Positions 1 through 64,000 of a stretch of DNA of 64,000 nucleotides are shown piece by piece. The stretch covers positions 45,947,293-46,011,292 of the forward strand of contig OZ024927.1 in assembly GCA_964017235.1 (NCBI GenBank), in the 5' to 3' direction. Within the stretch, counting starts at the first letter, position 1, and each line of letters opens with the position of its first letter. The stretch is from Sabellastarte sp. h YS-2021. Its lineage: Eukaryota > Annelida > Polychaeta > Sabellida > Sabellidae. Under the pieces are notes generated by a model that was given only the letters and a program-made list of their open reading frames with translations, was not told the origin of the DNA and ran no database searches. A program made the position numbers and the translations under genes.

Positions 1-75
1 TATCTTGCATATATGTACTAGGCCAGAGGTAGATTCTCTTGTGTGAGTATGAGACCTGGATCTGTCTTACTTTTT
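1..75 (-). repeat. Module F fragment (dispersed repeat), inverted
   Basis: The first 75 bases match, in reverse orientation, a dispersed repeat seen more fully at 26126-26490, 31431-31732 and 54480-54766. The shared words include TATCTTGCATATATGTACTA. The fragment runs directly into array A, a junction also present at 31.4 kb. It is cut by the window edge. No coding potential is seen. Confidence 0.75.
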
Positions 76-90
76 TTTTAATAAATTTTT

Positions 91-1715
91 TTAATAATTT
101 TTAATGCATTAAAATTCATGAAATCATGCACTAAATCACTTATAACTTCAAAAGTGTTGCATTTACAGCATTTTGTGAAAATATGTTGTTCAGCTACTTT
201 TTTCATAGCTACAATATGGTGAGTAAGTTGGGTGTCTGTCTCAATAGCTAAGTGAGTAATAGCTACTTTTGGGCTTTTCAGTAACTTCCATTATGAGTAA
301 AATCACTTGTAACTTAAAAACTATTGCATTTAGAGAATTTCGTATAAATATGTTATTCAGCTACTTTTGGGCCAGCTATAACATAGTGAAATTTCAGACC
401 TGTAGCTCATGGCATAGCTGAGTAATAGCTACTTTTAGGTTATCACTGTTGAGTAAATCGCTTGTAACTTGAAAACTATTGCATTTAGAGAATTTCGTAT
501 AAATATGTTATTCAGCTACTTTTGGGTCAGCTATAACATAGTAAAATTTCAGACCTGTAGCTCATGGCATAGCTGAGTAATAGCTACTTTTAGGTTATCA
601 CTGTTGAGTAAATCACTTATAACTTGAAAAGTGTTGCATTTAGGGCATTTTGTTAAAATATGTTATTCAGCTACTTTTTTCATAGCTACAATATGGTGAG
701 TAAGTTGGGTGTCTGTCTCAATAGCTAAGTGAGTAATAGCTACTTTTGGGCTTTTCAGTAACTTCCATCATGAGTAAAATCACTTGTAACTTAAAAACTA
801 TTGCATTTAGAGAATTTCGTATAAATATGTTATTCAGCTACTTTTGGGCCAGCTATAACATAGTAAAATTTCAGACCTGTAGCTCATGGCATAGCTGAGT
901 AATAGCTACTTTTAGGTTATCACTGTTGAGTAAATCACTTATAACTTGAAAACTATTGCATTTAGAGTATTTTGTTTCAATATGTTATTCACTTATTTTG
1001 GGGTCAGCTATAACATAGTGAAGTTTCAGACCTGTGGCTCATTTCATAGCTGAGTAATAGCTACTTTGAAGTTCTCACTGTTGAGTAAATCAGTTATAAT
1101 TGGAAAACTATTGCATTTACAGAAATTTGTGCAAATATGTTATTCAGCTACTTTGGGGTCAGCTATAACATAGTGAAATTATAGACCTATAGCTCATGGC
1201 ACAACTGAGCAATAGCTATTCTCAGGTACTGACTGTTGAGTAAATCAGCTATAACTTGAAAAATATTGCATTTGGAGTATTTTGTTAAAATATATTGTTC
1301 ACCTACTTTTGGGTGAGCTATAACATAGTGAAATTACAGACCTATAGCTCATGGCATAGCGGAGCAATAGCTATTTTCAGGTTCTCACTATTGAGTAAAT
1401 CAGTTGTAGCTTGAAAACTATTGCATTTACAGTAGTTTGCTTAAATATGTTGTTCACCTACTTTTGGGTTAGCTATAACATAGTAAAATTTCAGACATGT
1501 AGCTCATTGCATAGCTGAGTAATAGTTCCTTTGAGGTTCTCACTGTTGAGTAAATCAGTTGTAACTTGAAAACTATTACATTTAGAGTAATTTGTTAAAT
1601 ATGTTATTCACAGAATTTTTGGTCAGCTATAACATAGTGAAATTGCAGACCTCTATGTCATGGCATAGCTGAGCAATAGCTACTTTCAGGTTCTCACTGT
1701 TGAGTAAATCATTGT
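91..1715 (+). repeat. Tandem array A, about 10 units of about 155 bp
   Basis: The phrase GAGTAAATCACTTATAACTT recurs about every 152-162 bases (near 292, 450, 607, 769, 927, 1079, 1231, 1389, 1546 and 1701). Each unit also has CAGCTATAACATAGTGAAAT and CATAGCTGAGTAATAGCTAC. Units differ by roughly 5-20% by eye, so the array is not newly expanded. Array A recurs in both orientations across the window and is the insertion target of two DIRS elements. Confidence 0.93.
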
Positions 1716-1894
1716 ATCCACTGGATAGCCGCAGTGTGTAGAGAGAGATTTCACCATTACTGCTCTGATGAAAAAAAATATTATAGCTAGCTTTCTTAAG
1801 TTTGCAGTATATATTAATAACCATAAAATGTTGTCTGGGAATATTTTTGGCCTCATTTTGAGAAACAAGATGGCCGCCACAGGTGTTTTTTGTC
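1716..1894. other. Spacer between arrays A and C
   Basis: AT-rich spacer. It contains the words CAAGATGGCCGCC, typical of array B, near 1868, so it may include a degenerate array-B unit. No gene is seen. Confidence 0.5.
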
Positions 1895-2480
1895 AGTCAT
1901 GAAAAGTGCTTATATCTCCCTTATTATTGATCCTAGAGGTTTGGGATGATAAACCAACCTGTAGGAAATCATGGGGTGGGAATCTTTTGGTGTGGTCAGA
2001 TTTGACCTTCAATGACCCCTCCTTCAAGGTCAAACAAGGATAGCCAAACTTAAAAGTGCTTATAACTCGCTTATTATTGGTCCCAGAGGTTTGGGATGGT
2101 AAACAGACAGGAAATCATGGGCTGTGAATCTGTTGATATGGTCCGATTTGACCTTGGAACCCTCCTTCAAGGTCAAATGAGGATAGCGAAAATTGAAAGT
2201 GCCTACAACTCGCTTATTATTGGTGACAGAGATTTGGGATGGTAAACCATCCCATAGGAAATCATTGGCTCGGAATCTTTTGGTATGGTCAGATTTGACC
2301 TTTGGACCCCTCCTTCAAGGTCAAATGAGGACAGCCAAGCTTAAAAGTGCTTATAACTCATTTATAATTGGTCCTAGAGGTTTGGAATGGTAAACCATAG
2401 GAAATCATGGGCTGGGAATGTATTTGTGTGGTTAGATTTGACCTTGGACCCCTTCTTCAAGGTCGAACGAGGATATTGCA
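1895..2480 (+). repeat. Tandem array C, 4 units of about 147 bp
   Basis: The phrase AAAGTGCTTATAACTCGC, or a close variant, starts units near 1900, 2050, 2195 and 2342. Each unit continues with TTATTATTGGTCCCAGAGGT and later GACCTTGGACCCCTCCTTCA. A shorter relative lies at 61400-61660. In both places the array is followed by a similar hairpin-bearing end. Confidence 0.9.
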
Positions 2481-2860
2481 TTTGTAGTATTTCTTTAAAT
2501 ATGTTTTAACCTATTTTTTACACTTAAACAATTACCTTGTTATTTTCCTTCATAATACCATTTACAGGGCACAACTTTTTTATCCTTTTCTTCTGTCAGC
2601 TTCGGAATTTCTTTCGAACTTGCTGTTCAGTTACCATTTACTGTATTTCTGTACAGCCCTTTTCCTGATAATTATTCTGTCCTCTAATCACCTTCACAAA
2701 TCAAAAACACTCAGTCAGCTGACACAGTGCCCGTTCACGGGCACTCTCCTCTTGTTATCAAATAACTCATCTACTTTTGGGAGTAAATGCGAATTATCTC
2801 TTAAAAGTATTGCAGATAGCCAATTTTTCTCAAATAACTCATTCACCTACGCTTGGAAAA
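2481..2860 (+). repeat. Probable 3' end of an array-C-bearing element, with hairpin
   Basis: A perfect 7-bp stem with a 4-base loop lies at 2727-2744 (GTGCCCG / CGGGCAC), followed by CTCTCCTCTTGTT. The flanking sequence GCTGACACAG plus a similar but weaker hairpin and CTTGTT recurs at 61660-61700, again after array C. This looks like the 3' end of a small non-autonomous, Helitron-like element. The rest of the interval is AT-rich and shows nothing recognisable. Confidence 0.5.
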
Positions 2861-3550
2861 GCTTTCACACACGAAAATGAAAAATTTTGAATATCTCGGG
2901 GAAAAGCTATTTCTTCTCCTTTAATGCTCTGCGCGAGATACACACCGCGGCAGTGGTCTTGTTTTCAAAAATTTTTGTCTCACCAAAAATGGTGGCGATT
3001 TTGAATTTTCGAAGTTTTTGCAAAACACAAAAATGCTTATATCGCGAAAACTGTGCTAGATGGAGCGAATTCAACAAAATTTTTGACCTGCTGGATATCT
3101 CTGCAGAGTACCCATGCCAATTTTCAAAATATTTTTGTCTCACCAAATATAGCAGTCATTTTAAATTTTTTGCAAAAATTGCAAAACACAAAAATGTTTA
3201 TATCTTGAAAACCGTGCTAGATAGAGCAGACTGCCCTGACTTTGGTTGCCACAACAGTATAAGGCTAGAAACGGAACATTTTCTTAATACTTTAGCACTC
3301 ACCTTTATATCCTTTTCGGGACACTTTGTTTTTGCTATGCAAAAACATTATCTTTTTTTTTGCGAGCGATCCTCTAGTCTAAATTTTCTGTCATCAAAAT
3401 TATCATTTATTTCTAAAATTCTGAAGCGATCGAGTGAGTTAAAACAGATTTTGGAATCTCTGGGTAGTAAAGATAATTTATTTAAAGTCTCTAGAAAATT
3501 TTGAATTTTGGTGGAAATTGGGAATGCCTTTCTGTGTATTAATTTCAAAA
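2861..3550 (+). repeat. Degenerate array-B-like units with an embedded element 3' end
   Basis: Two or three diverged units share AAAAATGCTTATATCGCGAA-type words, with CTCACCAAAAATGG between them. At 2931-2963 the sequence matches the 3' end of the element ending at 60340 (half-palindrome, short hairpin, CAGTGGTCTTGTT). Long open frames on both strands follow the repeat units and are not taken as genes. Confidence 0.6.
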
Positions 3551-3999
3551 ACTAAGACCCATAACCTTGAAATTTGCAAATCCAATAACCTTATGTTGGA
3601 ATGTTCCTAACAGTAGCTATTTGGTGGAGCCATTCAACTCAATGGCTAACGCAAAGGTGCGAAGGTTATACAATAACCTTAACCAGGCTATTGAGGAACA
3701 GTAGTCTGTCCTCCCGTCATTAGGGTCACATGACCACATGGTTTACTTCATTTTTTTTTTTTGTTGTTGCAAGAATGACTTGCGGGGAGGTGGGAGGGAA
3801 TCCATGAGTTAGGAAATGGTATGCATTTCTAATAACAAGCAATCAATGCCTGTGAACAGGCTCTGTGTCCGCTCCCTGTGTGTTTTGAGTTTCAGAGTAG
3901 AAGTGAAAGGTTACAAAGGTTGTGCCCTGCAAATGGTATTCACAAGTAAAGTACAAAGTTAGCTGTTAAAGTGTAAATTTTGGTGGAAAACATATTTAA
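3551..3999. other. Unclassified spacer
   Basis: No gene is seen. A stretch near 3921-3945 is the reverse complement of 2556-2580 (core CAGGGCACAAC plus about 10 more bases), so the two may mark an inverted pair about 1.4 kb apart. A short self-complementary word, AAGGTTATACAATAACCTT, lies near 3663. Confidence 0.4.
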
Positions 4000-4702
4000 T
4001 CAAAATACTGTAAATGCAATAGTTTTCAAGTTACAAGTGATTTAATCAACAGTGATAATCTCCAATTAGCTTTTGCTCAGCTTTGTACTGAACTACAGGT
4101 CTGCTATTTTACTATGTTATAGCTTAGCGAAAAGTAGGTGAATCACATATTTAAAGCAAATACTGTAAATGAAAGAGTTTTCAAGATACAACTGATTTAC
4201 TCAACAGTGAGAACCTCAAAGTAGCTATTGATCATCAATGCTATGAGCTACAGGTCTGAAACTTTACTATGTTATAGCTGTTCAAAAAGTAGCCGAATAA
4301 CATATTTAAAAGAAATTCTCTAAGTGCAATAGTTTTCAAGTTACAATTGATTTACTCAACATTGGAAACCTGAAAGTAGCTACTGCTCCTGTATGCAATG
4401 AGCTGCCGGTTGGCAACTTTACTGTGTTATATCTGACCCAAAAATAACACATTTAAAAAATACTGTAAATGCCATAGTTTCAAGTTACAGCTAATTTGCT
4501 CAACTGTGATAACCTGAAAGAAGCTATTGCTCAGCTATGCTATGAGCTACAAGGTATACAATTGCATTATGTTATAACTGACTGAAAAGTAGATGAATAA
4601 CTCATTTAAACAAATACTGTAGAAGCAATAGTTTTTGAGTTACAACTGATTTACTCGACAGTGAGAACCTGGAAGTAGCTATTGTTTAGCTTTGCAATTA
4701 GC
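4000..4702 (-). repeat. Tandem array A, reverse orientation
   Basis: The array-A unit appears as its reverse complement (CAATAGTTTTCAAGTTACAA, then AGCTATTGCTCAGCTATGC) about every 150-160 bases. The last unit is interrupted by DIRS copy 1 and resumes at 11058, so this is the left part of one older array. Confidence 0.9.
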
Positions 4703-5081
4703 TTTTATTACGCTACAATAGCTTACCATGTGGGACTCAATGCTGTTCTCGGATGGCCACAAGGCATCATGGCCAACGTCTAAGAAAAATAGACATTTAT
4801 AGTTGGCCGTAGCCTCTAGTTGTCGTCACGTGATAACTTCTGACCAATCGCCCTACTTTCTCGTTGGCCACGAACTGGTAGCTGCTTGTAAATATACAGA
4901 CATTTTCATTTATTTCTCAGCTTTTACGTATTGTTGGAGGTTCTTTTTTGGTTATTTCTTTTATTATATAACATGGATCATTCTATAAAATTTTTATTTT
5001 GACAGGATAAGTATATTTCGCGTGTTTTGAGTTTTCCTCGGTTCAGGCCTTTTATTTTCTACGTCTTTTATTGCGTTTAAA

Positions 5082-6998
5082 ATGTCCATCCATCAAACGA
5101 ATAAAGACAAACCGAGAGCACAAAAATGCCGCCATTTTTGTTTTTCCTTTGATTTACACAACTATTGCCCTACTTGTAGGGAATCTGGCAAGGGTGATGA
5201 CCCCTGTGTCACCGTTGAAGTGCCCTGTGATATCTGTGCATCTTTTATAGATGACCAAATGAAAAAAAAATCAACACAGGAAACGCTACTTAAAGAAACA
5301 AAAGGCAGACGCTTCTAATGCAAAAGATGATGAACTTGATCTCTTGGGCGAAGGCGACGGGGATTCTTTCACTGGTTCAAATGCAGACCTTGAGAGTGCT
5401 GCTGACAATCTTTTTACCTCACCCCCGTCCTCAGCCCCTACCCTTCAGTTCTTTATCTCTTAAAACACCAGCCAAAACTGTCCCACCCACCCCAGGTACT
5501 GCCTTGCAACAAAAAATTGAAACAAATCTAGAAAAATCCCTGGGAAATTCTTTAAATATTAATTTACAGCAGCAAATGGGTTCCTTCCCGGCATCCATGT
5601 TGGAAGCTTTTCAGTCGCTCCGAGAGGATTTGACTGCTAAAAAGCAAACAGAGGTGGATCAGACCTTGGTTTCTGCTTCCAAACCTGGTACATCTTCCCG
5701 TACTGCTGTCAATCTGGACCTACCCCCTCCGAGACATAGAACCAGTCCAGCACTTCCTCCTCGTCTCGGACCTGACCCTTCTGATACATTGGATCAGAAT
5801 GTTGCTACATCTGAGTTACTTTCGAAGAAGGTCTCGGATAAAAAAGCATGGCCACTCTCGCAGTAGGCATGAAATTGAATCCAGGTCTGCCTCGGATCAA
5901 TCTAATGAGGAATCCGATGAACCTCGGATCCCATCTACTAAACCTAAAAAGCCCTCTGATAAGAGTAAACACAAATCAAGGTCCAGATATGTGTCATCTT
6001 CCTCAGAGGAGGATCAGTCCTCTGTAGTCAGACACAGGTCTTCTAAGCCCTCTGGGGCTCAGCCCTCAGGGGCTGTTTCTGACCAAGACCTCCCTCAACA
6101 TGATCCAGACCCCCCTTATTATAGGGAAGTAGCTCTGTCTGACATTCCCTCACAGTAAGCTGAAGAGGTCGACACTTTTAGGTGCATTCTTTCCCTCCCT
6201 GACCCCAGGGAGTCTATGCCTAGGTCCTCAACTTCAGTCATGGGTCTGGACGATGAGAAAGGCCGTCAAGAGCTCAGACCTAGAGGTCCTTCCTCTATAC
6301 TTCCACTTAGCTCAGTTATCAAGGACGCCTTTGATAAATTTCAACATGACTTTAAGGCTGCTAATTTACCCGAGGGTAAATACATCAAGCCTCCTCCATC
6401 CACTTCTAAGTGGTACAGGGTGGGACAGCCCTGTTATCAGGACAAATATCAGGAGTTGAATACGGATTTCGCCAAAATCTGTATTACTCCTAAACCCTCT
6501 GGGGCCCCTATGGGCAAGGTCCCCCTACCAATTCTTAAAGAATTGGATCATCAGGTTAGGCAAAATATCTCAACCCTCCATTTCACCGCTGCCTTTGCTA
6601 AAACTTCATCTTCTTGCAATGCTTCCCTTGAGAAGTGTCACCATAGCATTAAGTCAACTGTCAAGAAGATTAAGACACAGATCCAAAAAGGTGCCAATCC
6701 TGATAAAGCAGCAAAGCGTGGATATGAGGAAGTCTGTGAGTACATGGATTTTTGGAATAAGACAGTTCTTATTCAACACAGGGCCCTTACATGCCTCAGC
6801 AAATCCCTAGCCCATATACTCCAGAGGGAATTATATTCTATGGGTAACACCGGCTTGCTTAGGCGCGAAGCCAAAATGACCCTCTTACAACCACAATTGG
6901 GGGAAACGAGACGCCAAGAACTCAGGAACTCGTCCTTTTGGGACCCCTCCTTGTTCCAGTCTCAACTTGTTAAGGAAGGTGAAGACTTCCTCCTTTAA
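5082..6998 (+). pseudogene. DIRS copy 1 Gag-like region
   Basis: Starts with a Cys/His-rich stretch (about 5082-5270) showing C-x-H-x7-H-x2-C-x2-C-x9-C-x6-C-x2-C with GDDPC in the middle. This pattern could bind two zinc ions. Next comes a Ser/Pro/Lys-rich, highly charged stretch (about 5700-6150), then a conserved alpha-helical-looking block (about 6216-6960) that matches copy 3 closely. By position it is the DIRS Gag equivalent, thought to package the RNA. Fossil with a few breaks. Confidence 0.8.
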
Positions 6999-7299
6999 AA
7001 AGGCACCTCTAAAGACTCTCAAGGTTTCGCACCCTATCAAAATAAGCCCTTTCGTGGTCCCCACAACAAGAGAAGAGGCTCCTACAGGAAACGCCCCTAT
7101 GGGGGCAACTCCTCACAAAGCAGTAACCAATCGTTTTCCTCAGGAAGGGAGAAACCGAACTTCAGAGGCTCCAGGGGTCGTTTTCGACCCCATAATAGGG
7201 GAAGAGGGCGTGGAAACTCCTCTTCCCAATGACTCCTCCAAAGCCTCCCTCAGTCCACCAGTAGGAGGTCGCCTCCGTTCTTTCAGAAGAGACTGGCAA

Positions 7300-9230
7300 A
7301 CAAACAAATGTTCTTCAAACGTGTTAAACATTATCACCAATGGCTACGTACTGCCATTCCGTTCAAAGCCAAATTTGGTCAGATTCCCTCTGATCCTGTC
7401 AGAGTACAAGGCCCATCAAAAAGACCAAGCCCTGGCCACTTGTATCCAGTCTCTTCTGTCAAAGAACACAATCGAAAGGGTGGAAAATGTAAAATCTCTC
7501 GGGTTTTACAGTCGCCTGTTCCTAGTACCCAAGCCTCACCAAAGGTGGAGGCCAGTCATAGACCTAAGCAGGCACAACACTTTTCTACATGTAGAAAAGT
7601 TCAAAATGGAAACTCCAGAGTCCATCAGGACCTCCCTGATTCTAGGGGAATGGGTATCGTCGATAGATCTGTCGGACGCTTACCTGCACATCCCCATCCA
7701 TCCATACTCAAGGAAATACCTAAGGTTTTGCTACAAGTCATAGGTGTTCCAGTTCACCTCCCTCCCATTCGGACTAGCCACAGCCCCCCAGGTCTTTACA
7801 ATGATTGTAAAGGAAGTGAAACTAATGGCCCTCTCCAGAGGACTCAGACTTCACCAATACCTGGACGACTGGCTGATCAGGTCCCAGTCTCAGGAGGAAG
7901 CCCAAGTGAACACTCAGGCGGTGGTAGACCTAACCCAGTCCTTGGGTTGGATAATAAATCAGGAAAAATCAGAACTGAAACCTACTCAGGTGTTTTCGTT
8001 TGTGGGCTACGAATACCATCTAGATTCAGCCCTTGTAAAACCCACTCAAGAGAGATGGCTCAAACTTCAGGATTTGATCCTAAGACTCAAGTCAAAACAT
8101 GTTTTGACTGCAAGATGTTTGATGTCGCTGATTGGGTTGCTTGCCTCAACGGAGAAAATGGTCTCGGAGGGACACCTTCACATGAGACCCTTTCAGTTTC
8201 ACCTCAAGGAGCACTGGAGATATCCTCAGTCGCTGGACAGCCTCCTTCCTTGGACAGAAGCCATTGCAGCCCACCTAGACTGGTGGCAAATTCCCTCAAA
8301 CATGATGAAAGGTGCAGACCTTCATCCCAAAGACCACAGTATCCAACTCTTTACCGACGCCTCAAACGAAGGTTGGGGCGCTCACTTAGATCAAAATTCT
8401 ACAAAGGGTCTGTGGTCAGATTGGGAAAAAAGGCTACACATAAACGTCCTAGAATTGAAGGCGGTCTCACTGGCCCTTCGAAACTTCAAGGACCAGTGCC
8501 AGAACAGTGCTAGTTGCAACGGACAACTCAACAGTGGTAGCCTACATCAACAAACAAGGAGGAACTCACTCAGCAGAGATGTGTGCTCTCCTGTGGAAGA
8601 TTATGACCTGGTGCCATCACTATCACATAACATTCAAAGCCAGAAACATTCCAGGGTGCCTGAATGTGATGGCCGACCTTCTATCCCGGTCAAGCCAAGT
8701 GCAGTCAACAGAATGGTCACTACATCCGCAGGTATTCAAACAGATCTGCCAAAAGTGGTTCACACCTCATGTAGACTTATTTGCCACTCATCTGAACCAC
8801 AAACTTCCACTGTACGTATCTCCTGTCCCAGACCCAAAGGCTTGGGACATAGATGCTCTGAACATAAACTGGACGAGTCTCACTGCCTATGCCTACCCTC
8901 CTACGGCTCTCCTTCACAAGGTGATCCAAAAGATCAAACAATGCCATTGCCTGATCATCGTAATAGCCCCAGGCTGGCAAGGGATTCCCTGGTTTTGGGA
9001 CCTAGTACAGCTCTCAACAGAGATCCCACTACAACTCCCAGTGTCAACGACCCTACTCAAACAGTCCCACAAGTATATGTTCCACAACAACCCACAACAG
9101 CTCAACCTCCATGCCTGGTGTCTAGGAGCGGACAACTCCAAGAACAAGGCTTCTCTGTGGAGGTGGCAGAGAGAATTGCTGCTCCTCAGCGGGTCATCAA
9201 CAAGGACCATCTACAAGTCAAAGTGGGCCC
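7300..9230 (+). pseudogene. DIRS copy 1 reverse transcriptase - RNase H region
   Basis: Reverse transcriptase signs: LVPKPHQRWRPVIDLS, then IDLSDAYLHIPIH, then the catalytic YLDDW box near 7860. RNase H signs: FTDASNEGWGAHL near 8355 and LVATDNSTVVAYINKQGG near 8510. This linkage of RT and RNase H before a tyrosine recombinase is specific to DIRS elements. Other frames are also open over long stretches, which is typical of DIRS, whose genes overlap. Fossil with a few breaks. Confidence 0.9.
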
Positions 9231-10180
9231 TATTTGAAAAATGGTGCAGAGAAAATTCGGTGGATTTCTCCACTCCATCTGTGAAACAAATCTCAGATTT
9301 TTTCATGTACCTGTACCAAGACCTAAACAGGCGCCCCTCGACTTGATGGTTACAGGACTGCAATCATTGACACTTTGGGCCCAATGGCCCACCATATTGC
9401 ACACAATGTTGCACACACTCCAGTTTCCACAGGGATCGTCCAAAAAGTTCCAGAAATCTTCCTAAGTGGAACCTTTCTGTTGTTCTCAATGAGCTCACAA
9501 AAGCACCCTTTGAGCCTATGAAAGACACAGACCTCAAACATCTTACCCTCAAAACTGCTTTCTTGCTAGCTTTGGCCTCCAGCAAACGCCGCAGCGAAAT
9601 CCATGCCTGGGTTGCAAACAAAGTATCTAATCTAGGCCAATGGGAAAAGGTTGCTTGTTCCCTTCTTCTGATTTCATAGCCAAAAACCAACTAGCAAGAG
9701 AAGGTTCTCAAAGTGTGTCTCCGGTGACTATTCCTGCTTTGACTACCATTGTAGATAGACAATTCAAAGAAGACAGGACCCTGTGTCCGGTGCGGGCCCT
9801 GAGGTACTATTTGGATCGAACCAAAGACCTGAGAGGGTCTCGGTCCCTCCTTTTCATCTCCTTTAAGAAAGGACATACCTCAGACATCAGACCCGCTACT
9901 CTCTCTTCCTGGTTGAAACAAACCATCCTACTTTGTTATAAACAAGCAGACCAACAAGCCTTGGACTTGGTCCAAGTTAAAGCGCATGACATCCGGGCCT
10001 TCGCGGCCTCTAAGGCCTTTTACGGTGGGGTATCGGTGGACCAAATCATGCAAGCCTGTCACTGGAAAGCTCACAACACATTTACACATTTTTACCTAAA
10101 AGGCCTTACTTGGTCAGACAACGACAACAATATGTATCTGGGACCCGTGGTGGCGGCACAACAAGTCCTAGATCCTTCCC
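9150..10180 (+). pseudogene. DIRS copy 1 tyrosine recombinase region
   Basis: The N-terminal core-binding part resembles that of copy 2 (SKWALFEKWCRENSVDF). The catalytic part shows KRRSEIHAW (first Arg), AHDIRAFAASKAF (His/Arg box) and CHWKAHNTFTHFYL (last His/Trp and Tyr box). The enzyme would join the circular DNA copy to the target by recombination in place of a DDE integrase. Fossil with a few breaks. Confidence 0.88.
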
Positions 10181-10750
10181 CTCAGACCAGTTGTCCTCGG
10201 AAAGAAAAAAAAGGGGGGGGGGGGGGGGGGGGGCACATCCGCTACAACCAAGTCTTCAGGAGTCTAATCCCAGGATCTAGGTATTCTTTTACCTTCAAGA
10301 TGTTATGGGTAAGGTCATTTTGTTTTTTAGTTTATCAAAGTAATTTGTATTAAGGACTTCTTAAGTTGTCATTAATCTCATATTCAGGTGACAAAAAATT
10401 TTATGAGAATTCCAACCATTGGGCTGGTCTGTCACTCGTGAAGGGCCCCTAGGGACCCTTAGACCTCTAAGTGAGCACTGCTGCACTTGCGTCCTACAAT
10501 CAAAACATCTTGACAGTTTTAGCACTGTCTTCCATTCTATTTAGGTTTTTGGCTCTTTACAGGCCCGGTCTTCGGGATTGGGGCACTGTAAATGGGACTC
10601 AGACTGGTATTTCTAACACTATTCTAATATATATATTACTTCAAATCTAAGAAAAATTGACATACCTTCCAGTCTCAGCTGTAATCCCGCCACCGGGCGG
10701 TTGGATTCAGCATTGAGTCCCCTATGGTAAGCTATTGTAGCGTAATAAAA

Positions 10751-11057
10751 TTTAAAATTTTAATTACTTAAATGTAGCTTTTATAAGCTACAAGCTTACC
10801 ATGTGGGACCCAAAAGAGTCCCACCCTGCCTCCCCGCTGTTTACAGCTGAGGGGTAGGTTTTAGAAAATTTCAACGAGAAAGTAGGGTGATTGGTCAGAA
10901 GTTATCACGTGACAACAACTAGAGGCTACGGCCAACTATAAATGTCTATTTTTCTTAGACATTGGCCATGATGCCTTGTGGCCATCCGAGAACAGCATTG
11001 AGTCCCACAATGTAAGCTTGTAGCTTATAAAAGCTACATTTAAGTAATTAAAATTTT
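10751..11057. repeat. DIRS copy 1 internal complementary region (ICR)
   Basis: About 307 bp with palindromic ends: AATTACTTAAATGTAGC at the left and its reverse complement at the right. Bases about 10880-11010 are the reverse complement of the element's left end (about 4725-4870). The same block sits at the right end of copy 6 (33058-33365). In DIRS biology this region lets the two ends be joined into a circle. Confidence 0.88.
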
Positions 11058-11658
11058 CAAATGTCTGCAATTTTACTATCATATAATGTTATAGCTGACC
11101 CAAAAGTACATTTATAACATATTTAAAGAAAATTCTCTAAATGCAATAGTTTTCAAGTTACAAGCGATTCACACAACAGTGATAACCGGAAAATAGCTAT
11201 TGCTCAGCTATGCAATGAGCTACAGGTCTGCAATTCCACTATGTCATAGCTGACTGAAAAGTATGTTAATAACATTCACGCAAAATACTGTAAATGCAAT
11301 AGTTTTCAAGTTACAACTGATTTGCTCAACAGTGAGAACCTCAAAATAGCTATTCCTCAGCCATGCAATGAGCTACAGGTCTGCAATTTTACTATGTTAT
11401 AGCTGACCCAAAAGTAGCTGAACAACATATTTGAAGAAAATATCCTAAATGCAATAGTTTTCAAGTTACAACTGATTTATTCAACAGTGAGAACCTCAAA
11501 GTAGCTATTGCTCAGCTATGCTATGAGCTACAGGTCTTTACTATGTTATATAGCAGACCCGAAAGTTGCTGAATAACATATTTCAAGGAAATGCTCTAAA
11601 TGCAATAGTTTTCAAGTTTATAGGTGATTTACGCAACAGTGAAAACCTGAAAATAGCT
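11058..11658 (-). repeat. Tandem array A, reverse orientation, between two DIRS copies
   Basis: Four array-A units in the same orientation and phase as 4000-4702. The left edge continues the unit broken at 4702. The right edge stops at AATAGCT and resumes at 17913 with ATTGCTCAGC. Confidence 0.92.
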
Positions 11659-11973
11659 TTTTATTGCGTTAATACATCCTATCCAATGGACAATTGCTTT
11701 ACTGGTCGGCACGACCGGTCCCGCCAAATGCTAGAAAAAGACGTCCTGTATATACTACCGGCAGGACCGGTCACAGAGTGTGCATTTGCTAGGTGGCGCC
11801 TCGTACTTCCTTCCTGTCTAGACAGTGTGAAGTCATAGCATCTTTTTCGTTTGGCGCGTGGAGTGTGCAGACATGTTTTCAACTAAGAGACGTTTTTGAA
11901 GTTTATCAACGAATTTCACCATTTTATGAACTTTTAAGTATTCCTACTTAATTCTACGAGTTGTATCATAATT

Positions 11974-13844
11974 ATGTCGTCACCTGGACAGAAAAGAGGA
12001 ACCTGCGGGCACATTATGGCTGTTTTTGATAACCACAAGAAATGTGCATGTTGCAGGGACAAGGGAGTGGGTGATGATCCGTGTGTTAAAAAGCAGGAAT
12101 GTAAGATCTGTCAGCGCAGTTGAAGCAGCTTTCCACCCCCACTTACCAGTCCAGGAAAGAATGTGAATTGAAGAAGTCGTCTTCAGATTCCCCTGCTAGT
12201 GTTACCCCCACTCTCGTGAACCCAGCAAACGTCAGTGTGTTGGGATGGGTACACAAGGAATCTGATGGAAGTTCACCTGCTAGCAAGAAGAAGGCAGACC
12301 CTTCCCCTACCCCCAAGGCTAGCAGTAAAAAGAAATCCAGCAGCAAGTCGAGATCTGATGATCTGAAGGAACTGGATGAGAAATGGTGTGAACGTTTTGC
12401 CAGGCTGGAGGCTATGCTGGTGTCCAAGATGTTCACGGTTCCTGTGAATCCTGTACAGAACCCCCCTTCAGTGGTTAGCGGTGATCAGCCCTTTTTTGAT
12501 CCTGGAACCTCCACCAGTGGCTTGTCCTCTGGTGTGACTGTTGGGGGTACCGGTTCCAGTCTTGTTCAGACCACCGGTGAGGCTGCTGTGATGAGAGAAG
12601 CTGGTAACAAGAGTGCTACCCACCCTGTTGAGGGTCCCGGTACTGATGTGAAGTAGCAGAATGCCACCCAGCCTGTTGAGGCTCCCAGTGCAAGGACAGC
12701 CACCCAGCCTGTTGAGGCTCCCGGTGCAGGTCCTGATGTTCTGCCAACCGGTACCGGTAGTGCTGCTCTACATGCTGAGTTTTCCGGTTCTGACAGTGAG
12801 GAAGAACTCCAGAGTGATCCAGGACTTCCCGTTGATGGCAACATCCGGGAAGGTTCCCCAGACCTCTCCAAGAATGCAGCAGCTGATCAGGAACTGTCTG
12901 AAGAGTCTACATACAGGGAGACTATCAGAGGTGTGAGGTCATTCATGGGTTGGCATCAGATCCCTGAATTTGACAGTGTATCTTCTGCAGATAACAACCC
13001 TTTTGCCGGTTCCAGAGCTCCACCAACCGGTAAAGTGTCTGTGAAGTTACCGGTAGACGACTGGCTGTGCAGGAAGATGGAGAAATTAAACATCACTGTT
13101 GCTGAAGGCTACCCTTCCAAAAGTACTGAACCTGCTGGACTGCTCCGGGACCAATTTGTCAAAACACCTAGGTCGTTTAAATGGTACGACATGCATGTTG
13201 ACAAGAAAGAATGTGATAGATCCACTGTGTGTTCCTGGTTTCCGGAACCAGCAAAGCTCAACAGTACCTTCAGTAGGGTTGCCAGGCGAAATCGACCTAC
13301 TGCCCCACCCTCCCGGGCCCTTAACCAGGACATCTTGAGGCGTTGGGAGAGAGCAGCCAGAGAACAGTCGATTGTATGCAACCAGGCTGCTGGACTCTCC
13401 AGATGTTTAACTAGGGTGCAGGATTCTATGTCTACACACTTGAGAAATTTGCATGTAAACAAAGGCAAGGGTAAGACTTCTGAAAGAATGCAGCAAGCTG
13501 TAGATGAACTGGAATATTTGGTGACCTTTAACCAGTCCAACTCTCAAGCCATGGCCAGGACAATGTAGGACTTGTCAGAAGGTGTGTTTATTAGTGTCGC
13601 AAACTTCACCTTGGTACGTAGAGACAGTTATCTGGAATATTTACACACCGGGGACATGCTTGCTACACTGCGTACTGCACCCATTCATATACACTCACTG
13701 TTCCCGGACCAGCTTCTCATGAAGGCTGAAGAGGAAGTGGTCAGAAGTGAGGAGAGGCGTTCTTCTAGCCAGTCACACCGGAAGCCCAGTCGTTTTCACC
13801 CTTATGCTTCCAGTGACAAGTCATTGCTTCAACAGAACCGGTAA
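11974..13844 (+). pseudogene. DIRS copy 2 Gag-like region
   Basis: Opens with the same zinc-site pattern as family I (C-x-H-x7-H-x2-C-x2-C-x9-C-x5-C-x2-C, with GDDPC) at about 11990-12115, although the rest has diverged. A Ser/Lys-rich low-complexity part follows (12180-12360), then Pro/Val/Gly-rich repeats, then a conserved block (about 12930-13840) containing KWYDMHVDKKE. By position this is the Gag equivalent. Fossil with a few breaks. Confidence 0.75.
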
Positions 13845-13973
13845 TCATCTGTGCCAGCTTGAAAGCAAATAACAGAACGCCAGCAAAGCAGCAAAGGTCG
13901 TGCCAAGGCCTCCACCTTTTCACAGAAACCGGCCAAGGGTTCCAAGTCACGTAAATGACAATTACTGTGTACA

Positions 13974-16526
13974 GTGTGCTACCGGGATGAAGGACTGTGC
14001 ATGTGTGCCCGGTCAGTTGGACTTGAACCCTTCACCGGTGGTGGCCAAGGACAAAATAATGACCAGCAAGAGCGAGACTGTATTTTTACATGTAAACTCT
14101 TTTGTTGCAGATGTTCATTCTGTCACCGGGTTGCCGCAAAAGAAAGGCATAAATCCCAGTTATTGTCCAAATTACACAGAAATAAAATATGTGAAAGATG
14201 TTTCCTGTGTAGGTCACTTGAGTTCTGCAAATCCTGTCACAAATGCCCCAGCTGTTGCTATAACTCCACCTGTAGGGTCAAGGTTACATCTGTTTTGGGA
14301 GAAGTGGGAGCTCTGGGTTTGAGTTCAAAGGTAGTCACAATACTCAGAGAGGGCTACACCCTCCATTTCCAGTTCAGACCAAACCATGTCACCAACTGTC
14401 ATAAGCAACTATGTCAATCCACAGAGACAGTCCAACCTTTTGGAGGCACTGTGTCAGCTGATGAACAAAAATGCAGTGGAAGCGGTAGCAAACCAAAACT
14501 CACTGGGTTTTTACAACCAGCTATTTTTGGTACCCAAACCCAACCACCGGTGGAGACCTATCCTGGACCTGAGCACCTTGAACACCTTCCTAAACACAGA
14601 GTCGTTCAAAATGGAGACCCCAGAGACAATAAGAACCTCCCTACAGCTAGGGGAGTGGGTCACCTCCATAGACTTCAAGGACGCATACTTCCATATACCA
14701 ATTCACAGTCAGTCCGGGAAGTACATGCGTTTTCACATCCAGGGTCAGCCCTACCAGTTCAAAGCCCTACCATTTGGCCTGTCCACAGCACCTATGGAGT
14801 TCACAGTGGTGGTCAAAGAGGTCAAACTGATGGCTTTACAGAGAGGTATAAGAATCCACCAGTACCTAGACGACTGGTTGGTGAGAGCCACATCCCACCA
14901 AACTTGTCTCCAGCATACACAGACCTTGGTAGCTCTCTGTCAAGAACTAGGTTGGCTGGTGAACAAGGAGAAGTCAGAACTGGACCCAAAACAGGTTTTC
15001 AACTTCGTAGGTTACCAGTTCCAGTTACCAGTTACTCAGGGAGGGCAAGGTCAGACCCACACCAGAGCGTTGCAGACCTTAACAGACAAGATATTGTCAA
15101 TCCTGTCCGGTCCGGTGTGCCCGGTCCGGCAGTTCATGTCCCTCATAGGACTTCTAACAGCCACAGAAAAGCAAGTCCATCGAGGTCGACTTCATATGAG
15201 ACCCATACAGTGGCACTTGAAGAACAACTGGAGGGTACCAGAATCACTAGAAAAGGTGATACCCGTTCCCAGGTCGCTCCACCCCCATTTAAGGTGGTGG
15301 CTGGAGGAAAGCAATGTGCTTCCAGGTCAACCATTACACCCACTAAAACATGCTCTGCAGATATTTACAGACGCATCAAAAGAAGGGTGGGGCGCTCACT
15401 TAAACAAACGCACTGCAAGGGGAACCTGGTCCCTTCCAGAAAGCAAGTTATACATAAACCACTTGGAACTAAAGGCGGTCTTTCTGGCCCTAAAAGAGTT
15501 CCAAGACCTTTGTTCAAACAACATAGTCCTGGTAGCCACAGACAACACAACAGTGGTTGCCTATATCAACAAGGAAGGGGGGATGAAGTCGGGCTCCCTA
15601 TGTGCCGTACTGTGGAGAATCCTGTCCTGGTGCACCAGGAAACAGGTAACTCCCTGGGCACGTCACATCCCCGGCCGGCTGAACGTGATAGCAGACAAGC
15701 TATCCAGACTTGGCCAGACCATTCAAACAGAATGGTCCCTTCACCCAGAAGTGTTTCAAGCTATATGCTCCCGGTGGCACCAGCCTCAAGTGGACTTGTT
15801 TGCCACCAGATTCAACAACAAACTCCCACAGTTTGTGTCACCGGTCCCAGACCCCCAGGCTTGGGCAGTAGATGCACTCAGCCTGTCTTGGGAAAATCTG
15901 GACCCATATGCCTTCCCACCAGCAGCCATCTTGGGCAAAGTGGTGGAGAAGTTACAGGACCACGCCTACAACAGGATCATTTTGATCGCCCCGGGGTGGC
16001 CCACATTGCCCTTGGTTTGGGATCTAGTGGCAATGTCCAGTCAGATCCCTCTGTGTCGGCCCAACCTGCCCAATCTGGTATCTCAACCTTTCAACCAGAC
16101 CCTGCACAGGAACCTGTCAAACCTGAACTTACATGCCTGGCTCCTAGAGCCACAGCAATCAAGGAGCAGGGGTTCTCTGAAGCAGTGGCAGCACGAATTG
16201 AGGCTCCTCAAAAAGGATCAACCAGATCCGTCTATGAGGCAAAGTGGACCATTTTTACAAAGTGGTGCCTCAGTAATCAGGTGGACTTCAGGGCACCACC
16301 TCTAAAAGCCATAGCTGACTTCCTGTTGCACCTGTTTCAGGATAGGAAGTTGCAACCTGGTACCATTGATGGTTACAGATCAGTCATTGCTGACAAATTG
16401 GGCAACTCTACCATTAATGCAAAGATGAGAATCTCACCCGTCTCCTGGATAGTTTCCATAGAGACAGACCCAAGGGCAGGAGGGGTATACCCTCCTGGAA
16501 CCTGTCCCTGGTCTTACACCAGCTGA
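13974..16526 (+). CDS. Long frame overlapping RT-RNase H; its end encodes the recombinase N-terminal part
   Basis: An 850-codon open frame in a different register from the RT frame. Its last 110 or so residues (SVYEAKWTIFTKWCLSNQVD, then GTIDGYRSVIADKLG) resemble the core-binding domain of the tyrosine recombinase. Most of the rest is the shadow of the RT-RNase H gene. DIRS elements are known for strongly overlapping genes, so the overlap itself is expected. Whether the upstream part is translated is unknown. Confidence 0.5.
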   Translation: MCYRDEGLCMCARSVGLEPFTGGGQGQNNDQQERDCIFTCKLFCCRCSFCHRVAAKERHKSQLLSKLHRNKICERCFLCRSLEFCKSCHKCPSCCYNSTCRVKVTSVLGEVGALGLSSKVVTILREGYTLHFQFRPNHVTNCHKQLCQSTETVQPFGGTVSADEQKCSGSGSKPKLTGFLQPAIFGTQTQPPVETYPGPEHLEHLPKHRVVQNGDPRDNKNLPTARGVGHLHRLQGRILPYTNSQSVREVHAFSHPGSALPVQSPTIWPVHSTYGVHSGGQRGQTDGFTERYKNPPVPRRLVGESHIPPNLSPAYTDLGSSLSRTRLAGEQGEVRTGPKTGFQLRRLPVPVTSYSGRARSDPHQSVADLNRQDIVNPVRSGVPGPAVHVPHRTSNSHRKASPSRSTSYETHTVALEEQLEGTRITRKGDTRSQVAPPPFKVVAGGKQCASRSTITPTKTCSADIYRRIKRRVGRSLKQTHCKGNLVPSRKQVIHKPLGTKGGLSGPKRVPRPLFKQHSPGSHRQHNSGCLYQQGRGDEVGLPMCRTVENPVLVHQETGNSLGTSHPRPAERDSRQAIQTWPDHSNRMVPSPRSVSSYMLPVAPASSGLVCHQIQQQTPTVCVTGPRPPGLGSRCTQPVLGKSGPICLPTSSHLGQSGGEVTGPRLQQDHFDRPGVAHIALGLGSSGNVQSDPSVSAQPAQSGISTFQPDPAQEPVKPELTCLAPRATAIKEQGFSEAVAARIEAPQKGSTRSVYEAKWTIFTKWCLSNQVDFRAPPLKAIADFLLHLFQDRKLQPGTIDGYRSVIADKLGNSTINAKMRISPVSWIVSIETDPRAGGVYPPGTCPWSYTS
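14386..16305 (+). CDS. DIRS copy 2 reverse transcriptase - RNase H frame
   Basis: One open frame of 639 codons. RT motifs: LVPKPNHRWRPILDLS, IDFKDAYFHIPIH, and the catalytic box YLDDW near residue 165. RNase H motifs: FTDASKEGWGAHL near residue 330 and LVATDNTTVVAYINKEGG near residue 385. The C-terminal part (VDLFATRFNNKLPQFVSPVP) is the conserved linker seen in all copies here. A second frame is open across the same stretch (see 13974-16526). Part of a fossil element; no claim of activity is made. Confidence 0.92.
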   Translation: MSPTVISNYVNPQRQSNLLEALCQLMNKNAVEAVANQNSLGFYNQLFLVPKPNHRWRPILDLSTLNTFLNTESFKMETPETIRTSLQLGEWVTSIDFKDAYFHIPIHSQSGKYMRFHIQGQPYQFKALPFGLSTAPMEFTVVVKEVKLMALQRGIRIHQYLDDWLVRATSHQTCLQHTQTLVALCQELGWLVNKEKSELDPKQVFNFVGYQFQLPVTQGGQGQTHTRALQTLTDKILSILSGPVCPVRQFMSLIGLLTATEKQVHRGRLHMRPIQWHLKNNWRVPESLEKVIPVPRSLHPHLRWWLEESNVLPGQPLHPLKHALQIFTDASKEGWGAHLNKRTARGTWSLPESKLYINHLELKAVFLALKEFQDLCSNNIVLVATDNTTVVAYINKEGGMKSGSLCAVLWRILSWCTRKQVTPWARHIPGRLNVIADKLSRLGQTIQTEWSLHPEVFQAICSRWHQPQVDLFATRFNNKLPQFVSPVPDPQAWAVDALSLSWENLDPYAFPPAAILGKVVEKLQDHAYNRIILIAPGWPTLPLVWDLVAMSSQIPLCRPNLPNLVSQPFNQTLHRNLSNLNLHAWLLEPQQSRSRGSLKQWQHELRLLKKDQPDPSMRQSGPFLQSGASVIRWTSGHHL

Positions 16527-16570
16527 CTAAGGCTCCCTTTGAACCTTTAAAAGAGGCCTCACTAAAACAC

Positions 16571-17167
16571 TTGACCTTGAAGACTGTTTTTCTGCTGGCC
16601 CTGGGTTCTGGTAAACGCAGGAGTGAGATCCATGCTTGGCTACATAAAAATATCAGGCACCAGTCAGACTGGTCTAAGGTGTCCTTGTACCCTTCACCCA
16701 GCTTTCTATCCAAGAATCAGCTGGCTAAGGAGGGTCCAGATAGTGTGGCTCCAGTGGTCATACCAGCCCTGGCCCCCACTCTGGATAAGTCACTCAAGGG
16801 TGACAGGTCTTTGTGTCCAGTCAGAGCCCTTCGCTATTACTTGGACAGTACCTCAGATCTTAGGCAGAACAAGGAGTTGGTCTTTGTCTCAGTCAAGAAA
16901 GGTTTTGATAAAGACATCTCACCTGCCACCATCTCCTCATGGATCAAGCAAACTGTGATCCTTTGTTATGAGCTCTCTGACCAGGCGGCCCTCACACTGC
17001 ATCAGGTCAAAGCCCATGATGTCAGGGCCTTTGCTGCTTCTAAGGCCTTCCAATCGGGTGTCTCCTTAGAGCAGATTCTGTCAGCCTGCCACTGGAAATC
17101 CCATAACACCTTCACACAATTCTATCTGAAGGATGTGGCTTGGGCTGATACAGAGCTTTTTCATTGA
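16571..17167 (+). CDS. DIRS copy 2 tyrosine recombinase catalytic region
   Basis: 198 residues with KRRSEIHAW (first catalytic Arg), AHDVRAFAASKAF (His/Arg box) and CHWKSHNTFTQFYLKD (final His/Trp and Tyr box), in the order R..H..R..H/W..Y of tyrosine recombinases. The closest look-alikes in the window are the copy 1 and copy 5 sequences. It would cut and join DNA through a covalent tyrosine link. Part of a fossil element. Confidence 0.88.
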   Translation: MTLKTVFLLALGSGKRRSEIHAWLHKNIRHQSDWSKVSLYPSPSFLSKNQLAKEGPDSVAPVVIPALAPTLDKSLKGDRSLCPVRALRYYLDSTSDLRQNKELVFVSVKKGFDKDISPATISSWIKQTVILCYELSDQAALTLHQVKAHDVRAFAASKAFQSGVSLEQILSACHWKSHNTFTQFYLKDVAWADTELFH

Positions 17168-17584
17168 GGGCCAGGGGTGGCTGCCCAACAGGTCCACCAC
17201 CAAGCCCAAAAATGAGGAGATATGTATATATGTACATAGCTTGTACAATTGTATATAATATCAAAAAAAAAACAAAAAAAACTGACTTGCTTCCTCTGGG
17301 AAGTTTTTTTCTTATGGGACTGAACTCAACCCTCTCTTCCTATTTTCAGATCAGGTCTAAGAAAAAGGGGGGGGGGGGGGAGGCAACTTTGGTAGATTCC
17401 CAGATTACCGGTTAGTCTTAGCCATCCTTGACCTTTGGGGGGGTTCATGTGACCCTAGGTCAACTTGGCTTTCTCAACTTTGTTTTGTTTATGAGTTCAC
17501 TTGAGTCCCTAGTAACTTACCTGCCTACCAAGCGGTAGTTATTCAGCAATTGTCCATTGGATAGGATGTATTAACGCAATAAAA

Positions 17585-17912
17585 TTGCAAATTTAATAAT
17601 TAAATTTTTATAAGTTAATACCCTATCCAATGGACAGGCAAGGCCCACCCATCCGGCCCCGATGTCAGCTTACTAGGGGTCTTAATATGTTTAGACAACG
17701 AAAAAGATGCTATGACGTCACGCTGTCTAGACAGGAAGAAAGTAAGAGGCGCCACCTAGCGAATGCACACTCTGTGACCGGTCCTGCCGGTAGTATATAC
17801 AGGACGTCTTTTTCTGACGTTTGGCGGGACCGATCGCGCCGACCGGTAAAGCAATTGTCCATTGGATAGGGTATTAACTTATAAAAATTTAATTTACTTA
17901 TTAAATTTGCAA
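17585..17912. repeat. DIRS copy 2 internal complementary region (ICR)
   Basis: About 328 bp. Its outer arms are inverted (TTGCAAATTTAATAA at left, reverse complement at right). The right half is the reverse complement of the element's left end (about 11665-11850) with few differences, and the left half matches left-end sequence further in. A remnant of the same block lies at 31733-31855 in copy 5. Confidence 0.88.
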
Positions 17913-18095
17913 ATTGCTCAGCTATGCAATCAGCTACAGGTCTACAATTTTTATATGTTATAGCTCACTGGAGTACCCGAAAGTAGGTGAATAATATACT
18001 TAAACAAAATACTCTAAATGTTATAGTTTTCCAGTTAAAACTGATTTACTCAACATTTTAATGCATTAAAAATTATTTTAAAAATTCATAAAAAA
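17913..18095 (-). repeat. Array A, right remainder
   Basis: Continues the array unit that was split at 11658, then ends in the junction TTTTAATGCATTAAAA near 18058. That junction also borders array A at 93-125, 31400-31425 and 60550-60580. Confidence 0.85.
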
Positions 18096-18678
18096 ACTAG
18101 AGAAATGTTTTTGCTAACAAAAACTAAGCATCCCAAAAAGATTCAATGCAATATAATATATCGTAGAAAAGGTTTTTGAAAATAAAAACATGCAGCACTG
18201 AGAGAAAAAGTGAAAGTTAGAAGACAGTGTGGAAGTTTATGCATTAACATGAAAGAAAAATTTAAGCTTTATTTTGTTTTCTATGGTCATAAATTGCGAA
18301 AAGTTAATTGAATAAATGCTCAGGCTCAGAATGCATACAGCATCAATACTTATAATAGGTTGAAAGTTACACCATAAAACTACTTAATTAAAGAGTAACA
18401 GTGCTTTATAAATGCCATATATATATTTACATTTTAGAAAAAGGCATAGTAAAATTTGAGCCTTTAGAAAGGCAAGAAGTTTATGACACAATGCATCTAT
18501 CCCAATGAGTAAATAAAAGGTCAATGTTCCCACAAGCCTATTTATATCTTATGAATAATGCTCATTTCTATTTATATATAATTGCCAGTCTTTGATGAGT
18601 CCCCAGAGAATTAGTCCACTGGGTATATGCTGAATAGGGACAAAATCAATAGTTAATGTGTCTCCCCTAACAACCCCT
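18096..18678. other. AT-rich spacer
   Basis: About 580 bp of AT-rich sequence. No open frame, repeat unit or known element is recognised. Confidence 0.5.
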
Positions 18679-19475
18679 CTTTTATGACCCCCAGTTTGAG
18701 CCATAAGGGGGGGGGGGGGGGGGGGTCAGGGGATAAATCTGACCGACTATCTAGACTCTTCACATATGGTTTCCCACTACCTCTTAAAAAATTGTAAAGC
18801 TGTAAAACCAATAAAAAAGAAGATATGAGACAAAAACAGAAAAATTGATATTTTATTACCTCAGTTTGACTCATAAGAGGGGGTCAGAGGGCTAATCTGA
18901 CCAGCTACCTAGACTCTCCACGAATTCCAACTACCTGTTAATACATTCTAAAGCTGTAAAAGCAAAAATCCGAAGGACATATGAGTCAAAAACACAAAAT
19001 CGGCTATTTTATGACCCCAGTTTGACCCATAAGGGGGGTCAGGGGGTAAACATGGTCTGCTATCTAGACTCTTCACATAAGGTTCCCCAATACCTCTCAA
19101 TACATTCTGAAGCTGTAAAAGCACGAATGAAAGAGATACAAGGTAAAAACACAAAATCGGCTATTTTTGACCCCAGTTTGACCCATAAGGGAGGGTCAGG
19201 GGGTAAATCTGACCAGCTATCTATACTCTTCACATAAGCTTTCCCAATACCTCTTAATACATTCTAAAGCTGTAGAAGCAAGAATAAAGGAGATATAAGG
19301 CAAAAACACAAATTTGGCTATTTTATGACCCCTGTTTGACCCATAAGGGAGGGTCAGGGGGTGAATCTGACAGTCTATATAGACTTCACATAAGGTTTCC
19401 CAATAACTCTTAATACATTTTAAGCTGTAAAAGCAAGAATGAAGGAGATATAAGGCAAAAACACAAAATCGGTTA
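18679..19475 (+). repeat. Tandem array E, about 5 units of about 157 bp
   Basis: Units begin near TTTTATGACCCCAGTTTGAC and continue CCATAAGGGGGGTCAGGG, then TCTAGACTCTTCACATA and AGGAGATATAAGGCAAAA. A G-run of about 20 lies at 18708-18727. The array is interrupted by DIRS copy 3 and resumes at 25319. Relatives lie at 37270-37540 and 62470-62880. Confidence 0.9.
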
Positions 19476-19945
19476 TTTTATTGCGCTACAATAGCTTACC
19501 ATGTGGACTGAATGCTGTTCTCGGATGGCCGCAAGGCATCAGGCCAACGTCTAAGAAAAATAGACATTTATAGTTGGCTGTAGCCTCAAGTTGTCCTCTC
19601 GTGGTACACTACGAGATCTCTTCCTACTTTCTCGTTGGCCGCATGATTTAGTAGCCTCTGTCATTTACACAGATATTTTCATCTATTTCTCAGCACATAC
19701 GTACTGTTGGATGTTAATTTTTGGTCATTTCATGTATCATATATCCTAGATTATTCTGTAAAATTTCCATTTTGACAGAATAAGTATATTTTATTATTTT
19801 GGTGTTTTTTTAGTTTTCCTCGGTTCAGGCTTTCATCTACGTCTTTTTATTGCGTTTCAAGATGTCTGCCCACCAAACGAATAAAGATAAGCCTAGATCT
19901 AGTAAGTGTCGTCACTTTTGCTTCACGTTTGACACACATAATTAT

Positions 19946-21945
19946 CTAATCTAATCTAATGTGGACTTTTATAGCGCTTAATCTCCATCACTGATGGACT
20001 CTAAGGCGCATCTAACCATAAGCAAAGGCAATTAGCGTTAATCAAGGGACAATAGCCAGGTCGTACCAAAGAGACACAGATGTGACGGGGGAGGCTATGG
20101 TGGGTAGGCTTTTGCAAACAGGTAAGTTTTAAGCTTGCTTCTGAAGGAGGCAACTGATGTTGCACAGCGGACATCTTGAGGGAGTTCATTCCAGGTCTTA
20201 GGAGCATCAAAGGCAAAACTCAGGCCAAAATGTTTGGTTGACTTAAAGACTGATGAATGAAAAGGAGGAACTGTAAGGTATTGATGATCTGGGTGACTAC
20301 GCCTAGTACTATAGGGACAACTACTGGGAGACAGGAACGGTCCAAAATAGGAAGGAGAGCCACTATGCAAGAATTTATACACAAGTGTTGCAGTTTTGAA
20401 AATACATCGGTACTTAACAGGCAACCAGTGGAGTTTCTTTAAGATGGGTGTGACATGAGCATACTTTCTGTGATTTGTAACAATACGAGCAAGGGTGTTC
20501 TGAATACTTTGCAATTTGTACTGATTGAAACCGGACAAACCTCTGAACAGAGAGTTACAATAGTCCAGGCGACTACTGACCAAGGCATTTGCAGCAAGGA
20601 CTGCAACATTAGGAGTAAGATGCTTTCTAATTCTACGGAGGTCGCGCATCTGAAGAAAGCACGCTTTGCAAGTCCTCTTGATATGCTCGGAGAATGAAAA
20701 ATCTGCATCAAACCACACACCTAGATTTCTGACAGAATCAACCGGATGAAGAAGGCTACCAAGAATGCTAACAGGAAAATGAGAGGAAATCTTCTGACGT
20801 TGAGCCTTAGAACCAAAGACAATAAATTCAGTTTTTTCAGGGTTGAGCTTCAATTTGCTGAGAGACATCCACTCTTGGACATCATGAAGGCATGCATTTA
20901 GCTTGGCGAGAGCCGAATGAGCATTCTTATGGGAGAGATGGATGTATAACTGAGTGTCATCGGCATAAAAATGGAATTTAATATGCGGGTGGAGGCTAAT
21001 AATTTTACTAAGTGGAGTTGTATAGAGTGAAAACAACAATGGACCCATGGACAGAACCTTGTGGAATGCCATAGATGAGACTACTTAATTCAGATAGTGT
21101 AGAGCCTATCTTGATGGCCTGGCATCGATTTCTTAAGTAGGAAGCAAACCACCTTAGGACTGTTCCACCAAGACCAAACCAGGATTTAAGGTAGCCAATG
21201 AGAATATTATGGTCTATAGTGTCGAATGCGGCTGATAGGTCAAGAAGTACTAGAGCTGTGGGTTCGCCGCGAGCCAGAGAGAGATGAACCTCGTTTTTTA
21301 TGGACAATAAAGCAGTTTCTGTGGAATGACCTGGCTTGTATGCTGACTGATGAGGATTGTCCAGCTTGTTGCTATTGATGTGTGACGTCAGCTGCCTGGC
21401 CACGACTCGCTCCACCAACTTTGACAAGAAACAAAGACCAGACACTGGGCGATAATTCTTAAGGTCGTCTCTGGGAAGGGAAGCCTTTTTTATGAGGGGG
21501 GTGACAACCGCCTGTTTGAAAGAATTTGGGAAAGATCCTTCAATGAGAGAGAAATTTACCAACTTGGTAATAGAAGGGAGGAGGATATCAAGACAATCCT
21601 TAAGGAGGAATGTTGGTATAGGGTCTAGCGAGCAAGATTTAGTGGGAGATTCACAGATACACTTATGGACCTCGTCTTCAGTGACAGGTGTAAAGGCATT
21701 GAAAGCAGGAGGGACTGAGTCAGGTACATCATTGAAAGAGCTAGAAGTAGGAAAGGTGTCCCTGATTTTGCTTATTTTATTGGAGAAAAAAGAAGCAAAC
21801 ATGTCCGCAAGGCTTTTATCTGAGCTATGAGCAGGCAGGACAGTCTCAGAGGTACGATGCAACACCTTCCTTAATGACTGCCATAGCTTCTTGGGGTCAC
21901 CACTGTTTGCAGTTATGAGATTAGTGTAGTATGAACCCTTTTCTT
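19946..21945 (-). mobile_element. CR1/L2-like LINE, 5'-truncated, inserted in DIRS copy 3
   Basis: About 2.0 kb on the minus strand, flanked by the 7-bp duplication TAATTAT (19939-19945 and 21946-21952). The 3' end carries short ATTAG-type repeats (CTAAT on the + strand) rather than poly-A, as in CR1/L2 elements. The endonuclease part is absent, which is usual for 5' truncation during target-primed reverse transcription. The insertion splits the Gag-like region of the host DIRS copy. Confidence 0.92.
20095..21945 (-). pseudogene. LINE reverse transcriptase (C-terminal two thirds of the protein)
   Basis: Two overlapping minus-strand frames meet near 21010-21070 at a frameshift. The upstream frame holds NYRPVSGLCFLSKLVERVV, STETALLSIKNE, LLDLSAAFDTIDHNIL (first catalytic Asp) and GIPQGSV. 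The downstream frame holds FYADDTQLY (catalytic box), LNPEKTEFIVFGS, LGVWFDADFSFSEHI and SRLDYCNSLF. The end (FDAPKTWNELPQDVR...SFRSKLKTYLF) is typical of the CR1/L2 clade. The frameshift and missing N-terminus mean it is not functional. Confidence 0.92.
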
Positions 21946-21952
21946 TAATTAT

Positions 21953-23730
21953 TGCCTTACCTGTAGGGAATCTGGCAAGGGTGATGACCCCTGTGTCACT
22001 TTTGAAAATCCATGTGAAATATGCACTTCTTTTACAGAAGAACAAATGTTGAAAATTTCACAAAGAAAACGCTATATTAAGAAGCAAAAGAGGGACACTG
22101 CTAGTTCAAAAGACGATGAACTAGATCTTTTAGGGGATGACATTGATTCATTTACTGGTTCCAATGCAGACCTTGAGAGTGCTGCAGATAACTTATTTAC
22201 CTCACCCCCGCCTCCTCAGCCCCTACCCTTCAGTTCATTGTCTATAAAAACACCAGCAAAAACTGTCCCACCCACCCCAGGTACTGCACCTCCAGTCTCT
22301 CCGAGACGAACGAACTGACAACTAAAAAACAAGCAGAGGTGGATCAGACCTCGGCTTCAGCTTCTAAGCCTGGACCCTCCACTAGTGCTGTTTATCTGGA
22401 CCTACCCCCTCCGAGACCTAGAACTACCTCACATGTCGAGGAAATGGAAGTGGACTATGGTCCAGCACTTCCTCCACGTCTCGGTTCTGATCTTCATAAC
22501 GCATCAGATCAGAATTCTAATGCATCCAAGGAGCCTTCTAAGAAGGCCTCGGATAGACCTACAAAATACTCCCACTCTCACAAAAGGCATGAGGTTGAAC
22601 CGAGGTCTGCCTCGGGATCAATACCATGATGAATCCCATGAACCTCGGATTTCATCTTCTAAACCCAAAAAACATGCTGACAAGAGTAGACATAAGGTCA
22701 GGTTCAGATACGGGTCATCTTCCTCAGAGGAGGATCAGTCCTCTGCAACAAGACACAGGTCTTCAAAGCCCTCTGGGACTCAGCCCTCTGGGGCTCTCTC
22801 TGACCAAGACCAACCTCAACATGATCCAGACCCCTCTTATTACAGGGAAGTAGCTCTGTCTGACGTTCCCTCCCAATACGCTGAAGAGGTGGACACCTTC
22901 AGGCACATTCTTTCTCTCCCTGACCCCAGGGAGTCTATGCCTAGGTCCTCAACTTCAGTTATGGGTCTGGATGATGAAAAAGGCCATCAAGAGCTCAGAC
23001 CTAGAGGTCCTTCCTCTATGCTACCACTCAGCTCAATTATCAAAGATGCTTTTGATAAGTTTGAACATGATTTTCAGGCCGCTAATTTACCTGAGGGTAA
23101 ATACATCAAACCTCCTCCTTCCACTGCAAAGTGGTACAAGGTGGGACAGCCCTGTTATGAGGAGAAAATACAAGAGTTAAATACAGATTTTGCAAAAATC
23201 TGTATTACTCCTAAACCCCCTGGGGCTCCTATGGGCAAGGTTCACCTACCGATTCTTAAGGAATTGGAACACCAAGCTAGGCGAAACATTTCCACACTCA
23301 ATTTTACTGCTGCCTTTGCTAAGACTTCTTCTTCCTGCAATGCCACTCTTGAGAACTGTCAACATAGCCTGAAGTCAACCTTTAAGAGGGTTAAGTGTCA
23401 GATCCAAAAAGGTGCCAATCGTGAGAAAGCAGCAAAACGTAGATATGAGCAAGCCTGTGAGTACTTAGACTTATGGAATAAGACTGTTCTTATTCAGCAC
23501 AGAGCTCTCACATGCCTCAGCAAATCCTTAGCCCATATACTCCAGAGGGAACTATATACTATGGGTAACACCGGCTTGCTTAGGCGCGAAGCCGAAATGA
23601 CCCTTTTGCAACCACATTTAGGGGAAACGAGAACTAAGGAACTCGCCCTTTTGGCATTCCTCCTTGTTCAAGTCTCAACTTGTGAAGGAGGGGAAAGACT
23701 TCCTCCTCAAAAAAGGCACCTCTAAAGACT
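21953..23730 (+). pseudogene. DIRS copy 3 Gag-like region (right of the LINE)
   Basis: Matches copy 1 closely: the GDDPC zinc-site part, the Ser/Pro/Lys-rich stretch, and the conserved block with KWYKVGQPCYEEK and SKSLAHILQRELY. The first part of the region lies left of the LINE at 19862-19945. Fossil with a few breaks. Confidence 0.8.
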
Positions 23731-23959
23731 CTCAGGGTTTCAGACCCTATCAAAATAAGCCCTTTCGTGGTCCCAACAACAAGAAAAGAGGCTCCTACAG
23801 GAAACGCCCCTATGGGGGCAACTCCTCACAAAGCAGTAACCAATCGTTTTCCTCAGGTAGGGGGACACCGAACTTCAGAGGCTCCAGGGGTCGTTTTCGA
23901 CCCCACAACAGGGGGCAAGGGCGTGGAAACCCTCCCCCAATGACTCCTTAAAATCCTCC

Positions 23960-25318
23960 CTCAGTCCACCAGTAGGAGGTCACCTCTGTTCTTTCAGAAG
24001 AGACTGGCAAACAAACAAATGTTCATCCAACGTGTTAAACATTATCACCAATGGCTACGTACTGCCATTCCTTTCAAAACCAAGTCTGGTCAGATTCCCT
24101 CTGATTCAGCCAGAATACAAGGCCCGTCAAAATGACCAAGCTCTGGCCACTTGTATCCAGTCTCTTCTGTCAAAGAACGCAATTGAAAGGGTGGAAAATG
24201 TAAAATATCTCGGGTTTACAGTCGCCTGTTTCTAGTACCCAAGCCTCACCAAAGGCGGAGGCCAGTCATAGATCTAAGCATAGATCTAAGCAGGCTCAAC
24301 ACTTAGAAACACGTAGAAAAGTTCAAAATGGAAACTCCAGAGTCCATCAGGACCTCCCTGATTCCAGGGGAATGGGTATCGTCGATAGACCTATCAGACG
24401 CTTACCTTCACATCCCATCCATCCAAACTCAAGGAAATACCTAAGGTTTTGCCACAGGTCACAGGTGTTCGAGTTTACCTCCCTCCCTTTTGGACTAGCC
24501 ACAGCCCCCCCAGGTCTTTAAAATGATTGTAAAGGAAGTGAAGCTAATGGCCCTCTCCAGAGGACTCAGACTTCACCAATACCTGGACGACTGGCTGAAC
24601 ACTCAGGCAGTGGTAGACCTAACCCAGTCCTTGGGGTGGATAAAAAATCAGGAAAAATCAGAACTAAAACCTACTCAGGTGTTTTCGTTTGTGGGCTACA
24701 AATACCATCTAGATTCAGCCCTTGCAAAACCCACTCAAGAGAGATGGCTCAAACTTCAGGATTTGATCCTACGTCTCGAGTCAAAACATGTTTTGACTGC
24801 AAGATGTTTGATGTCGCTAATTAGGTTGCTTGCCTCAATGGAGAAAATGGTCCCGGAGGGACGCCTTCACATGAGGCCCTTTCAGTTTCACCTCAAGGAG
24901 CACTGGAGATATCCTCAGTCGCTGGACAGCCTCCTTCCTTGGACAGAAACCATTTCAGCACACCTAGACTGGTGGCAAAATCCCTCAAACGTGATGAGAT
25001 GTGCAGACCTTCATCCCAAAGACTATATTATCCAACTCTTTACAGATCAAAGTTCTACAAAGGGCCTGTGGTCAGACTGGGAAAAAAGGCTACACATAAA
25101 CGTTCTAGAGTTGAAGGCAGTCTCCCTGGCCCTTCGAAGCTTCAAGGACCAGTGCCAGAACCAAACAGTGCTAGTTGCAACGGACAACTCAACAGTGGTA
25201 GCCTACATAAACAAACAAGGAGGAACTCAATCAGCAGAGATGTGCGCTCTCCAGTGAAAGATCATGACATGGTGTCATCACTATCACATTACATTAAAAG
25301 CCAGACACATTCCATGTA
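23960..25318 (+). pseudogene. DIRS copy 3 RT - RNase H region, partial
   Basis: Nearly the same as copy 1 in SRGLRLHQYLDDWL and LVATDNSTVVAYINKQGG. The region stops within the RNase H/linker part where array E resumes. Fossil with several breaks. Confidence 0.85.
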
Positions 25319-25737
25319 AAGCTGATCGGCTATCTTGACTCTTCACATAAGGTTTCCCAATACCTCTTAATATATTCTAAAGCTCTAAAAGCAAGAATAA
25401 AGTAGATATAAGGCAACAACACAAAATCATCTATTTTATGACCCCAGTTTGACCCATAAGGGGAGGTCAGGGGGTAAAGCTGATCGGCTATCTTGACTCT
25501 TCACATATGGTTTCCCAATACCTCTTAACACATTCTAAAGCTCTAACACCAATAACAAAGGAGATATATGGAAAAATGTCAAAATTGGCTATCTTATGAC
25601 CCCAGTTTGACCCCTACAGAGGGGTGGGGGTGAAATTTGACTTGCTTTCTAGACTCTCCACATATGGTTTCCTACTACCTCTCAATACATTTTATGGCTG
25701 TAAATGCTATAATTAAGAAGATAATAGGGGGGTTCAC
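25319..25737 (+). repeat. Tandem array E, continuation
   Basis: About 2.5 more array-E units with the same phrases as 18679-19475. It leads without a gap into module G. Confidence 0.87.
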
Positions 25738-26125
25738 ATGAATTTTAAGCTTTCTGGTTGGTAGGTGTGAGAAAATCGCTCATAAATCAGTCATTTTTCA
25801 TCGGATCGCTCCCAAAATCTAATCAGCTCGCGTTTTTGATAGTATGAACATGTGTGTATAATTACATGCTTCTGCGGTCAGTAGATTTTCCTGAGCGGCG
25901 ATGACGTGCGGGTGTACACAAAAAAAAAATTTTTTTGATGTGTGATGTGATAAAGATCAACGGTCAAATTTAAGCATGTGGGAAACTTTTCCCACGGCTA
26001 AGGTATATAACTGCCAAATATGGTTAAAAAGCTTCCAATAATAAGGGCGATATTGAGGGGAGACAATAATGCGGCAGCGGCGGCGAGGAAACTGGCGTGA
26101 AAACAAATAAGCGCCCTTTCAGGAA
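25738..26125 (+). repeat. Module G (element end following array E)
   Basis: About 390 bp resembling 37545-37965, which also follows array E. Shared phrases include TCCCA[CT]G near a TATATAA-like word, GGCGA or GGGCGACAATAA and AAAACAAAT[AG]AG[CT]GCC. The fixed order of array E then module G in two places suggests both belong to one mobile element. Non-coding. Confidence 0.7.
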
Positions 26126-26490
26126 TGCTTAATAATTAAGAGAGATCCTGGCTTGATACTCACACAAGGTAATCTACTTGTGGTCTAGTACATATATGCA
26201 AGATAAGAGAGAAATCCCTGCAATAGTCAATGAGAAAATTGAGATAAAGTGTTGAAATTTTCACATTTTTGGTGGGGGTACCTCACTTGTAATGGCTCTA
26301 GCAAACAGATGAACAGCATGCCTTGAACAATTTTTCATCCTCGATAGTTAAGGTATCTTTAAAAAAAATCAGCATGTCTCTGGGCCTTGTAGTTTTGGAG
26401 AAGTTGTTCACGCGTATGCCCACGCCGCAGTGTGACAACATAATGTTAGCTAACCGACAAGTCAGCTGATATGAAAATTTAAATGCTTCA
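26126..26490 (+). repeat. Module F (dispersed repeat)
   Basis: Contains TAGTACATATATGCAAGATA, AGTGTTGAAATTTT, GGTACCTCACTTGTAATG and TAGTTTTGGAGAAGTTGTTC, shared with 31431-31732 and (inverted) 54480-54766 and 1-75. Non-coding; the element class is unknown. Confidence 0.78.
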
Positions 26491-26844
26491 ATTTTCCAAT
26501 TTTATAGCGAAATACCCTTGCCATTTCCTGACAGTAGCTGAATTCAGCATTGTAGGGAGGGGGAATGAATGTGTCCTTGACTGAACGGTAGGTGACAAAA
26601 GCATCTGTTGGGATTATGTAAGTATTTTTATTTATAAAAATTCCTATTACAATAAAATTAACCAATTTTATTGCATAAAAACGTACTTAGATAATCCCAA
26701 CAGATGTTTGAATGCAGCCCTGAGGTCCATGGTGAGTAGACTTCCGAGGGCCGTGAAGTGACATAGGAGAGTTCTAGAGCTTGTACAGATACAAAAAATG
26801 CATTGAAACAATATGTTATACTACAAACAACTGTAATATTTACA

Positions 26845-27245
26845 TATAATTAAAATAGCATCAGAGATGCCTGTACCCCACAGCCAGGGGAAAAAGTTTT
26901 CAACACCATGAGATATAGAAATGGTGAAAGAGTAAAAGATCTGGATACTTTCAAAGCAGTGTCAATTATAGAAAGCTCCAAATAATGTTTAAGTAGAGAA
27001 AATAACATCTAAGAGAAAGAAAATGTATGTAAAGAAGTACTGAAACAAGACAATTCAATAGCAAGATGACAGCATTTATCAGCAAACTAAAAATTATAAA
27101 GCTGTAAAATTTATTAATTGGAGAATAGTTGTCAATGGAAATAGCACAATTGTGTAAAAGTGCATATAACAATCGGTTGCAGCAATCCATATTTCTTTGC
27201 CATAAGAGAAAGATGTCTCAAATATGACAGGTGCAAACACTTTGG
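26845..27245 (-). repeat. Module I (dispersed repeat) within DIRS copy 4
   Basis: Bases 26845-27060 are the reverse complement of 60345-60545: ATAGCATCAGAGATGCCTGT, TTTCAACACCATGAGATATA, TTTACATACAT. The rest, to 27245, is AT-rich and unassigned. Non-coding. Confidence 0.65.
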
Positions 27246-27254
27246 CAGAGCAAA

Positions 27255-27350
27255 AAGGTCAAACCATGATGCACACCTACACCCCCTAATGTCCCTACCA
27301 AGTGTCAACCTTCTACACCTTATGGAATCAAAGAAATAACCCAGATAAGA
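27255..27350 (-). repeat. Single array-D unit fragment
   Basis: The reverse complement reads CCATAAGGTGTAGAAGGTTG, then ACTTGGTAGGGACATTAG and GGGGTGTAGGTGTGCA, matching array D at 57.8-58.8 kb. Confidence 0.75.
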
Positions 27351-27352
27351 TT

Positions 27353-27950
27353 TTAAAACTCATGGTCACTATGACAAGGACAAAGGTCCAACATGGTAAG
27401 AGCTGGTATCACTACTGGTTTTATGGAATCAGGGCCATCTGAAGCCAATTGGTTCTTGGTCAGGAATGCTGGAGAAGGAGAAACAGTGACCTCGGACCAA
27501 TTTCTCCTTGAAGAGACAAAAGAGTGAGTCCAAGCATGTATTTCACTCCTTCTTTTATCTGAGGCTAAAGCCAACAGGAACACTGTCTTGTAAGTTAGCC
27601 ACTTCAAAGGAGCCTGAGACAATGGCTTAAATGGAGGTTTTGTCAAACCTAGGAGGACCAAGGAGAGGTCCTATGTAGGTATAGATGTATTTGGTTTAGA
27701 TCTATCCCTGGTGAAGCTGGGAATAAGTCTATTCAGTTCTAGACTTTTTGAGATGAGTTCACCCTGTGAACCCAAAGCATCAGCAGTTGCTGTTCTGTAG
27801 CCAGTAATTGTGGCTGGTTTGAGATTTTTGACTGTGAACAGGTAGTTTAGAAACTCTGCTACCTGGGGAACAGCTGCTGAGGTGATGTCCATATTATTCT
27901 GTGAGCATCATTGCCCTAAATGGTCCACCTTGATTGATAGATTTTTCTTG
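27353..27950 (-). pseudogene. DIRS copy 4 tyrosine recombinase region, partial
   Basis: The minus strand encodes DKRRSEIHAW with flanking TVFLLALAS, plus the core-binding part PATITGYRTATADALG. The catalytic C-terminal boxes seen in copies 1 and 2 are not recognisable here. Fossil. Confidence 0.8.
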
Positions 27951-30300
27951 AGGATTCCCTCTGAGGTGCCTTAATTATTTCTGGCACCTCAGAGGAGAAT
28001 CTTCCAGAATTGGATTCCTGGAATTCAGCCACATATGTAGATTCAGGTACTCCACGTTGTTGTGGAACCTGTTGGAATGCGGTTGTTTCAGTAGTGTCTC
28101 ACAGTGAGGGAGCTGTAGGGGTACATTGGTCAAGAGATCAACCAGATCCCAAAACCATGGCATCCCTGGCCACCCTTGGGCCAGTACAATCATCCTGCAT
28201 GGTTATGTTATTAGGCGGGTTGCGTGTAACCAACCCGCCTATTAGATTGATGTGTCTGACGTCCGTCTGTCCGTCAACATTTTCGTTTCCGGACTCTAAA
28301 CTCAAAAACGGTTTGTCCAATCGAATTCAAACTTAACAGGGAGATAGATCAACATCATAGCTAGGTTCCTTTCGAAATTGGTGTAATTCCGCCCGTTCGT
28401 TTGTCTGTGCGTCAAAATTTCTGTTTCCGGACTCTAACTCGAAAACGTTGTGTCCAATCGAATTCAAACTTGACAGGGAGATAGATCACCATCATAGCTA
28501 AGTTGCTTTTGAAATTGGTGTAATTCCATCCTTTCGTTTGTCCGTTTATAGCATAGATACAATTATGTAACCTAGATTACAAGTTTTACATTTCTTAGCA
28601 TGCCTAACACATTCACCTTAACTGGGTGACCTAACATTTCTTTCCTTGTTTCTGAATTTAATTACAGCAGTCGCTAACCTTATTGCTGCCTGCGCAACCC
28701 GCCTTTTGGGGCATCTTTGACCCTCTTGTTATTTTTTGAATTACTTGTGGCAGGATGGCTACTGGACAGAAGACATAGCCGTCTAGGCCTTCCAAACATA
28801 TATTTAATGCATCTATTTTCCAAGCCTTTTTGTCTGTGACAGGAGATACATAAATTGGAAGTTTGTGATTTAGATGAGTTGCAAACAGGTCTACCATTGG
28901 TGTGTACCAAACTCTGCAAATTTGGTTGAATATCTGTTGGTGAAGGGACCACTCTGTTTGTATGACCTTGTCCCTTCGTGATAGGAGTCTGCTATCACAT
29001 TTAGGGATCCAGGTACATGTCTTGCTCTTATCTGGATCCTTCTGGAATTTGTGAATGCCAGAATTCTCCAGATAAGAGCACACATTTCTATGGAATGTGT
29101 GCCTCCTTCTTTGTTCAGATAAGACACTACTGTGCTGTTGTCTGAACAGATGAGCACTCTTTGACTCTGTAAGTGCTCCTGAAGACCCTTTAAGGCCAGA
29201 ACAGCTTTTAGCTCCAGTACATTGATGTGAAGCGGAGATTCCTTGTTTGACCAGAGGCCACTTAACACTACATCGTTTAACGGAGCACCCCAGCCCTTTT
29301 GGGAGGCATCCGTGAATACCAGAGTATTGTGAACATGAGGATGGATAGGAGCACCTGCCATAAGGTTCTGTAGATCCTCCCACCATTTGAGATGTTTCAG
29401 AAAATTCCCTGTTACTGGCATCCTTTTGTCCAGTAAATAGGAAATTTCCAGTGTGACTTCAGGTACCACTGGAAAGGTCTCATGTGTAATATTCCTAGTG
29501 GTACTGTTTTTTTCTAAGGAAGCTAATGTCCCTATGAGCGACATGAGCTTTCATGGAGTCAAGACTAATGACTTTCTGATGGAAACAGTCTGATTTTTTA
29601 ACCGATCGAGCTTCTTTTGGGCTGGAAAGACTAGACCCCTCTGAAGATCGAAGTGATAGCCCAGAAAATCCAGTTTTTGCATGGGTACCAATTCCGACTT
29701 TTGAAAATTGATAAGCCAGCCTAGTTCTTGCACCAATTTTGCACCAAGTTTTGGGAATCTATGAGACATTGTTCTTTTGTGGGTGACCGAAGAAACCAGT
29801 CATCCAGATACTGGTGAATTCTGAGGTTCCTGGCTTGATCTATGAGTTTTACCTCTTTCACAATCTGAGTAAACTCTAGGGGAGCTGTTGCTACACCAAA
29901 AGAAAGTGCCCGAAATTGGAAAACCCCTTTTTTGGTTTGAAATCTCAGATACTTTTGAGATTGAGGGTGAATTGGAACATGAAAATAAGCATCTGTGAGG
30001 TCTATTGAGGTGACCCACTCCCCCTGTCAAATCGACTTCCTGATAGATTCAGCTGTTTCCATTTTGCAAGTTGGTACATAAAAATGACTGTTTAAAATAC
30101 TCAAATCTATTACTGGTCTCCACCTTTTCAAGGGTTTGGGTACTAGAAATAGTCTGCTGTAATATCCCAGAGTTGTGGGTTTCCTGACATGAACTATCAC
30201 CTTCTTTGTAAGCATGGCCTGAACTGTCTCGTGGAGGGCGCCATCTTTGTTTTTGTTGTGATATTCGCTCAAAATGAGTGGAATTTTTGACAATTTTGGA
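27951..30300 (-). pseudogene. DIRS copy 4 RT - RNase H region
   Basis: The minus strand shows LVPKPLKRWRPVIDLS near 30130, FTDASQKGWGAPL near 29290, LICSDNSTVVSYLNKEGGTH near 29130 and VDLFATHLNHKLPIYVSPV near 28870. A Helentron-like element lies inside (28205-28722). Fossil with many breaks. Confidence 0.85.
28205..28722 (+). mobile_element. Short Helentron/pearl-like non-autonomous element inside DIRS copy 4
   Basis: Starts with a stem-loop (TAGGCGGGTTG, 8-base loop, CAACCCGCCTA at 28212-28241). The core has two direct units of about 130 bp (28263-28540, array R type). A single copy of the second arm, CAACCCGCC, lies at 28695-28703. DIRS sequence resumes on both sides. The palindrome-core-half-palindrome plan is shared with 54772-57633 and 59021-60340. 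It carries no protein. Confidence 0.65.
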
Positions 30301-31165
30301 AGAATTTTGAAATCTAGACGATAGCCATGTTGTAGTAAACTTACTACTCTGGGATGAGCTTGATTTTTGAACCATACGTGCCAAAAATCCTGTAATCTTG
30401 CTCCCAGTCATTTCCTCTTTCCTCCCCTGCCACATCGTGATGTGCGCGCAGAGAAATTTGCATAAAAGGTGTTTGGCTGCGTTCGTTTGTCACAAAAGAC
30501 TTGTTTCCTTCTGTGAACTTTTAGCGTGAGATGACCTCCCGAAATCAAAATTTCTGGCAGTGTCCCTGTATGACTTGGTGTCAGATTCTTTGATCATTAA
30601 AAGTCTTTTTTATCATATTGTCCTCTACTTGAGACAAAATGTCTGAATTAAAGACCTCTTGCTGGTCAAAGCGGTCTGTACGCAGATTAGCCAGATCTTT
30701 AGGTCCCAGTTTTGAACTACAATCTTTCAACAAACTGTCCCTCCTAGATAGGAGCATGTTGCAAGCAAGGGTCATATTTTGCTTCAATACAGTGTCCAAA
30801 GCAATCTCCAGAGATGAAGTGACAGAAGCTTAGAGTTGTGAGTACTTCCCAATGAGATCTGCTGACTCCCTCACAGTATCCAGATTTCCTGAACTCCTGA
30901 TTTCACTGGCTAGTTCCTGGATCCTGTTATTCAGCTCCTCAATGGCCATCTTGAACCACACAACATGGCCTAAAATCTGCACATTCTGTCTACAGACTGT
31001 CTCCTGTATAATGTGCTGTTTTGATGGAACAGAGATGGAGGGTGATAAAGTTTTCACTCTAGCAATGTTGAAAGATGAATCTGGCAAATTTGGAGCCTTC
31101 AAAGGAGTCTCTTGAGGAGAAGTTGTGTAGTAGATCATATCTGGCATCTCAAAGGCAAGAAACAA
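30301..31165 (-). pseudogene. DIRS copy 4 Gag-like region, partial
   Basis: Assigned to Gag by its position upstream of the RT. The minus strand encodes a helical-looking stretch (LNNRIQELASEIRSSGNLD), and nearby residues (NMTLACNMLLSRRDSLLKDC) fit a diverged Gag-like block. Similarity to families I and II is weak by eye. Fossil. Confidence 0.5.
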
Positions 31166-31430
31166 TATAATATTAACAATACTGTAAATGCAATAGTTTT
31201 CAAGTTACAAGTGATTTTACTCATTATGGAAGGTAATGAAAAGTCAGAAAGTAGCTATTACTCACTTAGCTACTGGGATAGACACCCAAGTTATGCACAA
31301 TGTTGTAGCTATGAAAAAGTAGCTGAATACCATATTTTAACAAAATGCTGTAGATGCAATACTTTTCAAGTTATAAGTGATTTAGTGCAGGATTTCAGAA
31401 ATTTTAAAGCATTAAAAATTATTTAAAAAA
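31166..31430 (-). repeat. Array A, about 1.5 units, with its AT-rich border
   Basis: Contains CAATAGTTTTCAAGTTACAA and later TTTTAAAGCATTAAAAATTA, the array-A border, directly followed by module F. The same order occurs inverted at 1-150. Confidence 0.85.
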
Positions 31431-31732
31431 TTCATAAAAAAAAATAATTGAGAAAGATCCAGGTCTGATACTCACTAAAGGGAATCTCCTAGTGGTCTAG
31501 TACATATATGCAAGATAAGAGAAAAATCCCTTCAATAGTGAATGAGAAAATTGTGATCAAGTGTTGAAATTTTAACACTTTGGGTGGGGTACCTCACTTG
31601 TAATATCTCTGGGGAATAGACGAACAGTCAGATCTTCATGAATTTTAGGATTTATCATCGTCGATAGTTAAGGTATCTTTAAAAAAAACCTGTCTCTGCG
31701 TCTTGTAGTTTTGGAGAAGAAGTTGTTCACGC
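31431..31732 (+). repeat. Module F (dispersed repeat)
   Basis: Second full copy of the repeat at 26126-26490, in the same orientation. It ends where DIRS copy 5's ICR sequence starts. Confidence 0.8.
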
Positions 31733-33057
31733 AGACAGTGTGACGTCATCGCGTCTTTTTCGTTGTCTAAACCTATTAGCCCCTAGTAAGCTGATAGCGG
31801 GGCCGGTTGGGAGGATCTTGTCTGTCCATTGGATAGGGTATTAACTTTTTGCAATTTTATTGAGTTAATACATCCTATCCAATGGACAATAGCTGAATAA
31901 CAACCACTTGGTAGGCGGGTAAGCTACTAGGGACTATAAATGAACTCTTAGAACAATAACTTCCCAGGCCTAGGTTGACCTGAAGAACAGGTCCCCTTGA
32001 ACAGCAACAATCGGTTTGTGGAACCGAATATCCGGCAGTAAACCGATATAGCCCCCTCCCCCCCTTTTTCTACACAACCAATCTGACCAAGGGAAGAGAG
32101 GGATGAGTTCAGTCCCATAACAAGGGAAATAAACCTCCCAAAAGAAGCAAGTCGGAGGTTTTTTGTTGTTTTTTTTTGTTTTTTTTTACTTAATAATATA
32201 TACAAGTTATGTACAATATATATATATATACAAATCTCCTCAATTTGAGGCGTGTGTGTGGATCTGCTGAGCAGCCACCACAGGCCCTAAATGGAAAAGC
32301 TCTGTGTCAGCCCGGGCCACATCCTTCAAATAGAGCTCATAATACAGGATCACAGTCTGTTTGATCAATGAGGAGATAGTGGCAGGGGAGATGTCCTTGT
32401 CGAAACCTTTCTTGAAGGAGACAAAGACCAGCTCCTTATTCTGCCGGAGATCTGAAGTCCTGTCCAATTATACCGCAGGGCCCTGACTGGACATAAGGAC
32501 CTGTCACTCTTGAGTGACTTATCCAGAGTTGGGGCCAGGGCTGGTATAACCACTGGGGCCACACTATCTGGTCTCTCCTTGGCCAGTTGATTCTTTGAAC
32601 TGGGTGAGGGGTATAAGGACACCTTAGACCAGTCTGACTGCTGTCTGATATTTTTATGTAGCCAAGCATGGATCTCACTCCTGCATTTGCCAGAACCAAG
32701 GGTCAACAGGAAGACAGTCTTGAAAGTCAAGTGTTTCAAGGAGGCCTCTTTAAAGGGTTCAAAGGGAGCCTCTGTCAGCTGGTGCAATACCAGGGAAAGG
32801 TTCCAGGATGGTATGCCCCTCCTACCCTTGGGTCTGTCTCTATGGAATCTATCCAAGACGTGGGTGAGATTCTTATCTTTGCTGACATTAATGATGGTAT
32901 TTCCCAACTTGTCAGAGATGGCAGATCTATAGCCATCAATAGTGCTTGGTTGTAACTTCCTGTCCTGAAACAAATAAAGGAGGAAGTCAGCTATGGCTTT
33001 TAAAAGGTGGTGCCCTGAAGTTCACCTTATTACTGAGGCACCACTTTGTAAAAATTC
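31733..33057 (-). mobile_element. DIRS-type retrotransposon remnant, copy 5 (family II), right end only
   Basis: From the left: ICR part (31733-31855), right inverted repeat with CCTATCCAATGGAC near 31875, 3' untranslated sequence and part of the recombinase. It matches copy 2 throughout. The rest of the element is absent; copy 6 begins at 33058. Fossil with several breaks. Confidence 0.9.
32240..33057 (-). pseudogene. DIRS copy 5 tyrosine recombinase region, partial
   Basis: The minus strand encodes DRKLQPSTIDGYRSAISDKL (core-binding part), KCRSEIHAWLHKNIRQQSDW (around the first catalytic Arg) and a C-terminal stretch LYLKDVARADTELF, all close to copy 2. Fossil with a few breaks. Confidence 0.85.
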
Positions 33058-34385
33058 AAAATTTTAATTACTTAAATGTAGCTTTTATAAGCTACAAGCT
33101 TACCATGTGGGACTTAATGCTGTTCTCCGGTTGCCACACCCGGGGCCAACGTCTTAGAAAAAAAGATCGTTCTTGTTAGCCACCGGATATACTGGTAGTT
33201 GTCGTCACGTGATAACTTCTGACCAATCGCCCTACTTTCTCGTTGAAATTTTTTATTAAACCTACCCCTCAGCTGTAAACAGCGGGGAGGCAGGGTGGGA
33301 CTCTCCTAAGTCCCACATGGTAAGCTTGTAGCTTATAAAAGCTACATTTAAGTAATTAAAATTTTCAATTTTATTACGCTACAATAGCTTACCATGTGGG
33401 ACTTAATGCTGAATTCAACCGCCCGGTGGCGGGATTACAGCTGAGACTGGAAGATATGTCATTTTTTTCTAAGATTTGAATTAATATATACAGAATAGTG
33501 CCAGAAATACCAGTCTGAGTCCCTTTTACAGAGCCCCGATCCCAAAGATCGGGCCTGTAACAAGCCAAAAAACCCTAAGTAAAAAGGGACAGTGCTAAAA
33601 CTGCCCAGATGTTTGGTAGTAGGACGGAAGTGCAGCGGTGCTCACTTCAAGGTCTAAGGGTCCCTAGTAGACCTTCACGTGTGACTGACCAACCCAGTGG
33701 TTGGGCATCTCATGAAATTTTTAACCTGAAATATGAGATTAACGACAACTGAATAAGTCCTTAATAGAAATTACCTGATAATTAAAAAATAAAATGACCT
33801 TTGTTTCACAGATGGAGTGGAGAAATCCACCAAATTTTCTCTGCACCATATTTCAAATAGGGCCCACTTTGACCTGTAGATGGTCCTTGTTAATGACCGC
33901 TGAGGGGCAGCAATTCTCTCTGCCACCTCCACAGAGAAGCCTTGTTCTTGGAGTTGTCCGCTCCTAGACACCAGGCGTGGAGGTTCAGCTGTTGTGGATT
34001 GTTGTGGAACACATAGTTGTGGGACTGTTTGAGTAGGGTCGTTGACACTGGGAGTTGTACTGGGATCTCTGTTGAGAGCTGCACTAGGTCCCAAAACCAG
34101 GGCATCCCTGGCCAGCCTGGGGCTATCACGATGATCAGGCAATGGCATTGCTTGATCTTTTGGATCACCTTGTGAAGGAGAGCCGTAGGAGGGTAGGCGT
34201 AGGCCGTGAGGTTGGTCCAGTTTATGTTCAGAGCATCTATGTTCCAGGCCCTTGGGTCTGGGATAGGAGACACATATAGAGGGAGTTTGTGATTCAGGTG
34301 AGTGGCGAATAAGTCTACATGAGGGGTGAACCACTTCCGGCAGATTTGCTTGAAGACCTGAGGGTGCAGAGACCATTCTGTTGAT
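33058..34385 (-). mobile_element. DIRS-type retrotransposon remnant, copy 6 (family I)
   Basis: From the left: a complete ICR (33058-33365), right inverted repeat starting TTTTATTACGCTACAATAGC at 33369, 3' untranslated sequence, and the linker region after RNase H (VDLFATHLNHKLPLYVSPI). It matches copy 1. The parts further upstream are absent; array B starts at 34386. Fossil with a few breaks. Confidence 0.9.
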
Positions 34386-34890
34386 CGCTCTATCTCACAC
34401 TGAGTCCAAGATAAATGCATTTTGTGTTTTATGCAGAAATTCAAGCTATCCGCCAAAAACTGGTGGTAAAACGATTTTTGGAAAAAAATGTCAGAGGACT
34501 GCAAATACTCCGGGGGTAAAAAAACTGCACCATTTCCGAGATAAAAGTGTTTTTTCATTTTTCGCAGATATTAAAGATGGTTGTCAAAAATGACGAGAAA
34601 AAGATTTTTGGCAAAAATTGGGAGATGACTCTGCTTATACCCTGGGGGTAAAAAATTTCGTCAAAATCACTGTCTCCTTACCGTTTCCAAGATGAATGAG
34701 TTTTTGCATTTGATGAAGAAATTCAAGATGGCCAGCAAAAATGGTGGAAAAACTATTTTTGGCAAAAATTGGCAGATGACTGCGTATTCCCTTGGGTAAA
34801 AAATTTCGTCGATTCGCTCTATCTCAAGCCGTTTTCGAGATACATGCGTTTTTGAGTTTTACGCAGAAATGCAAGATGGCAGAGACGCAG
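34386..34890 (+). repeat. Array B, about 3 diverged units
   Basis: Phrases such as GATCGCTCTATCTCACAC, TTCAAGATGGCCAGCAAAAA and CCTTGGGTAAAAAATTTCGT recur about every 155 bases. Diverged relative of 41.7-44.3 kb. Confidence 0.8.
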
Positions 34891-36481
34891 TATGAAATGG
34901 GGAGCCAGTTTATTTTTTGGAGATAGGGAGAAAAATGACTTGTTCTATCAAGTCTGAAGATGATTCTACACCGGGCATTTTGAATCTTTTGGAGTTTAGC
35001 CACATTGTATTTACATCATAGAGTAGGGTATTGCAGTAGTAAATTCGACTGCTTATCAATGAGTTTGCAAGCAGGGCTGCAATCTTTTGATGTAAAATAA
35101 ACACTACAATAATACAATCACATGTAGCATGCACGTGCTATATATCTGACAAAAAAAAATCCTCCAATTTCCTTTGATCATTTCTGGTTATTCTAAAACT
35201 TGGATGTGGGAGGTGTTTTGTCTGATAAGAGTGTGTATCTGATATTTTTTATTTTATAAATTACATATATACAAAATAACTACTCCTCTGTATTATATAT
35301 AAAAATGTTCAGTGACCCATTTTGTGGTTGCAAATCTAGGATTCTGAGTGATGATTACAAAAATACCTTTATAGTTGTTTAAGAATTGAAACAAGGTTCA
35401 CAAATTGCAAGGTCATACAATTTTTCCATATATTTCACCAACCATGCCCATACATATACAGGTATTTACATGAAACTTCTTGTACAAAATATAACAATTC
35501 TGAGGCGCTTGTTTATAGATCTACAACTTCTTCGATTCTCTAAACAAGCAATAATTAAGAACAGATCATCAAGAGCGGGCACCAAACACCCAGAACAGCT
35601 GATCAAATACACAAGGATAACAATTCTAGAGGCTGAATTTCACAGTGAATATTAATCATGAACATAATGCAGAAGTTGTTGAACAATACTGAATTTACTT
35701 CCTAACTAAAATTGTTCTTTCATTAATTGGTTTCATTATAACATTTTTGAAGACCTTTCAGAAGGCAGTTCCAACACATCCAGGACAAACCTTTCTGCAG
35801 GGCATGTGGTCAACCACTTCTATGAAGATCATACTGGAGATATTCAAGGGAGACCATAAAATATTGTCATTAGTGAGAAAATCTTTTTTGAAAATGAAAC
35901 ATCCCTTTAAAGGACTGCCAAATTATTAATTACACCATAAATATTCCTTGAAAAATATAACAAATTTATACACTATATCCGTCTCTGGAGTATCATATCT
36001 GTGCGACTTTACACCATAATAAAATAGCAACTGCCAATTCAGTGCTTCTCATCCAGGTAAACTTGTCTAACAATGCATGTCTATAGTATCACGAAAAATG
36101 ATGCAAGTGCAAAGTAAGGGTTCTTTGTATTCAATTCATCACTGTTGTTTTCAAACTGTAATATCCTTACTGTATTTGTATTCAAAAGTAGCAAGTTTTA
36201 ATGATGGCTGTGATTTTTCCCATCTTTTCATAAGGGTATAATACAGTGATAAGCAAATTACACAAAAGATCCTGGTTCCAAATCTATGTAAATCCTGCAG
36301 AGCATCTCTACAAAGTCTGTGAAACTTTTTTAAACTGGGGATATAATCTGCAGACCATTAAAGTTGTAGGTTGTAGTTGTTATGATGATGGGACTTTCTG
36401 TTGCCATGAATAAGGTTTAAGTTTTAATTAGTTGAAGTCGTGTTAGAATTTATAATTGTCAATGGACAAGTTTTATAGGAC
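34891..36481. other. AT-rich region downstream of ISCU
   Basis: About 1.6 kb with no recognised repeat or gene. It should include the ISCU 3' untranslated region on the minus strand, just left of 36482. The polyadenylation site could not be fixed, because several TTTATT words (AATAAA on the minus strand) occur in the AT-rich sequence. Confidence 0.5.
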
Positions 36482-36588
36482 TTAATTTGCTGCAGCAGCC
36501 TTGGCGTCTCCATCAGAAGGGGATGGAGGCCCTTCATTCTTCACTTTGTAATCATGCAATGCAGCCTTTATAGCATCTTCTGCCAACA
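36482..36588 (-). CDS. ISCU: ISCU last exon
   Basis: 107 bp completing the split Met codon, then [19 protein letters not shown] and a short tail rich in Pro, Asp and Ala before TAA. The tail is less conserved in the family, so its difference from vertebrates is expected. Confidence 0.95.
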
Positions 36589-36812
36589 CTGAAAAAATAT
36601 ACAACAAATAGTCAATACACAGTGAGATTTGGGAAAATATAAGAAATAACTCAAAATATAACAAGTATACAAAACCCACCAGATGCTGTCAAATGTAACA
36701 ACTTTAATGTAGTTGAAAAAGGCGGAAATACTTAAATATCTTAATTCATGCTGGCGATGAACAATTGTACATGGATTTATGTTCTAGGGACATCAACAAA
36801 CCTTAAGACCCC

Positions 36813-36843
<31 letters not shown>

Positions 36844-39174
36844 AAAAAAAAAAAAAAAAAACACAATGCCATGGCACCCAGACACTCCCCAGAACATAAG
36901 CTCTAGAAAATCCATGCCAGGATTTAAGCTATTGAACACCCACAAAGTTTAAGGTCAAGATATCTTAAAAAGATTGCCATGGCAACAGCCATTGCTGAAT
37001 GCTCCCCAAAGCCCAAACATCTCTAGGTTCTCTTAAGTTTAACATACCCTGAAAATATGGTGAAATCCAGCATGGGTTGAGCCTGTGAAACACCCACTAA
37101 GTTTAAGATAAAATAATCTTAAAAGCATTGCAATGGCAACAGCAGTTGCCAGATACTCCCAAAAACTAGTTAGCTCTAGATCCTCTTTATTTAAACATCC
37201 TGAAAAATTGTTGAAAATCCATGGATGGGTATAGCTGTGGAACACTCACAATTTACACCTACCACCCAGACAAGCCAAAAACAAAATCTGTGATATTATG
37301 ACCCCAATTTAACTGTACAAGGGGGGGCCAGGAGGTAAATTTAACCGGCTTTCTAACCTCATACGCTTTTCTATTACCTCCAAATACATTAAAAACTTCT
37401 AAAATCAGTAAGGAAAATGATATTAGCCAAAACCTCAGTTTGACCCACAAAAGGGGATGCGAGTGGGGGCTAAATCTGAGCAGACTCTCTGCAAATGGTT
37501 TCTTATTACCTAGCAATATATACTTCATGGCTCCAAATGCAACACATAAGGAGAAAATAGTGGTGTCCTGGTGAATATAAGCTGATTACTTCCTGGTGTA
37601 AAAATGCTCATGAATCTCTTAATTTTGGTCCAATCACTCCAAAAATTCTATTCAGCTCAAGATTTTGAAACTGTTGAGATATATGTAAAATATCATCCTC
37701 GTACAGTAAATAGTTCAGCTTTCGATGAGCAGTGATGGTTAGCGGGTGCACCTGAAAAAACTTATTTTTGATTATGTGACTTTGATAAAGGTTAAATATA
37801 AGCATATAGTAAAATTTTCCCATGCCTATATAAGGGCCAAAACTGGTTAGGAAACACAAGCTAATAAGGAAAATATTATGGGCGACAATAACGTGGGGGC
37901 TGTAGGGTAACTTGACCAAAAACAAATGAGTGCCTGTTTCAAGGTATGCCTAATTACTGCATGTATTTGTGAAACATAATGTCTGACTATTTTTATTGGT
38001 TTCACTCTTCTTTCATGGCCTTTTATTTGTCAATGGATAAAGTAAATAAAAATAAAGGCAGAGCTAATTAATGTCACAAAGAATTTTAAGATACTTACTC
38101 GAACAATGTAGTTTGACTGGTGGCAGACACAATTCCTTAGCAATGTCTGTGTTTTTAATCTTACTGGCTTCATTTAGCTGAAAGTAATTAGAAATATCGC
38201 AACACATATATGCTTTAAATCAACTCAGAAAGAAGACTTCACAAAAAATGCCAGACAAATGCAAGAAGTATCATACTAATTATGGTGCATATCAAATAAA
38301 TTTCATTAAAAGTCAAATTATGTCTGGGTACAAATATCAAATCGTCTTCTGGATGCAAATATCAAAACATTTTATACATAAAGGGTAAAGAATATTCAAT
38401 ATTGTCACAAATATAACTTGAGCATTCTAAAACTTAAAATATAGAAACAGAAAGATACAACACAAAAACAGACTAAACTACCTAAAATGCAATTGTACTC
38501 ACATCTTTGCCCTTAATCCATTCTGTAGCCAAAGAACTAGAAGCGATTGCTGAACCACAACCAAATGTCTTGAATTTTGCATCAATAATCTTACCATTTT
38601 CATCAACTTCAATCTGAAAAAGAACAAGTATCTTAAATATCTACCAGCTCTAACCCAACTGTTAAAATGTACACAACACCCAGCTTTGATCTTTGACCTA
38701 CTCAGAAAACAACTACCCGTAAATGAAGAGAGAGCCATATCATTACACTCTCTTCAGCAAAATACTATGTTTCTTTTTTTCAGTTTTTAAATTGACAACG
38801 AATGTGTAACTTTTTCTTTCTTTATCAAATTAAAATGGCCTTGTTAACAAGATACCAGCACTACAATCTCACATTTAGTATGTAGATATTAAAGAAAAAC
38901 AGGTACAGTATTTCAAATAAGGTAGTACAGCATATAATGCCACTGGTAATACATTTAATGTAATATTATCAGTTTCTTATTTGAGCTTTTTAGTTTTAAC
39001 ATAAATTATTAAATGGAGCTTTGCCTCCTGAATCCATAGTACTAACTAAACATTAGCTACCTGAAGTTTCATCACATCACCACAAGCTGGGGCTCCAACC
39101 AAACCAGTTCCAACTCTCTTGCTATTTTTGTCCATTGATCCAACATTTCTTGGCTTCTCATAATGGTCAATAAC
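36482..39174 (-). CDS. ISCU: ISCU, mitochondrial iron-sulfur cluster assembly scaffold (four exons, 5' end missing)
   Basis: Minus strand, exons 39061-39174, 38503-38613, 38099-38177 and 36482-36588. All introns have GT donors and AG acceptors. The exons encode 136 residues starting [13 protein letters not shown] and ending in an Ala-rich tail. Known role: ISCU holds the [2Fe-2S] cluster built with NFS1, ISD11, frataxin and ferredoxin in the mitochondrial matrix, and the chaperones HSC20 and mortalin then deliver it. Cluster ligands are visible: Cys in APACGD, Cys in TFGCGSA, and His-Cys in KLHCS. The LPPVK motif bound by the chaperone is intact. The exon with the start codon and targeting peptide was not found to the right, so it may be distant or outside the window. 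No disabling change is seen. Confidence 0.96.
36805..36862. repeat. C-run followed by A-run in ISCU intron
   Basis: A long C homopolymer followed directly by a long A homopolymer. Its length may be unreliable in sequencing or assembly. Confidence 0.9.
36880..37262 (-). repeat. Tandem array H, 2-3 diverged units of about 150 bp, in ISCU intron
   Basis: ATTGCCATGGCAACAGCC and ATTGCAATGGCAACAGCA lie about 150 bases apart, each preceded by AAGTTTAAG[AG]T and followed by AG[AC]TACTCCC-type words and GAAAAT-type sequence. Diverged and probably old. Confidence 0.65.
37270..37544 (+). repeat. Array E remnant in ISCU intron
   Basis: Two diverged array-E units (ATTATGACCCCAATTTAACT, then TCAGTTTGACCCACAAAAGG), followed by module G as at 25.7 kb. 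Confidence 0.75.
37545..37965 (+). repeat. Module G in ISCU intron
   Basis: Second copy of the repeat at 25738-26125, more diverged. It ends near AAAAACAAATGAGTGCC. The remaining intron sequence (37966-38098) is plain AT-rich. Confidence 0.7.
38099..38177 (-). CDS. ISCU: ISCU exon with LPPVK chaperone motif and His-Cys ligands
   Basis: 79 bp encoding [17 protein letters not shown] then LPPVKLHCS, plus the first base of a Met codon completed in the next exon. The donor is GTAAGT and the acceptor TTTCAG. Confidence 0.96.
38503..38613 (-). CDS. ISCU: ISCU exon with second ligand cysteine
   Basis: 111 bp encoding [20 protein letters not shown]... to TEWIKGKD. Contains [17 protein letters not shown], the most conserved block of the family. 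The donor is GTGAGT. Confidence 0.96.
39061..39174 (-). CDS. ISCU: ISCU exon with first cluster-ligand cysteine
   Basis: 114 bp, phase 0 at both ends. Encodes 38 residues, [16 protein letters not shown]... to GDVMKLQ, with the ligand Cys in GAPACGD and the conserved Asp after it. The acceptor is ATTTAG and the donor GTAGCT, read on the minus strand. Confidence 0.96.
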
Positions 39175-39320
39175 CTAAATGTGAAATTTCATAAGTCAAA
39201 AATCAAAATGACACATTATTCTACTTAAACACAATGAAGGGATGTACCATGTGCACTGCACTTAAAAAGAAGTTAAAGAATCCTAGCCTACCTTGGTTTG
39301 CCCATTGAAAACAATAAATA
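39175..39320. other. Sequence upstream of the first visible ISCU exon
   Basis: Probably intron. No candidate for the targeting-peptide exon is seen. Confidence 0.5.
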
Positions 39321-39720
39321 AACAAGATGCACTCAGAGAGAGCAAAGCGCTCAACTCAATGTGACAAAATTTTTGTGTTTACAACACCTTTTACAGAAAA
39401 TAAAGTTATTGGTGAAGGATAAACTTGAAGCTGGTGCATTAAGAACACAATAATAACAGGATGCACTATGAGGGAGCAAAACGCTCTACTCGATGTGACC
39501 AAATTTTTTTATTACAACAGTTTTTACAGAAACAACTTATTTGCTGAAAGGAAAGCTAAAAGCTGTTGCATTCAGAACATAATAGCAATAATAATAACTA
39601 GAAATAGGAAGCACTATAAAAAGAGTAATAAAATATTGAACAGGCGAATTGCATACAGAAAACACATTATCATGTGTAATGTCCACCCATGAGACTTTGG
39701 AAAGCCTTTACATTAAAAAT
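39321..39720 (-). repeat. Module L (two direct units) plus inverted element 3' end
   Basis: Units starting AACAAGATGCACT (39321) and AACAGGATGCACT (39454) share GAGCAAA[GA]CGCTC and GATGTGAC. At 39662-39688 the reverse complement of a hairpin and half-palindrome (ACACATTATCATGTGT then ATGTCCACCC) matches the 3' end of the element at 54772-57633. No matching 5' end was found nearby. Confidence 0.65.
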
Positions 39721-40029
39721 ACCTATGAAAAGTAAATTCTTCAAATTTCTTCAAATTATTTACTATAGTTACATGCCAATATAATGTTTTTGAAATTGAG
39801 TTTTCATTGTTTTACCAAGTTAGTTTCCTATGAAATTTGTAACATTTTCAAACATAATTTAATAATATTCTTTTATTAATTCTATTATTATTATCATTTT
39901 TATTTATATGCATCTGTAGCTTTTTAAAATAAATGTACTTTTATGATTTTGAACTCTGAAGAAAAATCATTGTTGGAAAAAAGGTTGGTAAAATAGAATG
40001 GTAGATATTTGTTTCCAATATTTTGATTT
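39721..40029. other. AT-rich spacer
   Basis: Nothing recognised beyond short ATT repeats. Confidence 0.5.
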
Positions 40030-40235
40030 TTGTATAAATCAAATCCGGGAAAATTGGCCTCCCAGAAAATTCCGGGGAACAGACAAAAGCCCCTCCTGAC
40101 AAAAGCCCCCCTGACATAACCCCCCCTTTTTTTAAATGGTAGGACACAAGCCCCCCCCCCCTTAAATATAAGGGAGGAGGGCAAAAGCCCCCCCCCCCCC
40201 CCCCATTTTCAGAGGGGTAGGGCAAAAGCCCCCTT
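40030..40235 (-). repeat. C-rich low-complexity repeat with ACAAAAGCCCC units
   Basis: Short direct repeats of ACAAAAGCCCC and long C-runs, preceded by AAAATTGGCCTCCCAGAAAA, a phrase also seen near 53340 and (inverted) 61880. Probably a degraded terminal repeat of a fold-back element. Open frames here are low complexity. Confidence 0.55.
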
Positions 40236-40372
40236 TATACTTAACAGTTTTTGGAAATTTTATTTTTCCATTTAATAATTTAAATCCTAGATTTCCAAAA
40301 AATATCTTTGGAGAGACCTGAAAAAGTTAGATGAAAAAAAAAACTGTTTATAATCATTACATGATGATTAAA

Positions 40373-40611
40373 GGGGGCCACGGTGGCAGAGTGGTAACAC
40401 TCTCGCCTCCCACCTCTGCGGCCGGGGTTCGATCCCCATCATGGCCGTAAGTGGGAAAGCTGGTAGTTGCTTGCCGTTGGTCGGCAGTTTACAGTACAGA
40501 ACCCTAGCGAACTATATGTACTGGTTTCCTCTGCCCTTCCAACTACCCGTCGTGATATGACCTGTACAGTGTTGAAAGCGACGTAAAACCCCAAATAAAT
40601 AAATAAATAAA
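40373..40611 (+). mobile_element. tRNA-derived SINE with 15-bp target duplication
   Basis: The 5' head carries a pol III A box (TGGCAGAGTGGT) and B box (GGGTTCGATCCC), followed by a tRNA-unrelated body and a tail CCCCAAATAAATAAATAAA. It is flanked by TACATGATGATTAAA at 40358-40372 and 40612-40626. The exact duplication means a recent insertion. SINEs are moved by a partner LINE; the CGACGTAAAACCCC tail would identify it, but that LINE is not in the window. Confidence 0.93.
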
Positions 40612-40626
40612 TACATGATGATTAAA

Positions 40627-41257
40627 CAAGTACATAAAAAAAAACCCTTCTATTTTTTACATCTTCTATTTCCAGACATGTCATTTGGGAGAGTTTAATA
40701 AATTAGATGCCAAAAAAACATTACAATTTTTACACATATGTATATATAAGTAATTCATCATGTGCCACTTTGGTAATTTATAAAAATAACATTTATTCAT
40801 TTGCTTTTGATCATTTTGTGTAAAAACATCAAAGGGGGAAATCAATGACAGAAAGGTATTCTTTGTCTTTAGAAAAGTCATTTGAAGATCCAATCTTGAA
40901 AACTAATTGCAATCAGGTAAACCCAAGCATTAACTGTGGCTTCTTGTAACAGAACCCTTTGAGTTTCAGAAAAAAAAACACCATGGCTTCTTTTAGCATA
41001 AACAGATTATTGTTTCTATTATATTTAGGGATTATAAACAACACATGGTGGTGGGGTTCTAAGAGATCAAAGGTATATGTATACTAACAAGAAGATTTGA
41101 AAGGGCCAACTGATTTAGGTTGGATTTTAATAAAATCACTCAAAATGTTGACCCTAAAAGTCTATAAAATGTATAATGTTGGTTTTTTGTTGAAATATAT
41201 ACTTTTAAATAAATAAATAAATTTAGATGTAAAGGCATAACAAACCTCCAATTCCCG
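40627..41257. other. AT-rich spacer
   Basis: No gene or known element recognised. Short AAAT repeats occur near 41207. Confidence 0.5.
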
Positions 41258-41652
41258 AATAAAAGCCCATTTGGAAAGAAGCCCATCACCCAAAAAGCCC
41301 ATCAGGAAAAAAGCTCATCAGGAAAAAAGCCCATCAGCTGAAGTGATGGGGTGGAAAAACGCCATCAATCTTTTAAAAAATTGCTATTCAACACATACTG
41401 AATTATTAATGATCAAAATCATACAAAAGAAGACCAAAATAGTTAATGATTTCAAGTGTTTTTAATTGGGACACTAAACTGACTTAAATTTTTAAAGTAT
41501 TAAAATTTGTGTTAAACAGCAATTTTTTTAAACATTGATGGGCTTTTTTTACACCCCATGACTTTGGCTGATGGGCTTTGTGGGTGATGGGATTCTTTCC
41601 TGAAGGGCTTTTTCCGTACATGTGAAAGAATCCCATCAGGAAAAAAACCCAC
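41258..41652. mobile_element. Fold-back (MITE-like) element with AAGCCCATCA terminal repeats
   Basis: The left (41265-41410) and right (41510-41640) ends are inverted copies over about 100 bp. Each is built from direct sub-repeats AAGCCCATCA, with ATGGGGTG and AAAATTGCT further in. The centre is short and AT-rich. No transposase and no clear target duplication are seen. Confidence 0.7.
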
Positions 41653-41699
41653 CAAGTTTCGTTTTCTGCAAAACTGCAAGACGGGCGACAAAGGAAAGA

Positions 41700-44310
41700 G
41701 ATAAAAGTTGAAATTTTTCAATGTGACATATTATACATTTCTATGAACCTGTGGGTCAAAAATTTTGTCAAAAGTGCTCTATCTCTTGCGGTTTCTGAGA
41801 TACAAATATTTTGGATTTTCCGCCAAAAGTTGCAAAAATTGAAATTTTTTAATTTCACATAGAATACTTATCTACTACCCTGTGGGTCAAAAATTCTGTC
41901 GAAAACGCTCTGATGGTTTCTGAGATATTAACATTTTGGTTTTCCGTAAAAATCCAAGATGGTCTACAAAAGTGGCGAAAATTGAAATTTTTTTAATTCA
42001 CATATAATACTCTGTTAATAGCCTGTGGATCAAAAATTCTGTCGAAATCGCTCTATCTGTTACGGTTTCCGAGATATTAACCTTTTTTTTATTTTCCGCA
42101 AAACTCCAAGATGACTGCCAAAAGTGGCGAAAATAGAAATTTTTCAAATTCACATAGAATACTCCTCTACTACCATATGGGTTAAAAATTCAGTCGAAAT
42201 CGCTCTATCTCTTACGGTTTCCAAGATATTAACATTTTTGGGTTTTCCGCAAAAATCCAAGATGGCCGCCAAAAGTGGCGAAAAAATTGAAATTTTTCAA
42301 TTTTGTATAGGATACTTTGCTATCAACCTACGGGTCAAAAATTCTGTTAAAATCACTCTATCTCTTGCGGTTTCCGAGCAAAAATCCAAGATGGCCACCA
42401 AAAGTGGCGAAATTGAAATTTTTCAATTTCACATAGAATACTCTCTCCATACCCTGTGGGTCAAAAATTCTGTCGAAATCGCTCTATCTCTTACGGTTTC
42501 CGAGATATTAACATTTTTTGTTTTTCCGCAAAAATTCAAGATGGCCACCAAAAGTGGCGAAATTGAAATTTTTCAATTGCACATAGAATACTCTACCACT
42601 ACCATGCGAGTCAAAATTTCTGTGGAAATGGCTCTATCTCTTATGGTTTCCGAGATATTAACATTTTTTTGTTTTTCCGCAAAAATTCAAGATGGCCGCC
42701 AAAAGTGGCGAAAATTGAACTTTTTCAATTTTGTATGGAATACTTTCCTACTACCCTATGGGTCAAAAATTCTGTCAAAATCGCTCTATCTCTTACGGTT
42801 TCTGAGATATTAAGATTTTTTTGTTTTTCGCAAAAATTCAAGATGGCCACCAGAAGTGGCGAAAATTGAAATTTTTCAATTTTGTATAGAATACCTTGCT
42901 ACTACCCTATGGGTCAAAAATTCTGTCGAAATCGCTCTATCTCTTACGGTTTCTGAGATATTAATATTTTTTGTTTTTCGCAAAAATTCCAGATGGCCGC
43001 CAAAAGTGGCGAAAATTGAATTTTTTCAATTTCACATAGAATACTCTGCTACAACCCTATGGGTCAAAAATTCTGTCGAAATTGCTCTATCTCTTACGGT
43101 TTCCAAGATATTAACATTTTTTGTTTTTCCGCAAAAAATTCAAGATGGCCGCCAAAAGTGGCGAAAATTGAAATTTTTCAATTTTGTATAGAATACTTTC
43201 CTACTACCGTACGAGTCAAAAATTCTGTCCAAATCGCTCTATCTCTTACGGTTTCTGAGATATTAAGATTTTTTTCATTTTTCGCAAAAATTCAAGATGG
43301 CCGCCAAAAGTGGCGAAAATTGAAATTTTTCAATTTTGTATAGAATACTTTGCTACTACCCTATGGGTCAAAAATTCTGTCGAAATCGCTCTATCTCTTA
43401 CGGTTTCTGAGATATTAATATTTTTTGTTTTTCGCAAAAATTCCAGATGGCCGCCAAAAGTGGCGAAAATTGAATTTTTTTCAATTTCACATAAAATACT
43501 CTGCTACAACCCTATGGGTCAAAAATTCTGTCGAAATTGCTCTATCTCTTACGGTTTCCAAGATATTAACATTTTTTGTTTTTCCGCAAAAATTCAAGAT
43601 GGCCGTCAAAAGTGGCGAAAATTGAAATTTTTCAATTTTGTATAGAATACTTTCCTACTACCGTACGAGTCAAAAATTCTGTCCAAATCGCTCTATCTCT
43701 TACGGTTTCTGAGATATTAAGATTTTTTTCATTTTTTGCAAAAATTCAAGATGGCCGCCAAAAGTGGCGAAAATTGAAATTCTTCAATTTTGTATAGAAT
43801 ACTTTCCTACTACCCTATGGGTCAAAAATTCTGTCCAAATCGCTCTATCTCTTACGGTTTCTGAGATATTAAGATTTTTTCGCTTTTCGCAAAAATTCAA
43901 GATGGCCGCCAAAAGTGGCGAAAATTGAATTTTTTTAATTTTGTACAGAATACTTTTCTACTACCCTGTGAGTCAAAAATTCTGTCCAAATCGCTCTATC
44001 TCTTACGGTTTCTGAGATATTAAGATTTTTTCGTTTTTCGCAAAAATTCAAGATGGCCGCCAAAAGTGGCGAAAATTGAAAATTTTCAATTTGGTACAGA
44101 ATACTCTTCTACTACCCTGTGAGTCAAAAATTGTGTCGAAATCGCTCTATCTCTTACGGTTTCCGAGATATTAAGATTCTTTCATTTCTCGCAAAAAATT
44201 AAGATCGCCGCCAAAAGTGGCGAAAATTGAAATTTTTTAAAATTTTGTATAGAATACTTTTCTACTACCCTGTGGGTCAAAAATTCTGTCTAAATCGCTC
44301 TATCTCTTAC
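41700..44310 (+). repeat. Tandem array B, about 17 units of about 151 bp
   Basis: Units repeat CAAGATGGCCGCCAAAAGTG, then GCGAAAATTGAAATTTTTCA, GGGTCAAAAATTCTGTCGAA and ATCGCTCTATCTCTTACGG. Start points from 42258 are about 147-157 bp apart. Sequence similarity rises toward the right half. Six or more overlapping open frames (up to 229 codons) cross unit borders and simply reflect units that lack stops. The right edge is cut sharply at TCTATCTCTTAC where array K starts. Confidence 0.95.
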
Positions 44311-44824
44311 GGAGATCTGTGTCCTCGTATCACCTCATGAATATTAATGACTTGGATGCTATGGCCGTGAGTTCTGTAGTTTTAAGTATTTTATCTTCAT
44401 CGAGACGTCCATTTTATAAAATATTGTTAGGAAACTACAGAGGAGATCTGTGTCCTCATATCACCTCATGAATATTAATGACTTGGATGCTATGGCCGTG
44501 AGTTCTGTAGTTTAAGAGACGTCCATTTTATAAAATATTGTTAGGAAACTACAGGGGAGATCTGTGTCCTCGTATCACCTCATGAATATTAATGACTTGG
44601 ATGCTATGGCCGTGAGTTCTGTAGTTTAAGAGACGTCCATTTTATAAAATATTGTTAGGAAACTACAGGGGAGATCTGTGTCCTCGTATCACCTCATGAA
44701 TATTAATGACTTGGATGCTATGGCCGTGAGTTCTGTAGTTTAAAGTATTTTATCTTCATTGAGACATCCATTTTATAAAATATTGTTAGGAAACTACAGG
44801 GGAGATCTGTGTCCTCGTATATGT
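44311..44824 (+). repeat. Tandem array K, 4 nearly identical units plus a partial fifth
   Basis: GGAGATCTGTGTCCTC starts units at 44311, 44442, 44556, 44670 and 44801, giving lengths of 131, 114, 114 and 131. The length difference is one internal indel of 17 bp (TATTTTATCTTCAT region). Otherwise units are almost identical, so this is the youngest array here. Each unit has an inverted pair, CTGTAGTTT / AAACTACAG. Confidence 0.95.
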
Positions 44825-44929
44825 GCCGATGTAGATCTAGTGGTGCGATAAAGAGGTGCGATAGAGGTGCGATCCGGGAAAAAATCCGGTTCCGAATCCG
44901 GTTCCGACTTTTAAAATTTCGGAGTGGTT
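44825..44929. other. Short direct repeats (GAGGTGCGATA and ATCCGGTTCCGA)
   Basis: GGTGCGATA occurs three times between 44843 and 44875, and ATCCGGTTCCGA twice between 44884 and 44911. Function unknown. Confidence 0.7.
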
Positions 44930-45062
44930 ATTTACCCAACGGCCGTGTACGCTAGCTGTGAAATTGGTCTAGCGTACCCAACGGCTGTGTATACAAGATC
45001 TATATCATTGGTAGCATACCCAACGGCTAAGTACACAAGATCACTGCTAATGTACCCAAATT
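44930..45062 (+). repeat. Array M, left part
   Basis: Repeats of TACCCAACGGC[CT]G[TA]GTA and CAAGATC. The main part of the same array lies at 45785-46735. Confidence 0.75.
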
Positions 45063-45218
45063 TTAATCACTTAAATTAATTCTTCCTTGAATTAACTTTC
45101 CCAAAATGTATCAATAACCAAGTTATTCTGCTTTTTCAAGCAAACCCATGCTAAGCTGATTATTTTTAATTCAGAGAGTGGTCCTTGGCCCATGTCTGAC
45201 TACTCAAAAAATTTCCCA
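45063..45218. other. Short spacer before SINE 2
   Basis: Nothing recognised. Confidence 0.4.
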
Positions 45219-45769
45219 AAATGTAATGTAATGTGTATTTATGCGCGATATCTCCATATACCACAGGAATCAAAGCGTTATTTAACCAATCCGACTGTAC
45301 AGGTACTGCTTCCCAGCATAAGTTGGCCACCGGTTGTAAGTTGGCCACCATCATCATATTTTGAAATTTCTATAAATCTAAAGGCCTGTATCATCCTTGA
45401 ATGGTCCGTTATAATAAGATTTATTATAACTACCACTTTAAAACCCTGTGCAACCACACATTTGTCTGTTTGATATATTTAAATGAGTGGCGGCCAACTT
45501 ACAACTGGCGGCCAACTTATGAAGGGAAGCAGTACAGCCCCAACTCACAAGTAACTGACATTCCCCTAACTGGAAGATAGAGGCTCAAGGATGACCATTT
45601 ATCAATGCCCTTGAGGTTCTTTAACCTTCCACTGGGGATAGGACCCAATGACAGGACCGTCATTTTAAGTGGTCATCCGAGCCTCTATGTATCTGACTGT
45701 ACCTGGGTTTGAACCCACATCCTCTACATTCCTTAGACAAGTGTGTTACCTGCTAGGCCACAGTGGCAG
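45219..45769 (-). mobile_element. tRNA-derived SINE 2, minus strand, split by a MITE
   Basis: The minus strand starts CTGCCACTGTGGCCTAG with an A box (TGGCCTAGC[AG]GG) and a B-box-like GGGTTCAAACCC. The body matches 59185-59522. The 3' end (GGAGATATCGCGCATAAATA) and ATTACATTACAT tail lie at the left. The MITE at 45306-45532 interrupts it; without that it is about 320 bp. Confidence 0.88.
45306..45532. mobile_element. 227-bp MITE with 44-bp TIRs and TA target duplication
   Basis: Ends CTGCTTCCC...GGGAAGCAG, with inverted repeats of about 44 bp (about 5 mismatches), each containing TAAGTTGGCC twice. TA lies on both sides (45304-45305 and 45533-45534). The empty site is visible in SINE 2 copy 59185-59522 (AGGTACAGCCCC), so the insertion is exact. 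TA targeting fits Tc1/mariner-like transposases, but the superfamily is not certain. Confidence 0.93.
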
Positions 45770-45784
45770 ATAAAAACTAATTGT

Positions 45785-46735
45785 TTCACAATGCCATGGA
45801 TACAGACCTGTTGAGTACGCTGTAAAGGGTACTGATATTGAGGGCACAACTGTTGAGTGCATACTACTTTGAGTAATGAGAAATTGGGCAGGCTGTAAAA
45901 GCAGCGTTATAGATCTTGTGTGCACAACCACTGGGTACACTAGACCAATACCACAACTGCTGGATATGCTAGCAGTGATATGGATCTTGTGTACACAGCC
46001 ACTGGATATGCCAGCAATGATATTGATCTTGGGTGCAAAACCATTGGGAACACAGAGTTTACTGCCTTGGGGACAGGATAGTTGGGTATGCCAGTACCTT
46101 ACGCAGATTTTGGTTACACTAACAAAAAACAAAAAAAAACAATGACATTAATCTAGGGTACATAACCATTGTGAAAATAGAATTTAGTGCTTTAACTAGA
46201 TGCAGGAAAGTTGTTTGTTCCATTAGTGTACATACACAGCTGTTGGGTATGCTAGACCAATATCTCTGTTAGCGTAACAACCATTGGGTACGCTAGTAGT
46301 GAAATACATCATGCGTACACAACGATTGGGTACACTAACAATGCTATTAATCTAGGGTGCACAACCATTGATAATATAAGTTCACTGCTTTGAGTGCAGG
46401 ATAGTTGGGTATGCCGTTAATGTACATACACAGCCATTGGGTACACTAGCAGTGATATGGGTCTTCCGTACACAGTCGTTGGGTATGCTAGACCCATATC
46501 ACTGCTAATGTACACAACCATTGGGTAGGCTAGCAGTGAAATAGATCTTGCGTACACAACTGTTGGGTATGCTAAGAAAGCTATTGACCTAGGGTGCACA
46601 ACCATTGGGAACATAGGATTCACTGCCTTGCATGCAGGGTAGTTGGGTATGCCAGTAGTGTACATACACAGTTGTTGGGTACGCTAGCAGCGATATAGAT
46701 CTTGTGTACACAACCGTTGGGTACACTAGATTGCT
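45785..46735 (+). repeat. Tandem array M, imperfect higher-order units of about 200 bp
   Basis: A basic phrase, ACACAACCATTGGGTACGCT, recurs every 40-60 bases with variants, nested in larger units marked by CTAGGGTGCACAACCATTG and AACATAGGATTCACTGCC-like words near 46050, 46176, 46376 and 46611. Confidence 0.85.
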
Positions 46736-48174
46736 GAACTCAATGCCCCTTAGGCACAATGTATATCCTTGTTAATTTGTGTAATGTTTTGTTTTATATG
46801 ACATAGTATAATGTAAAAATACATCAATAAACACAAGATATAATAAAAAAACTTTAACCTTTGATTTAAGGAAATAACATATCTTTTAAAAGTGTCCTGA
46901 GTTAAAAACAGAATGAAAATCCCAGAAATACATATTTGTTGTTGTTTAATTGACAAGGAGGCATTTTATACAGGATAATTTTCTGTGACTGCTAGACTGT
47001 CACTGTTCTTCTCATGTGATAAGGATAAGCAGATATTCCATTATTTTTTGTTGTGTATTTACACTATTTGTTCAAAAAGTGTCCTGAGTTTGCAACAGGG
47101 GTGTATCGATACACGGTCACTTCTTAAAAACTGTACAACAGAGTTTGCAGTAAAATTTGAGAGAAATAACTTACGTTTTTATGATATGCATTTACTGACG
47201 CAATCCTTAGTTTATCACAAAAGTTTGGTCTGGCAAGGATGAGTGCCCTAGAGAGAGACATTATACTCTTTTGCGTTCTTTTTTTAGGTTAAGATTTGAA
47301 TGTCAAGGTCAGCTAGCCGCAACCCTTCGGGGTACATTCTAAAACTCGGAATGCTGTCCAACTTGGAATTTTAGCGGTGATGGGAAGGGATGCGGTGGGG
47401 GTTCTGCTACATCAAAGTCACAATTTTTTGTTTTAATAAATATGGTTCAGCCTTGCATTATCCAAAACTGAAAAAAATTAACTCACCTGGACATAGGTTC
47501 ACTCAGGGAGCTGTTTTTATTTAATACAAAAAACTCCATTCTTTATGAAAATGGATGTGAATTCGTCACTCTTTGAAAAAACTTTTTCTCAAAGCATAAT
47601 AAATTATACCTAACATACCGGTATTTGTCAACAGTTGCATAATTTACACTCTTTGATGTCACTTATAAGAGTGCATTATTTAAAAAATATACTTAAAACA
47701 ATGAACATATTAAAAATTGGAAAATAAAATCTTGTTGTGCAATAGATATTTATTTTTCCTATATATATTTAACAAAACTAGACATGTTTTCCATATTTGC
47801 ACCGTAAAATTGACAAAAACCAAAAAGTGGCGAATTTACATCAATTGGCACATTTACATGCACTTGCTCTAATTGCAACAAAACCCCCACTGGGGATTTG
47901 TCCAACTCAAGCAGCGATGACCAGAATGATTATAAATATTTCTAGGAAACTCCACCTGGGCCTTTCCTACACTGATTGAACAGAAGCTTAGGTTGCTGAA
48001 AAATAAACCGAAAATATCCAACTGATGAATGAATGTGAAATTGAGGCCCTAGGTGGGGGGTTTTCATCAATAGAAAAGAGGTTCTATCATGGTGTTTTAC
48101 ACCCAATTACCAACATATAATCTTGTAATCTTACTTTCTAAAGTGGAAATTACGTGGGTATTGTGCCACCTTGT
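46736..48174. other. AT-rich intergenic stretch
   Basis: About 1.4 kb. Short open frames (for example 46985-47242) have no recognisable motif. No repeat unit was seen. Confidence 0.5.
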
Positions 48175-49256
48175 ATTCATAGATCTCACAAAGGGACTTA
48201 AGTCCAGATTTATACTTAAATTTAAGACTTTGGTCTTAAATTTTGTCCAAAGCCTGTTAAATCTGGGGTCGATTTCACAAAAGGACTTAGCCCAGACTTA
48301 GACTTAAATTGAAGACTTTTGTCTTAAAATGAGGCTAAGTCTGTGATCTAAGACTTGAAGGATTTCACAGAGCTGCTAAGTCTAGGCTTTAGCTAAGTCT
48401 ACCCAAGAGTGGGCTTAACTTTTGTGAACAAAGGCTTAAATATGGCCGCCATATATTTTTCTCACTTCAAAATTTGAAATGCTTGAAAATAAAGAATAAA
48501 TATATAAGACACCTCCCTAAATTATTCTTTGGACATGTCTGTGTGATTATAAGGTTTCCCATTTAAAAATACAGCATTTATTCAAAGATAAAATGAGCTA
48601 AACAAGGGATATATGTTACACTAAAATATTTTGAGTAGAAATAAAGGGTCACATGACATAGAAAACCACTGTGGTTATATGATAAGCTTGGACTTCGCTA
48701 AGTCACCCTTTGTGAAATCCATTTAAGTCCAGAACTTAGCAAAGACAAAAGACTCAGATTTAAGTCCCTGACTTAGCCGAAGTCTGAGACCCTTTGTGAA
48801 ACCGGCCCCAGTGGTCTTAGACTTAGCGGATTTCACAAAGCACCTAAGTCCATGAAATTGCTAAGTCAGTGGACTTAACTTTAAGTCTGGGAGGTAGTGG
48901 ACTTAAATATTGTACACTTTTCTCCACTTCAAAATTTGAAATGGCTGTAAATAAAGTATAATTATGCAGAACACCTTACTGAAGTAGTCTTTCGGAAGTT
49001 TATATGATGTAACAAGGTTTCCTATTTCAAAACAGCACTTATCCTTAGATAAAATGCATCAAATGAAGGATATAAAAGGTCACATGACACACAAAAACCA
49101 CTGTGGTTATTTGATAAGCTTGGACTTAGCTAAGTAACCCTTTTGTGAAATCCATTTAAGTCCCAGACCTAGCTAAGACCAAAGTCTTAGATTTAAGTCC
49201 CTGACTTAGCCAATAAAGGGACTTAGTTTAAGTCCTTTAGTGAAATCGTCCCCAGA
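48175..49256. mobile_element. Nested fold-back (MITE-like) elements with CTAAGTC repeats
   Basis: TCTGGGGTCGATTTCAC at 48262 and its inverted counterpart (GTGAAATCGTCCCCAGA) ending at 49256 bound a region with a second inverted junction near 48797-48820 (GTGAAACCGGCCCC, GGATTTCACAAAG). Each half folds back through CTAAGTC/GACTTAG words. A further partial end lies at 48175-48261. No transposase. Confidence 0.75.
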
Positions 49257-51150
49257 CCACTTGTGTAAACGAGAGACTTATTGGTGACCCCCCATTAGTC
49301 GAAATGTGATATTACAAAGTCACATTAAAAACCAATGAAATACAGAATAAAAAAGTACAAAATGTTATGTATACTCTTTCTTACTTGAGCTATGTAAATT
49401 ACACTAAATCTGTAAAATTATGGATCAACTTCTTGATTCTATAAAAAAATTTCCATGGTGACTCCTATTTTTTCACTGTTAAGGATATAAAACATCAAGA
49501 TGAACTTATTTTCAAACTTTGGTAAAATTCTTAATGTTAAAAGTATTTAGTAGCGATTGTCCTTAAAATGCACAATACATGTTTCGGGATTTCGTAGTTT
49601 AGAGGTCGCCAAATTGATTTGTTTCGTTTTCGATTTTCTCATTTGTACAGTTCAGTAAAAGTAGGAACTTCGCCTGTTGTTTTCATCACCAGTTCCCGTT
49701 AATGCTTCTACCCGTGATACCCTAGATCCTTGGGCTAGCAGTACGGATCCAGTACCCGTACTATACTGTACTTACTGTATATTCGTTTGCAACTGATTTA
49801 AGCACAGTCACCAGGGTACTGCCTCCCGCCGTAACTTGGCACAACTTGGACACAAAAATCTTATCTTTGTTTGTTTAAAGTGTAGTTTCGTCCATTTGTT
49901 TTTATTAAAATATGAATTGACACAAGCGCAAGTTAAATTAAACTATTTTACTAACGTCAAATCAGAACAATAAACCTTTTAGAATCGTTTTTAAGGGGCG
50001 ATAATATATCCTTGCGTTGCCGGTTTTCGACGCTCATACGCATTTTAATTAATTTTCGTTTCTTTCATCAGTCCTTGCAATATTTTAAACTTAAAATTTA
50101 AAAATATATTTTTCGCTTGACAAGTACAAATATGATAGGAAAAATATTTTAAGTTATTTTACTTTATTTTATTTGATTCAGTTCATGTGTGTTTGTTGTT
50201 GTTATTTTAGAAATGGTTGTCTGTTATCGACAGTAAAATAAAATCAATATTAAAGGTCTATAAAATATATTCTAAACTTTTATTTTTTTCCCTTTGTCCT
50301 CTTTAATCGATAATTTAATAAATAAACTGAATAACTGTTGTAATTCTATGATAAAAATAGCAAATAACATTCCTTTTTGAAGGTGTGCACATAAAATTAT
50401 TTTCGTAGAGAATTACATCATTAATTTTTAAAGTTGTTTCTGAAAGCTGTTTCTTCCATTTTGTGTCGAAATAAATCACGTGGTTTTTATGTTAATGACC
50501 ACAGGCATGGTTAATTTATTTTATAACCTCAAAAAATCAAATTATTTTATGGTATATTTTTCTTTTATTGGCTGCTGAACTAACGCATGCTGTCCGTGAC
50601 AATAGATTACATAAAATTCAATTTAGTAAAATAAGTAGTGTTTTTTAGTGCAAAATAAATAACAAAAATCTATTTGCCTTTTACAAAATATCTAATAACT
50701 GTATTTTATTAGGATAAAATTTGCATATTTAATGGCAATTCATGAGCGTTGCCAATGACAACCATATTTTATTTTGCTTTAAAAATGATATATTACTTCA
50801 CTTTAAAAATCGTGATTTTAATGCATCATGCATAAATTAACTTTATGTTAAGAAATTCAAAAGAATATTTGCACTTAAAGCCATGCCTTATGTTTTAAAT
50901 AAAGGATGATATTGTTATTTTATTTGATTTTTACTGAGATGAAAAGCACGTGCACAGACCTATTATGTATTAATGTGCAGCCGTCGATAATGGACGACCG
51001 TCGATAATAGACGACACAACGATAATTTCTACATGAAGTCAGCACCTCAAATTGGCATAATTTGCATATGGAAATTGCAGAAGATATTTAAATTATTTCT
51101 GTCGTCACTTCCTTATTTGTTAAGCAGAAATTTGTGAGTGTGGGCGATAA
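49257..51150. other. AT-rich stretch, no gene seen
   Basis: About 1.9 kb without a long open frame or clear repeat. Near 50985-51020 the word GTCGATAATRGACGAC occurs twice in tandem. Near 49815 a TACTGCCTCCC word faintly recalls the MITE end at 45306, but no partner end was found. Confidence 0.5.
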
Positions 51151-51158
51151 AGAACCAT

Positions 51159-52221
51159 GGGTCCCACTAAACACCGTGCGGAGGCTCCGCACAGTATCTC
51201 CACACGGTAAACATGCAGAGTTTTAATTACTCCTAAAAGTGCTTTATATACAAATTTATTTGCTGTCAAAGAAATAAAACTGAGTACCAAAAGACTTCAT
51301 ATTGTAAAATATATGTAAAATTGTTAGAAAAATCGGACATATAAAAAAATTGAACATTGCTACATTGTGGAGATAAACCCTTAGGGTATTGCTCTGAGGT
51401 CCAAAATTTTTATATCTTTATTGCTTTGCAAAGGCTATTATAATATTTCATATAAAAGATTTAAAATGCATAACACATAGTAGATATGACATAAAAGCAC
51501 ATATTTTGTAAAATTTTTCACAAATTCACTGAATGTTATTTCAGGGAATTTGTGAAATTACATTTATTGTGCATTAGTCAATTATTGTGCATTTCAGTTA
51601 AGGTTTCTGTAAACTAATCTTATTTTACAACAAACCTTTTCAGTTTTAAATGATTTTGTGTGTCGTGCACAGTAATTCTGATTGTCTTTTTTTATAAAAA
51701 TGTTCTTAACTGATTAATTTTAGGAAACTGAAATGATGTTTTTGAAAATATATAATTTGTTTTAATTGGTTTAGGTTTTGTACAGACAAATGTTATATTT
51801 CTAACTGATCTTTTAAGTCTTTTACAATATTTTTTGTGGTATACCAAATAATTAATACCAATGTAATGATTGATTTTCTAAGTGTAAATTTGAATGTAAT
51901 CAATGTATATTTGCTTTTTTCCCTCTAAAGTTGAACCACTCAATCTACACAAAAGTGACTCCCAAAAAGTTTAATCTGGAGCTTCTACAACTCCATCTTT
52001 ATGAAAGTGACCCCCAAAAATTTCGAATCTTTGGCTTCTACAACGCCATCTATTTGAAAGTGGCTCCCCAAAAAATTGATTCTGGGGTTTATACAACTCA
52101 ATCTATATAAAAGTGACTCCTAAAAAATTCGACACTCAACTCAATGTGTAGAAATGTGACTCCACACGTTTACTGTGCGGAGAATACCGTGTGGAGCCCC
52201 GAACAGTGTTTAGAGGGACCG
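51159..52221. mobile_element. 1.06-kb TIR element with 8-bp target duplication
   Basis: Terminal inverted repeats of about 50 bp (left GGGTCCCACTAAACACCGTG..., right inverted with changes) and AGAACCAT at both flanks (51151-51158 and 52222-52229). Each TIR contains an inner GTGCGGA-type palindrome. Near the right end (51950-52150) are about four direct units of about 61 bp containing AAAGTGACTCCCAAAAA. No transposase frame. An 8-bp duplication fits hAT, P or Merlin-like elements; no choice can be made. Confidence 0.85.
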
Positions 52222-52229
52222 AGAACCAT

Positions 52230-53329
52230 TGTTATTAAATAGTTTAACTTCCGTTTTGTGCCAATTTGAGGTGTGTGTCATTATATGGCGCCAAGCAGTA
52301 CATTTTTCATTGTTAAAAAACTGGTGTGACATAAATTTTATGCATATACTATAATAGAACTACAAGTTTGGCAACTCACAGATCTGTCAGATTTTCACCC
52401 TCTGTCATTTCATCAGCAATAATCCATTTTAAATCCAACATATCACACAACAAATGCACATAAACTTGAAAAAGAAGTATGTTGCTATCCATTTACAGTA
52501 TTTATTGCACAGCACATACAATATACGCTAAAAAACAGACACTTTTAGTATCATTTCCTTGTTCAAAAGTCCATTTTTCTGGTATCTGAATTTGTGGAGG
52601 ATCATGTGACGTTATTCCAGCATAGAAATCACATGATCTATCAGAATAAATCTCAAAGAACTTTTAATACCAATAAATCTTGCTAGTTCAAAGAAGAAAA
52701 TATACATGATTGGTTTGCAGTTTATTTTCAAAACATATGGCATAAGAAGCAACTCATTTGATTTTGTTGATAATTTCCTCACAATTCTATTTTAACTCCA
52801 AAGCAACATGTACACAATATGCCAAAATGTATAAAACCAAGTTTCAGTGACCAATATTGAAGTGCAGGTTTGCACTGAGTTCACTCACATGGTCATTGAC
52901 CAAACGAGCACAGGTGCCGGGTGATTGAGAAAAAAATCAACAAAGTGAAGAAAAAAATTAAATGTATTCATAATCATGAAACTGATAAAAGTTTTCATCA
53001 ATATGAAGACTTTTGAAATGTATTTGAATAAAGATATCAATGCTTTGCATTTTTTCACAAACATATTCGAATACAAGTAAACAGAAAAGTATATTCGAGG
53101 ACTTATGATTACAAATGTGAATACTAATACCTCAGGCATTTTCCTGCAAACTGTTTTATACCAAAATCTCGGGGGTATCGCAGGTGAAGATGATGATGGA
53201 GACATGACTGTGGACAAGTGTATTTCTAGCCATATTTGGGGTGGATCATCTGATTTATTGTTATCCAAATGCTCATTTGGGTGTACAGGCTATAAATGGT
53301 TTTATTAGTGGCTTGTTGCAAGTGACAGG
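52230..53329. other. Spacer with unassigned open frames
   Basis: Opposed open frames at 52885-53268 (-) and 53105-53308 (+) overlap; neither has a recognisable domain or splice-supported extension. No repeat recognised. Confidence 0.4.
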
Positions 53330-53430
53330 AAACTGAAAATTGGCCTCCTAGAAAACTGGCCTTCCCCAAATTTGTGGGGATAGAACAATGGCCTGAAGTT
53401 TAATTTTTGGGTGTGTTGCGTGCTTTTGAA
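53330..53430 (-). repeat. Fragment of a GGCC-type repeat
   Basis: AAATTGGCCTCCTAGAAAAC then CCAAATTTGTGGGG; the inverted counterpart is at 61800-61910. Probably an old transposon end. Confidence 0.55.
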
Positions 53431-53454
53431 ATATGTGCAATTTGGAAAAAACAA

Positions 53455-53850
53455 GCTGGCTGCCATCTTGAAATTCTGTTTATGGACTCTAAACTCGAAG
53501 ACATTTCTGCCGATCAATTTGAAACTTAACAGTGTGGTAGGGAACCACCTAGGCTTGCTTGCATGAAATTGGTGTGACTTTGAAAAACAATATTTCCACC
53601 ACGGCTGTTATCTTGAAATTCCGTTTCTGGACTCTAACTGAAAGATGCTTCAACTGACCAATTGGAAACTTAACAGGGTGGTAGGGCAACACCTAGTCCA
53701 CGTTACTTTTGAAGTTAGTGCCATTTGGAAAAACAAGATGACCGCCATCTTGAAATTCAGTTTGCAGACTGTATCTTGAAGATGCTCCTGCTAATCAATT
53801 TCAAACTTGACGAAGTAGAAGGACGGAACCCAGCACAAGCTTGATATGTC
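53455..53850 (+). repeat. Tandem array R, 3 units of about 135 bp
   Basis: Units share CCATCTTGAAATTC, GTTTCTGGACTCTAACT, CAATTTGAAACTTAACAG and GGTGGTAGGG. The same unit type forms the core of the element at 28205-28722. Confidence 0.85.
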
Positions 53851-54479
53851 CAGGATCAGTATCACAGATATTGTGTTGCATACATCTGGCATACATACAT
53901 CCTGTAGACATGACAAGTACTAGTATGTGTTTCCCTGATACTGATTGCGTCACCCACTTTTTTGGGTCTACAACCCCAGTTTCTTGTTAATGATAATGAA
54001 TAATGTATATGATAGTCAAAAATAAAGACTAAATAAAAGAAGCATAACACATTTATTACAAACTTTAAATGACCTAACACCTGGTTCAGTTTATGAACGA
54101 AAGATATAAATCAGTTAAAATAATATTGAGAGCACTGTCATACATGTGATAACCTCATCTTAGCCCAACCTTATACAATGCCCAACACCATGGTATAGTT
54201 GTATAAAGGAATGAAACATTTGGTCTTGCAATCCTGAGTAGGTTTTTGAATGGGTGCTGCAATAATTCAATCAAAGACTATCGTGTTTGAAGTTAAATGC
54301 TAAAAGTTACATACAGGGACATTAATTTTTATTCTTTAATCCTAAGTAATAGCCAAAATAATTAAATTGGTAGTCTTATAAACCTGAGTAGGTATTTAGA
54401 TGAAATTAAAGAGAGGCTTTTATTTTTATGTCAGCTGACTCATTAGTTAACATCATGGCATCTCTGCTGTGTTTCCACA
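53851..54479. other. AT-rich spacer
   Basis: No gene recognised. Confidence 0.45.
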
Positions 54480-54766
54480 TGCCCATCCAGGTGAACAACT
54501 TCTCCAAAAGTACAAGGCTCATTGACATGCTTTTGTCTTAAAATATACCATATCTATTGGGGATGAAAATTTGTTTAAGACATACAGATCTGTTTGTCTG
54601 TTCCCCAGAGCTGTTAGAAGTGAGGTACCCCAACCCAAAGAACAAAATTTCAACACTTTATCACAATTTTGGGTAAACTATTGAAGGGATTTTGTCTCTT
54701 ATCTTGCATATATGTACTAGGTCCATAAGTCGTATCAGGCCTGGATCTTTCTTATGTATTTTCAGT
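54480..54766 (-). repeat. Module F, inverted
   Basis: Reverse complement of 26126-26490, ending at the 5' palindrome of the next element. It carries ATCTTGCATATATGTACTAG. Confidence 0.8.
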
Positions 54767-54839
54767 GAATTATGTCCACCCCGCTGGGGGTGGACATATT
54801 ATTTTTGCTTTTTCCGGTGTCCACCGTCCATCACGCTTG

Positions 54840-55620
54840 GTTTCCGGTCATTTCAAGGGAAAGTATTTATCCTAACTTTACCAAATTTGGTATGGGTGTT
54901 TATTGGGTTAATAGCTTGCATGGGATTGCTTTTGGTGAAGATAGCTGTATAGCTAACTGATTAATAGCTACTTAGCTACTTTTGTGTACTTCTTTTGTTT
55001 CCGGGCATTTTAAAGAAACATATTTGACATATCTTTACCAAATTTGGTAGCAGCAATAGTTAGGTCAATAGCTTGCTTGGGATTGCTTTTAGTGATAATA
55101 GCTATATAACTGACTGAGTAATAGCTACTTAGAGTAGCTTTTTTATTTTAAGCATTTTAAAGGAAAAGTATTTCACCTATGTTCATAAAATTTGGGATGG
55201 AGGATTATTGGATCAGTAGCTTTCTTGGGATTGCTTTTGGTGATAATAGCTTTATACTTAACTGAGTAATAGCTACTGTGCTATATAGCTATTGTGCTAT
55301 TTTTAGTTGACTTTTTTCTGGACATTTTAATGAAACAATGTTTCTATCTTCACAAAAATTTATATGAAGGATAATCGAGTCAATAGTTTGGCCAGGATAG
55401 CTTTTGGTTGTGATAGCTTTGTAGCTATCTGAGTAATAGCTGCTTTGCTACTTTGAGCCTACTCTGAATTGCATTTCTGTTTTCACTCTTTTAAAAGAAA
55501 CAGACTTAACTCATCTTTGTAAAATTTGCTGTGAAGGTTTATAGGGTCAGTTACTTGCTTGGTATTGTTGTTGATGGTAATAGCTTTAACCTCCTCAGTA
55601 ATAGCTACATAGCAAAAAAC
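54840..55620 (+). repeat. Array A-like units (about 5) in the 54.8-57.6 kb element
   Basis: GATAGCT[TG]TATA and CTGAGTAATAGCTAC recur about every 130-150 bases, with TTTACCAAATTTGGTA between them. Related to array A through AGTAATAGCTAC but otherwise diverged. Confidence 0.75.
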
Positions 55621-57480
55621 ATAAATATGTCTATCTCCTAAACCGTGCAAGATAGAGCGATTTCGTCGAAATTTTCAACCCACAGGGTATCTAAGTAATG
55701 TACTCTTGACATTTTTCAAAAAAAATTTCCTCTCCCCAAAAATGGCGGCCATTTTGAATTTTCGAATTTTCGCCAAAAGTGCAAAAAGAGTAATTTGCTT
55801 CTATCACCGTAACCGTCCGAGATAGAGCGATTTCGTTGAAATTTTCGACCCACATGGTATCTAAGCAATGTAGTCTTGGCAATTTTCAAAAATTTTCCTA
55901 TTCCCAAAAATGACGGCCATTTTGAATTTTCGAATTTTCGCCACAAATGCAAAAACACTAATTTGCTTCTATCTCCTTAACCGTGCGAGATAGAGCAATT
56001 TCGTCGAAATTTTCAACTCGCAGGGTATTTCAACAATGTAATCTTGGCAATTTTCAAAAAAATTTCTTGGCGGTTAAGGCGGCCATTTCGAATTTTTTGC
56101 CAAAAATGCAAAAAGAGTTGGTTGTATGTTGATGGTAATAGCATTTTGTAAATTTCGAATTTTTGCCAAACCTGCAAAAACACAAATTTGCTGACCCACA
56201 GGGTATCTGAGCAAACTACTATTTGCAATTCTCAAAAAATTTTCCTCTCTTCAAAAATGGCGGCCATTTTGAATTTTCGAATTTTTGCCAAAAATGGCAA
56301 AACACAAATTTGCTTCTTTCTCCTTAACCATGCAAGATAGAGCGATTTCGTCGAAATATTCGACCCAAAGGGTATCTTAGCAAACTACTCTTTGCAATTT
56401 TCAAACAAAATTTCCTCTCCCTAATGAATTTTCGCCAAAAATAAAAAGCACAAATTTGCTTCTATCTCCTTAACCGTGCGAGATAGAGTGATTTTGTCGA
56501 AATTTTCGACCTCCAGGGTGTCCAGAGTGTACTGGTGACTTTTTACAAAAATGACATATCTGCCACTTTTGGCGGCCATCTTGAATTTCTGTGTGAAACA
56601 TTAAAAACACTTATCTCGGAAACGGTGCGTGATAGAGCGATTTCGACAAAATTTTTTGTCCCACAGGATATATGCAGTCTACTGGCGATTTTTTTTGCAA
56701 AATCGCTTTCCCGCCACTTTTGGCAGCCCTCTTGAATTTCTGCGTAAAGCACAAAAGCGCATTCATCTTGGAAACGGTGTGAGATAGAGCGATTTTGACA
56801 AAGTTTGGACCCGCAGGGTATCTGCAGAGTGTACTGGCGACATTTTGCAAAAATCACTTTCCCACCATTTTTTGGTGGCCATCTTGAATTTATGCGTAAA
56901 GCGCAAAACACATTTATCTGGCAAACCGTTCGAGATAGAGTGATTTCGACGAAATTTCTGACCTGCAGGTTATCTGCTGAGTCTACTGATGGCTTTTCAC
57001 AAAAATCACTTTCCCGTCATTTTTGGTGGCCATTTTGAATTTCTGCATAAAATGCAAAAACGCATTTATCTTGGGAACGAGATTTTGGCTACCACCTTGA
57101 ATTTTGGTGGAAATTGAAAATGTCATTTATCTCAAAAACTTTCAAAGATAAAGTGATTTCGAGCAGTGTTTGGACCCTTTGGGCAATAGAGACCTTAGAT
57201 ATAGTGCCTGTAAAAAAGTTGAATTTCCAGAATTTTGTCGGCCATCTTGAATTTTGGCGGAAATTGAAAATGTTGTTTATCTCGAAAACTGTAAGGGATA
57301 GAGCAATTTCAAGCTAATTTTTGACCATTTGGATATTAGAGATCTTTGGTATATTGCCTCTGAAAATGTCAAATTTCTCAAATTTCGCCCACCATCTTCA
57401 ATTTTATCGGAAATCGAAAATGTTGGTTATCTCAAAAAACGTAACAGAGTGATTTTTAGCAAATTATGAACCAATGCAAA
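55621..57480 (-). repeat. Array B, about 12 diverged units
   Basis: GAGATAGAGCGATTTCGTCG and GGCGGCCATTTTGAATTTTC recur about every 140-160 bases, in inverted orientation relative to 41.7-44.3 kb. Similarity is lower than in that array. Confidence 0.87.
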
Positions 57481-57635
57481 GGGGTATGAAGCCAAAATAA
57501 TTTACATGTCTACTAATAAATATTTAAGCATCATTGATATATTTTACAAATGAAACAGGGTCTTGTAAGACTACTGTACAATTGTTGCAAAATGTTCATG
57601 GGGTGGACATTACACATGATAATGTGTGTTCTTCT

Positions 57636-57769
57636 TTGCTATCCTGTTTCTTTTCATATGTTGCAGCTACTGTTAACAGGGCATCATATTTCTAGTTACT
57701 AGGTATTGTTTTCACCCATGGTGGGCGGGGGGGGGGGGGGGGGGGGGGGGGGCCTGTGGCGGGAAATAG
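57636..57769. repeat. Spacer with long G-run
   Basis: A G homopolymer of about 25-30 lies near 57724-57752 (one C interrupts its start). Its length may be unreliable. Confidence 0.85.
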
Positions 57770-58775
57770 TTTGTCCGGGCTGTATCTCAGAAACCGTAAG
57801 GTGTAGGAAGTTCATACTTGGCAGGGACATTGGTTGGGGGGTGTAGGTGTGTAACGTCATAGTCTGACCTTGATTTGACCTTGCCGTAGTGACCTTGAGT
57901 TTGAAAATCTTGTCCGGGCTATATCTCGCCAACCATAAGGTGTAGGAAGTTGATACTTGGCAGGGACATTAGTTAGGGGTTGTAGGTGTGCAACGTCATT
58001 GTCTGACCTTGATTTGACCTTTGACCTTGCCGTAGTGACCTTGACCTATAAAATCGGGCTATATCTCGGAAACTGTAAGGTGTAGGAAGTTGATATGTGG
58101 TGAGGACATTGGTTGGGGGTAGTAGGTGTGCAACATCATGGTGTCACCCTGATTTGACCTTTGACCTTGCCATAGTGAACTTGACCTATAAAACCTGGTC
58201 CGGGCTATATCTTGGAAACCGTAAGGTGTAGGAAGTTGATACTTGGTAGGGACATTGGTTAGGGGGTGTAGGTGTGCTACGTCATAGTGTGACCTTGATT
58301 TGACCTTTGCCGTAGTGACCTTGACCTATAAAATCTTGTCCAGGCTATATTTCGGAAACTGTAAGGTGTAGGAAGCTGATACTTGGTGAGGACGTTGGTT
58401 GGGGGTAGTAGGTGTGCAACATCATGGTGTCACCCTGATTTAACCTTTGACCTTGCCGTAGTGAACTTGACCTATAAAACCTGGCCCGGGCTATATCTTG
58501 GAAACCGTAAGGTGTAGGAAGTTGATACTTGGTAGGGACATTGGTTAGGGGGTGTAGGTGTGCTACGTCATAGTGTGAACTTGATTTGACCTTTGTCCTT
58601 GCTGTAGTGACCTTGACCTATAAAATCTTGTCCAGGCTATATCTCAGAGACTGTAAGGTGTAGGAAGTTTATACTTGGTAGGGACATTGGTTGAGGGTTT
58701 TAGGTGTGCCATGTCATGGTGTGACACTGATTGACCTTTGACCTTGCTGTATTGACCTTTAAAATCTTGTTGCAC
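57770..58775 (+). repeat. Tandem array D, 7 units of about 139-147 bp
   Basis: GTAAGGTGTAGGAAGTTGAT occurs near 57797, 57936, 58076, 58220, 58361, 58508 and 58653. Units also carry TGACCTTGATTTGACCTTTG and TTGACCTATAAAATCTTGTC. A relative lies at 61960-62440 and a single fragment at 27255-27350. Confidence 0.94.
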
Positions 58776-59020
58776 CTTTGGGTCTGTCTGTTGATGCAGA
58801 TTAAGCACTGTTAAAGTCATATTAGAATTCATTAAGAATTTCCTTTTGCAAGTTCCCATTGTAACAGATGGAATTTCATCAAGTGAGCCACAGGCTTTTC
58901 TCCAACACCACACATAAGCATTCATTCAATGTATTGCCACTTCTGTATGCATGGGTAATATTCAAAACATCCAAACCATAATTCGGCCATTTTTGGTTTA
59001 CTGATAAGTGCTGTCATTTT
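58776..59020. other. Spacer between array D and the next element
   Basis: Nothing recognised. Confidence 0.4.
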
Positions 59021-59184
59021 ATTATCTCCCGCCGGCGGGAGATTATAAAACGCATTCCGTGCGTGTGTTCGTGTGTTATTGAGTGTGTGTCACGCTTTTA
59101 TAAAGGGCTGTACATCACACTGGTTGTTTCTCCTTGGCCTTTTCAATGTTTTTTATGACCTTATTGCTTATGTCCTTTCATTTG

Positions 59185-59522
59185 ATGTATGTATGTATGT
59201 ATGTATGTATGTATTTATACTCAGCGCAATATCTCCATATACTACAGGACTCAAAGCGCTATTTAACCAATCCAACTGAACAGGTACAGCCCCAACTCAC
59301 AAGTAACTCACATTCCCCTAACTGGAAGATAGAGGCTCAAGGATGACCATTTATCAACGTCCTTGAGGTTCTTTAACCTGCCACTGGGGATAGGACCCAA
59401 TGACAGAGGACCGCCATTTTAAGTGGTCATCCGAGCCACTATGTATCTGCCTGTACCTGGGATTGAACCCACGTCCTCTGAGTTCCTAGACAAGTGTGTT
59501 ACCCGCTAGGCCACAGTGGCAG
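59185..59522 (-). mobile_element. tRNA-derived SINE 2, uninterrupted copy
   Basis: The minus strand has an A box (TGGCCTAGCGGG) and B box (GGGTTCAATCCC). The 3' part, GAGTCCTGTAGTATATGGAG then ATATTGCGCT, ends in a CATA-type microsatellite (TATG repeats at 59184-59213). It supplies the empty-site sequence for the MITE at 45306. The 3' end resembles the 3' end of the LINE at 19946. Confidence 0.88.
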
Positions 59523-59579
59523 TTGTCACTGTTTTGTTTTAGATGAATTCTAATATGACTGATGCTGTTATTTCACACC

Positions 59580-60300
59580 TAGGACCATAGCTAAGTGAGT
59601 AATAGCAATGGTGGCTACTTTGAGTAAAGTGCTCATAACTCCAAAACGACTGCATTTAGAGTGTTTCTGTAAAATACGTTGTTCAGCTACTTTCTCCATG
59701 CCTACAAGATGGTACCATTTTTAGGGTTCTATCTTCATAGCTAAGTGAGTAATAGCTATTTCCTGTTATTAACGATGAGCAAAATGAGTAAATTGATTTT
59801 GTCTTTGTAACTGTTACTTACAATATTGGTCTGAAATATGTTGTTCAACAACTCCTTCATGTACTATATCATGGTGAGGTGTCCAAGGTGTAGCACCATA
59901 GCTAACTGAGTAATAGCTATACTAAGTTTAACATTTGACCATTGAGCAAGTCACTTATAACTCAAAAACTATTGAATATAGAGGATTTTTGTCGAATATG
60001 CTGTTCACCTATCTTTTGGATATACTGTATTGTGAATTTTCACAGCTGTAACTCCATAGCTAACTGAGTAATAGCTACTTTGATGATAACCATAATGAGT
60101 AAATGGCTTATATCTTCAAAAGTATTGCAGCTACACAATTTTGTTCCAATATGTTGTTCAGCTACTATCTCCACAGCTACAACATGGTCACTAGTTTGGA
60201 AGTGTATCTCCATAGCTAAGTGAGTAATAGCTACTTTGTCAATTTTTAATGATAACCATATAGGAGTTTTGTCAAATATGTTGTTCACCTACTTTTTGAT
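59580..60300 (+). repeat. Array A units in the 59.0-60.3 kb element
   Basis: About 4.5 units with CATAGCTAAGTGAGTAATAG and CTCATAACTCCAAAACGACT-type words about every 150 bases. Confidence 0.87.
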
Positions 60301-60340
60301 GTAGTGCGGCGGGAGATCATACCACGGCAGTGGTCTTGTT

Positions 60341-60549
60341 ATTGAATTGTTTTGTTTTAATACTTCATCTTTACATACATTTCTTTAGATATTATTTTCT
60401 CTACTTAAGCATTATTTGGACCTTAATATAACTGACACTGCTCTGAAAGTATCTTGAACTTTGTACTGTTATACTACTTCTATATCTCATGGTGTTGAAA
60501 AATATTTCCCCAGGCTGTGGGGTACAGGCATCTCTGATGCTATTTTTTA
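60341..60549 (+). repeat. Module I (dispersed repeat)
   Basis: Matches the reverse complement of 26845-27060, and directly precedes array A here. Confidence 0.7.
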
Positions 60550-61400
60550 AAAATAATTTTAATGCATTAAACTTCATAAAATCAAGCACTAAATCACTTA
60601 TAACTTGAAAAGTATTGCATTTTAGAGCATTTTATCAAGATATATTGTTCAGCTACTAGCTGCAACATGGTGAGTAATTTGGGAGTCTATCCCAATAGCT
60701 AAGAAAGTAATAGTGAGTTTCTGACTTTTCAGTACCCTCCATAATGAGTAAAATCACGTATAACTTCAAAACACTTGCATATAGAGCATTTTTCTTCAAA
60801 TATGTCTGTTCAGCTACTTTTTCCATAGCTACACAATGGTTAGAACTTAAGAAGTCTGTCTCCATGGCTCATCGAGTAACATCTACTTTCACACTTTTCA
60901 GCAGGTACTTAATGAGCAAAGGGCTTGTAACTTCAAAAGTATTGCAGCTACTCAAATTATTTTGTGGGTGTTGTTATCTACTTTTTGATGAAGTGTAACA
61001 TATTGAATTTTCAAATATGTTGCTCAATATATAAGTGATTAATGGCTACTTTTATTCTGTCATAGTAATGACTTGCATATATCTTGAAAAGTAATAGATT
61101 TATAGCATATTCATGAAATGGATTGTCCAGATACTTTATCGCAGTAGCAAAGTAAGTAACAGCCACTTTCTCGTTTTTCAGCAGTTACCATAATAAGTAA
61201 ATGACTGATATCTTCAAAAGTATTGCAGCTGCATAATTTCTTTCAATGGTGTTGTTCATCAATTTTTTTGTGAACTATAACATTATTAAATTTCAATGTT
61301 GTCCCTCGGTGTATGAGTAAAGTTTCAGACTGATTTGTCAATGTATGAATAAGTGATAGATACTTAAATCCTCATACTTGCTCATGTTTTAGCAGTTTTA
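60550..61400 (+). repeat. Array A, about 5 diverged units
   Basis: Begins with the TTTTAATGCATTAAAC border, then repeats CACTTATAACTTGAAAAGTA and GAGTAATAGCTACTTT-type phrases. Confidence 0.85.
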
Positions 61401-61705
61401 ATGATGAATAAATGTCTTTTATATCCATTATTACTGATCCTAGAGGTTTGGGATATGAAGACCACTTATGGGAAGTCATGTGGCTTGCATATTTTGGTGA
61501 TATCAGAGTTGACCTTTGACCTTTCCATCAAAGTCAAATGTTGCTCTTGATTCTTTCAGTGCCCTGTATTTCCTTTATTGTTGGTTTGGTTTTGAAGACA
61601 GCTGATAAGAAAATATGTGCCCCGAATCTTTTGGTGGGTCTGAAGTTCAAAACACAAAGCTGACACAGGGCCCATTCATAGGCACTGGTTGCTTGTTTTA
61701 TATGG
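61401..61705 (+). repeat. Array C remnant with element 3' end
   Basis: ATTACTGATCCTAGAGGTTT and TTGACCTTTGACCT mark one or two array-C units, followed by GCTGACACAG, a weak hairpin and CTTGTT at 61660-61700, as at 2700-2755. Confidence 0.7.
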
Positions 61706-61959
61706 AGGAATCGTTTGTGTATGTTCTGTTATATTTTTATTTTTAAATTGCATTGTTGCGATTGCATCATAAAGAATGATGTAAATACTGGACATTTGAT
61801 CCTTGAAAAAACTTCAGGGAGGCCAATATTCCATCTCCACAAATTTGTGGGAAGCCAATTTCCTAGGAGGCCAGTTTCTAGTGAGCCAATTTTCTAAGAG
61901 GTCAGTTTCCCCATTTTGCAAATGACTTATCCATAAAACCTTGATTACACATGTAATAA
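61706..61959. repeat. Spacer with GGCC-type repeat fragment
   Basis: AGGCCAATATTCC, GAGGCCAGTTTC and AGCCAATTTTC recur within 61820-61910. This is an inverted relative of 53330-53430. Confidence 0.5.
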
Positions 61960-62440
61960 TGTGACCTTGATTTTACCTTTGACCTTGCCGTAGTGACCTT
62001 GAGTTGAGAAAAATCTTGTCCGGGCTATATTTCGGAAACCGTAAGGTCTAGGAAGTTGATACATTGTAGAGACATTGGATAGTGGGTGTAGGTGTGCAGC
62101 TTCATGGTGATACCTTGATTCGACCTTTGACCTGGCTGTAGGAAGTTGAAACTTTGTAGGGACATTGGTTAGGGAGTGTAGGTGTGCAACTTCATGAAGT
62201 GACCTTGATTCGACCTTTGACCTTGCCATAGTGACCTTGACCTTTAAAATCTTGTCCGGGCCATATCTCAGGTTAACCATAAGGTGTAGGAAGTTGAAAC
62301 TTGGGACATTGGTTGGGGGTTTGGGCATGCAATGTCATTGTGTGACCTTGATTTAACCTTTGCTGTAGTGACCTTGACCTTAAAATTCTTGTCCAGGCTA
62401 TATCTCTGAAACCGTAAGGAAACCATATACATTAAGTTTA
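61960..62440 (+). repeat. Array D, about 3 diverged units
   Basis: GACCTTGCCGTAGTGACCTT, GGCTATATTTCGGAAACCGT and TAGGAAGTTGA recur. Same family as 57770-58775. Confidence 0.87.
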
Positions 62441-62880
62441 AAAATTCACTTAGATCTACTCCCTGCTCCTCACTTGTGGGTTCAACTGGGGTCATAAAAT
62501 TGCAGATTTTGTGTTTTTGCCTTTTAGCTCCATTATTACTTCTGTTACAGCTTTTGAATGCATTAGGAGGTTATAGGAAACTATATACAGGGAGTTTAAA
62601 AAGCTGGTCATTTTTCCTCCGACTCCCCCTTATGGATCAACCTGGGGTCATAAAATTGAAGATTTTGTGTTTTTGGCCTTTATCTACTTTATTATTGTTT
62701 ATACAGCTTTTGAATGTATTAGGAGGTGATCATGTGCAGCAAGTCTAGAATGCCTGTAATATTTACACCGGCCCTCCTTTGTGGGTCAAATTGGGATCAT
62801 AAAGTCACAGTTTTTTTGGTTTTTTTTTGGTTATATCTCTTTTATTACCGCTTTTTTGCAATGTTAGGAAGTAGCTGATG
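62441..62880 (-). repeat. Array E, about 3 units, reverse orientation
   Basis: GGGGTCATAAAATTG and TTTGAATG[CT]ATTAGGAGGT recur about every 150 bases, the reverse complement of array E. Confidence 0.85.
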
Positions 62881-63579
62881 TAATATCCAGAATGTGTATA
62901 TGTCATAGTACATGATGCCATTAGTGCAATGTTATTGTGTATATTTTTCCTTATTTACAAAGCAAACAGACCCTTCAGCAAGGGCGTTATTCCCCATCAT
63001 GATAAATACCTCAGGCAAAAATTACATCAAAACACATCAATTTGCAATATCTGTTCTACACTGTTTAATATTTAACAATAACTTTACTGAAGTGCTTCTG
63101 TAATGATTATATATTATGTATAAGGAAATTTTCAACAACATGCTATTTTCTTTTTTCTTTTTCTTCAAAATTTAACAATTGATTTTTAAACTTATTTTGA
63201 TGCTCTGTTTTTGTTTTCAAAAACCTTCTTCTGTTTTTAAAATTGCAATTTTCTGTATATTCAGTTGCTTTATTACATTAATATTATTGTTTAAAGATAT
63301 TCTGAGGGCTTCATCACTTCTTCCTTTGGTCAGGCCTTACCCACATAAAAAGTCACTTTTGGAGTTATTGTGAGCACGACCAACAAATGGACAAAAAATG
63401 AATGAACATACACAAAAACATAACCACCTGCCAAAAAGGCTGAAATAAAGGTTTCAGTCATCAAAGGAGCTGAATCTAAGTTCACAATGGATCTGGGATA
63501 AACAGCTCATGAAGTACATCTACAAATCCATACATTAATTCCACTCAACCAATTAATTTCTGCCTGAATTAACTGAATT
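62881..63579. other. AT-rich spacer
   Basis: No gene or repeat recognised; only short open frames without motifs. Confidence 0.45.
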
Positions 63580-63581
63580 TA

Positions 63582-63961
63582 CCGTAGCCGCGCTCTGTAT
63601 CGCTCATGCTTTTGAAAGCGCCCATCCATAATCTTGCGTTATCGCTCATAAATTGCTAATATGTTGTTTCGAGGTAAACTTTCTCCATGAACACCCAATA
63701 ATCGGTGAAATTTGTTTAATTTATAGCCGTTTTCAACAAAATTGTTCTTATTTTAGTGGTTATGTCACCTTTTATTGCATCGAGATTTGTTTACCAACCG
63801 CATATTTTACTTCCAGTCGGTGTGTGCTTAAACGCGGTTTCCCCAAATTTGGGTTATTTCTTCGAAACACCCGGCTTATTTTCGTTGTCGTAAATGCCCA
63901 TCCCCAACTTTTGCAAATATTTGGTCACATTGCCCATGGGCGCTACAGAGCGCGGCTACGG
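63582..63961. mobile_element. 380-bp MITE with TIR CCGTAGCCGCGCTCTGTA and TA flanks
   Basis: The ends are inverted over about 28 bp (CCGTAGCCGCGCTCTGTA, then CGC[TC]CATG). TA flanks both sides (63580-63581 and 63962-63963). The inside includes an open frame of 103 codons with no transposase features. TA duplication suggests a Tc1/mariner-like or similar partner; TTA/TAA flanks are also possible. Confidence 0.88.
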
Positions 63962-64000
63962 TAATATATAGAAATATTCTCAATATGTGAGATGACCTTC

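Follow-up and report, generated by a model that had tools for sequence, protein, structure and literature searches.

According to the available part of its description, Cg_HINE of the Pacific oyster is built of two modules with subTIRs, with an inverted copy and a microsatellite on the left and a subTIR and palindrome on the right, lies in T-rich targets, and carries central arrays whose ~140-180 bp units keep a constant direction relative to the ends; some elements hold two arrays, and some arrays have short segments in common while the remainder differs (PMC7492417). BIV160, Cg170 and Pearl of bivalves consist of divergent ~160 bp units, often located in Helitron-type elements, and keep motifs, two of which are common to BIV160 and Cg170 units despite their divergence, as given in the accessible part of that study (PMC5139131). 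The Helentron-derived DINE-1/HINE elements combine subTIRs, a 3' stem loop, T-rich targets, microsatellites and central repeats in the portion of the account at hand (PMC4067079). In a further system, of which an excerpt was available, a short Box 1 is common to otherwise differing units.

The window, a 64,000-nucleotide stretch of Sabellastarte DNA, resembles these systems, through its D and R elements and its arrays, in the features just listed, with T-rich surroundings judged by eye in most copies shown and with the short common segments of Cg_HINE and the bivalve units compared by description only. It differs from the bivalve repeats in having one common motif where two are reported, and from the Box 1 system in that Box 1 resembles the CENP-B box, while the word described below does not. 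Unlike Cg_HINE, it shows arrays (A, B, C and E) for which ends were not found, as well as orientation domains, which the available part of the Cg_HINE account does not mention. Positions are collected in the table below.

Table. Repeat arrays, elements and word positions in the window.
Feature	Position	Strand	Remarks
Array A	294..1716	+	155 bp units, core CTTRTAACTTGAAAACTATTG
Array C	1902..2475	+	143-147 bp, core CTTATAWCTCSCTTATTATTGG
X-type and Bp-type pieces	2752..3227	+	X-type 2752-2869; Bp-type 2962-3227 with TATCTTGAAAACCGTGCTAGATAGAGC
Array A, split	3989..4703	-	split by retroelement with inverted ends; A units resume 11086-11661
Array E	18677..19481	-	157 bp, split by related retroelement; E units resume 25316-25723
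R element	28213..28725	+	HINE anatomy
B-type units	34375..34860	-	
Array B	41657..44310	-	151 bp, core TATCTCGGAAACCGTAAGAGATAGAGC
Array F	54851..55611	+	148 bp, partly A-like; consensus without visible word (by eye)
B/Bp-type unit arrays	55616..57448	+	168, 152, 150 bp
D element	57702..60547	+	HINE anatomy
Array D	57771..58770	+	146 bp, core GCTATATCTCGGAAACCGTAAGGTGTAG
A-type units	60590..61295	+	adjoining right end of D element
Second D-type array	61960..62419	+	
E-type units	62452..62855	+	
Word, array A	938		CTTATAACTTGAAAACTATT
Word, array C	1909		CTTATATCTCCCTTATTATT
Word, array E	19289, 19444	-	CTTATATCTCC
Word, array R	28432		CTCTAACTCGAAAACGTTGTG
Word, array B	56610		CTTATCTCGGAAACGGTGCG
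Word, array D	58059		CTATATCTCGGAAACTGTAAG

The earlier note had reported versions of one short word in arrays A, B, C, D, E and R, and these were found where it had placed them, with the word of array C, put near 1907, two bases further on. The likeness of D and R beyond the word, at equal spacing, was also recovered, as ACTTGGCAGGGA (57816, 57955) in D and ACTTGACAGGGA (28468) in R, 36 bases past the start of the word (57919 in D). Joint motif discovery with place and strand left free (eight tests, 25 shuffles each) gave motifs with an IC of 25.1-33.1 bits against shuffle means of 22.7-28.8; in seven tests none of the 25 shuffles attained the observed IC, and in the eighth, run on X, Bp, E, D and R at width 28, six of 25 did. 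The word is the best motif common to A, B or Bp, C, D and R: in each of the four tests composed of these five, every member landed on it (0/25 shuffles each). When X and E were included instead (four tests), B or Bp, D and R landed on the word; X did so twice, fell once on its reverse strand and once elsewhere, and E, which carries a weak form of the word, never did (0/4). When 11 array consensuses were aligned locally pair by pair (55 pairs, 300 shuffles), the matches were weak overall, with p<0.05 in 12 of 55 pairs and no significant match of R to any other consensus, but the word drives the alignments of B with D (p=0.003, the lowest value that 300 shuffles allow) and of B57 with X64 (p=0.010), neither of which has whole-unit homology. 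The C-D alignment rests on a different word, GATTTGACCTTTGACC. The core is shared beyond chance among A, B/Bp, C, D and R.

Exact variants of the word were counted in the genome, with the same exact pattern reversed as control. The pattern CTCGGAAACCGTWAG, found mostly in D and in some B units, has 22,979 copies against 1 reversed, and those of A (26,525), B-Bp (33,719), C (37,699) and R (388) stand against 0 reversed copies each. In nineteen viral stretches a single exact 15-mer occurs, in no case within a tandem array, and these matches are taken as chance. A 23-letter pattern had no match in the genome contig collection, and one D stretch had none among plasmids. In the literature, 17 and 12 papers contain one or more of six word-derived strings; the 15 and 11 among them that were listed have titles unrelated to repeats, and in one, on cephalopod sex typing, the 10-letter string is part of a qPCR primer.

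Two distinct non-autonomous elements of Helentron-type (HINE/Pearl) anatomy carry the D and R arrays as their middle part. In D copies, T-rich DNA precedes the left end ACCCCACAGCCCTTAAGGGCTGT.., which is followed by a GGGC-type microsatellite and the right end ..GGCTGTGGGGTACGGGCATCTCTGATGCTATTTTT, with differing DNA outside; the exact left end has 6,133 genome matches against 0 in the control. The 5' subTIR, which like that of R has the ~11-13 bp size typical of HINE elements, reads with its nearby inverted copy ACCCCACAGCCC..GGGCTGT, and the 3' subTIR, complementary to it, is GGCTGTGGGGT, followed by the palindrome GCATCTCTGATGC. In the window, the D copy runs from a left module (from 57702) through a G run and the D array to a right module (from 58770), which ends with the 3' subTIR at 60513, the palindrome as a terminal hairpin, and TATTTTT ending at 60547; it lacks the terminal part on the left, with the ACCCCACAGCC palindrome, and is split at ~59026-60333 by A-type and other repeats. 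R begins with the 5' subTIR and inverted copy AGGCGGGTTGCG..CCCGCCT (28213 in the window), continues with a GTCC-type microsatellite and R units (28265-28545), and ends with the 3' subTIR CGCAACCCGCCT at 28693 and GGGGCATCTTTGACCCTC at 28708-28725, after which comes a T-rich stretch; the palindrome after its 3' subTIR is weak by eye. Judged by eye, the left-module microsatellites are GGGC-type in D and GTCC/GTCT-type in R, both with central tandem repeats, and T runs flank both ends in most copies shown. The core points from left end to right end in both elements. Two loci (L072, L079) join an R-type left end to a D-type right end, and a third (L076) has a D-type right end downstream of R units. 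HINE ends for A, B, C and E arrays were not recognised in loci of ~3 kb each, and A arrays have only an AT-rich leader in common. The Rep domain PF14214 has 24 matches in this genome against none in 14 control genomes. Among the 20 window ORFs, four have RT-type domains, one of them below the cut-off, and 16 have no match; by eye, the long ORFs of genomic loci resemble transposon ORFs.

We consider it probable, at roughly two chances in three, that the word is the one core still recognisable of an ancient line of repeat units borne by HINE-type non-autonomous transposons, maybe kept for propagation. The core, of ~30 bp and roughly YTTATAWCTCGRAAACYRT..TAGAG, would belong to an old lineage of ~130-170 bp units living as central arrays in non-autonomous transposons, represented here by D and R with their Helentron anatomy. 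These units would have diverged, recombined and been swapped between elements until the core alone could be recognised across families. The A, B, C and E arrays may have entered the genome by the same route, and the core may have persisted because it was useful to element propagation, possibly as a binding site for a rolling-circle protein or host factor on the transferred strand. The earlier note had left the choice between an old common unit and constraint; descent is favoured because of the ~30 bp block, its same polarity relative to the D and R ends, and the whole-unit kinship of A with X, B with Bp and C with E, whereas, on the side of constraint, conservation of the core within families is ordinary.

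The rest of the units had been described as unrelated. Whole-unit homology links A with X, the B types among themselves, and C with E, and once the word was masked no second common motif rose above shuffles (six tests, one strand; 3-28 of 40 shuffles reached it); the description therefore holds between superfamilies but not inside them. Whole-unit homology is not detectable among the five superfamilies, and some room is therefore left for convergence or capture, that is, for unrelated repeats each of which came under selection for one functional word or formed around it, such as a site for a host DNA-binding protein, an origin or a nucleosome signal. We regard this as unlikely. The core is the sole block common to the superfamilies, and it is the best or nearly the best window in cross-family comparisons of A-Bp (1.00), R-Bp (1.00), A-C (0.98) and Bp-D (0.98), in units rotated on the core beforehand, which favours such a result; its rank is, however, only 0.28 in C-D and 0.80 in D-R. 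Within families the core has no consistent excess of conservation: its rank among 20-bp windows is 0.97 in A, 0.79 in B, 0.66 in C, 0.65 in Bp, 0.54 in D, 0.40 in E, 0.39 in R and 0.12 in X, so that A alone is high among the eight. In pairs related over the whole unit, the core ranks first in C-E alone (1.00), with 0.70 in A-X and 0.60 in B-Bp. Related letters adjoining the core (TAGAG, ACTTGnnAGGGA) also suggest descent.

Much less probable is that the word serves as a junction at which unit types are swapped by recombination or cut-and-replace, a role suggested for the conserved boxes in satellites of nematodes. One locus has a B-type core within an A/F-type surround (L005), and three of the 25 junction sites inspected by eye break at or beside the core (L093, A to C; L030, D to C; L051, F to B), but such sites are few, and the commonest break, common to the Bp-to-X sites L064, L084 and L086/L087, lies ~70-80 bp from either core; the available part of the bivalve study likewise gives no statistical link between motif and junctions (PMC5139131). 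Targeting of the core by the retroelement was rejected too: in L060 as well as in arrays A and E it adjoins the flanking sequence at TTTT|ATTRCGC, away from the core. It is hardly credible that each unit contains a hairpin or self-cleaving ribozyme. B-type cores can pair TATCTC...GAGATA, but only B55 and B57 stand out (RNA parameters, p=0.02 for both); at a threshold of p 0.05, folding does not surpass that of shuffles in 8 of 10 cores with RNA and in 10 of 10 with DNA parameters. Rfam gave 11 weak window matches, of which none, for hammerheads or any other catalogued RNA, reached gathering score and none coincided with an array bearing the core. Least credible of all is a centromere motif like the CENP-B box (17 bp, nine bases essential): GGAAAC resembles part of the box, but the best match to the box consensus, 8-10 of 17 positions and 3-5 of the nine essential bases, does not exceed shuffles, 20-95% of which do as well in the eight families.

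The earlier note was silent on the arrays of D and R as parts of mobile elements and on the common orientation of adjacent arrays. With array strand defined by the word, orientation agrees in 43 of 48 pairs of adjacent arrays from different superfamilies; cross-family agreement is ~0.8 up to 100 kb and near chance past 300 kb, and for D elements alone it is gone after 30 kb. Separate D insertions and arrays of different families keep to strand domains that are tens of kilobases long. In the available part of its description, Cg_HINE integrates in both orientations (PMC7492417). In the flanks, TA skew is 0.019 ± 0.012, with positive values at 20 of the 32 loci, and GC skew is -0.017 ± 0.021; runs of at least five T number 134 against 143 of A. 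In the window, six of seven oriented array-free stretches have a T excess of 0.06-0.13, and weak strand skew may therefore be a source of the domains. Bacterial IS200/IS605 elements insert into the single-stranded lagging-strand template at replication forks (PMC5371812). A tentative suggestion, in our view more doubtful than probable, is that rolling-circle elements here enter one strand only, at the lagging-strand template of forks or in DNA opened by transcription, so that the word would preserve, like a fossil, the direction of forks or of transcription in a large genome.

If the word marks a transposon-borne repeat lineage, as in our preferred reading, families otherwise catalogued as unrelated satellites become linked, and if it is needed for propagation, it offers a testable handle on the spread of Helentron-borne arrays. 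Because tens of thousands of copies carry a readable strand mark, the orientation domains would allow a test, by sequence data alone, of which target strand eukaryotic rolling-circle elements choose.

Many arrays of 130-170 bp units lie within the window, and exact location confirmed every position that the earlier note had given for a short word (or core, about 30 bp) recurring once per unit across the array families. Pairwise alignment of array consensuses is insufficient to establish this word above chance: p<0.05 was reached in 12 of 55 pairs, of which many involve whole-unit relatives (A-X, C-E, B types), and the R consensus found no significant partner among the 55. We report a joint motif search using one consensus per superfamily (A with X, the B types, C with E, D and R), with any position and either strand allowed and 25 shuffles per test. 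The word was the top motif in eight tests, with an information content (IC) of 25.1-33.1 against shuffle means of 22.7-28.8; the real motif was equalled by 0/25 shuffles in seven tests and by 6/25 in the eighth. When the set comprised A, B or Bp, C, D and R, all five families hit the word in 4/4 tests. Where X and E replaced A and C (n=4), B or Bp, D and R fell on it, as did X in 2/4, and E in 0/4, so that E is the weakest of the examples first proposed. The motif test against shuffles that the earlier note proposed supports the word for five superfamilies. After the word was masked, no second common motif rose above shuffles in six tests.

Exact patterns are abundant in the 1.786-Gb genome, the counts being lower bounds: at least 22,979 copies of CTCGGAAACCGTWAG (predominantly D, plus a few from B units), 26,525 of the A pattern, 33,719 of B plus Bp, 37,699 of C and 388 of R, with 0 or 1 match for each reversed-pattern control. 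Core-bearing arrays occurred in 3 of 8 random 10-kb stretches (8.5 of 80 kb by family labels).

The word had been attributed either to an old common unit or to constraint. Within families, conservation of the core is not consistently above that of the rest of the unit, and between whole-unit relatives it ranks top in C-E only; on these sequence comparisons we favour descent from an old common unit, of which the core would be the last recognisable part. Hairpin, CENP-B box and Rfam family readings of the core were tested and found unsupported. The core is a variant of something already known, short motifs conserved among repeats carried by Helentrons, and may function in propagation.

The left end of D arrays starts with ACCCCACAGCCCTTAAGGGCTGT, preceded by T-rich DNA, and continues with a GGGC-type microsatellite ahead of the units; the right end carries GGCTGTGGGGT, GCATCTCTGATGC (a hairpin) and TATTTTT. 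R arrays lie between AGGCGGGTTGCG and CGCAACCCGCCT, with a GTCC-type microsatellite. Excerpts of PMC4067079 and PMC7492417 describe HINE elements with this organisation. In two sampled loci, L072 and L079, the left end is R-type and the right end D-type, indicating that modules have been exchanged, and the genome yields 24 matches to the Helitron/Helentron Rep domain.

Among A, B, C and E arrays no terminal modules were recognised in the loci examined, and array order is often fixed (Bp>X, X>A, A>C). A and E arrays also contain an inverted-end retroelement (ATTRCGCTACAATAGCTTACC...) whose ORFs carry reverse transcriptase domains and which by eye appears DIRS-like; its junctions adjoin TTTT in 3/3 cases (two window sites and one sampled locus, L060).

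Features of the window and of sampled loci (window positions unless a locus is named)
Position	Feature
4703-11040; 19481-25314; L060 around 6188	Inverted-end retroelement
28213 to ~28725	R element, window copy
33040-33430	Further end fragments of the inverted-end retroelement
36809-36861	25 C, then 28 A
41955-44200; 56568-57234	B-type units also containing CAAGATGGCCGCCAAA, which resembles a YY1 site
44402-44743	Three 114-bp copies, 99% alike, near array B; probably a young array
54767-62880	Neighbours of unrelated families sharing word strand
57723-57752	30-nt run, mostly G, in the D element left module
58015-58732	D units containing TGACCTTTGACCT, which resembles a nuclear-receptor direct repeat
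L062 1-9688	Random stretch, nearly all 376-bp satellite, without any core-bearing family label
G000:C1:2390748-2413801	Four B-type matches, near-equal spacing of ~7.6-7.7 kb

Taking the strand of the word as array polarity, neighbours of unrelated families share orientation in domains of tens of kb, in the window and in the sampled loci (L001-L093). Adjacent arrays of different superfamilies at most 2 kb apart agreed in 43 of 48 pairs, and D with non-D neighbours at that distance in 21 of 23, in loci mostly picked by word matches.

Orientation agreement by distance (first matches listed on one chromosome, D matches that were possibly B units removed; pairs not independent)
Distance	Cross-family	D left ends vs A, B, C
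<2 kb	13/14	2/2
2-10 kb	40/48	9/10
10-30 kb	106/132	30/40
30-100 kb	266/338	65/96
100-300 kb	523/896	161/267
0.3-1 Mb	1259/2799	432/858

With matches less than 5 kb apart collapsed, neighbours agreed in 66/87 and 43/56 cases, each equalled by 0/5000 shuffles; uncleaned lists collapsed below 20 kb gave 37/58 (119/5000 shuffles) and 27/40 (61/5000). Consecutive D left ends agreed in 21/24 cases at 3-30 kb and 12/21 at 30-100 kb. For a sparser list of D words the figures were 4/4 at 2-30 kb and 0/4 at 30-100 kb. The range for D elements alone is shorter than the cross-family range, which makes domain size uncertain. R and D, with two D lists, agreed in 2/2 and 4/4 cases within 100 kb and in 4/11 and 4/8 at 100-300 kb. 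Since the four B-type matches at 2.39-2.41 Mb (coordinate handle G000:C1) are almost evenly spaced, perhaps through local tandem duplication, such duplication may inflate the orientation counts.

Oligo-T runs in the flanks showed no asymmetry (134 T vs 143 A); the loci show weak TA skew, though T is in excess in 6 of 7 oriented window stretches. Insertion orientation of bacterial IS200/IS605 tracks replication, according to an excerpt of PMC5371812; among the literature matches listed, no excerpt describes a comparable replication-linked orientation for Helitrons. The orientation domains are the aspect of these arrays most worth pursuing.
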